A DNA stretch of 42,732 nt from positions 1 through 42,732 of the IMG/VR virus record IMGVR_UViG_3300028837_001289; one strand, 5' to 3'. Both the position numbers and the translations under genes were made by a program. The stretch comes from a virus. Below, in pieces: positions 1 to 42,732 of this stretch. The number at the start of each line of letters is the position of its first letter. Position 1 is the stretch's first letter. The notes under the pieces were generated by a model that was given only the letters and a program-made list of their open reading frames with translations, ran no database searches and had not been told where the DNA came from.

Positions 1-1
1 C

Positions 2-127
2 GTTGACAACGCAGATGTTTTGGTTGTCCTTACAGTTTATGCGGTAATAACAATAATTGTATTAATGATTACAGAAGGTATGGCGAAAGACGATGATGAA
101 CCACCGTATGACCCCTTCACCTACTAA
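2..127 (+). CDS. C-terminal fragment of a small membrane protein
   Basis: The frame is open from the window edge to a TAA at 125-127, so the 5' end is missing. The visible 41 residues hold one hydrophobic segment (VLVVLTVYAVITIIVLMI) followed by an acidic, proline-rich tail ending DPFTY. This looks like a single-pass membrane peptide. The next small membrane ORF starts inside its 3' end in another frame, an arrangement seen in phage lysis or membrane gene pairs, but nothing identifies a function. Confidence 0.4.
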   Translation, partial: VDNADVLVVLTVYAVITIIVLMITEGMAKDDDEPPYDPFTY

Positions 128-251
128 CCGCCGCAACTGTGGCACGGCTCGCGTCGTCGCCAACCTGCTGCTCATCGGCTGCCTCGTGTGGCTGGTGTTT
201 GCGGTAGCGGTTGGCTTGGCGATTGGGGTGTATTTGGTATGGACATATTAA
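93..251 (+). CDS. Small single-pass membrane protein, 52 aa
   Basis: ATG at 93 (alternatives at 96 and 108), stop TAA at 249-251. The first 20 residues are basic and Arg/Asn-rich. They are followed by a long hydrophobic stretch (ANLLLIGCLVWLVFAVAVGL and onward to VYLVW), predicting one transmembrane helix with a basic N-terminus. It overlaps the preceding ORF by 35 bases in a different frame. A holin-like or other small membrane role is possible but cannot be assigned from 52 residues. The hydrophobic design and the overlap support it being real. Confidence 0.4.
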   Translation: MMNHRMTPSPTNRRNCGTARVVANLLLIGCLVWLVFAVAVGLAIGVYLVWTY

Positions 252-287
252 CTCGTAGGGATTAATAGTGATATATGGAATAAACAC

Positions 288-315
288 TTGTCACAAAATG
301 TCGCAAAGTTATTAG
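288..315 (+). promoter_or_regulatory. Possible sigma70-type promoter for the plus-strand genes
   Basis: TTGTCA at 288-293 and TATTAG at 310-315 are separated by 16 bases in the AT-rich gap (252-357) before the gene at 358. The -35 is one base from consensus; the -10 is weaker. No other recognisable element is seen in the gap. Confidence 0.3.
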
Positions 316-357
316 TGTTTGTAACGTTTTAGGACAACCACCAAAAAGGGTGTATTC

Positions 358-642
358 ATGAAATATTATGGCGAACCGATGATAAAGTATTTTCACGAAC
401 TGACTGATGAGGAATTCGATAAACTACTTAAAGATGGGGGAATGACATGGAAAGAATGCTCTTATAAATATCCACGCCCAGAATGGTGCAACTATCCAGA
501 CGCAGTTTGCGGATTGACGGGATGTTGGTCTCTTCGAGGACATTGGGGCAACGCTAGACGAATAAGAAAAATCGAGGATTGCGAAGGCTGCGATTTATTA
601 AATGTGGTAACAACGCCCGCCGCTATTACCAAAAGCGGGTGA
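358..642 (+). CDS. Hypothetical Cys-rich protein, 94 aa
   Basis: The start is supported by an AAAGGG Shine-Dalgarno-like stretch about 8 bases before ATG 358. A second Met at residue 8 (MIKYFHELTDEEF) is possible. The protein is charged with an acidic helix (LTDEEFDKLLKDGG), then five cysteines, including C-x5-C and a CEGC pair near the C-terminus, which suggests a small metal-binding fold. I do not recognise the family. It lies 15 bases upstream of another small plus-strand gene and probably shares its transcript. Confidence 0.5.
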   Translation: MKYYGEPMIKYFHELTDEEFDKLLKDGGMTWKECSYKYPRPEWCNYPDAVCGLTGCWSLRGHWGNARRIRKIEDCEGCDLLNVVTTPAAITKSG

Positions 643-657
643 AATGGGAATAAGGAA

Positions 658-1059
658 ATGACAGATATATTGCTCCACGAAGGCAAGTACAGCTTGATCG
701 GTACGGGCGCTCACAAAAGTGATTATTTGTATATGTTTGATCCCCACCGCCCCGCCAACCGTCTCGCCGAATCAGAACGCCGCCCCAAGCACAAGGAACG
801 GCTGTCTAAATACGGTATAAAGATTGTGAGTGACCCCCTGGATGTTGGCGGCTTTGCGTCCGGCACGAGGCTGTCTAAATTTGATTATGATTGTATGCTT
901 TCAAGCTCTGGCTTTACTCTTGGAACAGTCCTGATTAAGAAGGGCATATTATATATTGTGTACGACGACAACGGAAGACAGCGCGTGAAAAACCATAGCA
1001 TCTCAACATCACCCCAAAATCGTGCTCAACCCCCTAAAACGAGCCCTCAGGCGATTTAA
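658..1059 (+). CDS. Hypothetical protein, 133 aa
   Basis: AAGGA lies just upstream of ATG 658 with short spacing. The first 110 residues look like a compact mixed alpha/beta protein (for example GTVLIKKGILYIVYDDNGRQ). The last 20 residues are Ser/Pro/Gln-rich and probably disordered. There is no signal peptide, membrane segment or motif I can name. It sits between two Cys-rich proteins in a plus-strand cluster oriented away from the late operon, so it may be an early or accessory gene. Confidence 0.45.
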   Translation: MTDILLHEGKYSLIGTGAHKSDYLYMFDPHRPANRLAESERRPKHKERLSKYGIKIVSDPLDVGGFASGTRLSKFDYDCMLSSSGFTLGTVLIKKGILYIVYDDNGRQRVKNHSISTSPQNRAQPPKTSPQAI

Positions 1060-1096
1060 TCCTCAAAACGATACGTTGACACATAAGAGAAACTAA

Positions 1097-1771
1097 ATGC
1101 TAAAAAACAAGGAAAAAACATGTTATTCATGCAAAAGCACGAAACCCATTGCTGAATTCTACAAAAACTCCTCAATGTGTCTCTGGTGCAAAGAAACGTA
1201 TGATCTTTATTTGCAAGGCGAGCGTGGGGCATATAACCAAAAACTCCGTCATCCCCCATCGTTTTGTAGAACTTGCTGGTCGTGCTTACACACAAAACCA
1301 TTACCGGAGTTTTACGGAAACACATCGCTATGCAAAACCTGTAGAAACGAAATCATTTTGCGCTTTGCAAATATACGAGGCGGTGATAGGCTAGTTGTTT
1401 TCCCCGCCCCGCCTTATTGCGATATTTGTGAGGCTCCCTGCCCATTATTCCAATCTAACAAGTGGGGGTTATCATGGCTATGCAAAGCTTGTGCGCCTAC
1501 CGCGCATCGCCCTTCCCATCCAAAAGATCTGCTTATTCCAGACGCGGCATGTAGTTTTTGCATTCATGAAGAATCGTGCGTCCATCGCATAAAAATAGGG
1601 TTATGGGTACATTGTGAAAGACCATCTATGGATACACTCCGGCGCGCATTTTATGAGCTTCGAAAACAATCCCCCAAAGACGTTAAGCTAATCCGCTCCG
1701 CAATAAAGAAAGTGCTCCGGCATACGCCGAAGCACGTTCTCAAGGAGGAGATGTCAAATGAAGTCAGGTGA
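1097..1771 (+). CDS. Multi-zinc-ribbon protein, 224 aa
   Basis: The N-terminal half contains two successive copies of the same knuckle: CYSCKSTKPIAEFYKN followed by CLWCKE, then CWSCLHTKPLPEFYGN followed by CKTCRN. Each is a CxxC...CxxC ribbon with a KPxxEFY core, a pattern common in phage and HNH-associated zinc proteins. Further pairs follow (CDICEAPC, CKAC, CSFC and later Cys), giving perhaps four metal sites. The C-terminal 50 residues are basic and helical. No HNH catalytic His-Asn-His set is visible, so I call it a zinc-binding, possibly nucleic-acid-binding protein. The upstream ribosome site is weak. Confidence 0.55.
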   Translation: MLKNKEKTCYSCKSTKPIAEFYKNSSMCLWCKETYDLYLQGERGAYNQKLRHPPSFCRTCWSCLHTKPLPEFYGNTSLCKTCRNEIILRFANIRGGDRLVVFPAPPYCDICEAPCPLFQSNKWGLSWLCKACAPTAHRPSHPKDLLIPDAACSFCIHEESCVHRIKIGLWVHCERPSMDTLRRAFYELRKQSPKDVKLIRSAIKKVLRHTPKHVLKEEMSNEVR

Positions 1772-1806
1772 AAACCTGGCTTTATTCGCTTAGGGGGGGT
1801 GTAGAC

Positions 1807-2280
1807 TTAATCCGTTTCATACTGAAACAGAACTCGCCATAACCCATCGAAATCTTTCCAGAAACCTGTAAATTTATTGTATTGATCGGGGACATCCTGA
1901 TAAGAAACACAATCCTCAAAGATCAAAGTTTTCTTAGACTTACTAATTTCAATCTGCACACCAGCATCCATTTTGTCTATGTCGGCGGCGGGAAGGCAGA
2001 ACGGGTTGGTAACAAACTGCCCATTAATAGACATTTCGAAATTGTAAATCGCAGGAATGACAGTATAGACTTTTTCCACTGGAACTACTTGAGTACCCGC
2101 TTCGAGGAAGAAGTAATAAAATATCCCCTTTCCTTCCTCAACAGGTTTCAACCACACGGCTACATCATGGTTTGAAATATTCTTCGTTCTCAACCTGGTA
2201 AGGTTTATGCCCGTAGCGGCAATCAGCGCGAACGTCAAAACTACTATTAGCAAAATTTGGAACCATCGTAAGTTTTTCAT
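1807..2280 (-). CDS. Membrane-anchored or exported protein, 157 aa
   Basis: A clear AAGGAG lies 6-7 bases before the ATG at 2280. The N-terminus is a signal anchor (MKNLRWFQILLIVVLTFALI) and the remaining 130 residues look like a soluble beta-rich domain with two cysteines (FCLP and FEDC). Expected location is the host envelope facing outward. It is the last gene of the minus-strand operon and converges with the zinc-ribbon gene ending at 1771. Roles such as superinfection exclusion or lysis regulation are possible but no family is recognised. Confidence 0.5.
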   Translation of the reverse strand: MKNLRWFQILLIVVLTFALIAATGINLTRLRTKNISNHDVAVWLKPVEEGKGIFYYFFLEAGTQVVPVEKVYTVIPAIYNFEMSINGQFVTNPFCLPAADIDKMDAGVQIEISKSKKTLIFEDCVSYQDVPDQYNKFTGFWKDFDGLWRVLFQYETD

Positions 2281-2323
2281 ACATTACTCCTTGTGATTAG
2301 TTGATAGTTGAATTGTAGTATCT

Positions 2324-2346
2324 AATCTCCTCCGGGAGATTTTTTT
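2324..2346 (+). terminator. Intrinsic terminator reading rightwards
   Basis: A 7-bp perfect stem (AATCTCC / GGAGATT) with a TCCG loop is followed directly by six T on the plus strand. The T tract exists only in the plus direction. It would therefore stop rightward transcripts (from the plus-strand genes) before they run antisense into the late operon. Confidence 0.6.
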
Positions 2347-2361
2347 GCTTTAAGCACAAAT

Positions 2362-2634
2362 CTATTTTTCAATACACTCGATATAAATTGTGCGTTCGTC
2401 TGTACGACCATCGGTAGTTGTAATCTTGTTTTCAACGGCATAGGTCGCTCCTGCCGTTCCACCGGATAACCACACTGTCGCGATGGTCGTTGTATTAGAA
2501 TCTGAGGTCTCGGTTAATCCAGTTGGAACAGTCCATTCACTTGTGATGATTGTATCATCATTTAGCCAATCCGACCAGTCGACTTGATAATCCAAAATCG
2601 CTTCTGGATCTTTTGTAAATCTATTATCTGCCAT
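2362..2634 (-). CDS. Fibre-tail adaptor (Gp77-like), 90 aa
   Basis: The sequence follows the pattern I associate with the Gp77-like phage fibre-tail adaptor family: KDPEAILDYQVDWSDWL, then VWLSGGTAG, then a TTDGRTDERTIYIE ending. Family members are about 90-110 residues, matching this length. They are thought to sit at the interface between tail tip and fibre. The ATG overlaps the stop of the giant fibre gene by one base (TAATG), implying translational coupling and co-assembly with that fibre. Family recognition is fairly strong from the spaced motifs. Confidence 0.75.
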   Translation of the reverse strand: MADNRFTKDPEAILDYQVDWSDWLNDDTIITSEWTVPTGLTETSDSNTTTIATVWLSGGTAGATYAVENKITTTDGRTDERTIYIECIEK

Positions 2635-5600
2635 TATTCCTCACAAATTACCTTGTATATTCTAACACAAAATTCCGGCGTGTAAACCCTGGTCTCCACA
2701 CAAATTACCTTGTATATTCTAACACAAAATTCCGGCGTGTAAACCCTGGTCTCCACAGGGGTTAAAGTTCTAGATTCATCGTCAACATAATAAATCCTAC
2801 ACTCTGGCGTCTCCGCCGAGGGAGATGCACTTGGGCTTGGAGAAGGACTTTTTGAAACACTTGGGGAAACTGAAGGGCTTGTGCTTGGGGAGACGCTAGG
2901 GCTGACCGACGGAGAGACTGACGGAGATACAGAGGGTGAGACTGACGGACTAACGCTCGGCGATACACTCGGAGATTCGCTTGCGCTTGGGGAAATGCTC
3001 GGACTTACCGATGGGCTGACTGAGGGTGAGACTGACGGACTAACCGAGGGCGAAGCCGAAGGACTGACTGACGGGCTTACCGAGGGGCTTACGCTTGGGG
3101 AAATACTCGCTGATGGTGAAATACTTGGGCTAACAGATGGGCTTGCGCTAGGACTAACCGAAGGACTTACACTCGGCGAGATACTGGGACTTATAGAGGG
3201 CGAAGCGCTGGCGCTTGGGCTTATGCTCAGAGACACCGACGGCGAGACAGATGGGCTTGCACTTGCACTTGGTGAGATAGATGGTGAAACAGATGGTGAT
3301 GCGCTTGGGCTGATGCTTGGCGAAACAGAAGGGCTTACAGACACGCTCGGTGAAACACTCGGCGAAACGCTTGGCGAAATTGAGGGCGATATACTTGGGG
3401 AAACACTTGGGGAAACCGAAGGCGAAACGGAAGGTGAAACGCTAGGCGATACCGACGCGCTTGGGCTTACGGACGGACTGATTGATGGCGAAATACTCGG
3501 AGACACCGAGGGTGAGACAGATGGCGAAATACTTGGAGAAACAGATGCGCTAATACTCGGTGAGACAGAAGGGCTCGCGCTTGGCGAAACGCTTGGGGAA
3601 ACCGAGGGCGAAATACTGGGTGAGACGGAGGCAGATGGACTCACCGATGGTGATACGCTTGGTGAAACCGAAGGACTGATCGACGGGCTAGTTGACGGTG
3701 AAACTGAAGGTGACACACTCGCGCTTGGAGAAACAGATGGGGATACGCTCGGGCTTACACTTGCGCTTGGGGAAATACTTGGAGAAATCGAAGGCGAGAT
3801 TGACGGACTAACTGATGCCGAGGGGGATATGCTTGGACTGACAGAAGGTGATACGCTTGGTGAAACCGAAATCGAGACCGACGGAGACACCGACGGCGAA
3901 ACACTTGGAGAAACACTGGCGGAAGGCGATGGGGATGGGCTTTCCGAGACCGAGACAGACGGAGACACCGAAGGTGATACACTTGGCGAGACCGAAGCAC
4001 TTGGACTTACTGACGGCGAGACAGAAACTGAGACGCTGGGGCTAACGCTTGGGGAGACCGAAGGACTAATGCTTGCGCTTGGACTTATTGAAGGACTTGC
4101 CGACGCAGACACGCTTGGGCTTACGCTCGGAGAAACCGAGGGGCTAACTGAGGCTGACGGAGAAATGCTTGGGCTTACGCTTGGAGAAACACTTACCGAT
4201 ACGGAAGGTGAAACCGACGGACTAACTGATGCACTTGGGGAAATTGAAGGCGACACCGAAACGGAAACCGACGGCGACACCGATGGCGAAATCGAAGGTG
4301 ATACGCTGACAGAAGGGCTTATAGATGGAGAGATTGAGACCGATTCACTTGGAGAAACCGAGGGCGAAACCGACGGGCTTACTGATGCGCTTGGAGAAAT
4401 TGATGGTGAAACGCTCGGAGAGACTGACGGGCTTATGCTTGCGCTAGGTGAAACCGAAGGACTTTCCGAAGGCGAAATACTTGAACTTACCGATGGGCTT
4501 ATGCTTGGGCTTACAGAAGGGCTTGTTGACGGGGAAACCGAAGGAGAAACAGACGGACTCTCGGATGCCGACGGAGATATAGATGGTGAGACACTTGGAG
4601 AAGCCGAAACCGAAACTGAAGGAGAGACAGACGGAGATACTGATGCGCTTGGGGAAAGTGATGGCGATTCGCTCGGGCTTACAGAAATTGAAACCGAGGG
4701 GGAGACACTAGGCGAAACACTAGCCGACGGGCTTAATGATGGGCTGGCGGAAACCGATTCGCTTACCGATACAGATGGTGAAACTGACGGGGAAACAGAT
4801 GCACTTGGCGAAACCGAAGGACTTACCGAAACCGATTCACTTGCACTAATACTTGGGCTTACAGAAGGCGAAACACTTGCTGAAGGACTGATTGACGGAC
4901 TTACACTAGGGCTAATTGAGGGGGAAATGGATGGGCTGATGCTCGGCGAAATGCTCGCACTAGGCGAGATCGAAGGACTGACCGACGGAGAGATACTGGG
5001 ACTTATTGATGGGCTAACTGAAGGCGAAATACTTGCGCTTGGAGAAATCGAAGGACTGATTGATGGGCTTACGCTTGCGCTCGGCGAAATTGATGGGCTT
5101 ACCGAAGGGCTTACGCTCGGACTTACACTTGGACTTATAGATGGGGAAACGGATGCACTAGGACTGATCGAGGGCGACACACTCGGCGAGATTGACGGCG
5201 AAACCGATGGGGACACACTTGGCGAGATTGACGCGCTAGGAGAAATTGAAGGACTAACCGAGGGCGAAACAGACGGAGAAACCGAGGGCGAGACGCTTGC
5301 GCTAGGGGACACCGAGGGTGAAACAGATGGACTTTCTGAGGGAGAAACGCTCGGAGAGACCGAAGGACTGACGCTTGCGGAAGGACTTACACTTGGGGAA
5401 ATTGAAGGACTTACACTTGGGCTTTCTGAAGGCGAGACTGACGGCGAAACGGATGGTGAAACCGAAGGCGAAACGGATGCAGAAGGAGAAATGCTGGGCG
5501 AAACACTTGGACTAATACTTGGGGAAATTGAAGGACTTTCACTTGGAGAAACACTTGCTGATGGACTAACGCTTGGGCTAACAGACGGCGAAACGGATGG

Positions 5601-7454
5601 ACTGACAGATGGTGAAATACTTGGCGAAACACTTGGTGAAACGCTTGGAGATACACTTGCCGAAGGGCTTATACTAGGACTAATGCTTGGGCTAACCGAG
5701 GGCGAGACACTTGGACTTTCTATTGCTGCGCCTTCCCGAATAGTTACCCTTATTTGAGTGACTCTTCCACTAGATTCTTGTGTCGCGTTAAATGCCGATG
5801 CTCCAGCATCGCCAATCTGATCTCCGCTATCATACATATACCCACCATAGTCTTCGGCATTATCCCGCTCCATTGTTGCGCCAGATGGTTGATACCAGCC
5901 AAAGTATTCTCCGGTAGCAATGGGGAAAATATTGTTAGGGAAGTCTACTCCTTCAACAAATGTATTAAGACCTGCACCTAAAACAAAATCTTCCTTGTAA
6001 TATGTGTCAGTAAAATTATTGCTAGACCTCGTGAATACCGCAAACTGAAAACCCGTTGGGTTGTAATCTGCGGGATAGACTTCTATCTGGCTAATATAGC
6101 CATTCTCAAATGGCGATGCTTCACCAAAGACGTATGTGTAGTTGCCGGTTGATGCGGAAGATTGGTTTGCGGGCTCGGTCTTGCAGCCCATGTACAGGGC
6201 GTATTCAATTGTCAGTTTAGGACGATGGGCTGCCGTTGATTTATTGGCTTGGGCAAAATTCTTAAATGAGTTAACAACCGAAGTAAATCTAAGCCACCAC
6301 CCATAATTTGTATATGTTCCATTAACAAAATCCTGTACATCTGATTGCACATCATAGGTATGGTAGCTAGGGTCTACGCTAACTGTTTGTGTATCTGTGG
6401 CAGTTGTAACATAATCGTCATCATCTCCACCCCCCGCGCCCCCAATCCATGCCACAGAACCATTGTGGTTTCGATAATTCCAAGTGCATCCATCAACTCC
6501 TACCCCAGGTGTAGCCCCATTCTCAATACCTTCCCACCATGTAGACAACCCTCTATATATTGCAATATCCCTGTCATCCTCATCCGATTGGTAATGTAGA
6601 TATAATTGTAAGTCGGCACTAAGCACAGTAGAATTAGTGGGAATAGAAGAAACGTCAAATTGTATTAATCCTTTTAGTTCATCTGTGGCACTATTCCACC
6701 AACCAATACAAATATCAACATAATCCCCATAGTTAGTATCAGCCGCCCCTGCATATATTAAAGTATCATTTCCGGCTGTCTCGTCAGGTTGCAACTCTAG
6801 CGTGGGGTCAATCAATGGCTTACTCATTCCCGTCAAATCAGGAAGCGTAAACAATGCGTACCATTGACCCGCCTGTTGAACAAATTTATGTGCTATTTGC
6901 CGTGTGTCGTATGGATTGTCATAATCGTAGACTACCGGCTTTCGCAACCGCATCACCTTCTCGCCGTTAGCATAAATCTGGCCGCCAATTCTGTTTAGCC
7001 CCGTCAACCCAACGGGCATGGCAAATTGTGACCATCTCTCCCAATCAGATTTAAGTAGTATCCCCCACTTGATGTAGTGACCTGCGTGAACAATGTGGGC
7101 GTTCTCGTAATCGGTAGTCCATTTCAGGCGATTGCCTATCCGCGTTCTATTCCCAAATCCAGGGCGCACCCAATTCCCCCCAACTTTTATTAATGGTGCT
7201 CCAAACTCAAAATATCTATCCTGCTCCCGTGTTGGGTGAACTCTAAAGTCGCCATCATCTGCAACCGATACCATAAGCCGCGACGCGCTGACCATGTGCG
7301 GACGCGCGGATATACCACTATCGCCCCAATCAGAATTAATGCGTTTTAATACACCCCCATCATCATACGCAATTGGAGTAATGTGAAATGTCTGGCGGAA
7401 ACGACCTCCGCCAAGCGATTCTATTTCAACATGAGAGTTAAGGAATTCGGACAC
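2634..7454 (-). CDS. Giant modular tail fibre with Ser-Pro repeat stalk, 1,606 aa
   Basis: Four regions can be read. Residues 1-215 are a beta-rich domain of unknown family. Residues about 217-420 resemble a DNRLRE/CBM96-type jelly roll (TLELQPDETAGNDTLIYAG, then KGLIQFDVSSIP and the closing PKLTIEYAL). Residues 421-575 form a compact module starting YMGC and ending IRVTIR; a homologue occurs in the 620-aa fibre gene. Residues about 577-1547 are almost only Ser, Pro, Val, Ile, Ala and Glu in SPSVSPSISPS-type repeats. The C-terminal 60 residues are Cys-containing and include a 19-aa tandem duplication. It is translationally coupled to the fibre-tail adaptor, so a tail-fibre or adhesin role is likely. 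The repeat may be an extended, possibly glycosylated stalk. Confidence 0.75.
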   Translation of the reverse strand: MSEFLNSHVEIESLGGGRFRQTFHITPIAYDDGGVLKRINSDWGDSGISARPHMVSASRLMVSVADDGDFRVHPTREQDRYFEFGAPLIKVGGNWVRPGFGNRTRIGNRLKWTTDYENAHIVHAGHYIKWGILLKSDWERWSQFAMPVGLTGLNRIGGQIYANGEKVMRLRKPVVYDYDNPYDTRQIAHKFVQQAGQWYALFTLPDLTGMSKPLIDPTLELQPDETAGNDTLIYAGAADTNYGDYVDICIGWWNSATDELKGLIQFDVSSIPTNSTVLSADLQLYLHYQSDEDDRDIAIYRGLSTWWEGIENGATPGVGVDGCTWNYRNHNGSVAWIGGAGGGDDDDYVTTATDTQTVSVDPSYHTYDVQSDVQDFVNGTYTNYGWWLRFTSVVNSFKNFAQANKSTAAHRPKLTIEYALYMGCKTEPANQSSASTGNYTYVFGEASPFENGYISQIEVYPADYNPTGFQFAVFTRSSNNFTDTYYKEDFVLGAGLNTFVEGVDFPNNIFPIATGEYFGWYQPSGATMERDNAEDYGGYMYDSGDQIGDAGASAFNATQESSGRVTQIRVTIREGAAIESPSVSPSVSPSISPSISPSASVSPSVSPSVSPSISPSVSPSVSPSVSPSVSPSASVSPSESPSISPSISPSVSPSISPSASVSPSVSPSVSPSVSPSESPSVSPSISPSVSPSASVSPSVSPSVSPSESPSVSPSVSPSASVSPSVSPSVSPSVSPSISPSASISPSVSPSVSPSISPSVSPSISPSASVSPSISPSVSPSVSPSVSPSISPSASVSPSISPSISPSASISPSVSPSISPSISPSVSPSISPSASISPSISPSISPSISPSVSPSISPSASVSPSVSPSISASESVSVSPSVSPSASVSPSVSPSVSVSESVSASPSLSPSASVSPSVSPSVSISVSPSESPSLSPSASVSPSVSPSVSVSASPSVSPSISPSASESPSVSPSVSPSTSPSVSPSISPSVSSSISPSESPSVSPSASISPSVSPSVSPSISPSASVSPSVSPSVSPSESVSISPSISPSVSVSPSISPSVSPSVSVSVSPSISPSASVSPSVSPSVSVSVSPSVSPSISPSASVSPSVSPSVSPSVSASASPSISPSASISPSVSPSVSPSVSVSVSPSVSPSASVSPSVSPSVSPSVSVSESPSPSPSASVSPSVSPSVSPSVSISVSPSVSPSVSPSISPSASVSPSISPSISPSISPSASVSPSVSPSVSPSASVSPSVSPSTSPSISPSVSPSVSPSVSPSASVSPSISPSVSPSVSPSASPSVSPSISASVSPSISPSVSPSVSPSISPSISPSVSPSASVSPSVSPSVSPSVSPSVSPSISPSISPSVSPSVSPSVSVSPSVSPSISPSASPSVSPSISPSASASPSVSPSVSLSISPSASASPSISPSISPSVSPSVSPSASPSVSPSISPSASISPSVSPSVSPSVSPSASPSVSPSVSPSVSPSVSPSISPSASESPSVSPSVSPSVSPSVSPSVSPSVSPSVSPSTSPSVSPSVSKSPSPSPSASPSAETPECRIYYVDDESRTLTPVETRVYTPEFCVRIYKVICVETRVYTPEFCVRIYKVICEE
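2642..2757 (-). repeat. 57-bp perfect tandem duplication at the fibre C-terminus
   Basis: Bases 2642-2700 are repeated without mismatch at 2699-2757. The 57-base period keeps frame and duplicates the 19 residues VETRVYTPEFCVRIYKVIC, so the protein ends with two identical Cys-containing segments. Perfect identity indicates a recent event. Confidence 0.9.
2830..5725 (-). repeat. Ser-Pro (SPS) coding repeat, about 2.9 kb
   Basis: The stretch encodes about 970 residues of hexapeptide-like units SPSVSP with Ile, Ala, Glu or Thr substituted for Val, and occasional SPSASVSPS or SVSVS phase shifts. Ser is written with both AGY and TCN codons and Pro with several codons in irregular order. DNA identity between units is therefore modest although the protein is highly regular. 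The antisense strand is open for 958 codons as a by-product. Confidence 0.9.
5730..6194 (-). other. Shared fibre module (YMGC...IRVT), copy 1
   Basis: About 155 residues of the giant fibre: YMGCKTEPANQ at one end, GFQFAVFTRSSNNFTDTYYK in the middle, EYFGWYQPSGA, then GRVTQIRVTIR. The 620-aa fibre gene has a clear homologue at about 16990-17457 with the same landmarks. The module resembles a small beta-sandwich of the carbohydrate-binding type. In this gene it is followed by an SPS tract; in the other it is flanked by SPS on both sides. Confidence 0.7.
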
Positions 7455-7474
7455 CTAATACCTCGTTGAGTCTA

Positions 7475-9133
7475 TCAAATCCTTTTCCATAAATGCCCTA
7501 ACGTACCCCACCCAGGCACATTAAAGTTCTTTTTGGCTTCCCACCCTTTGGTAAACTTCTGATTGCGGAATTCTTCTTTAGTCCACCTGGAGGCGGTTGC
7601 GTTTTTGTCGTGCCGTAAATCAATATTTGGGAATTCGGATTTCCAGCCCTCGGCTTTGTAATTATTAAACTCCTTAATTCTATTATGAGTGCCCGGTTCG
7701 AAGCCGACCTTTCTTATATTAATGTCAGGGTTATTTTCAATCATCTCAACTAGCTTTGTGTAATACTCAAGCAGAAATTCTCGATTAGCACAAAGCCCTG
7801 ATAACTGTTTGCAATCATCGACTCTTACCCCAAACCCGTCACTCATGCGAATCTTTACTACGTTCGTGTTGTAATAAAACACATCCTTCTCTTTTGGTAC
7901 GAAATAGAAATGTGAGTTGTGATAAAGGATATCGTGTTCACAAAAGAACACATAGTCGGTATCAAGTTCTTTTAGACCGGCTAGAATTTGGCGGAACATA
8001 GTAAGATACCCTGGCTTTTCGGACAGGCGAATATTGTCCCCAAAGTCAAGCGGTTTCAGGGAAACACTTACAATTCTATGCGTGCCAATAGACTTTTTAA
8101 TCTGCTTCTGGCACTTCTCCATTATATCACCATCTAAATCGTTATCCGTGTAATAGAGAACGCCCCATGACTTGACGTTTTCCGTACCAGAAAATATCGC
8201 GCCTGCCCTCACAACTCGCGCTAAATCCTCGTCGCTCCAATCAGGGACGGGCCAAAACCTCTCGACTAACCACGATAGCGGATAAATCTGTTTATCCCAC
8301 TTATTATTTAAAAATGTATCTCTTAATTGATTCTTTGCCTTTTTTTGTTCCCTTCCAGGATTTGAATAAGGAAAGCTAAAATCGCCTCCCTGAGTGCGAA
8401 ATAGGTGTGCATACCATGTTTTCTTATTGCACATTACTCGTCCGCCGCTAAGCCATGTTTTTATGCTGGTCTCCGCGCCTTGACCACCCCAACTTCCCCA
8501 TGTCTCGTCGCATAAATTTAATTCATTATATTTCTCCCTGGCAATCATAAAGCAAGAGCCTTGTAGAGACATTGTTTCCACTAAGTCGCCTGTCTGCTTC
8601 TTTTTATACTCACCAAAATATTTGAATTCTAAGTCGCTAGTGAAACGATAGGACGTACTATTGGGGCTTGGCTTTGCTTGCCAAAGAATATCGCGAGTCG
8701 TAGGTTTCCCACACTCGGTACATGCTCCGCTTGGCCCCTGATACCGTCTGTGTCCATCCTCGCATACCCAATCGAACCCGTGCAAATTTTTCATTAGTGG
8801 TACGAAAGTCCAGTTATCGTTCATATCCGCGAGCATTTTCGTGTCCATGCCCTCGTCAATGGAGCAGTGAGCGTCCATCTTCATAATGTATTTTGCGTCG
8901 CTAACACTCACCGCCCTATTACAGCAAGCCCGCTGTCCGATGCTTTCCGGATAAAATAGAACTGTAACCCTTTCGTCAACCGGTAGCGGTGGATCCGCCC
9001 ATTGCCCGTCTAACACGGCAATAATCTCTGTGTTGCCCCTAATATTGTCCAGTAAATCTTCAATTGTCTTTGCTAGAAACATTTCGTTTCTTGCGGGAAT
9101 AATTATGCTTAAATCTTTTGGTATATTTCTCAT
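7475..9133 (-). CDS. Two-domain family 2/27-like glycosyltransferase, 552 aa
   Basis: Residues 1-295 are a GT-A fold: LSIIIPARNE at the start, LDGQW, then MDAHC (86-90) at the metal/nucleotide-sugar position, and WGGQGAETSIKTWLSGG followed by TWYAHL. DAHC plus a WGG...H segment resembles polypeptide GalNAc-transferases. A small zinc-knuckle-like insertion (C124, H128, C138, C141) interrupts the domain. Residues about 300-552 form a second domain with YYTDNDLDG and CEHDILY, which may be another GT-A-like unit. The paralogue at 14549-15454 lacks this second domain. It overlaps its upstream neighbour by four bases. Likely role: sugar transfer onto a virion protein or glycan; acceptor unknown. 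Confidence 0.75.
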   Translation of the reverse strand: MRNIPKDLSIIIPARNEMFLAKTIEDLLDNIRGNTEIIAVLDGQWADPPLPVDERVTVLFYPESIGQRACCNRAVSVSDAKYIMKMDAHCSIDEGMDTKMLADMNDNWTFVPLMKNLHGFDWVCEDGHRRYQGPSGACTECGKPTTRDILWQAKPSPNSTSYRFTSDLEFKYFGEYKKKQTGDLVETMSLQGSCFMIAREKYNELNLCDETWGSWGGQGAETSIKTWLSGGRVMCNKKTWYAHLFRTQGGDFSFPYSNPGREQKKAKNQLRDTFLNNKWDKQIYPLSWLVERFWPVPDWSDEDLARVVRAGAIFSGTENVKSWGVLYYTDNDLDGDIMEKCQKQIKKSIGTHRIVSVSLKPLDFGDNIRLSEKPGYLTMFRQILAGLKELDTDYVFFCEHDILYHNSHFYFVPKEKDVFYYNTNVVKIRMSDGFGVRVDDCKQLSGLCANREFLLEYYTKLVEMIENNPDINIRKVGFEPGTHNRIKEFNNYKAEGWKSEFPNIDLRHDKNATASRWTKEEFRNQKFTKGWEAKKNFNVPGWGTLGHLWKRI

Positions 9134-9633
9134 TTATAAACCCTTTTTTCTTTAGGAACCCAGAGTGGGTGATCAGATAGTGATTCGTACTCCAATTCTA
9201 AGTAGTGTTTTATTATTGTTTTTTGTCCCGTCCACAATTTGTATTTCAGGGGCGCGGTACGTCCCCCGCCCCGACGATACTTTATCGCATGATTTGAGAT
9301 CATCCCCAAACTTTTAAGTTCCTTGTAAGCGCCTACGGCCCAGCCTATCCGATCTTCAGACCTTGCTATGTCGTCAATGTCCCGAAACATAAAAACGATA
9401 AGCGTATCATCCTCGGCATAATATTCTATGGTGCTGCTCATTGTCGGGCATTGCACAACGATAGACTCGGCTAAAATTGTTTTCGCAAACTTGTCTGCAT
9501 TGAAAACAAAAGCAGCCTCATCAACATATTCATAGCCCGTGTCGGCAGCGATCATCCTGGCGGCAATTTTTGTTCCCGATCTTTGCGGCCCCGTTACGAG
9601 TATTCTTTTATATTTTATTAAATGTTCGAACAT
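9130..9633 (-). CDS. P-loop sulfotransferase-like or kinase-like protein, 167 aa
   Basis: The N-terminus carries ILVTGPQRSGTK (residues 11-22), a P-loop of the form used by sulfotransferases (5' phosphosulfate loop) and some nucleotide kinases. RSGT followed by a helix favours the sulfotransferase-like superfamily. VFMFRDIDDIARSEDRIGW later resembles the region where sulfotransferases have their 3'-phosphate-binding Arg/Ser. At 167 residues it is short for a complete sulfotransferase. It sits between a heptose-kinase-like gene and a glycosyltransferase with a 4-base ATGA overlap, which fits glycan modification. Substrate unknown. Confidence 0.55.
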   Translation of the reverse strand: MFEHLIKYKRILVTGPQRSGTKIAARMIAADTGYEYVDEAAFVFNADKFAKTILAESIVVQCPTMSSTIEYYAEDDTLIVFMFRDIDDIARSEDRIGWAVGAYKELKSLGMISNHAIKYRRGGGRTAPLKYKLWTGQKTIIKHYLELEYESLSDHPLWVPKEKRVYK

Positions 9634-9635
9634 TT

Positions 9636-10607
9636 TTACTCGCTATAAACAACCTTGCTTCCGTTAGGCTCAAACGAGAAGTTTGTTGGCTTAAAACCCA
9701 GGGATCTCGCAATCGCTGTGTGCTTATCCTGTGGCGCATAGAAAAGTAGGAATCCGCCACCACCGGCACCACAAATTTTGCCCCCGATTGCCCCCGCTTC
9801 TTTCGCCTTTCTGTACCATTTGTCAATTAGTAGGTTTGAATCATCACCATTAAGACGCTTTTTCAACTGCCAGTTTTTGTCAAGAAGTTCCCCAAAATAA
9901 TCTAGCTGGTTTAGCTTAATGGCGACCCTCATTTCGTGAACAATTCCGACCATCTCTCGCAAAACCCCCTGGCGTTCTTTGTTGAACCGGCTTTTTTGGG
10001 CAGCCAAAATCTTGTCGGATTGCCGATATACACCAGTATAAAACATTATCAATCGCGATTCAAGTTCCTTTTGAACTTTTGGCAAACACTCGACCAAATC
10101 ACTATCAACCGTTCCATCAGTATTAAAGCGAAAAGTTCTCCACCCGCCATAGGCCGCGATGTACTGATCCTGTTTACCAATCGGCTTTTTAAGTCTTTCA
10201 ATTTCAACCTGACACGCCATTTGTGCCAAATACTCAGGAGTGATAGCAATCCCCTTGCAGGCATAGAGACCGTTCAACAACCCCGCGACATACGCGCTCG
10301 ACGAACCAAGACCTGTCCCACCCGAAGGGATGTCGGCGATTGACACAATTTCTATGCCCCCATCAATCTCGGCAAGCCTCAAACATTCCTTGATTAGCTC
10401 ATGCCGAAGATCTTCAACATCATCTACAATTTCTGTCACCGAATAGCTGGCGCGGATCTTGTTGTCAAACTTTGGATTAATCGCAATATAGATGTATTTA
10501 TTAATAGCGGTAGAAAGAACCGCCCCGGGCTCCTCTTTGAAAAAATACTCCATATCACTCATACCACCGACAAACGAGATCCGGAGAGGTGTTCTTGTAA
10601 GAATCAT
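9636..10607 (-). CDS. hddA: GHMP sugar kinase, D-glycero-D-manno-heptose 7-phosphate kinase-like, 323 aa
   Basis: ATG 10607 is chosen because it overlaps the upstream stop (ATGA) and follows an AGGAGA site; an upstream in-frame ATG at 10625 lies inside that gene. The start RTPLRISFVGG matches heptose kinases (motif 1). The ATP loop is PSGGTGLGSSSAYVAG (about 95-109), and the third GHMP motif GGKICGAGGGGFLLF is near the C-terminus. Length is typical. HddA-type kinases phosphorylate heptose 7-phosphate at C1 on the way to GDP-heptose. None of the partner genes (isomerase, phosphatase, guanylyltransferase) is seen here, so these would have to be host functions, or the kinase may act on another sugar. 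Confidence 0.8.
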   Translation of the reverse strand: MILTRTPLRISFVGGMSDMEYFFKEEPGAVLSTAINKYIYIAINPKFDNKIRASYSVTEIVDDVEDLRHELIKECLRLAEIDGGIEIVSIADIPSGGTGLGSSSAYVAGLLNGLYACKGIAITPEYLAQMACQVEIERLKKPIGKQDQYIAAYGGWRTFRFNTDGTVDSDLVECLPKVQKELESRLIMFYTGVYRQSDKILAAQKSRFNKERQGVLREMVGIVHEMRVAIKLNQLDYFGELLDKNWQLKKRLNGDDSNLLIDKWYRKAKEAGAIGGKICGAGGGGFLLFYAPQDKHTAIARSLGFKPTNFSFEPNGSKVVYSE

Positions 10608-11131
10608 ATTTGTTCTCCTAAACAATGTATGAATGGGTGCCGTCCAAAATGCGACCTCGCATGTTCAAGATTCAAAATATTATAGCCAGCAAACAAGCCC
10701 TCCCTGACCGCCTCCTCGGTTGCGCGCCAATAATCTTTTGCATCGCCGGCCCTTCTCCCTTCGTGCTTGGGAAACCCAAGCGTAGGAATAGCAATATAAA
10801 GATGCCCACCCTTTTTTAATACGAAATTCATGTTGGCGATTGCTTGCCACGGATTTGCAAGATGCTCCAATACGTGAAGACACAGAACTGCGTCGAAACA
10901 ACCTCGATCGAAGTTCTTTGTTAGATCGTATACACTAAGAATCCTATCGACATTTAGTCCAGCATAAATATCAATCCCTAAGTACTCACTATCAGGAAAC
11001 AAAGATTTTGGACTTGTGCTTATTCCTTTTCTGTTTTCGTTTTCTCTACTACCGACGTCAAGAACAAGTTCGGGAACAATGTTGTGCTCTTTGTTTATTT
11101 CTTTCATCCAGACAAGCGTGTGATCAATCAT
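10604..11131 (-). CDS. Class I SAM-dependent methyltransferase, 175 aa
   Basis: Motif I is VLDVGSRE (23-30), followed by the acidic strand end YLGIDIYAG and the post-motif FDAVLCLHVLEHLANPWQ typical of the Methyltransf_11 group. The LKKGGHLYIAIP strand completes the fold. The protein is short but contains the full Rossmann core. It overlaps both neighbours (8 and 4 bases). In this context it probably methylates a sugar or the end of a glycan, but small-molecule and protein substrates cannot be excluded. Confidence 0.7.
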   Translation of the reverse strand: MIDHTLVWMKEINKEHNIVPELVLDVGSRENENRKGISTSPKSLFPDSEYLGIDIYAGLNVDRILSVYDLTKNFDRGCFDAVLCLHVLEHLANPWQAIANMNFVLKKGGHLYIAIPTLGFPKHEGRRAGDAKDYWRATEEAVREGLFAGYNILNLEHARSHFGRHPFIHCLGEQI

Positions 11132-11642
11132 CTCGGTCCCATTTAGTCACGTCTATGTGGTTGCTCAAAATGACTGCTTGCGAAAGATGCGAACCATATA
11201 GTTGTATGTGTTTAAACAGCGGATATATTTCGCTGTAACGGTAGTGTTTTTCGTCACGCCCTCGCGCATCGTGAACGACCAGGCATTGTGCGTAATCCGC
11301 CAATCTTCTTATTTCCTCTTTTCGTCTTATGCCCGGGCCATGATCCACGAGAACGATGCCCCAGGGTTTTTCAATGGCTATCTTGTCCCAATCATCCACA
11401 AAGACGACTTTATGAAAACCGCTCTCGTGAGGATCGTCTCCGCAATGTTTGACTAGATCATACCAATACTTGTCATGCTCGTAGGTGATCAATGATCTGC
11501 CCTGATGCCCACACATCCAATGCAAGAATATCGTGCTGTGCAGACCACTCCCCAATTCGAGAATATCACCGCCCACCATCTCAAGCGCTTTTACCAACGC
11601 CGGAAAATAGGAGGCGTAATTTTTGTGTGTCCTTACTCTCAT
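11124..11642 (-). CDS. Methyltransferase-like Rossmann protein, 172 aa
   Basis: Start placed at ATG 11642, which forms an ATGA overlap with the upstream stop and has a GGTGGGGA site; a longer frame exists to 11732. DILELGSGLHSTIFLHW (26-42) is a SAM-binding motif I, followed by YEHDKYWYDL and VVFVDDW. The segment WGIVLVDHGPGIRRKEEIRR resembles motif regions of small plant-type and bacterial methyltransferases. Part of the contiguous glycan-modification block; acceptor unknown. Confidence 0.6.
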   Translation of the reverse strand: MRVRTHKNYASYFPALVKALEMVGGDILELGSGLHSTIFLHWMCGHQGRSLITYEHDKYWYDLVKHCGDDPHESGFHKVVFVDDWDKIAIEKPWGIVLVDHGPGIRRKEEIRRLADYAQCLVVHDARGRDEKHYRYSEIYPLFKHIQLYGSHLSQAVILSNHIDVTKWDRDD

Positions 11643-12325
11643 TTTCCCCACCCGTTTTTGTTCGCTACTAAAGTTTTGTTCACTATGTTTTCCTCGTAAA
11701 TAGCTTTTGAATATTTTTCTGTCTCCGCCCAAGATAGGCCGGGCCGAAGATTTCGGTATTTAACTGGCTTGGGCGTATATATATAGGCGGCCAAATACGA
11801 CGGTGTTTGCTTAAATTTTCCACCACGTCGTTTTAATCTCGCTATTAAATCCTTGTCCTCTTTACCATAAAGATCAAATCTTTCGTCATATCCGCCAGCA
11901 CTTATAAACTCATCTCTGTTACATCCAATAATGCCGCCGCCCCTTGGGTGGGCCTCTAGCCATACACAATCTCCCCCCTTTAATAGTTCTCTGACCGCCT
12001 CAAAATAACCCTTATCTAATATATGATCTGCACAAGACAAAATAAGAAACTCTCCACAGGATGCTAGTGCAGACAAATTCCTGGCGTGCGCCACACGAAA
12101 ATATTTTCCTTCTGTGTATTTCTTATACGATAACATGCTTCCACCCGTGAGATCAGTGGTTTCGACTGTATGCCTCATAAATTCAGCCAGGTTGTCCGGA
12201 GAGTTGTAATCCAAAACCATTATTTCTACTGGAGGGCTGGTGTTGGCCGCTCTGATCAAAGACGGCATGACTATTCTCAAGTCGTGCGTTCTGTTGTGGC
12301 AAGGAATACAATAGCTAATTATCAT
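11639..12325 (-). CDS. Family 2 glycosyltransferase, 228 aa
   Basis: GT-A fold: SYCIPCHNRTHDLRIVMPSL at the N-terminus, LDYNSPDN, and ARNLSALASCGEFLILSCADHIL, where SCADH (97-101) occupies the DxD position. GGYDERFDLYGKEDKDLIARL supplies the catalytic Glu-Asp motif seen in chondroitin-polymerase and galactosyltransferase-like GT2 enzymes. It is compact, single-domain and soluble with no membrane helix. Starts and stops overlap neighbours by four bases on both sides. Likely builds on the first sugar added by a larger glycosyltransferase of this island. Confidence 0.75.
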   Translation of the reverse strand: MIISYCIPCHNRTHDLRIVMPSLIRAANTSPPVEIMVLDYNSPDNLAEFMRHTVETTDLTGGSMLSYKKYTEGKYFRVAHARNLSALASCGEFLILSCADHILDKGYFEAVRELLKGGDCVWLEAHPRGGGIIGCNRDEFISAGGYDERFDLYGKEDKDLIARLKRRGGKFKQTPSYLAAYIYTPKPVKYRNLRPGLSWAETEKYSKAIYEENIVNKTLVANKNGWGK

Positions 12326-13293
12326 ATCTTTTTACCGAGCACATGCTCATACCCCAGCAACCTCGCTATGCATAGCCGATGCAATCCGTCCCGAAGGTGC
12401 ACATTATCAACATAATAAATCGGTGTTTTAATACCATTCTCCTGAATATCTTTTGCTAATGCCTCGTTATAAATAAGTTTTTTGATACAGGCCTCTGGTG
12501 ACCTGCTCGTTACTCTTTTTCTCCAATATTTATAAAGTAGTGTCTCCTCATAATCAATCATTTCCCCATTTAAGGCCTGGTCGAAAAACGTCTCTAGGGC
12601 GCGAGGTAATTCATAAGATTTGTGTTTCCATGATTGAGCAGCTTGAACCCAATCATCATAAATCTTGTTGACATCCATCACGGATAGATTGCCTCGAAAC
12701 AATATACCGTACATATGTGGGCGTGGTGATATGTCGCTCTCGTCATCTAGCCCTTCTATTACCCCTAATTCTTCCCAATCACGAAAATACCCCCTTACAG
12801 ACTCTATGTTCCACAAAGCGTTTCCACTTCGTCTTTTAGCTCTCGCCGACACCACAATACAGTATAAACACCGATTTTTCAAATCATCGACGAGTCGAGC
12901 AAACTCGGGGATACCAAGATAATAGTGAAAGTTAGACATTAATACAACGTCTGATAATTGTACTTGATCCAATTCAAAGTCCACGCCCACGCGTTGATTT
13001 ATGAGCTTATATTGACCCCCGTTATATTCCCTGAAGCGCTTGGCTTGATTCATTATCTGGCGATTACGCTCAACCCCAGTAACCCTTTTAAATCCTGCGT
13101 CTGTCGCCATCTTCAAAAACAAGCCAGCGTTACAGCCTATTTCGAGAAATGTTTGCCTCTCTTTTGGTAGCAATGGCTTAATAAAGTTATCCCATTTCCC
13201 CTCATTCCAGAACTTAGATTCCTTGCGATTGACGTCTTCAAAAACAGCGTCAACCCCGTCGATGTGAATTGTCTGATACCATCGTCTGGGCAT
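12322..13293 (-). CDS. Methyltransferase fused to a ParB/sulfiredoxin-like domain, 323 aa
   Basis: Residues 45-150 form a class I methyltransferase core with TFLEIGCNAGLFLKMATDAG as motif I and VTGVERN as the acidic strand end. The last 50 residues contain IYYVDNVHLRDGLHRLCIAR followed by LLGYEHV. This resembles the ParB N-terminal or sulfiredoxin-like fold, where a GxHR segment binds nucleotide phosphate (here DGLHRL). Between them lies a helical linker of about 120 residues. It overlaps the downstream gene by four bases. The combination suggests an ATP- or CTP-using transfer step coupled to methylation, but that is inference. Confidence 0.6.
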   Translation of the reverse strand: MPRRWYQTIHIDGVDAVFEDVNRKESKFWNEGKWDNFIKPLLPKERQTFLEIGCNAGLFLKMATDAGFKRVTGVERNRQIMNQAKRFREYNGGQYKLINQRVGVDFELDQVQLSDVVLMSNFHYYLGIPEFARLVDDLKNRCLYCIVVSARAKRRSGNALWNIESVRGYFRDWEELGVIEGLDDESDISPRPHMYGILFRGNLSVMDVNKIYDDWVQAAQSWKHKSYELPRALETFFDQALNGEMIDYEETLLYKYWRKRVTSRSPEACIKKLIYNEALAKDIQENGIKTPIYYVDNVHLRDGLHRLCIARLLGYEHVLGKKI

Positions 13294-13294
13294 C

Positions 13295-13924
13295 CTACAC
13301 CTTCACCCAAAACCAGCTCGGACACTTATCGCCCCGCAGCACAAACCAGGGTCTTATTCCATACGAGCGAGTGTACGCGTCAACCACCGGCTTTACATGA
13401 TACCTATTGTCAAATGTTGGTTTAAATCTCCTGTAATCATGCCCGGAGACAATCCCTCCAACCCGAACCTTTTTCTCCCAACCATCAATATCACGGGCGA
13501 TGTCCACAAAACGATGGTTGCCATCTATATAAACAAAGTCTAGGGATCCGTCCTCAAAGTCCTCAACCGCGTCCATGCTAAATTTTCTAATAATCTCGCA
13601 ATTATATGGCGCCAGTGTTTCCTGGGCGTTTTTGTGTAATTGGTTTAGTTTGTCCTGATTAACATGGTCTCGATAGCCCTCATAAACGAGCCAAGCATCA
13701 ATGGAATAGAGTTTCAGCCCTGGAATCTTTTCACAAAGACGGGCTGAGTAGACGCCCTCTTCAACCCCTATTTCAGCACCAACGCTAAAACCAAGTTCCT
13801 TAAAAATTTCCGGCAATGCATAATGTCTTCCTAATCGCTTGGTTTCGCTTTCAATAATGATGGGTGGTTTCCCATCAAGATTCAGGGAATATTTATCAGC
13901 AAGATAACCCAGAGCATTGATCAT
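13295..13924 (-). CDS. Class I methyltransferase (Methyltransf_24-like), 209 aa
   Basis: VGAEIGVEEGVYSARLCEKI (48-67) is motif I with the GVxxGxYS form of cephalosporin-hydroxylase or Methyltransf_24 enzymes. LYSIDAWLVYEGYRD supplies the acidic strand end, and FVYIDGNHRFVDIARDIDGW the metal/DGxH region. VRVGGIVSGHDYRR completes the family pattern. It is a tandem paralogue of the next gene upstream. Enzymes of this group often O-methylate sugars in surface glycans. Confidence 0.75.
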   Translation of the reverse strand: MINALGYLADKYSLNLDGKPPIIIESETKRLGRHYALPEIFKELGFSVGAEIGVEEGVYSARLCEKIPGLKLYSIDAWLVYEGYRDHVNQDKLNQLHKNAQETLAPYNCEIIRKFSMDAVEDFEDGSLDFVYIDGNHRFVDIARDIDGWEKKVRVGGIVSGHDYRRFKPTFDNRYHVKPVVDAYTRSYGIRPWFVLRGDKCPSWFWVKV

Positions 13925-13926
13925 TA

Positions 13927-14559
13927 TTATACCCTAACCCAAAACCAACTAGGAGATTTGTTGCCCATCACTATAAACCAAGGCCGTATCCCACGCGCAT
14001 AAGCATATGCCTGAACTACGTATATTACATCACAAACATATGCTTTATGAGGATTGTGCCTTCTGTAATCGTGACCAGAAACAATCCCACCAACCCGGAC
14101 TTTTTTTTGCCACTCTACAATATCGTTTGTGACGCTTTGAAAATCGTGGGCACCATCAATGTAAACAAAATCTAATGACTCGTCCTCAAAATCTTTAACT
14201 GCGTCCATGCTAAACTTTTTGATGATCTCACAGTTATAGGGCGCCAACCGTTCCCGAGCTTGTTCACAGAGCCGGTTCATTCTTCCTTGACTAAGGTTTT
14301 CTCGATAGCCCTTATAAATCTCCCACGAGTCAATGGAATAAAGCTTTAGTCCGGGAATTTTTTCACAAAGCAGTGCGGAGTATATTCCTTTTTCGACCCC
14401 TATCTCTGCTCCGATCTTAAATTCGAGATTTTTAAAAATTGCGGGGAGAATGTGTTCCCTCCCAACAAGCTCGCCCTCACCCTCAATGCGAATAGGCATC
14501 TTTGTAGCAAGATTGAGACTATATCTTTCGACCAGATAATCTAAAGCATCAATTGTCAT
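13927..14559 (-). CDS. Class I methyltransferase, tandem paralogue, 210 aa
   Basis: Nearly every landmark of the downstream paralogue recurs: IGAEIGVEKGIYSALLCEKI, LYSIDSWEIYKGYRE, FVYIDGAHDFQSVTNDIVEW and VRVGGIVSGHDYRRHNP, with the same PSWFWV C-terminus. The two differ throughout, so the duplication is not recent and the copies may have different acceptors or positions. The start overlaps the glycosyltransferase gene by 11 bases. Function as for its neighbour. Confidence 0.75.
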   Translation of the reverse strand: MTIDALDYLVERYSLNLATKMPIRIEGEGELVGREHILPAIFKNLEFKIGAEIGVEKGIYSALLCEKIPGLKLYSIDSWEIYKGYRENLSQGRMNRLCEQARERLAPYNCEIIKKFSMDAVKDFEDESLDFVYIDGAHDFQSVTNDIVEWQKKVRVGGIVSGHDYRRHNPHKAYVCDVIYVVQAYAYARGIRPWFIVMGNKSPSWFWVRV

Positions 14560-15454
14560 CTCGCATTCTCCATAAGCTGCGGTCGTCTGGCCAGGTTGGC
14601 ACCGGCCAGAATTGTTCGATCAACCACGAAATATCGTGTACCCGATCAGGCCATAAATTTCGCATCCAGTAATTTACCGAATAAGCATTCCCCGCGGTAG
14701 TTTCCCTTTTGTTCATATAGTATCCTCTACCATATTGCCGACCCTTGTGCAAGTGGGCGTACCAGGTTTTTTTATTAACCATCAACCTTCCGCCACCGAG
14801 TTGGGTTTTAAGCCCTACTTCTTGCGGCTCACCGATAAATGTCCCATAGCCCTCCTCTTGAAGCCCACCTATTCTTTTCCAAAAATGGTCTAAGGTCGTA
14901 AACCAGCAGGATCCCTGAAAACTTAAATTGTCATCAATGTCATATTCGGGTTTATTTAATCTTTCCCGGGCACGATCACCCCAAACCGTCCCGTGAATTC
15001 CTACCTCGTGGGGTTTCCAGTAGGGATAACTTAAAAACTCGTAATCAATGGCTGGTCGCTTGTCGCCCATTTCAGTACGACGACACCAGTTTTCGGCATC
15101 AAGCCTTTCGCGCCTGGGAATCACGACCCAATTATCGTCGCAGTCTGCTTTGAGAACCTCGTCGTAACCCTCGGCAAACATACAATGACCGTCTATCTTC
15201 ATCAAATATTTTCCGTTCGCAATCGCGGCGGCAGAGTTGATGCCATTCCTCATGCCCCTGGCATAGCCCCGGTGTAGAATAGTTAAGTTTTTGTGATCTG
15301 GTAGTTGTGGGGGATCCCATTTCTCGTGACGCCAGTAGCCATCCAACACGGCTATAATTTCAATTTCCCCAGACGCCTTAGTTAAAAGGTCGTTAATCGT
15401 CTGGGGGAGAAATAGTTCATTGCGTGTTGGAATAATCACAGATAATTTGCTCAT
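14549..15454 (-). CDS. Family 2/27-like glycosyltransferase, 301 aa
   Basis: LSVIIPTRNELFLPQTINDL at the N-terminus and MKIDGHC (85-91) at the metal site mirror the first domain of the 552-aa enzyme. NLSFQGSCWFTTLDHFWKRI is followed by GEPQEVGLKTQLGGGRLMV and TWYAHLHKGRQ. The DxHC motif and acceptor-side G-G/H-rich segment resemble polypeptide GalNAc-transferases, which attach the first sugar to Ser/Thr. AAAGGA precedes the ATG with an 8-base spacer. It is the first gene of the glycosylation block and immediately follows a Ser-Pro repeat protein gene, which makes Ser-rich repeat proteins attractive acceptors. Confidence 0.75.
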   Translation of the reverse strand: MSKLSVIIPTRNELFLPQTINDLLTKASGEIEIIAVLDGYWRHEKWDPPQLPDHKNLTILHRGYARGMRNGINSAAAIANGKYLMKIDGHCMFAEGYDEVLKADCDDNWVVIPRRERLDAENWCRRTEMGDKRPAIDYEFLSYPYWKPHEVGIHGTVWGDRARERLNKPEYDIDDNLSFQGSCWFTTLDHFWKRIGGLQEEGYGTFIGEPQEVGLKTQLGGGRLMVNKKTWYAHLHKGRQYGRGYYMNKRETTAGNAYSVNYWMRNLWPDRVHDISWLIEQFWPVPTWPDDRSLWRMRDDN

Positions 15455-15480
15455 ATATTATGTCCTTTTGCCTTTCGATA

Positions 15481-15513
15481 CGTGACAGAACTATGCTGGA
15501 TAGCCCTGTCACG
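15481..15513. other. Inverted repeat between SPS gene and glycosylation block
   Basis: CGTGACAG (15481-15488) and CTGTCACG (15506-15513) are a perfect 8-bp inverted repeat, and the interior can pair further (CTAT/ATAG). No T tract follows on either strand, so it is not a typical intrinsic terminator. An operator, RNA-processing hairpin or attenuator between two parts of the operon is possible. Confidence 0.5.
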
Positions 15514-15523
15514 CAATATGTGT

Positions 15524-16249
15524 TTATGCTGACGGCGAAGCACTTACGCTTTCGCTAACTGATACGCTCGAGCTAGGCGAGACGCTTGGGCTAACCGAAG
15601 GACTCACGCTTGGTGAGACTGAAGGGCTAACCGATGGTGATACCGAAGGACTTACGCTCGGAGAGACCGAAGGACTCACGCTTGGTGAGACTGAAGGGCT
15701 AACCGATGGTGATACCGAAGGACTTACGCTCGGAGAGACCGAAGGACTCACGCTTGGTGAGACTGAAGGGCTAACCGATGGACTGACCGACGGCGAAACA
15801 CTTGGACTGACCGACGTTGAGACACTAGGGCTTACGCTCGGCGAGACGCTTGCGCTTGGGCTTACACTAGCAGAAGCCGAAGGCGATCCACCCGCAAACA
15901 TCAACATGCCCGATGAAAGCGAACTTGTGCGGGCCTTAACTGTCACAGATGTTCCAGCCACAAACCCCAAATAAGCACGAAAATCTGTCATACAATCAAC
16001 TGGGATAGTGTAAATTCCGTTAGCAACAATGACACCAATTTTGTGCCCGTCATGTTTAACACTCCTTAAACTTACCCAGTCACCGTCCGCAATTCTTGCT
16101 TGTGGTCGGAGATTAATGTCTGTATATGTGCCCGTCACCTGTATAGAGACAACAGCCATTCCTTGAATATTTAACGTCTGACCAGCGCCGTCCGCCGAGA
16201 CCGCCGAGTGCAGCGTTTTTTGTTTTGTGTACGCTACTGCTTCTCGCAT
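15524..16249 (-). CDS. Virion-associated protein with Ser-Pro repeat tail, 241 aa
   Basis: AAAGGAG precedes the ATG. Residues 1-122 are a folded beta-rich domain (for example MAVVSIQVTGTYTDINLRPQ and GIYTIPVDCMTDFRAYLGFV), similar in style to small jelly-roll domains in phage tail proteins. Residues from about 125 to the end are Ser-Pro repeats (SPSASVSPSVSPS...) finishing SVSESVSASPSA. The gene lies between the fibre genes and the glycosylation island. I infer a tail-tip or fibre accessory protein carrying an extended Ser-rich tail. The 72-bp DNA repeat within it suggests the tail length changes readily. Confidence 0.6.
   Translation of the reverse strand: MREAVAYTKQKTLHSAVSADGAGQTLNIQGMAVVSIQVTGTYTDINLRPQARIADGDWVSLRSVKHDGHKIGVIVANGIYTIPVDCMTDFRAYLGFVAGTSVTVKARTSSLSSGMLMFAGGSPSASASVSPSASVSPSVSPSVSTSVSPSVSPSVSPSVSPSVSPSVSPSVSPSVSPSVSPSVSPSVSPSVSPSVSPSVSPSVSPSVSPSVSPSVSPSVSPSVSPSSSVSVSESVSASPSA
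15594..15781 (-). repeat. 72-bp in-frame tandem repeat, about 2.6 copies
   Basis: The unit beginning GACTCACGCTTGGTGAG (plus strand) starts at 15601, 15673 and 15745, with no mismatches seen over the shared length. Each unit adds 24 residues (four SPSVSP blocks). Unlike the giant fibre repeat, the copies are identical at DNA level and so recent. Confidence 0.9.
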
Positions 16250-16260
16250 AATTTACTCCT

Positions 16261-16473
16261 TTATTGCTGACCGATTGTAACACGTTTTATCTCAGCCATT
16301 TTTTTGTCGCCCCGCGCTTCTCGTATGAGGCGACTAATTTCTGCGTCAATCTCTTTAAGACGCTTTTGGTTTTTCTTGTCAACAGTCTTTCGTTCTTTTT
16401 TAAGTTTCTTTATATCGGGATTATCTTTAATGCTTCTAATATGTTCCCGAAATGCTGATTTGCTTTTTTTCAT
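16261..16473 (-). CDS. Small charged helical protein, 70 aa
   Basis: AAGGAG lies about 7 bases before the ATG. The protein is extremely Lys/Glu/Arg-rich and almost entirely helical by composition (KKERKTVDKKNQKRLKEIDA), likely a coiled coil. There is no membrane segment. It sits between a fibre gene and an SPS protein gene, where small fibre chaperones or trimerisation helpers are sometimes encoded. No family recognised. Confidence 0.5.
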   Translation of the reverse strand: MKKSKSAFREHIRSIKDNPDIKKLKKERKTVDKKNQKRLKEIDAEISRLIREARGDKKMAEIKRVTIGQQ

Positions 16474-16514
16474 ACGCGTACTCCTTACAATTGTCTTTAA
16501 ATAAGTTTATAAAA

Positions 16515-18377
16515 TTAAGAACTGTACTCCACTTCAGCCGTGTCAATAAACGAGATCCACCTTACGGCCCTTCCAGAATTTCCGTCATCCATCGCCTGAA
16601 AAACGAGTGCATTAGTAGTGTCATTAATTACCGCTCGAATATTAAAATTAGAAATCGAAATACTTTGTGAAAGGCTCGCACTCTCTGAGGCCGAGGGCGA
16701 TATACTCCCACTTGGAGAAACCGATGCGCTCGGACTTATCGATCCGCTGGGCGAAATCGAAATAGAAAAACTGGCTGATGGAGAAATGCTTAAAGATACG
16801 CTAGACGACGGGCTAAGAGACTTGCTTGGAGAAAGTGATGCGCTTGGGGAAATTGAGGCGCTAGGCGAAATGCTTAGGCTAACGCTACTCGAGTCCGAAG
16901 CCGAGGGCGAAATACTAGGACTTACCGATGTCGATGGAGACATACTACCGCTGGGGCTTAAACTCGCGCTTGGCGAAACACTGGCCGACGGTACGGTAGC
17001 GGCCCTTACCGTAACGCGTATTTGAACAAGCCTGCCACCCGATTCTTGCGATGTGGTAAAAGACGACGACGCGCCATCGCCAATCTGGTCGTCAGCATCA
17101 TACACATATCCCCCGTATCCGCCGGACATATTCAATTCTATATACGCACCAGACGGTTGAAACCAGCCAAAATACTCACCGGTATCAATGAGTAATGAAT
17201 CCGCCAGATAATCAACGCCCTCAACAAAAGTATTAAGACCTGCGTTGACAGCAAAATCTTCTTTGTAGTATTTATCAGTAAAATCATCCCCAGACCTTGA
17301 AAATACCGCGAACTGAAATCCGTCTGGCGTAGCATCGTTTATATAAACCTCAATCTTGCTAATTGTTCCGGCAGCGGGACAGGCCTCGCCAAAAACAAAA
17401 GTGTACCCACCCGTCAGTCTGTTGGCTTGATTGGCTGGCAAGGTATCACACCCCATATAATACGGAAATTCTAAAGCAGACGGACTAGCACTGGCACTCT
17501 CAGAACTGGAGGGTGAAGCACTTGAACTAGCAGAAACCGAGACTGATGCACTTGGGGAAAGGCTTGAACTCGGTGATACCGAGGGTGAAACGGATGCGCT
17601 TGCACTCACTGAAGGCGAAACAGATCTACTAGGACTCGCGCTTGCACTTGGGGAAATTGAAATTGAATAACTGGCGGATTCACTTGAAGACGGGCTGACC
17701 GAGGCGCTTGGAGATATGGAGGCACTTTGAGAAACAGACGGCGATACCGACGGGCTATCAGAAGTAGTCTCAGATTCAAACATGGAATTAACCACCATGT
17801 AATTTAAAGCCATCGTACCGGCCACGTTGGTGGCCGACCCCTCAACCCTATAACCATACTGTTTTGCTAAGCTTGCCTCCGCCCCCAGGATCAGGGCATT
17901 GAATGTTATGTGTGAATTCTCGCGCATATAAATTGCGGCGATGTCTTGCCACGAAGATGTAATATCTATCGCCGCCTTTTCGGTATAATGGCCCGATTGA
18001 GCATCCCCATAACCCTCAATGTAGTTTCCCACAATCCATGCGCACGGATTTTTATAAGCCCACCCGCCAGATCCGCCCACAATCGAATCGGGTGCAGCAG
18101 CATCGATGCGATTATATTGACCGCCCAATATAGTTGAACGAGCACCGCCAGCGACCTGAGCATCAACCGCTGAATCCCGGTTTAATTGAAAATCTACTGC
18201 ATCCGTCCCTCTTGTTCCAAGTGCGTCATGTTCAGGAAACCCAGTCCCATAGATAACGGTCTGGTTTCCCTGTCCAGATGACCAAGCAGAATTAATCATT
18301 TCGCGAATAAGTTTACGAACATACGGCTCAATTTTCCTGGCAAGCGTGGTGAGTTTATCGTCAATTATTTTCATCAT
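16515..18377 (-). CDS. Fibre paralogue with inserted SPS-module-SPS cassette, 620 aa
   Basis: Start placed at ATG 18377 (ATGA overlap); this aligns the N-terminal helix (DDKLTTLARKIEPYVRKLIR) with those of the two upstream paralogues. Residues 1-207 match the 266-aa paralogue (GTGFP, TDAV, YKNPC, SWQDIAAIYMR). Residues 208-576 are an SPS tract, a YMGC...IRVT module (about 306-462) and a second SPS tract. Residues 577-620 return to the paralogue's C-terminal strand pattern (NFNIRAVINDTTNALVFQA, DDGNSGRAVRW). The insertion therefore split a pre-existing domain. Probable receptor-binding or tail-tip fibre. Confidence 0.7.
   Translation of the reverse strand: MMKIIDDKLTTLARKIEPYVRKLIREMINSAWSSGQGNQTVIYGTGFPEHDALGTRGTDAVDFQLNRDSAVDAQVAGGARSTILGGQYNRIDAAAPDSIVGGSGGWAYKNPCAWIVGNYIEGYGDAQSGHYTEKAAIDITSSWQDIAAIYMRENSHITFNALILGAEASLAKQYGYRVEGSATNVAGTMALNYMVVNSMFESETTSDSPSVSPSVSQSASISPSASVSPSSSESASYSISISPSASASPSRSVSPSVSASASVSPSVSPSSSLSPSASVSVSASSSASPSSSESASASPSALEFPYYMGCDTLPANQANRLTGGYTFVFGEACPAAGTISKIEVYINDATPDGFQFAVFSRSGDDFTDKYYKEDFAVNAGLNTFVEGVDYLADSLLIDTGEYFGWFQPSGAYIELNMSGGYGGYVYDADDQIGDGASSSFTTSQESGGRLVQIRVTVRAATVPSASVSPSASLSPSGSMSPSTSVSPSISPSASDSSSVSLSISPSASISPSASLSPSKSLSPSSSVSLSISPSASFSISISPSGSISPSASVSPSGSISPSASESASLSQSISISNFNIRAVINDTTNALVFQAMDDGNSGRAVRWISFIDTAEVEYSS
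16650..17756 (-). mobile_element. Inserted SPS-flanked protein-coding cassette
   Basis: The 369-codon segment is absent from the paralogous gene at 18374-19174, where FETD is followed directly by ANFDLQVVVND. Here FESETTSD is followed by the cassette and then NFNIRAVIND. It consists of Ser-Pro tract, 155-aa YMGC module and Ser-Pro tract. No transposase or target duplication is visible, so recombination through repeat DNA is the simplest explanation. Mobility is inferred from the paralogue comparison only. Confidence 0.5.
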
Positions 18378-19174
18378 AAACTCATGTGATAGATACTTGC
18401 GCCAATGGCTTCCGATGTCCTTGCATGAACACACCATTTAACGCTACGCCCGGAATTGCCGGAATCTTTTACCTGAAAATCCAGGGCGTCAGTCGAATCG
18501 TTTACAACCACCTGCAAATCAAAATTTGCGTCTGTTTCAAAAAGTGTCGTCACGTCTTCTTGAAGCAAGGTCATTGAGCCGTTTCTTAATTTGGTTGTAG
18601 CAATTACTTTGTAAGAATAAGAGCGAACCGCATCAATTTCTATTCCAGCAATATATGCATGAAAACCGGCTGTATTCCATTCTTCTCCGGGGACATCAGC
18701 CCAAATATGCGTAAATCCCCTCATATAAATTGAGCCGATTGTCTGCCAGGAATCCGACATCGTTATTTCGCTTGATTCTGTATATCTCCCCGCCTGGCTT
18801 TCATAAAGATCATACATCATATATCCGGCAGAAACAGAGCATGGATTCTTATATGTTTTTCCAGCCCATCCCCAAGCGATAGAATCTGTGACGGTGGGTT
18901 CTGTGAAACACGAAAATGCCCCAAGTATTGCTGAGCGTTCCGCTTGTGCTGTCTCCGATTCGTCCCACAACGAACCATCGGGTGTAAGCACAACGGCGTC
19001 TGTTCCCGTATACCCATCTGACAAATCTACTTGTGGAAATGGCGTGCCCTGAATATAGGTTTCCCCATCCCTGAGTATCCCCGTTGTATCTCCAAGAATA
19101 TCGCGTATTTGCTTGCGAAGAAATGGCTCGAGCAACTTGACTAATGTGGAGATCTTCCCATCTGCGAATCCCAT
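18374..19174 (-). CDS. Fibre paralogue without cassette, 266 aa
   Basis: ATG 19174 forms a TAATG junction with the upstream stop; the longer frame to 19213 would overlap. A short amphipathic helix (KISTLVKLLEPFLRKQIRDI) is followed by a beta-rich body: TYIQGTPFP, TDAVVLTPDG, YKNPC, SDSWQTIGSIYMRGFTHIW. The C-terminal part contains FETDANFDLQVVVNDSTDAL and DSGNSGRSVKWCVHARTSE. The middle gene of three tandem paralogues, and the reference showing what the 620-aa protein looked like before insertion. Role inferred as tail-tip or receptor-binding protein from position and duplication. Confidence 0.65.
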   Translation of the reverse strand: MGFADGKISTLVKLLEPFLRKQIRDILGDTTGILRDGETYIQGTPFPQVDLSDGYTGTDAVVLTPDGSLWDESETAQAERSAILGAFSCFTEPTVTDSIAWGWAGKTYKNPCSVSAGYMMYDLYESQAGRYTESSEITMSDSWQTIGSIYMRGFTHIWADVPGEEWNTAGFHAYIAGIEIDAVRSYSYKVIATTKLRNGSMTLLQEDVTTLFETDANFDLQVVVNDSTDALDFQVKDSGNSGRSVKWCVHARTSEAIGASIYHMSL

Positions 19175-19950
19175 TAGAAACTTATCTCCGATATACGCGC
19201 ATGAACAAACCACCGAATTCCTTGATAGACCTCGCTATAAGCATCGAACAAGAATCCAACATCACTCCAGGCACTTATCCGCACATCTACGGCATCACCA
19301 TCGGAATAAATCTCAGTTGAGTTTTGCCAAACGACACTAAATGTATCGTCATTCCAAGTAACCATTGCATCCAACACAAAATGCCAGCATTTGCTACCAT
19401 CATAAACATTGTGACCAGCAAAATAACAATTAAACAATAGGGTTTGAGGGGTTGGTGTATCATAAAACTTATAACCAAAAAGTGATGTCCAAAGACCGCC
19501 ACTCGGATAGTCCCCATAATATTCTTCACCAAACATGCACAACCACATTGATTGACCATCACCAGGGATGCTAAATTTATTTCCCATTGCCCAGACAATA
19601 TCATCGGAAACATAACTTCCGTTTCCGCCGCCGACACTCTCTGCCAGCCAATATGTCGAGTTGTTTTGTCCACCCAAAATCTTCTGGTTACCCCCTGTTG
19701 TTATTTCGCCATCATTTTCGCGATTTAATTGAAAGTCCCCATAGTTATAAACTCGATCTCCCCCCACATTTTCTTGACCACGACCGAGTTCACTTTCGTC
19801 TAAATATGGAAATCCAGTCCCATGAATATAGGTCATCCCACGCTTAAACTTGCTATTTCGCGCACCAAGAATCTCTCGAACCCATTTGCTTACAAATGGT
19901 TCAAGCCCGCGCGCCAGACCAGTTAATTTCCCTTCCGTAAATTCACTCAT
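19174..19950 (-). CDS. Fibre paralogue, first of three, 258 aa
   Basis: ATG 19950 overlaps the upstream stop (ATGA) and lines up the helix TEGKLTGLARGLEPFVSKWV with its paralogues; a longer frame begins at 19968. TYIHGTGFPYLDE and FQLNREND correspond to landmarks in the 620-aa copy, and the C-terminus (GIRWFVHARISEISF) to the 266-aa copy. The central region is diverged and Tyr/Trp/Gly-rich (YDGSKCWHFVLDAM), consistent with diversification of a binding surface. Likely tail-tip or receptor-binding protein. Confidence 0.65.
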   Translation of the reverse strand: MSEFTEGKLTGLARGLEPFVSKWVREILGARNSKFKRGMTYIHGTGFPYLDESELGRGQENVGGDRVYNYGDFQLNRENDGEITTGGNQKILGGQNNSTYWLAESVGGGNGSYVSDDIVWAMGNKFSIPGDGQSMWLCMFGEEYYGDYPSGGLWTSLFGYKFYDTPTPQTLLFNCYFAGHNVYDGSKCWHFVLDAMVTWNDDTFSVVWQNSTEIYSDGDAVDVRISAWSDVGFLFDAYSEVYQGIRWFVHARISEISF

Positions 19951-21584
19951 CCTTGTTCGTATTGCCACCGTCGATTAATGCCAGGACTTTTGAGTTCTGA
20001 AAGCGCGTCTGTGATAATATCCGAGTCTCTGGCCTGCTTAATTTTATAAATACCCTTCTGAGCATCATACTCCGATTGCTCAACAAACAATCTATCAGCA
20101 TTAGAAAGTTTCGATACATCTACGGACACAGGGACAATGTCTTTTAACTGTACCCAATATGCCACAGGGCAAGATGCTAAATGAATATCATTATTGTATT
20201 GGTCTGTTACCAGACCATTTCTGTCGATAAAGAAATCAGCACTTCCGGATGCAGGTTCTTCGTACACCTGAAGAACTCGATTTGGCGTAACCCTTACCAT
20301 TAAACGATTCCCGCCCGCAGTCCCGCATTTAAGTAACTCCTCAAGTTCATGGAGGGCTAAAGAGTCGCCGCTTCTATACGGATAGCTGTATACCCCAGTT
20401 GTTTCTAAAATTTCCGAGTCCGTAAAAAATTCTGCTTCGTCAATGATGTCTTGTATCATAACTGTCGTTTCTAGTTGACCAATAACACGAAAATTGTAAT
20501 CATTAACCATACTGGTTGAGGGGCTCGTCCAATCATCGCCAAACATCAAGACCTTGGCATAACCATCCTCATACCCGTCTTCCAAAGTTCCCCCCATTGC
20601 ATAATGATTCTCGGAGTCAAGGGCTCCTGTTCTTTCTACTTGAATCCAATATGTTGTTCCAGGCGTAATTGTATATGGACTTGATAATTCAAACTCGTAC
20701 CAATCATAGTATTCTGTTATATCTGCGGCATCAAGTAGTGCGGAAGTTTTCAAAAGTGTGCCGGGGCCATTGGGCTGATATCCTGTGCCAACGGTATTCG
20801 CCCTGAGTGTAAGTTGCACTTCGTCGTCCGGGGCCGGTGTAACTTCCCAATTGTTGCTTGCATAGCAAAGTCTTACCGAAATCGATGTAATATCCCAGGC
20901 TTTTGCTGAATTAACCACAAAGCCTTGCGCGGCCTTTTCCGCAAAAGTCCCACCACCAAAACCATACCGCGTAGAATTGCCAGACATTTCATAGGCAACT
21001 TTTCCACCATCGTTTGCATAATATTTCCACGCAACCGTCGCCAACCACCCCAGGCATTCGACCCGAGCCATTGCAGTATCTCGTCTAGAGGCAAATTGGA
21101 TTGGTAGCCGAGACGGGTATTTTCTTACATCAAGCTCAACGTTGCGGAATTGAATGGCTTGTTCAGCGGTCTTATCATTTGTTGATAGTAGAATTTCTTT
21201 TGTGCCATATTCAGTTGAGCTGTCTGTGTCGGTCGCCCAGCCCGTCGTTTCGCGCTCAAAATTGTAAGTATATGCCACAGCAAGCTTGTTAGACATTTTA
21301 TCAAGTGACACCCCATATTTTATGCCTGTGGTCGAATATACGTCTACTTTTGATATGAAACCCCACCATACCGTCTCGCTACGAGCTTGGTCAACCAGGT
21401 TGACCGGACACCGGATCATTTCAATAAATTTCCAAATATCCTCTTCGGAACCATAAACATCAAAAGACGCCTTTAGTGGGCCACCGATGGCGGATTGAGA
21501 ATACTTATTAACTACAATTGATTCCCAGTGCCTACCAATATATTCTGAAAAATCCCTGTTGTAAAATTCTACCCCGATTGTCAT
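19947..21584 (-). CDS. Baseplate/tail-tip protein with lectin-like insertion, 545 aa
   Basis: ATG 21584 overlaps the preceding stop (ATGA); the frame extends upstream to 21614. The first 120 residues (VEFYNRDFSEYIGRHWESIV, YGSEEDIWKFIEMIR) and the last 150 (GDSLALHELEELLKCG, PNRVLQVYEEP, ADFFIDRNGLVT) look like the two halves of a siphophage tail hub-like protein. Between them, about 215-375, is a beta-sandwich typical of secreted carbohydrate-binding modules (ISVRLCYASNNW, TPGTTYWIQVERTG). It follows a Dit-like protein, the usual place for a Tal or hub protein. The insertion may give glycan binding. Confidence 0.6.
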   Translation of the reverse strand: MTIGVEFYNRDFSEYIGRHWESIVVNKYSQSAIGGPLKASFDVYGSEEDIWKFIEMIRCPVNLVDQARSETVWWGFISKVDVYSTTGIKYGVSLDKMSNKLAVAYTYNFERETTGWATDTDSSTEYGTKEILLSTNDKTAEQAIQFRNVELDVRKYPSRLPIQFASRRDTAMARVECLGWLATVAWKYYANDGGKVAYEMSGNSTRYGFGGGTFAEKAAQGFVVNSAKAWDITSISVRLCYASNNWEVTPAPDDEVQLTLRANTVGTGYQPNGPGTLLKTSALLDAADITEYYDWYEFELSSPYTITPGTTYWIQVERTGALDSENHYAMGGTLEDGYEDGYAKVLMFGDDWTSPSTSMVNDYNFRVIGQLETTVMIQDIIDEAEFFTDSEILETTGVYSYPYRSGDSLALHELEELLKCGTAGGNRLMVRVTPNRVLQVYEEPASGSADFFIDRNGLVTDQYNNDIHLASCPVAYWVQLKDIVPVSVDVSKLSNADRLFVEQSEYDAQKGIYKIKQARDSDIITDALSELKSPGINRRWQYEQG

Positions 21585-23158
21585 AGCGTTGCGATCCTCG
21601 GTCTTATGTAACACCGGATCGACATCGCCCTATTAATGTCCGCCTTTCCATCAGCTTCAGAGTTTTGCAAAAAGTAAATGCGCAGATCTTTTCCCGGTGT
21701 TGCCCATATATAGTCTCCAAATCCAATAATGTCTGGAACGCGCTTTGAACTTACTTCCTGATAATATGTCTCAGCAATTGGATCATCGACGAGAATGGAG
21801 TTTTGTGCAACCCCGCTCACACTTTTAAGTTTTCTGTGACTATCAAGCGGCATCAAGAACAGGCAGTCGACTTTGATCGTTTCTGTGCTTCCTGATGTTG
21901 ATATTCCCCATAATTCCAAAGTTAAGTCCTGGGGAGTTCCAGGCTCACGGGTTGGCGGTAATTGGATAGTATCAAGCTCACGAAGCAGGTTAACCGTCGT
22001 GGCGTAGGTGTCGTCATAATCTACCTGTCCGCCATCGTAAATTAAACCGCCTGAATAATAAAGTCTTAAAGCCAACCGGACATTTGTGATGTCAGTTGAA
22101 TCCCAAAATCTTGCAATAACCCGGAAATATGCTCCGGCGGCGACCGATAGCAATTGAGAGGGTAAAGTCCAGCCGGTCAATTTGGCGTTAGACGTCGTTA
22201 CACTATAGGTTCTATAAGAACCGCCCGACGCACCCGCGTCATCCGAATTGGCAACCGTATCGGAATCCTCGACTTCAAGCATGTGCGGAAATTCATCAGG
22301 AGTTGAGTTTGTATTACCGTGGATCCACAAAGTTTCCAGATCATCGCCAGCGTCATTATTTGTTGCTGCTATCCTAACCGGACAAGGCAAGTTGCCTGTG
22401 ATTAGGGCAGAATCAATGTGCACATAATTTTGAACATCATAGATTGAAATGCTATCTCCCGACCCCTCGGTCGAGGTCGTTTGATGCACGTCAATATATC
22501 CGGCAGCCACGGCGTCAACCGTATAGATGCCGTCATTAGAGGTTGATCCCCGCAAGTTGATCACATCCCCCACCGCGAATATTCCAAACCCGTTTCCGGA
22601 ATCGGAGATCCTACCCGCGTTGCTAAAAGATACCGTGTTGCCGGAGAAAACCGCCGTAGTATGAGGATTGCAAATTGTACACCCTCCGGTCGCTGCCGCT
22701 TGACTTCCATTGGCTAATTCCAGTTCGGTTTCTGTACTAGCCTCCCAATAAGCGCGACGCTCAACCGCAATTACTGCAAGAATTGCCTTCTCAGTCCAGA
22801 GCGGATCCCGAAGCCATTTAGTATCAACGCTCACTTTCCCGGGCAAGTCGCCCTCCTTGCTCGCGTAGATCTCGCTTCGATATGTAACCGATCCGCCATC
22901 CTCAAGAAACGTCAAATAAACCCGATCGCCCAATCTTTTCTGACGCCGGATTTTTGCCAAAGAAAAAGCATTTTCAATACTTCTGAGAGATGCTTGTAAA
23001 TTGGCGACCGAGGACGCCTCGATAAAAACACCTATTCCATCAATCACCGTTTCCCGATTTGCATTAGGCGGCTTTGGCGAATAAGTCTTTATCCTGAAGT
23101 CGCCAGACGTTAAATCTATCGAGGTTGATCCATGCACAATCTTAAGTGTGTGTCCCAT
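21581..23158 (-). CDS. Distal tail (Dit-like) protein, 525 aa
   Basis: It directly follows the tape measure gene (TAATG overlap), the standard position of the distal tail protein. The N-terminal 130 residues are the conserved-looking part (KIRRQKRLGDRVYLTFLEDG, VDTKWLRDPLWTEKAILAV). Then come a small inserted beta module (VGDVINLRGSTSNDGIYTVD) and a larger jelly-roll-like domain (YFRVIARFWDSTDITNVRLA, LTLELWGIS). Evolved Dit proteins often carry such carbohydrate-binding insertions. Assignment rests on position plus fold character; direct motif support is moderate. Confidence 0.6.
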   Translation of the reverse strand: MGHTLKIVHGSTSIDLTSGDFRIKTYSPKPPNANRETVIDGIGVFIEASSVANLQASLRSIENAFSLAKIRRQKRLGDRVYLTFLEDGGSVTYRSEIYASKEGDLPGKVSVDTKWLRDPLWTEKAILAVIAVERRAYWEASTETELELANGSQAAATGGCTICNPHTTAVFSGNTVSFSNAGRISDSGNGFGIFAVGDVINLRGSTSNDGIYTVDAVAAGYIDVHQTTSTEGSGDSISIYDVQNYVHIDSALITGNLPCPVRIAATNNDAGDDLETLWIHGNTNSTPDEFPHMLEVEDSDTVANSDDAGASGGSYRTYSVTTSNAKLTGWTLPSQLLSVAAGAYFRVIARFWDSTDITNVRLALRLYYSGGLIYDGGQVDYDDTYATTVNLLRELDTIQLPPTREPGTPQDLTLELWGISTSGSTETIKVDCLFLMPLDSHRKLKSVSGVAQNSILVDDPIAETYYQEVSSKRVPDIIGFGDYIWATPGKDLRIYFLQNSEADGKADINRAMSIRCYIRPRIATL

Positions 23159-26118
23159 TAGTCTAGCCTATTTCCTAGTTCTTCAACTACCATGTCTACC
23201 AGGCTTGGCACATCAAGATCGCTGGCCAAGTGGGCATCAAGCGCAATATAATTTCCGGCGCCACCCTCTTCGCCTGCTCTCGCTACATTTATTGTTTCCC
23301 CCGAACTCGCTTGAATTGTAAACGGTCTTTGAGGCTCATAGAATCCTGGCGGAACGACAAAATCCCGAACTCCACCGGCATACCCCGGAGGTCTATATCC
23401 GCTCGGCAAATTAGGGCCGACCTGCGGGGGCGCAGGCACAGACACCTGCTGGTTATAGGGATCATAGGGAACTTGTTGACTAGCCGGAATATAGCCACTT
23501 GGCAAATTTGGCCCTTTTGCTCCCGAGTAACCACTAGACGTCATTTGTATTTGTATGTTCCAGGGAACAGTCGTTAATATGCTAAGTTGATTATATAGGT
23601 TGCCAACTTCACCTTGGGCGGCTAAAATCTGACTTGAATCTATTGGTATTGTATTGGCTTTGCCTGCATCGGTTAATCCATCCTTTAATTCAGTTGCCGC
23701 AAGCAGTGCCTCGCCCGCTTCTGTCGCCAGCGCGTAGTCTAGAGCGATTCCATAGTCCTCAGTTGTAAGTGTGTCGAGTGTTTCGCCAAAGGTCGCTATT
23801 TCTATGTTTGCATCTATAATCGCTTTTATTGAGAGTTCTGTTTGCCCCACTTTTGCTAGTGCCCCCGCGATTCCATCTGAGCCAAGAATCATTTCCTTCG
23901 CTTCATCAAGCCCAATTTTTAATGCACTTGCTAACTCCTGCCCTGCCTGATCTAGGCTTTTTTGCCCAAGCTCAACCTCTAGATCCTTCGTGGCCGCAAT
24001 CAGAGGCCCTATCATTTCGTGAGCTTGCTCCGGGGTTATTTTGCGCGCGGTTAGCGCGTCCAAAATAGACTGGAATGCAACGGCAATCTCTCCGCCGCCT
24101 GCCTGAAACCATTCGATGTCTTTTCGAAACTCCTCCATCGGAGAAGCAATATCCCGATCAACCGCGTTTATCAAATCAACAATATTTTCTTTGGCACCAT
24201 AAGCGGCCTCGGCACTATTTTCCATATACAGTGCCAGGGTTTGCATCCGTCTATTAAACATATCCAAATCTTCCGTTTTGGAGAGTTCATCAAGCCAAAG
24301 CCTAATACTGTGTACAGCATTTCTTGTATGATCATCTTGCATATCCCAGGATTTGCCAAGCAAATCCAAAGCATCAACCCCTGTTTGTCCCATGCTTTCA
24401 AGAGCATTTTCGCTTGCGACAAGATTATAAAGCATATCCGTTATCGCATCTTCACTTCCCATTCCATACGCTTCCCACGCTTGCGCTACAGGGCCAGATA
24501 TAATTTGAGCTAAATCAGCAAGTGATGCTCTGGTCTTTTCCGTTTGTAGCGCCAAATATGCCTGTTCACGGGCAGCAATCATTGACCCATCAGCCATTAA
24601 TTCGAGTCGCTTGGCGATTTCTCCCATGCCAACTTCCACCAGGTCTTGAGTAGAAGCAAGTCCTAGGCCAGCAGTTTTTAATGCGTGCCAAGCCCTCGCT
24701 GTTTCATAAATCTCCTCGCTTAAAAGGACGTATTTGTTCGCCATTAGCTCTGCATCTGATGCGCTGGCTTTTCCCAGTTGTCCCGTTGCTCTCATCCGTG
24801 CGTTGTTATCAGTTAAAACATGATTCATTTCGTCAAACGTGAGGACAACCCTGTTGTTTTCCTCGCCAAGAGCCTTAGATTCTTTAACATACTCCTCATA
24901 ACTTTTTCCGGTATCTAATGCTTGCTGTTCAATGTTCGCGAGTTTTTCAACAACAACCTGCGATTTTGCTGCTGCCGCCGCATAGGCAACTGCTACTGCA
25001 CCGAGAGCGGCGACTATTAATGTAAGCGGGGTAAGCCCCACTGTTGCGACGGCACTTATCCCCATTAGACCGGCTTTGATTTTCGGCAACATTCCAAGCA
25101 ACAAAAGACCAGCGCCGACCATCCCTGTCCAGGCAGTAGCAACTCCCACCCCTGCCGAAACCTGTCTTTGTGTTACGGTTTCAAGATCTGTCCAGGCGGT
25201 CAGCGAATCCATAAGTACCGTAAGTAGTGCTGAATAGGTTGGCAAAAATGCATCCCCAACAACTCTTTCAGCTTCTTCAATAAATCGAGCCATAGAAGTA
25301 GCTTTCTTTCCGGCGGTTTCCATTGCGGCGGCATACGCTCCTGTTATACGCTCTCCCGCACGCATTACTTCATTTGTCCGGATCATTGTCTTTTCTTGAG
25401 CGGTTAGTGTCGTCGTTGTTTTGCCAATCAACGCGGCTTCACGAACATAGGCGTTTTGAAAATCTACCATTAATCCCATGCGGCGCGCCATAAGAACAGA
25501 GCCGGACGAGATAACATAGGTCAATCGCTCAAATGATTGTGATGAGTTTTCGTTCGCAATAACGGCCGCATCCTGAGCCAACCGAGCCAGGTCGGTAGCT
25601 TTTGAGAGGTCAATATTCGCCTGTATCATTAGGGCTATTGACCCGCGAGTCGCCTGCAATGTGATTCCTTTCGCTTGAACAGCCTTCTCAAGATCACGCA
25701 TTTCAGTCGTGGTCATCCCCACATTTTTGCCAAGAGTCTCGGTTACAATCCCCAGGGTTTCAACCCGAGCCGCTAATGATACTGTTCCCGCAAGAAGTTT
25801 TGTGCTGACCGCCGCTGCCCCTGTCATTGCGGCACCCATCGTCAGGTATGCTTTGGAAAGTGTGGCGGTTTTTTGCGCTTCCCGGGCTAATTGGGCCTCC
25901 TGCTGTTTGCCGACCTCAGCCATTCTTTGCTTCTGTCTGGTAAGTGATGCAGTTTGAGTCTCTAGTTTTTTGGAGGCCGCCGTTAAGGAGATAAAGCCCT
26001 TTGCACCAGTCCCAACATCCCTCACGGCTAACCCAACTAACTTTAATTCTCGCGTTAGTTTCGGGAACCCCTTAGCCATCGCTTCAACAATTAATTGTGC
26101 TCTAATTTCGTCAGACAT
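23158..26118 (-). CDS. Tail tape measure protein, 986 aa
   Basis: The longest tail gene before the distal proteins. The N-terminus is an Ala/Gln/Lys-rich coiled coil (QRMAEVGKQQEAQLAREAQK). Next comes a region typical of TP901-type tape measures (ARVETLGIVTETLGKNVGMT, QSFERLTYVISSGS). Two hydrophobic segments lie at about 330-345 (GAGLLLLGMLP) and 355-385 (LTPLTLIVAALGAVAVAYAA). Long helices follow, then a Pro/Gly-rich C-terminus. Tape measure proteins set tail length; 986 residues would imply a tail near 150 nm by the usual 0.15 nm per residue rule. The start overlaps the frameshifted chaperone by 8 bases. Confidence 0.85.
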   Translation of the reverse strand: MSDEIRAQLIVEAMAKGFPKLTRELKLVGLAVRDVGTGAKGFISLTAASKKLETQTASLTRQKQRMAEVGKQQEAQLAREAQKTATLSKAYLTMGAAMTGAAAVSTKLLAGTVSLAARVETLGIVTETLGKNVGMTTTEMRDLEKAVQAKGITLQATRGSIALMIQANIDLSKATDLARLAQDAAVIANENSSQSFERLTYVISSGSVLMARRMGLMVDFQNAYVREAALIGKTTTTLTAQEKTMIRTNEVMRAGERITGAYAAAMETAGKKATSMARFIEEAERVVGDAFLPTYSALLTVLMDSLTAWTDLETVTQRQVSAGVGVATAWTGMVGAGLLLLGMLPKIKAGLMGISAVATVGLTPLTLIVAALGAVAVAYAAAAAKSQVVVEKLANIEQQALDTGKSYEEYVKESKALGEENNRVVLTFDEMNHVLTDNNARMRATGQLGKASASDAELMANKYVLLSEEIYETARAWHALKTAGLGLASTQDLVEVGMGEIAKRLELMADGSMIAAREQAYLALQTEKTRASLADLAQIISGPVAQAWEAYGMGSEDAITDMLYNLVASENALESMGQTGVDALDLLGKSWDMQDDHTRNAVHSIRLWLDELSKTEDLDMFNRRMQTLALYMENSAEAAYGAKENIVDLINAVDRDIASPMEEFRKDIEWFQAGGGEIAVAFQSILDALTARKITPEQAHEMIGPLIAATKDLEVELGQKSLDQAGQELASALKIGLDEAKEMILGSDGIAGALAKVGQTELSIKAIIDANIEIATFGETLDTLTTEDYGIALDYALATEAGEALLAATELKDGLTDAGKANTIPIDSSQILAAQGEVGNLYNQLSILTTVPWNIQIQMTSSGYSGAKGPNLPSGYIPASQQVPYDPYNQQVSVPAPPQVGPNLPSGYRPPGYAGGVRDFVVPPGFYEPQRPFTIQASSGETINVARAGEEGGAGNYIALDAHLASDLDVPSLVDMVVEELGNRLD

Positions 26119-26775
26119 TTTTCACCTTAGCCAACCATTGCATCATTGCAACCTGATCAGCCGTAAGTTTTGACCAATTACCATCATTTGAATTTATAAT
26201 TTGATTAGCGCTCACAACCATTTCAATAGCTTCGATCTGAGCTAATAATTTGATTGGTTGATTTGCGTAATCACCTTTAACCGGCAACGTTCCAAATTGA
26301 CGGTATGCCTTCCACATAAAAAAGATAGGCGAGGATGGGCTTACATTAACGTGGTCAAGTGGTTCACCTTCCGCGTCAGCATAAGTCCAACTCGCCTCTT
26401 TGCTCTTATCGCCGCCGACCAAACTATCAGCGGCGATTAGGAGTTTTTTGGCACATCATAATCTTTCTGAAAGCTTCCTATAACCACTTCGCTGAGCCAC
26501 GAGATTATGAGTAACGGCGTTTCAGTTAAATCCCATTTTGTTGGATCGTCACCTTCCACACCTGGAATATTTTCATATCCTTCTACCAGGTGTAAGGCGA
26601 TAGACAGATTTGTGATTTCAACATTCTTGTAATCCTTAGCGGCGAGTAATGCTTCATCCCGTTTTTGGCAATGTTTGCCAAGCCAATGTTTTGGCACGAT
26701 AACGGCTGCATCTGGAAATTCGGAGCCAGGATATTTTATGCGGACAGTATTTTCGTTTTCTTTTTTATTTGTCAT
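26111..26775 (-). CDS. Tail assembly chaperone G-T fusion made by -1 frameshift
   Basis: The upstream frame (26775 to the TAA at 26437) encodes a 112-aa protein. The downstream frame (to 26111) has no ATG and is in the -1 frame. An A AAA AAC heptamer at 26449-26443 sits in the right phase three codons before the stop. Slippage gives about 221 residues (111 + 110), joining VPKN to LLIAADSLVGG. This matches the lambda G/GT arrangement located between tail tube and tape measure. The fusion protein recruits tail tube subunits to the tape measure in known systems; neither part shows recognisable catalytic motifs. Confidence 0.8.
26437..26775 (-). CDS. Tail assembly chaperone, short (G-like) product, 112 aa
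   Basis: This is the zero-frame product that ends at TAA 26437-26439 when no frameshift occurs. It has a Lys/Glu-rich N-terminus, a middle PKHWLGKHCQKRDEALLAAK helix, and an acidic C-terminal half (GDDPTKWDLTETPLLIISWL). In siphophages the short product is made in excess over the fusion. Its position just after the tail tube paralogues and before the tape measure supports the assignment; sequence alone is not diagnostic. Confidence 0.7.
   Translation of the reverse strand: MTNKKENENTVRIKYPGSEFPDAAVIVPKHWLGKHCQKRDEALLAAKDYKNVEITNLSIALHLVEGYENIPGVEGDDPTKWDLTETPLLIISWLSEVVIGSFQKDYDVPKNS
26443..26449 (-). promoter_or_regulatory. Programmed -1 ribosomal frameshift site A AAA AAC
   Basis: On the minus strand the heptamer reads A AAA AAC with AAA and AAC as zero-frame codons, the classic X XXY YYZ form. 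The zero-frame stop follows after TCC. The following GC-rich GCCGCTGATAGTTTGGTCGGCGGC could form a stimulatory hairpin (GCCGC with GCGGC). Confidence 0.8.
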
Positions 26776-26788
26776 ATTTGTTTATCCT

Positions 26789-27235
26789 TTATATGGTTGC
26801 TGTTCCCCACGCAGGAGTTGAGCCAGGTGCAGGCTTGAACAAGAAGTTCATAACCGCTGCCCCACCCGTTACACCGATAGTAAGATCAAATAAAACATAT
26901 TCACCTTCCCACTCGGGATCCCCAGTCGCGGGCGCGCCGTCCGTACCGAATTGAACCGTCAACGTTCCCTCGCTTCCCTGGATACCCTCCATTACTGTGA
27001 AAGCACCTGTTGTCGCGGTGTCATTCATAAACATTTGACCCGTGACAGACGAGTCGGAAACACCGGCACGAGCCTGTTTAATGCTCGCGCTTTGACCAGT
27101 CATATCAACCTCTTCGGGTGTCAAACCAATGCCCGATAAAGTGTCGGGGACTAAATCATCCGATAAATCTCTAGCGTCCCCACCAGAGTCGTCAGCCCAA
27201 AATCTGACGTGTCTTCCTAAAATATCTTTTGCCAT
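26789..27235 (-). CDS. Tail tube protein paralogue, 148 aa
   Basis: AGGAGA precedes the ATG. The sequence parallels the upstream 300-aa gene: GRHVRFWADDSGGDARDLSD versus a DLSGDARTFSS segment, FMNDTATTGAFTVMEGIQGS versus IMNDTAGRSFAVLKDTPNAL, then ATGDPEWEGEYVLFDLTIGV and TGGAAVMNFLFKP. Small beta-barrel tube proteins of this size stack into the tail tube. Because it lacks the Ig-like and SPS extension of its neighbour, it may be the principal tube subunit and the larger one a decorated minor form, or the reverse. Confidence 0.65.
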   Translation of the reverse strand: MAKDILGRHVRFWADDSGGDARDLSDDLVPDTLSGIGLTPEEVDMTGQSASIKQARAGVSDSSVTGQMFMNDTATTGAFTVMEGIQGSEGTLTVQFGTDGAPATGDPEWEGEYVLFDLTIGVTGGAAVMNFLFKPAPGSTPAWGTATI

Positions 27236-27268
27236 TATGTTCTCCTATATTTCTATATATTTTTTTAC

Positions 27269-27505
27269 TTATTCCGACGGCGAAGCACTAGGGCTTACGC
27301 TCGGAGAGACGCTTGAACTTGGCGAAACCGAAGGGCTAACCGAAGGACTGACCGAAGGGCTTACACTCGGGCTTACTGAAGGTGAGACTGACGGGCTTAC
27401 CGATGCCGAAGGGCTAACCGATAGACTTACACTCGGACTAACTGATGGACTTACACTCGGGCTTACTGAAGGTGAGACTGACGGGCTTACCGATGCCGAA
27501 GGGGG
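27269..27505 (-). pseudogene. Out-of-frame SPS extension of the tail tube gene
   Basis: Downstream of the G5 tract (27501-27505, C5 on the coding strand) the SPS repeat continues in the -1 frame for about 75 codons and ends SPSASPSE-stop at 27269-27271. The matching unit 90 bases away has G3, so two inserted bases put this stretch out of frame. It is translated only if slippage or a further indel restores the frame. Confidence 0.75.
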
Positions 27506-27552
27506 CTAACCGATAGACTTACACTCGGACTAACTGATGGACTTACACTCGG
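27360..27552 (-). repeat. 90-bp tandem duplication with a 2-base insertion
   Basis: A unit beginning CTTACACTCGGGCTTACTG starts at 27360 and again at 27450. The copies match except for GGG (27411-27413) versus GGGGG (27501-27505). Each encodes 30 SPS residues. Confidence 0.9.
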
Positions 27553-28389
27553 ACTGACCGACGGTGATACCGAAGGGCTTACCGAAGGCGAAACACTCGG
27601 ACTGACCGACGCCGACGAAACGGTCACGAAAGGTATGTTGCGCGAAAAAGTTATTATTGGCGTAACCGATCCTGCCGTTCTGGTCGCTACGACTCTTGTA
27701 TATTGTTTGATTACCGTCGAAGCCGCTACCGTTTGAATTTCGGTGGCAATTGCACTCCCATCAATTGCAAAAGTTATGAGGGTTGACCAATCAGAATCAT
27801 TATCGCTATGCTCAATCGTAAACGCATAATCGCCAGAAGAGGTCGCAATAACTTGAAGCATTGCCCACGCCCCACCTCTTGTAAAGGTTTCATAATCTAC
27901 GCTTGAACCACTCGTTGTTGCTGAAAGAGAGGTTTCATTATGAAGCACAACCCCTAGCGGATTATCGGTCAACGCTGTTGCCGTGTCCGGATCAGCCATA
28001 AAATCAGCCTGGATAACCGCTGCTCCACCAGTTATATTTACGTTGTCACCGATAGACAGGGTTGGTAAGTGGTAACAAGGGTCTCCGATTGCTGGCTCCC
28101 CTCCACCGCCAAATAAAATCGCAATCGGCAACGCGTTCGGGGTGTCTTTCAAAACAGCGAAAGAACGCCCGGCTGTATCATTCATAATCGCCTGAAATCC
28201 CTTAACGCCGACGTTTCGCAAGCTTGGCGAATATTGCATAATGGCGTTTGACCAACCAGTTACATCTATTTGATCGAGCATATTGTCCAAACTAGAAAAG
28301 GTTCGGGCATCTCCACTCAAATCATACCCACCCACAAATACTCGGGCGTATCGCATAATTTTGTCTTTACCGCTTTTTGTTACAGCCAT
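27487..28389 (-). CDS. Major tail tube-like protein with Ig-like and SPS extension, 300 aa
   Basis: Residues 1-135 are the tail tube core (YARVFVGGYDLSGDARTFSS, DQIDVTGW, FQAIMNDTAGRSFAVLKD, ITGGAAVIQADFM). Residues about 150-255 look like an Ig/discoidin-like beta domain (AWAMLQVIATSSGDYAFTIE, TRVVATRTAGSVTPIITFSR). Residues from 258 are Ser-Pro repeat, cut short to SPLRHR by a frameshift. It lies between tail terminator and tail chaperones, as expected. Ig-like C-terminal domains on tube proteins commonly decorate the tail surface. An SPS tail would project further and be repeated along the whole tube if this subunit is polymerised. Confidence 0.7.
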   Translation of the reverse strand: MAVTKSGKDKIMRYARVFVGGYDLSGDARTFSSLDNMLDQIDVTGWSNAIMQYSPSLRNVGVKGFQAIMNDTAGRSFAVLKDTPNALPIAILFGGGGEPAIGDPCYHLPTLSIGDNVNITGGAAVIQADFMADPDTATALTDNPLGVVLHNETSLSATTSGSSVDYETFTRGGAWAMLQVIATSSGDYAFTIEHSDNDSDWSTLITFAIDGSAIATEIQTVAASTVIKQYTRVVATRTAGSVTPIITFSRNIPFVTVSSASVSPSVSPSVSPSVSPSVSPSVSPSVSPSVSLSVSPLRHR

Positions 28390-28851
28390 TTAACTCTCCC
28401 ATGTTTCAAAAGTTAAAAATTGAAATAGAAACACCGGAAACGTGCCCGGACGCTGATTCTCAGCAATTTGAGGATCATACCATTCTAAAATGGGCGAACT
28501 TGTTCGCAATTTTTTTATATTTACACCCTCAACACCACCAGCACTTCGAGCATTCCCGTGTCCATTAAATTCGTCTAATAGTGCCTGTCTCCGATCCCTA
28601 AGATTATCTTGTGTAGTTTTCCACTTTATAAATCGCTCAATAAGAATAAGTTTAGGGTTCCAGATTGTTACTGGATCATACCCTTCTTGCGTACTCGAAA
28701 CGTCATCGCTGTTTTCTATAATGACGTATGGTGCCTTAAGGTTTGAAAAATCGAACGGTGAGTAGTCGTTAATCACAACATCAGCATTGGCAAATTCATC
28801 CATTGCCTGAATTACGTCTTGGATGCCCTCTTGAATTGCTTTTTCAGTCAT
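28390..28851 (-). CDS. Tail terminator / tail completion protein, 153 aa
   Basis: The stop abuts the tail tube ATG (TAAATG). The protein starts with a helix (AIQEGIQDVIQAMDEFANAD), then strands (APYVIIENSDDVSS, TIWNPKLILIERFIKW) and a second helix with QALLDEFNGH, a pattern seen in lambda gpU/SPP1 gp17-type tail terminators. Gene order gp10-like, this gene, tail tube also supports it. Tail terminators form the hexameric ring that ends tail growth and joins the head. No diagnostic residue motif, so the call rests on position, size and predicted fold. Confidence 0.55.
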   Translation of the reverse strand: MTEKAIQEGIQDVIQAMDEFANADVVINDYSPFDFSNLKAPYVIIENSDDVSSTQEGYDPVTIWNPKLILIERFIKWKTTQDNLRDRRQALLDEFNGHGNARSAGGVEGVNIKKLRTSSPILEWYDPQIAENQRPGTFPVFLFQFLTFETWES

Positions 28852-29357
28852 CTCATCACTTCTTTCGTTTCAGCACCGGCACCTTTTAATTCTCGCACCC
28901 ATTTTAAACCCATGCGTCGAAGGGCAAATCTTGCGCCCGGTAGCCAGCGCCGATATGCTCGGCTAAAAAACGGATTCTTTTTGATACCACGAACCCACAT
29001 TCTATAGTGCACTTTTCCTTCTTTCTCGAAGCGCAATGGCTGCCCGCGCAACCCTACAATTAATTGTCCGCGAGGCCCATAAATACCCGTTCCAGCAATA
29101 TGCCAAGCACCAAGTTGTCCAGGCCAAGCTTCGAAACCAGCCACATTATTTCTTATAAAGGTTCTATATCCAATCTGTTTTGCAACTGCACGCCCTGGGC
29201 CGGCTGGAGCTTCTTGTTGAGCAAAATCAACAAAACGCCTACCTTCTCCGCGCATTTCTTCGCGCCGTATACCTACAAAAGCACTCTCGGCTTTTGCGAA
29301 TCTCCCAAGCAAGTCCCGCATTGGGGGCCTGGCAGTAATTCTAAAGTGTACGGGCAT
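28848..29357 (-). CDS. HK97 gp10-like tail completion protein, 169 aa
   Basis: Basic protein starting MPVHFRITARPPMRDLLGRF, with RREEMRGEGRRFVDFAQQEA followed by APAGPGRAVAKQIGYRTFIR, the usual helix then PxxxG-[RK] loop of gp10 proteins. The C-terminal KNPFFSRAYRRW segment also fits. It shares a one-base junction with the connector gene and a 4-base overlap with the tail terminator. These proteins sit at the head-tail joint. Confidence 0.65.
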   Translation of the reverse strand: MPVHFRITARPPMRDLLGRFAKAESAFVGIRREEMRGEGRRFVDFAQQEAPAGPGRAVAKQIGYRTFIRNNVAGFEAWPGQLGAWHIAGTGIYGPRGQLIVGLRGQPLRFEKEGKVHYRMWVRGIKKNPFFSRAYRRWLPGARFALRRMGLKWVRELKGAGAETKEVMR

Positions 29358-29872
29358 TATTCTTTATCCCAATTGGTAAAGTGCTCACCACCAAACGCTT
29401 TTCGTTGATAGATTGGAAATGTGTCGTCTCCTGCCTCGTCCGTTCCTCGATACCCAATATTGTCGGCAATATCACTTGTCATTATTTCGCCAAACAGTTG
29501 GAGCGCTTTTACTTGACCTTTGATATACGCCTCTACGTCCTCATAAATAACTGCCCAGCGCCCTTTTTTACCCATTGCCTTAGAGCTTGGGCCAAATCTG
29601 CCCCCACCATTTACGCCTTCGACAATTGCAGCAACCTCGGAATTAACAAAAAAATCCATTACGAGTTTTGAATCGGCGACAGTCAGTGGAATATCAAAAC
29701 CTTCTTGGGCAAGCATCCCGTTTATAACCGCGCTTATCTGATCGCAAAAACTCTCAACCTCAAGGAGCGTGGGCGTGGTAGTAACATCAAATTTTTTCGA
29801 TTCGTTTGCATAGCGCGGTACGAATGCCGCGATTTCATCAGTGTCGCCATAAGAATTTGTTAGTAAAGTCAT
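29357..29872 (-). CDS. Head-tail connector protein, 171 aa
   Basis: The N-terminus has a helical connector-like pattern (TPTLLEVESFCDQISAVING, FDIPLTVADSKLVMDFFVNS), and the rest is helical (YEDVEAYIKGQVKALQLFGE). Small all-helical proteins at this position attach to the portal and form the adaptor ring (gp6/gp15 type). It is followed by gp10-like, terminator and tube genes in canonical order. Ribosome site is weak (GGTAG). Assignment mainly from context and helical character. Confidence 0.6.
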   Translation of the reverse strand: MTLLTNSYGDTDEIAAFVPRYANESKKFDVTTTPTLLEVESFCDQISAVINGMLAQEGFDIPLTVADSKLVMDFFVNSEVAAIVEGVNGGGRFGPSSKAMGKKGRWAVIYEDVEAYIKGQVKALQLFGEIMTSDIADNIGYRGTDEAGDDTFPIYQRKAFGGEHFTNWDKE

Positions 29873-29898
29873 AATTTTCTACCACGCCCACATTATTG

Positions 29899-30273
29899 TT
29901 AATCAACTTTTTGAGCCAAATAATCTTCAATGTCCTTGACTATGGTCTTTCCGTTTTTGCCGGTTCCAGTAACCCAAGCCAGATCGATTTTCATATCTCT
30001 GGCGAGTTTGATCGCGCCTTCCGTCGCGTTGGGCGCGTCTTTTACGGGTTCTTCTTCAATGACCAACTCTGCCACTTCCTGAACTTCCGCGATCACGTCC
30101 TCAAACGGCTCCGGTTCATCATCAAATTCCTTTGTCTCCAAAAATTCGCAGGCTTTCGCTTCGGCCTCGAAACCCAATGGAACGATCGTCCATGTATCGC
30201 GGAAAAACGACACTCCACTACAAGACGTAATTGGAGCAAATCGGGAATCATCACTTACTTTTGCTTTTAGCAT
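29899..30273 (-). CDS. Protein with C-terminal E3-binding-like domain, 124 aa
   Basis: The last 40 residues (AIKLARDMKIDLAWVTGTGK followed by GKTIVKDIEDYLAQ) match the E3-binding or peripheral subunit-binding domain of 2-oxoacid dehydrogenase E2 proteins: two short helices around a GTG...G-[RK]-[IV] turn ending in a D-hx-DI/V helix. The N-terminal half is unrelated, containing acidic, Glu/Pro-rich linker (DDEPEPFEDVIAEV). Phage structural proteins do use this mini-domain as a small protein-binding module. It lies between exported proteins and the head-tail connector. Function unknown. Confidence 0.6.
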   Translation of the reverse strand: MLKAKVSDDSRFAPITSCSGVSFFRDTWTIVPLGFEAEAKACEFLETKEFDDEPEPFEDVIAEVQEVAELVIEEEPVKDAPNATEGAIKLARDMKIDLAWVTGTGKNGKTIVKDIEDYLAQKVD

Positions 30274-30293
30274 CTATTTTCTCCTTGATTATT

Positions 30294-30764
30294 TTAAGGC
30301 GTTCCAACCGCCATCCAATGAGCAACTACGCCGGTTTCGGTAGATTCTGTTATTTGGTCGTTTTCCCAAACCTGAACCGTCACTGCATTTCCAGAAACCG
30401 CAACCGTGCAATTCGCCAGGTGGTCTGCCGCACCAGCGGCAGGGTCTTCGCCTATGGTACACAAAGCCCAGGTCACAGTCGTCAAACCAGTTGTTACTTC
30501 TAGCGTCCCGGTTATAGACTCTGTGCCCCAGACCATTTGTTCACCAGACGAAGCATATCCAACAATGTAATGATCGTCTGCCCCATAGACCAGAGTTCCT
30601 GTCAAATCCGTATTGCCCACAACGTCTAGCGTTCCGGCAAGCTCGAGATTGGTGAGGTTGGTCACACCCGCGCCCATAATTCCCTGAGGGACAAGGGCGT
30701 CACAGGCAGACAGCAATCCTATGATAAGTAGAGCGCTAACGATGATGAGTATTGCTTTTTTCAT
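30294..30764 (-). CDS. Phage-encoded lipoprotein, 156 aa
   Basis: The N-terminus MKKAILIIVSALLIIGLLSA-C is a lipoprotein signal with lipobox LSAC (Cys21). The mature part starts VPQGIMGAGVTNLTNLELAG and continues as a repetitive LTGTL strand pattern like fibre or beta-helix trunks. The C-terminal half has a conserved pair of cysteines (ALCT and ANCT). The adjacent gene is a paralogue, sharing 37 identical residues. A lipoprotein would be anchored in the host envelope, so it could act in superinfection immunity, or be carried on particles. Position inside the head/tail operon is unusual. Confidence 0.65.
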   Translation of the reverse strand: MKKAILIIVSALLIIGLLSACDALVPQGIMGAGVTNLTNLELAGTLDVVGNTDLTGTLVYGADDHYIVGYASSGEQMVWGTESITGTLEVTTGLTTVTWALCTIGEDPAAGAADHLANCTVAVSGNAVTVQVWENDQITESTETGVVAHWMAVGTP

Positions 30765-30774
30765 GTTATGCTCC

Positions 30775-31251
30775 TTAAGGTGTGCCGATTACTAAGGCAT
30801 TTACGCACACATCAACTTCGCCAGATGCGGTTGAGCCGTCAGCTTGCCAAATCTTTCCGGTCACAACATTGGTCGCAATAGAAACCGTACAAAAAGCGGC
30901 GTCAGTTGCGGCTTCTGGATCTTCGCATAAAGTACACAAAGCCCAGGTTATCGTAGACAACCCAGTTGTCACAATGACTTCCGACTGGGTAAGATCTTGC
31001 GTTATCACTAGCATTTGTTCACCAGATGTATCGTATCCTACTGGGTAGAGGTTATTTGCTCCATAGACTAGAGTTCCCGTCAAATCTGTATTACCCACAA
31101 CATCCAATGTACCTGCCAATTCAAGGTTCGTAAGGTTGGTTACACCCGCACCCATTATTCCCTGAGGTATTAGCCTGTCACTTGAAAAGGCAAAGACAAC
31201 CAAAAAGATCACCAAAAGACAGGCAAGCATTAAGAAAATATTCTTTTTCAT
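30775..31251 (-). CDS. Exported paralogue of the lipoprotein, 158 aa
   Basis: The N-terminus is hydrophobic (MLACLLVIFLVVFAFSSDRL) without a lipobox cysteine at the matching place, so it is probably secreted by signal peptidase or stays anchored by its first helix. From residue 29 it repeats PQGIMGAGVTNLTNLELAG... through LVYGA, identical for 37 residues to its paralogue. It also shares Cys pairs in the C-terminal half (ALCTLCED, FCTV). ATG overlaps the upstream caspase-like gene's stop (ATGA), tying its translation to it. Role unknown. Confidence 0.6.
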   Translation of the reverse strand: MKKNIFLMLACLLVIFLVVFAFSSDRLIPQGIMGAGVTNLTNLELAGTLDVVGNTDLTGTLVYGANNLYPVGYDTSGEQMLVITQDLTQSEVIVTTGLSTITWALCTLCEDPEAATDAAFCTVSIATNVVTGKIWQADGSTASGEVDVCVNALVIGTP

Positions 31252-31769
31252 ATTAGTGTTACTCCCGATTCGCCCACTACGAACATTCCATCATAAAGTT
31301 CATACGGCAAATGTTTTACTTTTGCCAGGGACATAGCAAGTGCACCACACACCGTTGCGCCCTGTTTAATTTGTTTTAACCAATGCTTTCCAATCTTGCT
31401 TGACGGGCCAAGTCCGAAGCGTTTCCCCCAAGAAGTATTACGGTCTCCAACGACTGCCCGCGCTCCTGCATTCAGGAAAGCATTTGCCATAGTCATTCCA
31501 TGACAGCCTTCCAGGTAGACAATACTCCCCGAGAAAATCCCGGGCGCATTCTCCACCTGTTCGGCTGATAAAGCGGTTATCCAGTTAGGGCCGCCATATA
31601 GATGGGGTTGTCCTTCCAAACCATGAAGCCGGATATAAACAATGTCGGCTTTAAGATTTTGTAAATCTATCGTTTCCGCAGTCAGCGGCGGCGCGGTCAT
31701 GGGAATTTTGCCCGTTGTAAGGAATGTTGATATCCGCCATGACCTCGCGCAATAAACCGCTAATGACAT
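31248..31769 (-). CDS. Caspase/CHAT-like cysteine peptidase candidate, 173 aa
   Basis: IVYIRLHG (43-50) and SIVYLEGCHG (82-91) place His49 and Cys89 as the His-Gly and Cys dyad of clan CD peptidases (caspase, CHAT and gingipain-like), each at the end of a hydrophobic strand. AGARAVVGDRN after the Cys also matches CHAT domains. The domain is minimal, with no extra recognition domain. It starts four bases after the capsid gene's stop and is translationally coupled to an exported protein. Hypotheses are a second maturation protease for virion proteins, processing of the exported pair, or interference with host CHAT/caspase defence. None is proven. Confidence 0.55.
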   Translation of the reverse strand: MSLAVYCARSWRISTFLTTGKIPMTAPPLTAETIDLQNLKADIVYIRLHGLEGQPHLYGGPNWITALSAEQVENAPGIFSGSIVYLEGCHGMTMANAFLNAGARAVVGDRNTSWGKRFGLGPSSKIGKHWLKQIKQGATVCGALAMSLAKVKHLPYELYDGMFVVGESGVTLI

Positions 31770-31772
31770 TGA

Positions 31773-32741
31773 TTAAGTTTGTCCCTGAGTGGCCAAACGC
31801 CAATCTCCGTAAAAAACCTCATAGCGGGAGTACCATTTGTAGTAGCGTACTCCGCCAGCCTGTGTTTGATCGTCCCAGTAGTACAACATTGGGGCTTGTC
31901 GGATCTGAAGATTTAGAGGTTTCTGTGGGAGGTTCGACACAACCAGATACCATGCGGTTGAATCAAGCCATCCACCGGGCGCAGCCAGTCTTCGAATGTC
32001 TCCCTCATACGGGTTGATTTCACGATTGGCAGTATCATACGCCATCGGATTGTCCGTAATTTGGGTTGCAATCCTCTTGAGGTCTACCGCGTGAACAAGT
32101 AGATCTGGGGAGAGTCCTGCATATTGTCCGCGATCGTCAAGATATTTACCCGCGGCGAGACTGACGGTTTCGAAGTTGTCAATACTCAGCGCAGACGTGT
32201 TGACGTTGCTTTGTACCGTCGTATATTGAGCGCCTGGATCAACGTGAGAGGCCGAGAACATCACCAGCCCATCGTAGCAAAGACCATAAGTGTTTGCCGC
32301 CCCAGAGTTCAGGGCGTTGAACGCCAGGTAATCTTTGTGCATCTCAAACCGTGAGCCAGCACCCAGCGCCCAGTCTTCGAGAGAACCCACTTTATTGTCG
32401 TTGATGGCATCATGAAAAATACCAATCGCGATATCGAATCCACGATTGTAAACGGTCATTGACCGCTCATTGCCACCGAGCACAGTAACCGAGCCACCCT
32501 CGAGCAAGCCACCTACAACTTGCCCATCGGTGCGACCATCAGTTCCTTGCGCCCCAGATTGACCGGAAATTTCCTCGGGCCACGGCAGAGCGCCCATATC
32601 GGTATAAGTCTCAAAAGCGCCATCACTGGTCGTTTCTTTTGTGAATGAAGCGCGAAGTGGCGTGTAGCCTTTAACACCCTTCAGGAATCCAACACGCATT
32701 CCACGTTCCAGATGAGCTAAAACATCAGTTCTTGAAATCAT
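31773..32741 (-). CDS. Mu gpT-like major capsid protein, 322 aa
   Basis: GGAGAA precedes the ATG. Length and order (protease/scaffold, decoration, then capsid) match Mu-type heads. Internal signatures include FDIAIGIFHDAINDNKVG (helix), YDGLVMFSASHVDPGAQYTT (the gpT 'FS..H.....' segment), and C-terminal QAPMLYYWDDQTQAGGVRYY with YKWYSRYEVFYGDWRLA. These features fit the HK97-fold gpT family. It would form the icosahedral shell. The call is well supported by family pattern and neighbourhood. Confidence 0.75.
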   Translation of the reverse strand: MISRTDVLAHLERGMRVGFLKGVKGYTPLRASFTKETTSDGAFETYTDMGALPWPEEISGQSGAQGTDGRTDGQVVGGLLEGGSVTVLGGNERSMTVYNRGFDIAIGIFHDAINDNKVGSLEDWALGAGSRFEMHKDYLAFNALNSGAANTYGLCYDGLVMFSASHVDPGAQYTTVQSNVNTSALSIDNFETVSLAAGKYLDDRGQYAGLSPDLLVHAVDLKRIATQITDNPMAYDTANREINPYEGDIRRLAAPGGWLDSTAWYLVVSNLPQKPLNLQIRQAPMLYYWDDQTQAGGVRYYKWYSRYEVFYGDWRLATQGQT

Positions 32742-32768
32742 TGTTTATTCTCCATTTTCTAATTTAGG

Positions 32769-33272
32769 TTAAGCCGCTGGAACTGCGTTGATATGTCCAC
32801 AAGCGGGAGCAATATTGACCCAGATATAGGTATCGTCAACTTCTGTGACAAAGCCAATCCACCAGGCATCAGTATCCGAATCTGTCACGCTGTCATCATC
32901 CTGAGCGTATACGGGAGCGCCGATATCGGTTATATCAAGTGAGCCGATAGCAAATCCCCAGACACCGTTTACTGCTACGGTCACATCTTTCGAGCCGTCT
33001 GCTGTATTAGCGGCAAGCACGGAAACCTTCTCCATAGCAATACCACCAATCACATCAGTGCCGGTTGCGGCGGTTGTACCGATTGCCACAGGGGCATGGT
33101 AGTAGCCGTCTGTATCGGTGACATCACAGACTACAATTGAGCCTTTGTACACGATATTTTCTGCATTGCCTCCGCTGAAATTCGTGTAGCCCGCCAACGG
33201 TAATTTTCTAAACTTTAACCCACCTGGCGGAACCTTAACGGGTCTTGATTTATTTGCACTTAAAACAGTCAT
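32769..33272 (-). CDS. Capsid decoration protein (DUF2190-like), 167 aa
   Basis: Short basic N-terminus (NKSRPVKVPPGGLKFRKLPL) followed by the beta-rich pattern YKGSIVVCDVTDTDGYYHAP, DVIGGIAMEKV, DVTVAVNGVWGFAIGSL, DIGAPVYAQDDDSVTDSDTD and WIGFVTEVDDTYIWVNI. This is the small beta-barrel typical of DUF2190 or lambda gpD-like cement proteins, encoded between scaffold and capsid. A paralogue lies directly upstream. Likely binds the outside of the capsid. Confidence 0.65.
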   Translation of the reverse strand: MTVLSANKSRPVKVPPGGLKFRKLPLAGYTNFSGGNAENIVYKGSIVVCDVTDTDGYYHAPVAIGTTAATGTDVIGGIAMEKVSVLAANTADGSKDVTVAVNGVWGFAIGSLDITDIGAPVYAQDDDSVTDSDTDAWWIGFVTEVDDTYIWVNIAPACGHINAVPAA

Positions 33273-33299
33273 CTTATTTTCTCCATATATTCAATTAGG

Positions 33300-33794
33300 C
33301 TAAGCCGCTGGGACTGCGTTTACATGCCCACACGCTGGTTCAATGTCAACCCAAGCGTACGTGCTATCCCATGCTACGAGAAAGCCTATCCAGAGAGCAG
33401 TGGTCGAGGTTGTCGTAACGGTAGCATCGTCACTTGCGTAAATGGGGGCACCAATATCAGTAATGGCTATCGAGCCTTTTGGAAACGCCCAAACCCCATT
33501 AATGGCAACGGTCACGTTCTTTTGACCATTGGTCGTAATATTAGAACCCACGTATTGCTTTTCTATTGCGATACCGCCAACAATATCAGCCGCACCAGCG
33601 TCGTTTGTGATTATGGCTCTGTAATAGCCGTCTCCATCTGATTCATCACAGAACACAGGAGCGCCCTTATAAACCGTATGAGCCACGTTGCCGCCAGCAT
33701 TATCCGTGTATCCTATCAGCGGCAAAGAGCGAAACTGCAAGCCACCAGGGGGGGCTTTATACGGACGATTCATATTCTTAGTTAATGCCGTCAT
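33300..33794 (-). CDS. Capsid decoration protein paralogue (DUF2190-like), 164 aa
   Basis: Clear tandem paralogue of the downstream gene, with GGLQFRSLPLIGYTDNAGGN, VYKGAPVFCDESDGDGYYRA, DIVGGIAIEKQYV and the same C-terminus CGHVNAVPAA. The pair differs across most variable positions, so it is an old duplication with possible division of labour (for example different capsid sites). Stop of the upstream scaffold gene and this start are three bases apart. Confidence 0.65.
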   Translation of the reverse strand: MTALTKNMNRPYKAPPGGLQFRSLPLIGYTDNAGGNVAHTVYKGAPVFCDESDGDGYYRAIITNDAGAADIVGGIAIEKQYVGSNITTNGQKNVTVAINGVWAFPKGSIAITDIGAPIYASDDATVTTTSTTALWIGFLVAWDSTYAWVDIEPACGHVNAVPAA

Positions 33795-33797
33795 TGT

Positions 33798-34460
33798 TTA
33801 CTCTCCCTTGAACTCGGCCAGATTGTATTGCGACAAGTCGCCAAGCCCCAATATTGGATTGCTGAGATCAGCTATTGTCAAAGAGCCGTCACGAAGACCG
33901 TTCGCGGTAGCTTCATCAAGTTCTTTGGATCCTTCGGGGTTCTTGCCGTGACCAAGTTCCTCAAATCCGACTCGGCCAGATTTCCAGAACCCCTCGAGCA
34001 TGGTCTTGGCAAATTCCGTTTGATCTGGGGTAAGACTCATAAGCCATGTTTTGAGAGCCTCGGCTTCAACGGGAACACCGTAAGGAACATCGGCATTTCC
34101 AGAGGTCACTTTGGTTGCAAACTCAGTAAGATACGAGTCGCGACGAATCTTTTTGATTTGTAAAACAGATTCGTTTTTCACTTGCGACCGGTATGCTTCA
34201 AACTCATCGTTTATTTGTTTTGCCATTTCAACTTTTGCAGCATCTTCCTGGTCGCCCAGGTCGAACATTTCCAGAATGTTGAATTTTGGCGGTTCCCCTA
34301 CCACGGGCTCATCTTCGTCTTCTGGTGAGGCAGGGTTAATGGCTTCAGTCATCGCGTTACGAAAACCCGCGAATTCTTTCTCGAGCGCCGAGCCCAGGGC
34401 GGCAGCCACTTGGTCAGCGATCTTTGTATCAAGTTCTTCTTGCGTCATTTTTAAAGTCAT
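33798..34460 (-). CDS. Nested scaffold protein (gpZ-like), in-frame internal start, 220 aa
   Basis: Within the protease gene an ATG at 34460 (residue 272, MTLKMTQEELDTKIADQ) is preceded by GGAGGA at 34473-34468 with a 7-base spacer, a near-perfect ribosome site that serves no other start. The product is only the helical C-terminal scaffold. Phage Mu and lambda use this design (gpI/gpZ and gpC/gpNu3) to make free scaffold from inside the protease gene. Function here inferred from that precedent. Confidence 0.65.
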   Translation of the reverse strand: MTLKMTQEELDTKIADQVAAALGSALEKEFAGFRNAMTEAINPASPEDEDEPVVGEPPKFNILEMFDLGDQEDAAKVEMAKQINDEFEAYRSQVKNESVLQIKKIRRDSYLTEFATKVTSGNADVPYGVPVEAEALKTWLMSLTPDQTEFAKTMLEGFWKSGRVGFEELGHGKNPEGSKELDEATANGLRDGSLTIADLSNPILGLGDLSQYNLAEFKGE

Positions 34461-35273
34461 TGTATTGTCCTCCGACAATGTTTTTTCCGGATCTGACCCC
34501 GGTTTATTATTAGTTTTGAATATGCCTGTGATTTTCTCGACAATCTTGTTGTCGAGCATCGCGTCAACCCATGTTTGCCTAACTTCTGTCCAATCTTCCT
34601 CGGGCTTGAAAGTGTATTCGCCGTCCTTGCTGATTTTGAATTCAACTTTCCAATCCTTGCTTTCGAAAAAGACAATGGCGTGCCCTTCAAAAACCTCGCG
34701 CACCCAGGGATCGCTTTCGTAATCCCCAGTGCCAAACTCGTCATAAAAAGCACTTCTACACCGGCGAGAAGATTCGTCAAAACTTTCTTCGTCAAATTCA
34801 AACAAACCGCGAGAAAGTTCTACTGGTTTTAAAAGAACCTTACCTTTCTTGTCCCGAATCGCCGGCCAATTAGTAAGTGTGCCTCCCAAGATTGTTTTGT
34901 TCGGCATATCAATGGTCGCCGAGAAAAACCGGCGGATTTTTCCTTCGATCACTTCAATTCCAATCGAAGTCCAGTTGGGCTTAAGTTGTATAACGTTTCG
35001 CTCTGCATCCAGTTCGACATCGACGATCCATCCGGCACCGTCACCCTTGTCGTGGTCAATTGCGTCAATTGGCAAGCCCACAACCTCACCTTCATCGGTT
35101 ATGCTCGCCTCGATATTCGCTTTGGTATTATCCACATACTTCGGCAAATCCTTTTCGCGAAATGTGGCTTTGCGCCCGTACATATCTATGAATGTTCCAG
35201 TTGTTATCGCGTCAAATGCGGCACCTTCCGTTAGAACACTCTCGCTAAGCTCAAAAAACAAAATTGGGTTCAT
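33798..35273 (-). CDS. Mu gpI-like prohead protease with scaffold domain, 491 aa
   Basis: AAAGGAG precedes ATG 35273. Residues 1-165 are the protease: DMYGRKATFREKDLPKYVDN, then the AIDHD catalytic His region (about 71-75), GAGWIVDVELDAERNVIQLK, WTSIGIEVIEGKIRRFFSAT (Ser at 119), and LTNWPAIRD. These follow the peptidase U35/gpI pattern with His and Ser. The centre is an acidic domain of unknown role. From residue 272 the rest is a helical scaffold (TQEELDTKIADQVAAALGSA...). Self-cleavage and scaffold removal would accompany capsid maturation. First gene after the terminator-bearing leader. Confidence 0.75.
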   Translation of the reverse strand: MNPILFFELSESVLTEGAAFDAITTGTFIDMYGRKATFREKDLPKYVDNTKANIEASITDEGEVVGLPIDAIDHDKGDGAGWIVDVELDAERNVIQLKPNWTSIGIEVIEGKIRRFFSATIDMPNKTILGGTLTNWPAIRDKKGKVLLKPVELSRGLFEFDEESFDESSRRCRSAFYDEFGTGDYESDPWVREVFEGHAIVFFESKDWKVEFKISKDGEYTFKPEEDWTEVRQTWVDAMLDNKIVEKITGIFKTNNKPGSDPEKTLSEDNTMTLKMTQEELDTKIADQVAAALGSALEKEFAGFRNAMTEAINPASPEDEDEPVVGEPPKFNILEMFDLGDQEDAAKVEMAKQINDEFEAYRSQVKNESVLQIKKIRRDSYLTEFATKVTSGNADVPYGVPVEAEALKTWLMSLTPDQTEFAKTMLEGFWKSGRVGFEELGHGKNPEGSKELDEATANGLRDGSLTIADLSNPILGLGDLSQYNLAEFKGE

Positions 35274-35297
35274 ATATTTAATCTCCTTTGATTAAAC

Positions 35298-35338
35298 AAA
35301 AAAGCCGATGGCTTTAACGCGCAAAGTCCATCGCGCTT
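35298..35338 (-). terminator. Strong intrinsic terminator
   Basis: On the minus strand AAGC-CGATGG-CTTT pairs with AAAG-CCATCG-GCTT (two one-base bulges, loop GCGCGTT), followed by six T (35303-35298). It lies about 25-65 bases before the ATG of the protease gene. Confidence 0.8.
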
Positions 35339-35518
35339 GTTTCTAGCCGCCGGCTCGCCAGCAAGGTCAGGTCGTTCGTATATAGCAAGGGCTAAAGTTC
35401 AGCCCGGCACCTATGTTTTAATCAGCCAACAATACTACCAGTAGCGGGAGCGGAGATTGAGTCCGCTTAGTCAAGGTTATGATCCTCGCACGATACCAAA
35501 CCGTCCTCCCGCAAAGTG
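35298..35518 (-). ncRNA. Candidate structured small RNA or leader between promoter and terminator
   Basis: About 220 bases without an ORF lie between a consensus-like promoter and a strong terminator. Helices visible by eye: GCGGGAG (35512-35506) with CTCCCGC (35450-35444) enclosing a CGGA/TCCG hairpin and a GGTT...AACC hairpin; GGGCT/AGCCC (35405-35389, 7-base loop); GCTGG-CGAG-CCGGC (35362-35349). A discrete RNA, or a riboswitch-like attenuator of the head genes, are both possible. I do not recognise an Rfam family (not tmRNA, 6S or RNase P). Confidence 0.55.
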
Positions 35519-35524
35519 TTCCAA

Positions 35525-35553
35525 AGATTACCACATTAAAAACTGTTTGTCAA
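35525..35553 (-). promoter_or_regulatory. Sigma70-type promoter TTGACA-17-TAATCT
   Basis: On the minus strand TTGACA (35553-35548) and TAATCT (35530-35525) have an optimal 17-base spacer. It overlaps the end of the 67-aa ORF. The predicted start would be near 35518. Confidence 0.75.
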
Positions 35554-35554
35554 A

Positions 35555-35758
35555 CTAATGTTTTCGTGCTCGAGTATTGACCTCTTTTTTTACAGCCAGG
35601 TCTGTGTGTAAGACCTCAAAATCCCAGGTGTCCACTTGGACAACCGGCTTCACCAATTTAATTATATAATCCCCGGGCGGCAAACGATCAACAGTCCGCG
35701 CCATAGAAGCAGCCGGAGGAGAAACGCCAGTTTTTGTTTCAGAAATATCGTTACTCAT
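35555..35758 (-). CDS. Hypothetical protein, 67 aa
   Basis: ATG 35758 is chosen: it has GGAAGA upstream and overlaps the gpF-like stop by 8 bases, whereas the longer frame to 35872 lies inside that gene. A disordered, Thr/Ser/Pro-rich start leads into VDRLPPGDYIIKLVKPVVQV and a Lys/Arg-rich end. Unknown family. Its 3' end carries the -35 element of the promoter for the following RNA. Confidence 0.5.
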   Translation of the reverse strand: MSNDISETKTGVSPPAASMARTVDRLPPGDYIIKLVKPVVQVDTWDFEVLHTDLAVKKEVNTRARKH

Positions 35759-36431
35759 TTTCCAAATCTTCCGGTTTATAATATACTTTCGTGCATTTAC
35801 AATTTCTGCCACACTGACTTGCCTCGCCAGGTTCGGGAAGTGAGCCGATCGGTTGTATGCCCATGTCGGCATACATTACGCAATCCTCACAATGCTCCGC
35901 GGGGTTTAAAAATCTTTGTTCGTGCGTAAAGCCAACGCCCATTTTTGCGGAGGTCAGCCCATCCCAATAACCAAGCCTGGTCGCATTAGCGTATAATTGC
36001 GCCCTCGCCATAATCTCGGCATCCGTTAAGTTGCCCATATTAATTTGTTCTGCGAACTCGCGCAACTTGCTATACTCGTATTGCAAGCGGCCGCCAGTTC
36101 TACCCCAATCGGCTTGCGTCATCATTTCGCGCCCACCCCTCCCAATATTAGAGGACACGATCCAGCCGTCTTTAATTTCAATAGCCATACGCTGCTGCCA
36201 TTGTTCCAAGGTTATGCTCCCGTCAATAAATTTTTCGGTAAGCACGCCAATCCTGGTTTTTACTACAACCGTATAAGAATCGGCCCAAGACAGCATGACA
36301 CTATTGGCAACGGCCTTGCCCGTTGATTTATATACATAACTTGCAAGCTCATAATCCCACTCAACGGCGAGCAAGGCTTTAGCGAGTTCTGTCAGTCGCG
36401 TATTTATAAGATCAATTACTTTCGTCATCAC
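35751..36431 (-). CDS. Mu gpF / SPP1 gp7-like head morphogenesis protein, 226 aa
   Basis: Helical protein ending in a cysteine cluster: EQRFLNPAEHCEDCVMYADM, then QCGRNCKCTKVYY. The His/Cys set (HCEDC ... CGRNCKC) is characteristic of the C-terminal zinc-binding end of Mu F-like minor head proteins. ELAKALLAVEWDYELASYV and the central helices fit too. Typically encoded just after the portal and required for genome packaging or ejection. Overlaps its upstream neighbour by four bases. Confidence 0.7.
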   Translation of the reverse strand: MMTKVIDLINTRLTELAKALLAVEWDYELASYVYKSTGKAVANSVMLSWADSYTVVVKTRIGVLTEKFIDGSITLEQWQQRMAIEIKDGWIVSSNIGRGGREMMTQADWGRTGGRLQYEYSKLREFAEQINMGNLTDAEIMARAQLYANATRLGYWDGLTSAKMGVGFTHEQRFLNPAEHCEDCVMYADMGIQPIGSLPEPGEASQCGRNCKCTKVYYKPEDLENE

Positions 36432-36925
36432 TTTTTAGAAAAAACTACGCCTATTTTCCCTGGTCTATCCTCGGCAGTTTTAAATTCTACACCGTCAGAC
36501 ATCGGAACAGTATATCTTGTTTTAATCCTACCATCGTGAAGCGTTGTCGTTACAACTAAAGATTCGTCCGGCGGTCGGCAATGCTCGCATTCCTCAACGT
36601 GCGGTGCATAAACTCGCTTGCACTTTGGGCACTCCCAGCCCTGGCGCTTAAATTGCCCCGACGACCACTGTTCGATTGGCGGGCAGGTGCATACGGGGCC
36701 ACGAGGATGAACCCAATAATCGTTAATATCTTTCTTTAATTTTCCACACCGACCACAATACTCAACTGTGGGGCCATCACTGGTATTTGTCGGCTTATTC
36801 ATCATCTGGTGAGTATTTTCACTCAGATCAGAACTACCAATTGATGTTTCGGGCGCAAGTGCTTCGTCTCTAATACGGTATTCTTGAGCTGTTGCGTCTT
36901 TGCAATCTGTTACTGAAATAGTCAT
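36428..36925 (-). CDS. Zinc-ribbon protein, 165 aa
   Basis: The protein carries YCGRCGKLKKDI, VCTCPP, and ECPKCKRVYAPHVEECEHCRPP, that is one CxxC knuckle and a CxxC...CxxC ribbon like those in rubredoxin-type or host zinc proteins. The N-terminal 50 residues are probably disordered. Lys-rich C-terminus. ATG is reached through the 4-base overlap with the coiled-coil gene. No known phage family assigned; context (between portal and gpF) suggests a head accessory or nucleic-acid-binding role. Confidence 0.5.
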   Translation of the reverse strand: MTISVTDCKDATAQEYRIRDEALAPETSIGSSDLSENTHQMMNKPTNTSDGPTVEYCGRCGKLKKDINDYWVHPRGPVCTCPPIEQWSSGQFKRQGWECPKCKRVYAPHVEECEHCRPPDESLVVTTTLHDGRIKTRYTVPMSDGVEFKTAEDRPGKIGVVFSKK

Positions 36926-37194
36926 TTCATTTTTGCCTCCTTGAGTTCATCCATAAGCGATTTTATCAGCCGACGTTGATACTTGATCGTCTTGCGCATC
37001 TTCTTGATTTTCTTTTTGACTCCCTTCAATCCGGCAACCTCAACCCTAACAGCATAGCCCTTAACCGAGCCTACCACTTCTGGTCTCGGAAGATGGACAC
37101 CTGCCAGAAAACCACTTGGAGGCTTACCGAAGGTGAGGCCGGCTTGTGGACGGAAGGGCGGTTCTTTTATCCTGGGTTCACCTGCTCTAGCCAT
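36922..37194 (-). CDS. Small basic coiled-coil protein, 90 aa
   Basis: AAGGAG precedes the ATG. A Pro/Gly/Arg-rich N-terminus (RIKEPPFRPQAGLTFGKPPS) is followed by a strongly basic helix (GVKKKIKKMRKTIKYQRRLI). This is consistent with oligomerisation or binding of nucleic acid or the portal. It overlaps neighbours on both sides. No family recognised. Confidence 0.5.
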   Translation of the reverse strand: MARAGEPRIKEPPFRPQAGLTFGKPPSGFLAGVHLPRPEVVGSVKGYAVRVEVAGLKGVKKKIKKMRKTIKYQRRLIKSLMDELKEAKMK

Positions 37195-37465
37195 CTAGTT
37201 TCTCCTTGAATTCTGGACAATCTTCTATCCACCACATCTTACCCATTAGAATAGCCGATGACTGATGTGGCGTGAGATTGTTAACCGTTCTATTGAACAC
37301 GATAAGCGCATTTGACAATGGACAGTTTTTGTCAAGATTGTCCGGATAATAAGCCCTGCACGAAAAACACTGAGGGTCATCATCTATTGCGTCAGCCGAA
37401 TAAGCTACATTAGTATTTCCAGAATGAATGGTCGTTTCCGTTATCGCACCACCTTGTAATGGCAT
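37187..37465 (-). CDS. Hypothetical protein with a CxxC pair, 92 aa
   Basis: Contains CFSCRAYYPDNLDKNCPLSN and later DCPEFKEK, four cysteines that could bind one metal. The N-terminus is Thr/Asn-rich. It lies immediately after the portal gene (three-base gap to its stop) and overlaps the coiled-coil gene by 8 bases. No function identified; three successive genes here carry Cys clusters or basic helices. Confidence 0.45.
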   Translation of the reverse strand: MPLQGGAITETTIHSGNTNVAYSADAIDDDPQCFSCRAYYPDNLDKNCPLSNALIVFNRTVNNLTPHQSSAILMGKMWWIEDCPEFKEKLDG

Positions 37466-37468
37466 GTT

Positions 37469-39097
37469 TTATTCCTCATCCTCTGGTCTATTTATCACCT
37501 TCGCGTTTAATATTCCGTGTATATCCGGTTCATTTTCTTTTGCCCACTTGTTAAATTTGCGAGTGGCGCGGGCAATATCCTTTTCCGTAATAATTGCCTC
37601 CGCGCCAACGTCAATCGGGTGTTCCTCAGGCGAAGGGATAAACGGCCTCTTAACCGCCTCAACTATTTTGGGTTCTTTTTCTTTAGCCTTCTTTTTCTGG
37701 GACGAAATTTCATCATCCAACATTTCGCCCTCACCAAACGTTTCACCCTCATCATCGCCCATAATTTTACCGTCCTCCGGCAATGACTCTGGAAGGATTT
37801 CTGAGCGCTTGCGGATGGCAATAAAGTCGTTATCACCCAACGGAAGCAGGGCTTTAATCGCTCGTAGAAACAGCGCGTAATCAGAAAGATCTAATTCTTT
37901 TTCGAGCCTGTCCACAGTTATTTCGGGGCGGCGAGTCATCCCAGGAAATGCCGCTTTATTAATTGGGTAGTCAAACAATCTTGTGCCAATCTGCTGATCC
38001 ATCTGATTTACAAATCCCTTAGCCATTGAATTAAAAATCGTCATAGCAACTTTAGACGCGTCTTTCATTGCCGCAAAACTGCCTGTTCCAGAAATTGACG
38101 CAATTCCAATAAATTGAAAACCCATTAGACTCAATTTCAAAAGCGAGTAAAAACGAATCGCTTCCTGAAGTGCTTCAGCCGCCGAAAAGCCCGAGTCAAT
38201 AATGTCTCCTTTGATGCCCTCAGGCCACGCAGCATAATTGCCTTCTTGCGCCGTCAAGATTGCACGAGCCGCCTTTTTTATTTTTTCTTCGTCAAATTTT
38301 CCCTTTTCAACCTCTACGGACAGGTGACCGGCGGAGTGCTCAAAACCAACCCCTTGAATAAATTCGAATCCATATTTAATTCGCTCAAGTCGCCAAAGTG
38401 ACTCCATCGTTGCAAGCCCTTCAGGGTTGTCGGAATCACCAAACGTACAATGCAGTAGTTTTTCAATTGGAATGTTTATGACCGGGTTTGGAAGATCGTG
38501 TTGCTTAAATCCAAGAACCCGGCCCGATTTTTCGTCTATGTCCCACCCATACATTGAATTATAGCGTCGAAAAGCAAGACGGCGATAACCTATTAATCCA
38601 TCGCTATAATTAGAACGCCACGGGTCTTTGTTTGGTGGCACCCACTCAGGATCTCGAAGACAAATCGGGGTTTCCCATATTCCAAAACCGAAAAATGGTA
38701 CACGAGTCATGATGCTAGTGAGCCATTTATTTATACCGCCTTCAACGTCTGAAATTACTTCCCACAAAAAATCGTGTGCTTTTTTATCATCATCACTCGG
38801 CTTTTCCATCTCCTTGCCACCAGAGGTTTCGGGCAATGTAACACCAACCGTAAGAGCGGATGACCAGGCATCCAAAAGATTGCGCATAACAGTAATCTCG
38901 GGGTCGCTTCGCCACATATCGGAATACAGCTTGGAAACTTCCGGCCATTTAAGTTCCGCGGTGTAAGCTTCGTCTATTCTATCCGCCCACGTATCAATGC
39001 CGGCTGTGCCCATTTCTTTAAATCCGGCGCTTGCCTGTAATTCAACCATTTCGATTTCTTCTTTAACCGCCTGTGCTTTTCTAGCTTCGCTCGCCAT
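37469..39097 (-). CDS. Portal protein, Mu gp29-like (DUF935 type), 542 aa
   Basis: AGGA-containing ribosome site before the ATG. Length and order after the large terminase match Mu-type portals. Landmarks: DPEITVMRNLLDAWSSALTV near the start, VPFFGFGIWETPICLRDPEW, RRYNSMYGWDIDEKSGRVLG, GLATMESLWRLERIKYGFEF, and FAAMKDASKVAMTIFNSMAK in the stem/wing area. The C-terminal 110 residues are highly charged (EKEPKIVEAVKRPF). Portals form the dodecameric packaging and ejection channel. Confidence 0.75.
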   Translation of the reverse strand: MASEARKAQAVKEEIEMVELQASAGFKEMGTAGIDTWADRIDEAYTAELKWPEVSKLYSDMWRSDPEITVMRNLLDAWSSALTVGVTLPETSGGKEMEKPSDDDKKAHDFLWEVISDVEGGINKWLTSIMTRVPFFGFGIWETPICLRDPEWVPPNKDPWRSNYSDGLIGYRRLAFRRYNSMYGWDIDEKSGRVLGFKQHDLPNPVINIPIEKLLHCTFGDSDNPEGLATMESLWRLERIKYGFEFIQGVGFEHSAGHLSVEVEKGKFDEEKIKKAARAILTAQEGNYAAWPEGIKGDIIDSGFSAAEALQEAIRFYSLLKLSLMGFQFIGIASISGTGSFAAMKDASKVAMTIFNSMAKGFVNQMDQQIGTRLFDYPINKAAFPGMTRRPEITVDRLEKELDLSDYALFLRAIKALLPLGDNDFIAIRKRSEILPESLPEDGKIMGDDEGETFGEGEMLDDEISSQKKKAKEKEPKIVEAVKRPFIPSPEEHPIDVGAEAIITEKDIARATRKFNKWAKENEPDIHGILNAKVINRPEDEE

Positions 39098-39119
39098 TTT
39101 TCACGTCCTGTTTATTGTT

Positions 39120-39299
39120 TTAAATCCACTTATTCTTTTCTCGATATTGACCACCAAAATTTACATCGCGCTTAAGTTCCTTTTTGAACATTAACCAATC
39201 AATTATAAACCAAAGCTCGAAGCCCTTTACAATTAGCGTCCCGCCTATCTCCCTAAAAAGAAACCAAGAAGTCTGCATCTGTTTAGTTTTACTGGTCAT
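39120..39299 (-). CDS. Small protein with hydrophobic segment, 59 aa
   Basis: AGGA sits 7 bases before ATG 39299; a GTG two codons upstream is less likely. The centre (GTLIVKGFELWFIIDWLMFK) is hydrophobic and could be membrane-associated, and the rest is Lys/Arg-rich. It lies between terminase and portal genes with its own good ribosome site, which suggests it is expressed. Unknown function. Confidence 0.4.
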   Translation of the reverse strand: MTSKTKQMQTSWFLFREIGGTLIVKGFELWFIIDWLMFKKELKRDVNFGGQYREKNKWI

Positions 39300-39308
39300 T
39301 TTCACATC

Positions 39309-39479
39309 CTATGAAAACCCGTTTTTGAATCTAAGCCATTCTACAAAACAGCACCTTGTTTGATCTGGAAAGACCGGATACCTTTTGCGACGGTCATAAA
39401 GCCATGTTGCCTCTAATGGTTCAAATTTTGCAAGCCGTTTCCAAAGTTCCCAATACTCACTATATGATTTTGTTTTCAT
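39309..39479 (-). CDS. Small basic aromatic protein, 56 aa
   Basis: ATG 39479 has AAAGGA with a good spacer. The 56 residues (MKTKSYSEYWELWKRLAKFE ... YPVFPDQTRCCFVEWLRFKN) are aromatic- and Arg/Lys-rich and helical, including a CC pair. Spacing to the next small ORF is nine bases. No recognised family. The ribosome site, adjacent small gene and lack of any better feature in this 200-base gap support it being real. Confidence 0.45.
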   Translation of the reverse strand: MKTKSYSEYWELWKRLAKFEPLEATWLYDRRKRYPVFPDQTRCCFVEWLRFKNGFS

Positions 39480-39511
39480 ACTAATCCTTTATTATAACCC
39501 TAATCGCGAAT

Positions 39512-40996
39512 TTATTTTCTCCACGGTTTTGACTCGACATATCCGTCTACGTGGCCCAATCCGGCATCTTCGATTGCTTGCCAAAGTGCTTCTTGTGGTT
39601 GTACGGCTGCATAAACCGCAAGCGCGTGTCCCCAATATTTATCCGCATGATGCAAGGCATTTCTTTCAGCATCATAAACATTGTTTTTGGAAGCCGTTAT
39701 GGTTTTTTTAATTGAATGAATTTGATAGGCAATATCCCGATCCATTGGAAGCGGAACATTTCCTCGCTCAAATTGAAGTCTGGATTCAACCGCCAGCAAT
39801 TCTTTTGATGGGTTTGTGAATGGGTACTCCTCGGCCTTCCGGGTTTTATCGCTTAGGTTTTCCGCTAACTGTGCGCCAATTCCGTTTGGATCAACAAGCA
39901 CTTTTGTAAATGGCAATCGATTTACAACCTCGACAAATAGTTTTTCTTGCACATCATACTTTACTTTATCCAGACTAATCGAAAACCGGAGCGGAAGCTT
40001 ATCATCACCCGTGCGCCCCAGAACCATCATTTCAGTAAGGTCTCGCTTGCGACCTATGTCAATCCCACCGACCATAACGTATTCGATTTCTCGTTTTTTC
40101 ACCGCCTGATCAACAGCGTTTAGCATTGAATACGCCTCTTCAACATTGGTGGCGTGCCACCAAACATGATTTGGCTTTTGATTCATTTGGATCAGTTCCC
40201 AAGAAATGTATGCGGTTGTTTCGTCTACCCAGATACACTCATACTCTTGTTGAAAGTCCTCAAGAAACATATTCTCAAAAATTTCAATAAGCGCTTCATT
40301 TCCAAATGCCCTAACTCGCTCCTCGGTGAGCATAGATGGAGCTTCTTTTTTCGCTTTTGACACGTCCTTACACAATGATTTAATGTGCCACCACGGAATT
40401 ATGAGTCGAACATAGCCGGGCCACTTCTTTAAACCCTCAGTTGCAATTTCCCAAAACAATCCTTTCGCACCAAACGGGCTTGACCCAATCCGCATATAGC
40501 CCCCACCTCGAATCGTTGACGGCAGGGCAGCTAAATAAATGTCGCGATCCAAGCCCTCTTGATAGTGCGCCATCTCATCAAGATAAACTCGGGTTTTTGC
40601 TTTACCACGAACAGGGCGGCAAGGATGAGAAATTAACCGAGATCCATTGTCGAACTCAATCATTGTCTGAGAATCGCGAACTATCTGGGGTCGCCATTGT
40701 GGATCTGTCGCCTCAACGATTGCCTTAGCATATCGGATTTTTTCTTGTGCTTCATCCAGATTGATACTAACAAAAATATGCGGCGTATTTGGATTCAATA
40801 TTCCGTCAACAACCGCATCCATAGCGGCGGTAAACGACCAGGCAATTTGCCTTGACTTTACATCAATCCCAAAACGCTCTAAGTTGTTAAGGTACTGTAT
40901 TTGAAAAACTTCCCACTTGGCGCCAGGTACGCCAGCAGCAGCAGGAAGATCAATTCTCTTTACTGCAAATTTCGTCTTCGCCGACTTGATTTGCAC
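39512..40996 (-). CDS. terL: Terminase large subunit, Mu gp28-like, 494 aa
   Basis: Start is GTG 40996 preceded by GAGGG, just after the small subunit's stop. Motifs: KSRQIAWS (47-54), a divergent Walker A with Lys upstream (as in other terminases using a SRQxGxS loop); ATPase strand TRVYLDEMAHY (135-145), Walker B with catalytic Glu; STIRGGGYMRIGSSP coupling region; and nuclease IDIGRKRDLTEM (about 302-313). A PNG-type acidic site (VLVDPNGIGAQL) follows. The enzyme cuts and pumps the genome into the prohead. Confidence 0.8.
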   Translation of the reverse strand: MQIKSAKTKFAVKRIDLPAAAGVPGAKWEVFQIQYLNNLERFGIDVKSRQIAWSFTAAMDAVVDGILNPNTPHIFVSINLDEAQEKIRYAKAIVEATDPQWRPQIVRDSQTMIEFDNGSRLISHPCRPVRGKAKTRVYLDEMAHYQEGLDRDIYLAALPSTIRGGGYMRIGSSPFGAKGLFWEIATEGLKKWPGYVRLIIPWWHIKSLCKDVSKAKKEAPSMLTEERVRAFGNEALIEIFENMFLEDFQQEYECIWVDETTAYISWELIQMNQKPNHVWWHATNVEEAYSMLNAVDQAVKKREIEYVMVGGIDIGRKRDLTEMMVLGRTGDDKLPLRFSISLDKVKYDVQEKLFVEVVNRLPFTKVLVDPNGIGAQLAENLSDKTRKAEEYPFTNPSKELLAVESRLQFERGNVPLPMDRDIAYQIHSIKKTITASKNNVYDAERNALHHADKYWGHALAVYAAVQPQEALWQAIEDAGLGHVDGYVESKPWRK

Positions 40997-41000
40997 CCCA

Positions 41001-41546
41001 TTATCCCTCTAACAGCATGACTTCTTTTAGGTTTTTGTCTTCGACTTCTTTCCATTTTTGAATATCTGCTAACGACTTGCCACCAGACGTAAAATCAGAT
41101 TTCACGGGCGCATCTAAACCTAGAATCTCGCAACGCTTATTAATACACCACTGAACGCCAGTCAAGAATCTGGGGTCTCCGGTTTGCCCCTCCTCACGTT
41201 TTGTGGCCTCTTTTCGGAATGGAAGCATGTCTTCTTTCGTTTTACCAACCGCGATTGCTTTTTGGGTTTCGGTTTCTTTATCTTCGCGCGATTGCAACCA
41301 AGCATCCCAATATTCACACTCAAGTTGATCAATTTTTGCAAGTTCTTTCCCTTTCGCTTTGTCATAATCAACCAGCGACGATTTTACCCAAGCATCTTGT
41401 AATTTTGCGAGATCACGACTGATGGTGGGTACAGACAATTTTAATTCTTCGGCAATCTCCGCTTGCGACCACCCGCGCAAATACATCTCACCAATTCTTT
41501 TCGCGTCCCTCCTGCGCTGTATTTTTCTTCTTATTGTCCTTGCCAT
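41001..41546 (-). CDS. terS: Terminase small subunit-like DNA-binding protein, 181 aa
   Basis: The N-terminus contains a helix-turn-helix: GEMYLRGWSQAEIAEELKLS followed by VPTISRDLAKLQ. This is followed by a charged helical region (KELAKIDQLECEYWDAWLQS) and a C-terminal segment with Lys/Glu helices. It precedes the large terminase by four bases. Small terminases recognise the packaging site and regulate the motor. GAGGTGAAAA provides the ribosome site. Confidence 0.65.
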   Translation of the reverse strand: MARTIRRKIQRRRDAKRIGEMYLRGWSQAEIAEELKLSVPTISRDLAKLQDAWVKSSLVDYDKAKGKELAKIDQLECEYWDAWLQSREDKETETQKAIAVGKTKEDMLPFRKEATKREEGQTGDPRFLTGVQWCINKRCEILGLDAPVKSDFTSGGKSLADIQKWKEVEDKNLKEVMLLEG

Positions 41547-41588
41547 TTTTCACCTCGTTTGTTTTCCGCTGACATTTTCTGTCATAGA

Positions 41589-42427
41589 TCAGCCTCGCTT
41601 GTCTAGTTTTTTAAACACCATGCCGTAATTGTTTACACCCTTTGAGATCTCTATGTCCTTTTTTTTGATGAGTTTATTGCGTCTAAATTGACTGTAGTCC
41701 ACCTGATGTTGCCAGCGATTCCGTTTCCAGACCACTTTTACGAGATCGGGGTGCTGTTTTTGCAATGATTTCGCCATTTGAAGTCTTCCATCTTCTTTAT
41801 AAAGTTCTTCTGTGTTACCACCTTTCATTCGCATGGTCGCAACTTTGTCTGCAAGAAACGCTTTAAACAAAACAGTGCACCACCCACCCTTTAATACCCT
41901 CAGCGACAAATCTGTGTCCTCGTTGTAGCGACCTCTCCACCTGTATTCAAGATCGTTTTTTATTAAAATGCATGAATAAATTCGTGTATTCAAAATAAAG
42001 GGGGGGGGTGTTTTAATTTTCTTGGCACAAACATTTCGTACTGCATTCCAGCAAGAGCGACATTTTCATACCTCTCAACAAAATCCTCCATCACCTTAAA
42101 CACGGTTCCAGAACCAATCCTGTATTTTACATTTTTGTTTAGTCGATAAAAGTCCCTGATGTTGTCATCTAATATCCAGTGCCTTTTGGCTCCCTGGCTT
42201 ATTGAGTGTTCCCAGACCCAATTTCGCACCGGTATTGATCCCTGCCCCAAATTGCTGAAAGGCAAAACCAATATGCTCGCCCTGTCAATTACCGCGGCGT
42301 ATTTTTCTAGTTCTTGGGGTTCAACAACGATCTTGAACGGTATTTTTGGCTTTAGTAATGCCTTAACGGTTAATCTGGATTTCCACCTTCCTTTCGATAT
42401 TACATAAACAGGAAACTCGGGATTCAT
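41589..42427 (-). CDS. TET-associated DNA glycosyltransferase (TAGT), split by a C9 tract
   Basis: Two frames together make one protein. The first (42427 to the frameshift) holds FPVYVISKGRWKSRLTVKAL, ILVLPFSNLGQGSIPVRNWV and HWILDDNIRDFYR (DDN as the nucleotide-sugar Asp motif). The second holds ILNTRIYSCILIKND, then WRGRYNEDTDLSLRVLKGGW (ED catalytic motif) and RWQHQVDYSQFRRN. These are the hallmarks I associate with TAGT enzymes, which glycosylate oxidised 5-methylcytosine in phage DNA. The frames join across C9 (42000-42008); one added C (or two removed) would fuse them. The ATGA start at 42427 follows the FkbM gene. No TET/JBP oxygenase is in the window. Confidence 0.7.
42000..42008 (-). 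other. Homopolymer C9 (coding strand) causing the TAGT frameshift
   Basis: Nine G on the plus strand. The first frame runs K-L-K-H-P-P-P-L-F-stop through it; the second frame continues P-F-I-L-N-T-R-I-Y. A length of 10 or 7 would restore a single ORF. Confidence 0.85.
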
Positions 42428-42732
42428 TTTTGCCAGCTTCCCGTTAAACTCCACCCACTTTTAAAAGTTGGGCGCATTATTGGCTTAAAGCCAGCCAACT
42501 CAATTTTATTAATAATGTTATTTGCAGCCAACATCCAGGGTCTTTTTGATATGGGGTGAAATTCTAATATAATTGCCCTTAATTGAGGTTGAACAATATT
42601 GTAAAGGTATTCCGCCCCCTCAACATCTATTTTTACAACCGTTGCATTTTTCACCGCTTCTTCATACCTGGTGGCTTTCACCCGTATGAAACCGGCTTTT
42701 TTATACGACTTAGCTATGCTGTTCGTTACCCC
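42424..42732 (-). CDS. FkbM-family methyltransferase, N-terminally cut by the window
   Basis: The frame is open from the window edge; the visible 102 residues end at TGA 42424. ATVVKIDVEGAEYLYNIVQP is the FkbM motif (K-I-D-V-E-G-A-E), followed by LRAIILEFHP. The missing part would hold the first Rossmann strand. It is directly upstream of and overlaps the TAGT gene (ATGA), suggesting methylation of the sugar or base in a hypermodification pathway. FkbM enzymes are O-methyltransferases; substrate inferred only. Confidence 0.7.
   Translation of the reverse strand, partial: GVTNSIAKSYKKAGFIRVKATRYEEAVKNATVVKIDVEGAEYLYNIVQPQLRAIILEFHPISKRPWMLAANNIINKIELAGFKPIMRPTFKSGWSLTGSWQK

Follow-up and report, generated by a model that had tools for sequence, protein, structure and literature searches.

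Introduction

Two described systems come closest to the locus analysed here. In lactococcal skunaviruses, the evolved distal tail proteins (evoDit) carry a foreign domain as an internal insert; their N- and C-terminal parts align to the short form of the protein, and the insert is reported to promote host binding and adsorption (PMC10688798). In Gram-positive bacteria, the serine-rich repeat (SRR) glycoproteins have the organization SRR1-BR-SRR2, in which SRR2 is a glycosylated stalk that projects the binding region, and a variable set of glycosyltransferases is co-located with them (PMC6973325, PMC7661464).

The DNA that we analysed, called the window below, is a virus record of 42,732 bases, from an uncultivated phage, with minus-strand tail genes, a terminase, and a Mu-like portal and protease. 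The tail genes are followed by three tandem fibre-family genes, C, B and A. Like an evoDit, A is interrupted internally, and the sequences on either side of the insert align to a short form. Unlike an evoDit, it is not a recognisable Dit: the recipient resembles domains of fibres and spikes, and a long (S-x)n tract stands at each end of the insert. In Pfam and the PDB the inserted domain has no match, to a known CBM or otherwise. The order of Ser-rich tract, folded module and Ser-rich tract is shared with the SRR glycoproteins, as is the presence of glycosyltransferase genes adjoining the phage Ser-rich tract genes. However, the phage enzymes are GT2/GalNAc-transferase-like rather than the initiating GtfA/GtfB pair, the C-terminus of A (...DTAEVEYSS) has no LPXTG wall anchor, and the phage cassette is nested in a fibre domain. 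With neither Dit identity nor GtfA/GtfB and LPXTG, A belongs to neither group. Phage tail proteins with nested binding domains are already known; in A the insert is accompanied by two long arms of alternating Ser and by a plausible dedicated enzyme for adding sugar.

Gene A and its uninterrupted paralogues

The genes and the two flanks of the insert are as follows:
16515..18377, minus strand: gene A, 620 aa, fibre-family protein with nested cassette; its start codon and the stop codon of B overlap (ATGA)
17760..18377, minus strand: N flank of A, aa 1-206; its homologue in B is aa 1-215, with 33% over 215 aa (E=4e-34)
16515..16655, minus strand: C flank of A (aa 575-620), expected to complete the fibre domain; 50% over 40 aa with B aa 216-255, E=2e-13
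18374..19174, minus strand: gene B, 266 aa, uninterrupted paralogue recognised by its sequence match to A, with aa 106-266 modelled; the junction equivalent is aa 215/216
19174..19968, minus strand: gene C, 264 aa, a more distant paralogue without insert, recognised by homology to A and B

The original prediction held that a cassette had been inserted into A within a domain that B carries whole. The gene boundaries, the reading frame, and the 369 extra codons between two B-matching stretches are as it claimed, and the frame is open throughout. In BLASTP alignments the match between A and B begins at the start of both and extends to residue 203/215; it resumes over the last 40 aligned residues. 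When scored against 300 same-residue shuffles, the N flank gives z=45 and the C flank z=23, so that homology on both sides is confirmed. The C flank is conserved more strongly than the N flank (50% against 33%), which fits a C flank that still completes the domain.

C matches the N-terminus of A at 38% over 139 aa and B along its length at 24% (E=5e-14); B and C align through their ends, where the DNA match is 81% (repeat D20). By sequence alone, the last 40 residues of C cannot be paired with the C flank of A (z=1), and for this portion C is a weak outgroup. Since neither B nor C has the insert and the domain is contiguous in matching folds elsewhere, an insertion in A is more likely than two precise losses in B and C. 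The reverse polarity, with the long form ancestral and B and C its deletion derivatives, draws on the small sample, namely three paralogues in one genome with no relatives found outside. Against it, two of these three are uninterrupted, as are the similar folds in other phage proteins; deletion must restore a tight hairpin precisely; and the module of A is closer to its copy elsewhere in the window (62%, see below) than the flanks of A and B are to each other (33%), which fits a later arrival. We regard an ancestral long form as improbable.

For A, B, C and the module alike, no relatives were found in 50,697 phage records, IMG/VR scans or GTDB scans. In the IMG/VR and GTDB scans, relatives with another module, or with none, at the same junction were likewise not found beyond the window. 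None of A, B and C matches a tail protein in Pfam or PHROG. A match of A to PHROG 15511 covers mostly tract, and was taken as low-complexity similarity.

Low-complexity tracts are classic misassembly points, and an assembly or annotation artefact, with a chimeric join through the repeat, was considered; none of the results points to one. No 21-mer of the insert recurs elsewhere in the window, and on this ground misassembly of the insert was rejected; the frame is open for all 369 codons, and Ser and Pro codon use is like that of the rest of the phage. The chance that A is such an artefact is very slight.

The recipient domain and the insertion site

The model of B aa 106-266, made with the pieces of A and with C, is a beta-sandwich (mean pLDDT 60, core blocks 65-82, pTM 0.62). 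The junction at B aa 215/216 corresponds to model residue 110/111, in the turn of four residues that joins strands 95-108 and 113-120. A junction in a turn between two strands makes this a nested insertion rather than a fusion.

A fold search with the B domain retrieved the Klebsiella phage Kp9 fibre gp42, Acinetobacter phage spikes and T4 gp9 (five PDB chains, E 4e-4 to 1e-3, moderate TM 0.4-0.5). The likeness is one of fold, with about 10% identity, and in these proteins the domain is contiguous. Among viral models there were 114 matches at E<=0.001, many from uncultured phages. On this model the insertion site is a hairpin turn, a tolerant position, in a recipient domain of the fibre type. 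That the insertion lies inside a fibre domain, as originally predicted, is borne out by the uninterrupted homologous B, by the junction in the predicted hairpin turn, and by the fold similarity to phage fibres and spikes. The model of full-length A is poor (mean pLDDT 35); the two flanks of A would be expected, from the model of B, to fold jointly as one domain.

Serine-alternating tracts

Residues 207-575 of A comprise three parts in order: the 94-aa tract 1 at 17759-17478, then a module of about 158 aa at 17474-17000, and last tract 2, which has about 112 aa and runs to 16652. A further tract gene, D, lies nearby:
17478..17759, minus strand: tract 1, (S-x)47, 94 aa, Ser at 47/47 alternate positions
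16652..16991, minus strand: tract 2, (S-x)n, about 112 aa, Ser at each alternate position
15524..16249, minus strand: gene D, an N-terminal domain of about 120 aa and a 120-aa (S-x)n tail

The tracts of A were first described as Ser-Pro tracts. They are real, but strict (S-x)n alternation is the more accurate description, P filling about one in four of the x positions. The scan of tract 2 lists one exception, a V, which is the first residue of the scanned stretch and stands before the tract. Over the four tracts (both tracts of A, the tract of the 1606-aa gene introduced below, and the D tail), Ser alternation is exceptionless for about 640 positions. The x positions are occupied by many different residues (P, V, A, I, L, S, E and others), the Ser codons come from both families, mixed TCN and AGY, which together indicate that the alternation is held at the protein level. 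SPSVSPSV-type text was the subject of no paper found within the literature searched.

The DNA of the tracts is degenerate. Tracts 1 and 2 share no exact match longer than 14 nt, and the longest between the tracts of A and that of the 1606-aa gene are 17-19 nt; codon-shuffled tracts give matches as long as these, and there is no excess of shared DNA between the A tracts and the other tracts. The D tail is unlike them in having a 116-nt exact repeat and a 24-nt period. The exact repeat shows that such tracts can grow by tandem duplication; in D it may reflect recent tandem growth, or uncertainty in the assembled length.

The inserted module and its second copy

The module of A has a copy in a large gene of the same window:
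17000..17474, minus strand: inserted module of about 158 aa, without a match in Pfam; a poor model predicts it to be beta-rich, at low confidence
2634..7454, minus strand: 1606-aa gene, with a CBM96/disaggregatase-like region, a module copy, an (S-x)n tract of about 965 aa and a short C-terminus
5715..6203, minus strand: the second module copy, within the 1606-aa gene; 62% identity over 153 aa, DNA 71% over 313 nt, E=3e-39

The module has no match in Pfam, the PDB or the phage records, and belongs to a small family common to A and the phage's own 1606-aa tract protein. In the latter, the CBM96/disaggregatase-like region comes directly before the module and the tract after it, with no tract on the N side. 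The module and the tract that follows it are thus a unit common to A and the 1606-aa gene, and the preceding tract is special to A. The module copies are much closer than the A/B flanks, and on this ground the module probably reached A after the split of A and B, unless it merely evolves more slowly. To judge from its context, the module most likely serves as an adhesin for the host surface.

It had also been proposed that the tracts act as joints for the insertion of folded modules. In its stronger form, the repetitive DNA present in several genes would serve as a recombination joint by which folded modules are swapped, and the cassette would derive from such an exchange between A and the 1606-aa gene. 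In favour of this reading, a second tract gene holds a copy of the module, with a C-side tract in both places, and in other phages unrelated segments are found between tracts (see below); the latter also uphold the architectural part of the proposal. That tracts mediate the insertion could be read from the architecture. The tract DNA is degenerate and its longest matches are within the codon-shuffle range; the module of the 1606-aa gene has no N-side tract; and the junctions bear no mobile-element signs except TTCT at both ends. We therefore consider recombination through the tracts unlikely.

On the plus strand, a 958-aa open frame (2881-5757) runs antisense to the 1606-aa tract gene. It is probably a by-product of repetitive codons and not a gene.

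Glycosyltransferases encoded beside the tract genes

Two related enzymes are encoded next to tract genes, and the same block holds a sugar kinase:
14549..15454, minus strand: glycosyltransferase adjoining D, polypeptide GalNAc-transferase-like; profile A10 matches GalNAc-T4, E=1.8e-10 over 250 positions; Pfam GT2
7475..9133, minus strand: larger glycosyltransferase of the same family, adjoining the 1606-aa gene; profile A9 matches GalNAc-T1, E=1e-12
9636..10625, minus strand: GHMP sugar kinase; best model HddA, with a score below that model's cut-off

The two glycosyltransferases are 40% identical, and neither has a match in the 50,697 phage records. Each enzyme group was built into a profile with its IMG/VR relatives and searched against solved structures, among which the eukaryotic polypeptide GalNAc-transferases (GT27) are the best matches of both profiles. 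Every one of the 23 sequences in alignments A9 and A10 has the D-x-H-C motif, and with it the D-x-H metal motif. The Gal/GalNAc-T region, WGG...E...W..GG...H..R, is aligned as well, the profile reading WGqqG.EiavktWlsGG against WGGENLEISFRIWQCGG of GalNAc-T1. The phage enzymes differ from GT27 in that Pfam finds only Glycos_transf_2 in them, with no C-terminal ricin-type lectin domain; the similarity is remote, and does not fix donor or acceptor.

An IMG/VR scan for the enzyme gave 48 loci, of which 36 are distinct after joining those with 90% DNA identity over 1 kb. A tract gene, defined by at least 10 consecutive S-x units, is present in 32 of the 48 loci and 25 of the 36 distinct ones, against 0/7 control records (Fisher P=0.001); the controls, four cultured phages and three IMG/VR terminase relatives with about 300 kb among the seven, are a small set and not habitat-matched. 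The remaining 11 distinct loci have no tract in the fetched stretch, and some of them are short fragments. The tract genes lie on the strand of the enzyme and often adjoin it: they are within 300 bases in 13 loci, within about 1.3 kb in others, and further away in a few. This recurring genomic link of tracts with glycosyltransferases points to a spacer role. No report of phage (S-x)n tracts with such enzymes was found within the literature searched.

In five enzyme loci, unrelated segments stand between two tracts. The segment in L059 is Gly_rich_2 (E=1.5e-17) and that in L020 is BNR/propeller-like at E=1e-3, below the cut-off, while those in L050, L043 and L038 match no family above the cut-off. 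Most other tract genes have an N-terminal domain and a plain C-terminal tract tail, which also argues against tracts as mediators of insertion, and among the tract genes at enzyme loci there is no second example of nesting within a domain as in A.

In L018 (14287-16326), similar Gly-rich segments were seen by eye to flank one (S-x)n tract on both sides, which suggests module duplication across a tract.

The tracts could instead be unmodified linkers, flexible or extended, with the enzymes acting elsewhere, on host surface sugars or other virion proteins. Ser/Pro-rich linkers are extended without sugar, and the sugar kinase and methyltransferase genes of the same block could serve another glycan. 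However, a linker does not require Ser alternation as strict as this, and the link between enzymes and tract genes recurs in 25 distinct loci. On balance unmodified linkers are a doubtful reading, though one with a real chance of being correct.

A model for the nested cassette

We favour, as probable though far from certain, a fibre-domain nested cassette in which the module is an adhesin carried on O-glycosylated (S-x)n spacers made by the phage's GalNAc-transferase-like enzymes. The cassette, that is the 94-aa (S-x) tract, the 158-aa module and the 112-aa (S-x) tract, sits in a predicted beta-hairpin turn of the C-terminal beta-sandwich of A. The N- and C-terminal parts of A would pack together, leaving the module to hang from the domain on two long arms. 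Phage enzymes encoded beside the tract genes would add O-linked sugars to the (S-x)n tracts, and the sugared tracts would be extended spacers that carry the probable adhesin out from the fibre head domain. Such a cassette would work in the manner of the SRR1-BR-SRR2 adhesins and of the evoDits. The nested insertion and its site in the model, the second module copy, the exceptionless alternation, the similarity of the enzymes and their linkage to tract genes are results of the analysis, from which joint folding of the two flanks, glycosylation, display and binding are inferred.

A broader proposal extends this to a widespread group of uncultivated phages: they would encode a mucin-like or SRR-like O-glycosylation system of their own, in which the (S-x)n tracts of tail proteins, sugared by GalNAc-transferase-like phage enzymes, are stiff spacers that display interchangeable binding modules, sometimes nested in fibre domains. 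We put this forward tentatively, as somewhat short of an even prospect. If the tracts are glycosylated, these phages would have converged on the presentation used by mucins and SRR adhesins, with an enzyme family best known from animals. The pairing of tract gene and enzyme is testable in E. coli, and the paralogues A and B provide a natural comparison of one domain with and without the cassette.

Other features of the window

The terminase (39512-40996) is 58-66% identical to the terminases of L005-L007. Beyond it at most one other gene of these records matches the window, and the relation between them is one of strong mosaicism; with so little in common, these relatives were set aside as a help on the cassette. 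Relatives of the neighbouring tail genes were searched for and none were found.

The genes at 13295-13924 and 13927-14559 are tandem duplicates with 71-74% DNA identity in the matched stretches, and at least the first is a Methyltransf_24 methyltransferase. Relatives of the pair occur in 28 of the 48 enzyme loci, which indicates the same gene neighbourhood.

Two tail genes upstream of C contain segments of a different kind. Residues 182-233 of the product of 21581-23158 match PHROG 1236, 'head protein' (E=8e-6), and look like a small exchangeable domain within the tail protein. In the product of 19947-21614, a segment at about aa 215-385, judged by eye to be a beta-sandwich, lies inside the tail protein without any tract. 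It is a possible second nested insertion, and as such would show that tracts are not needed.
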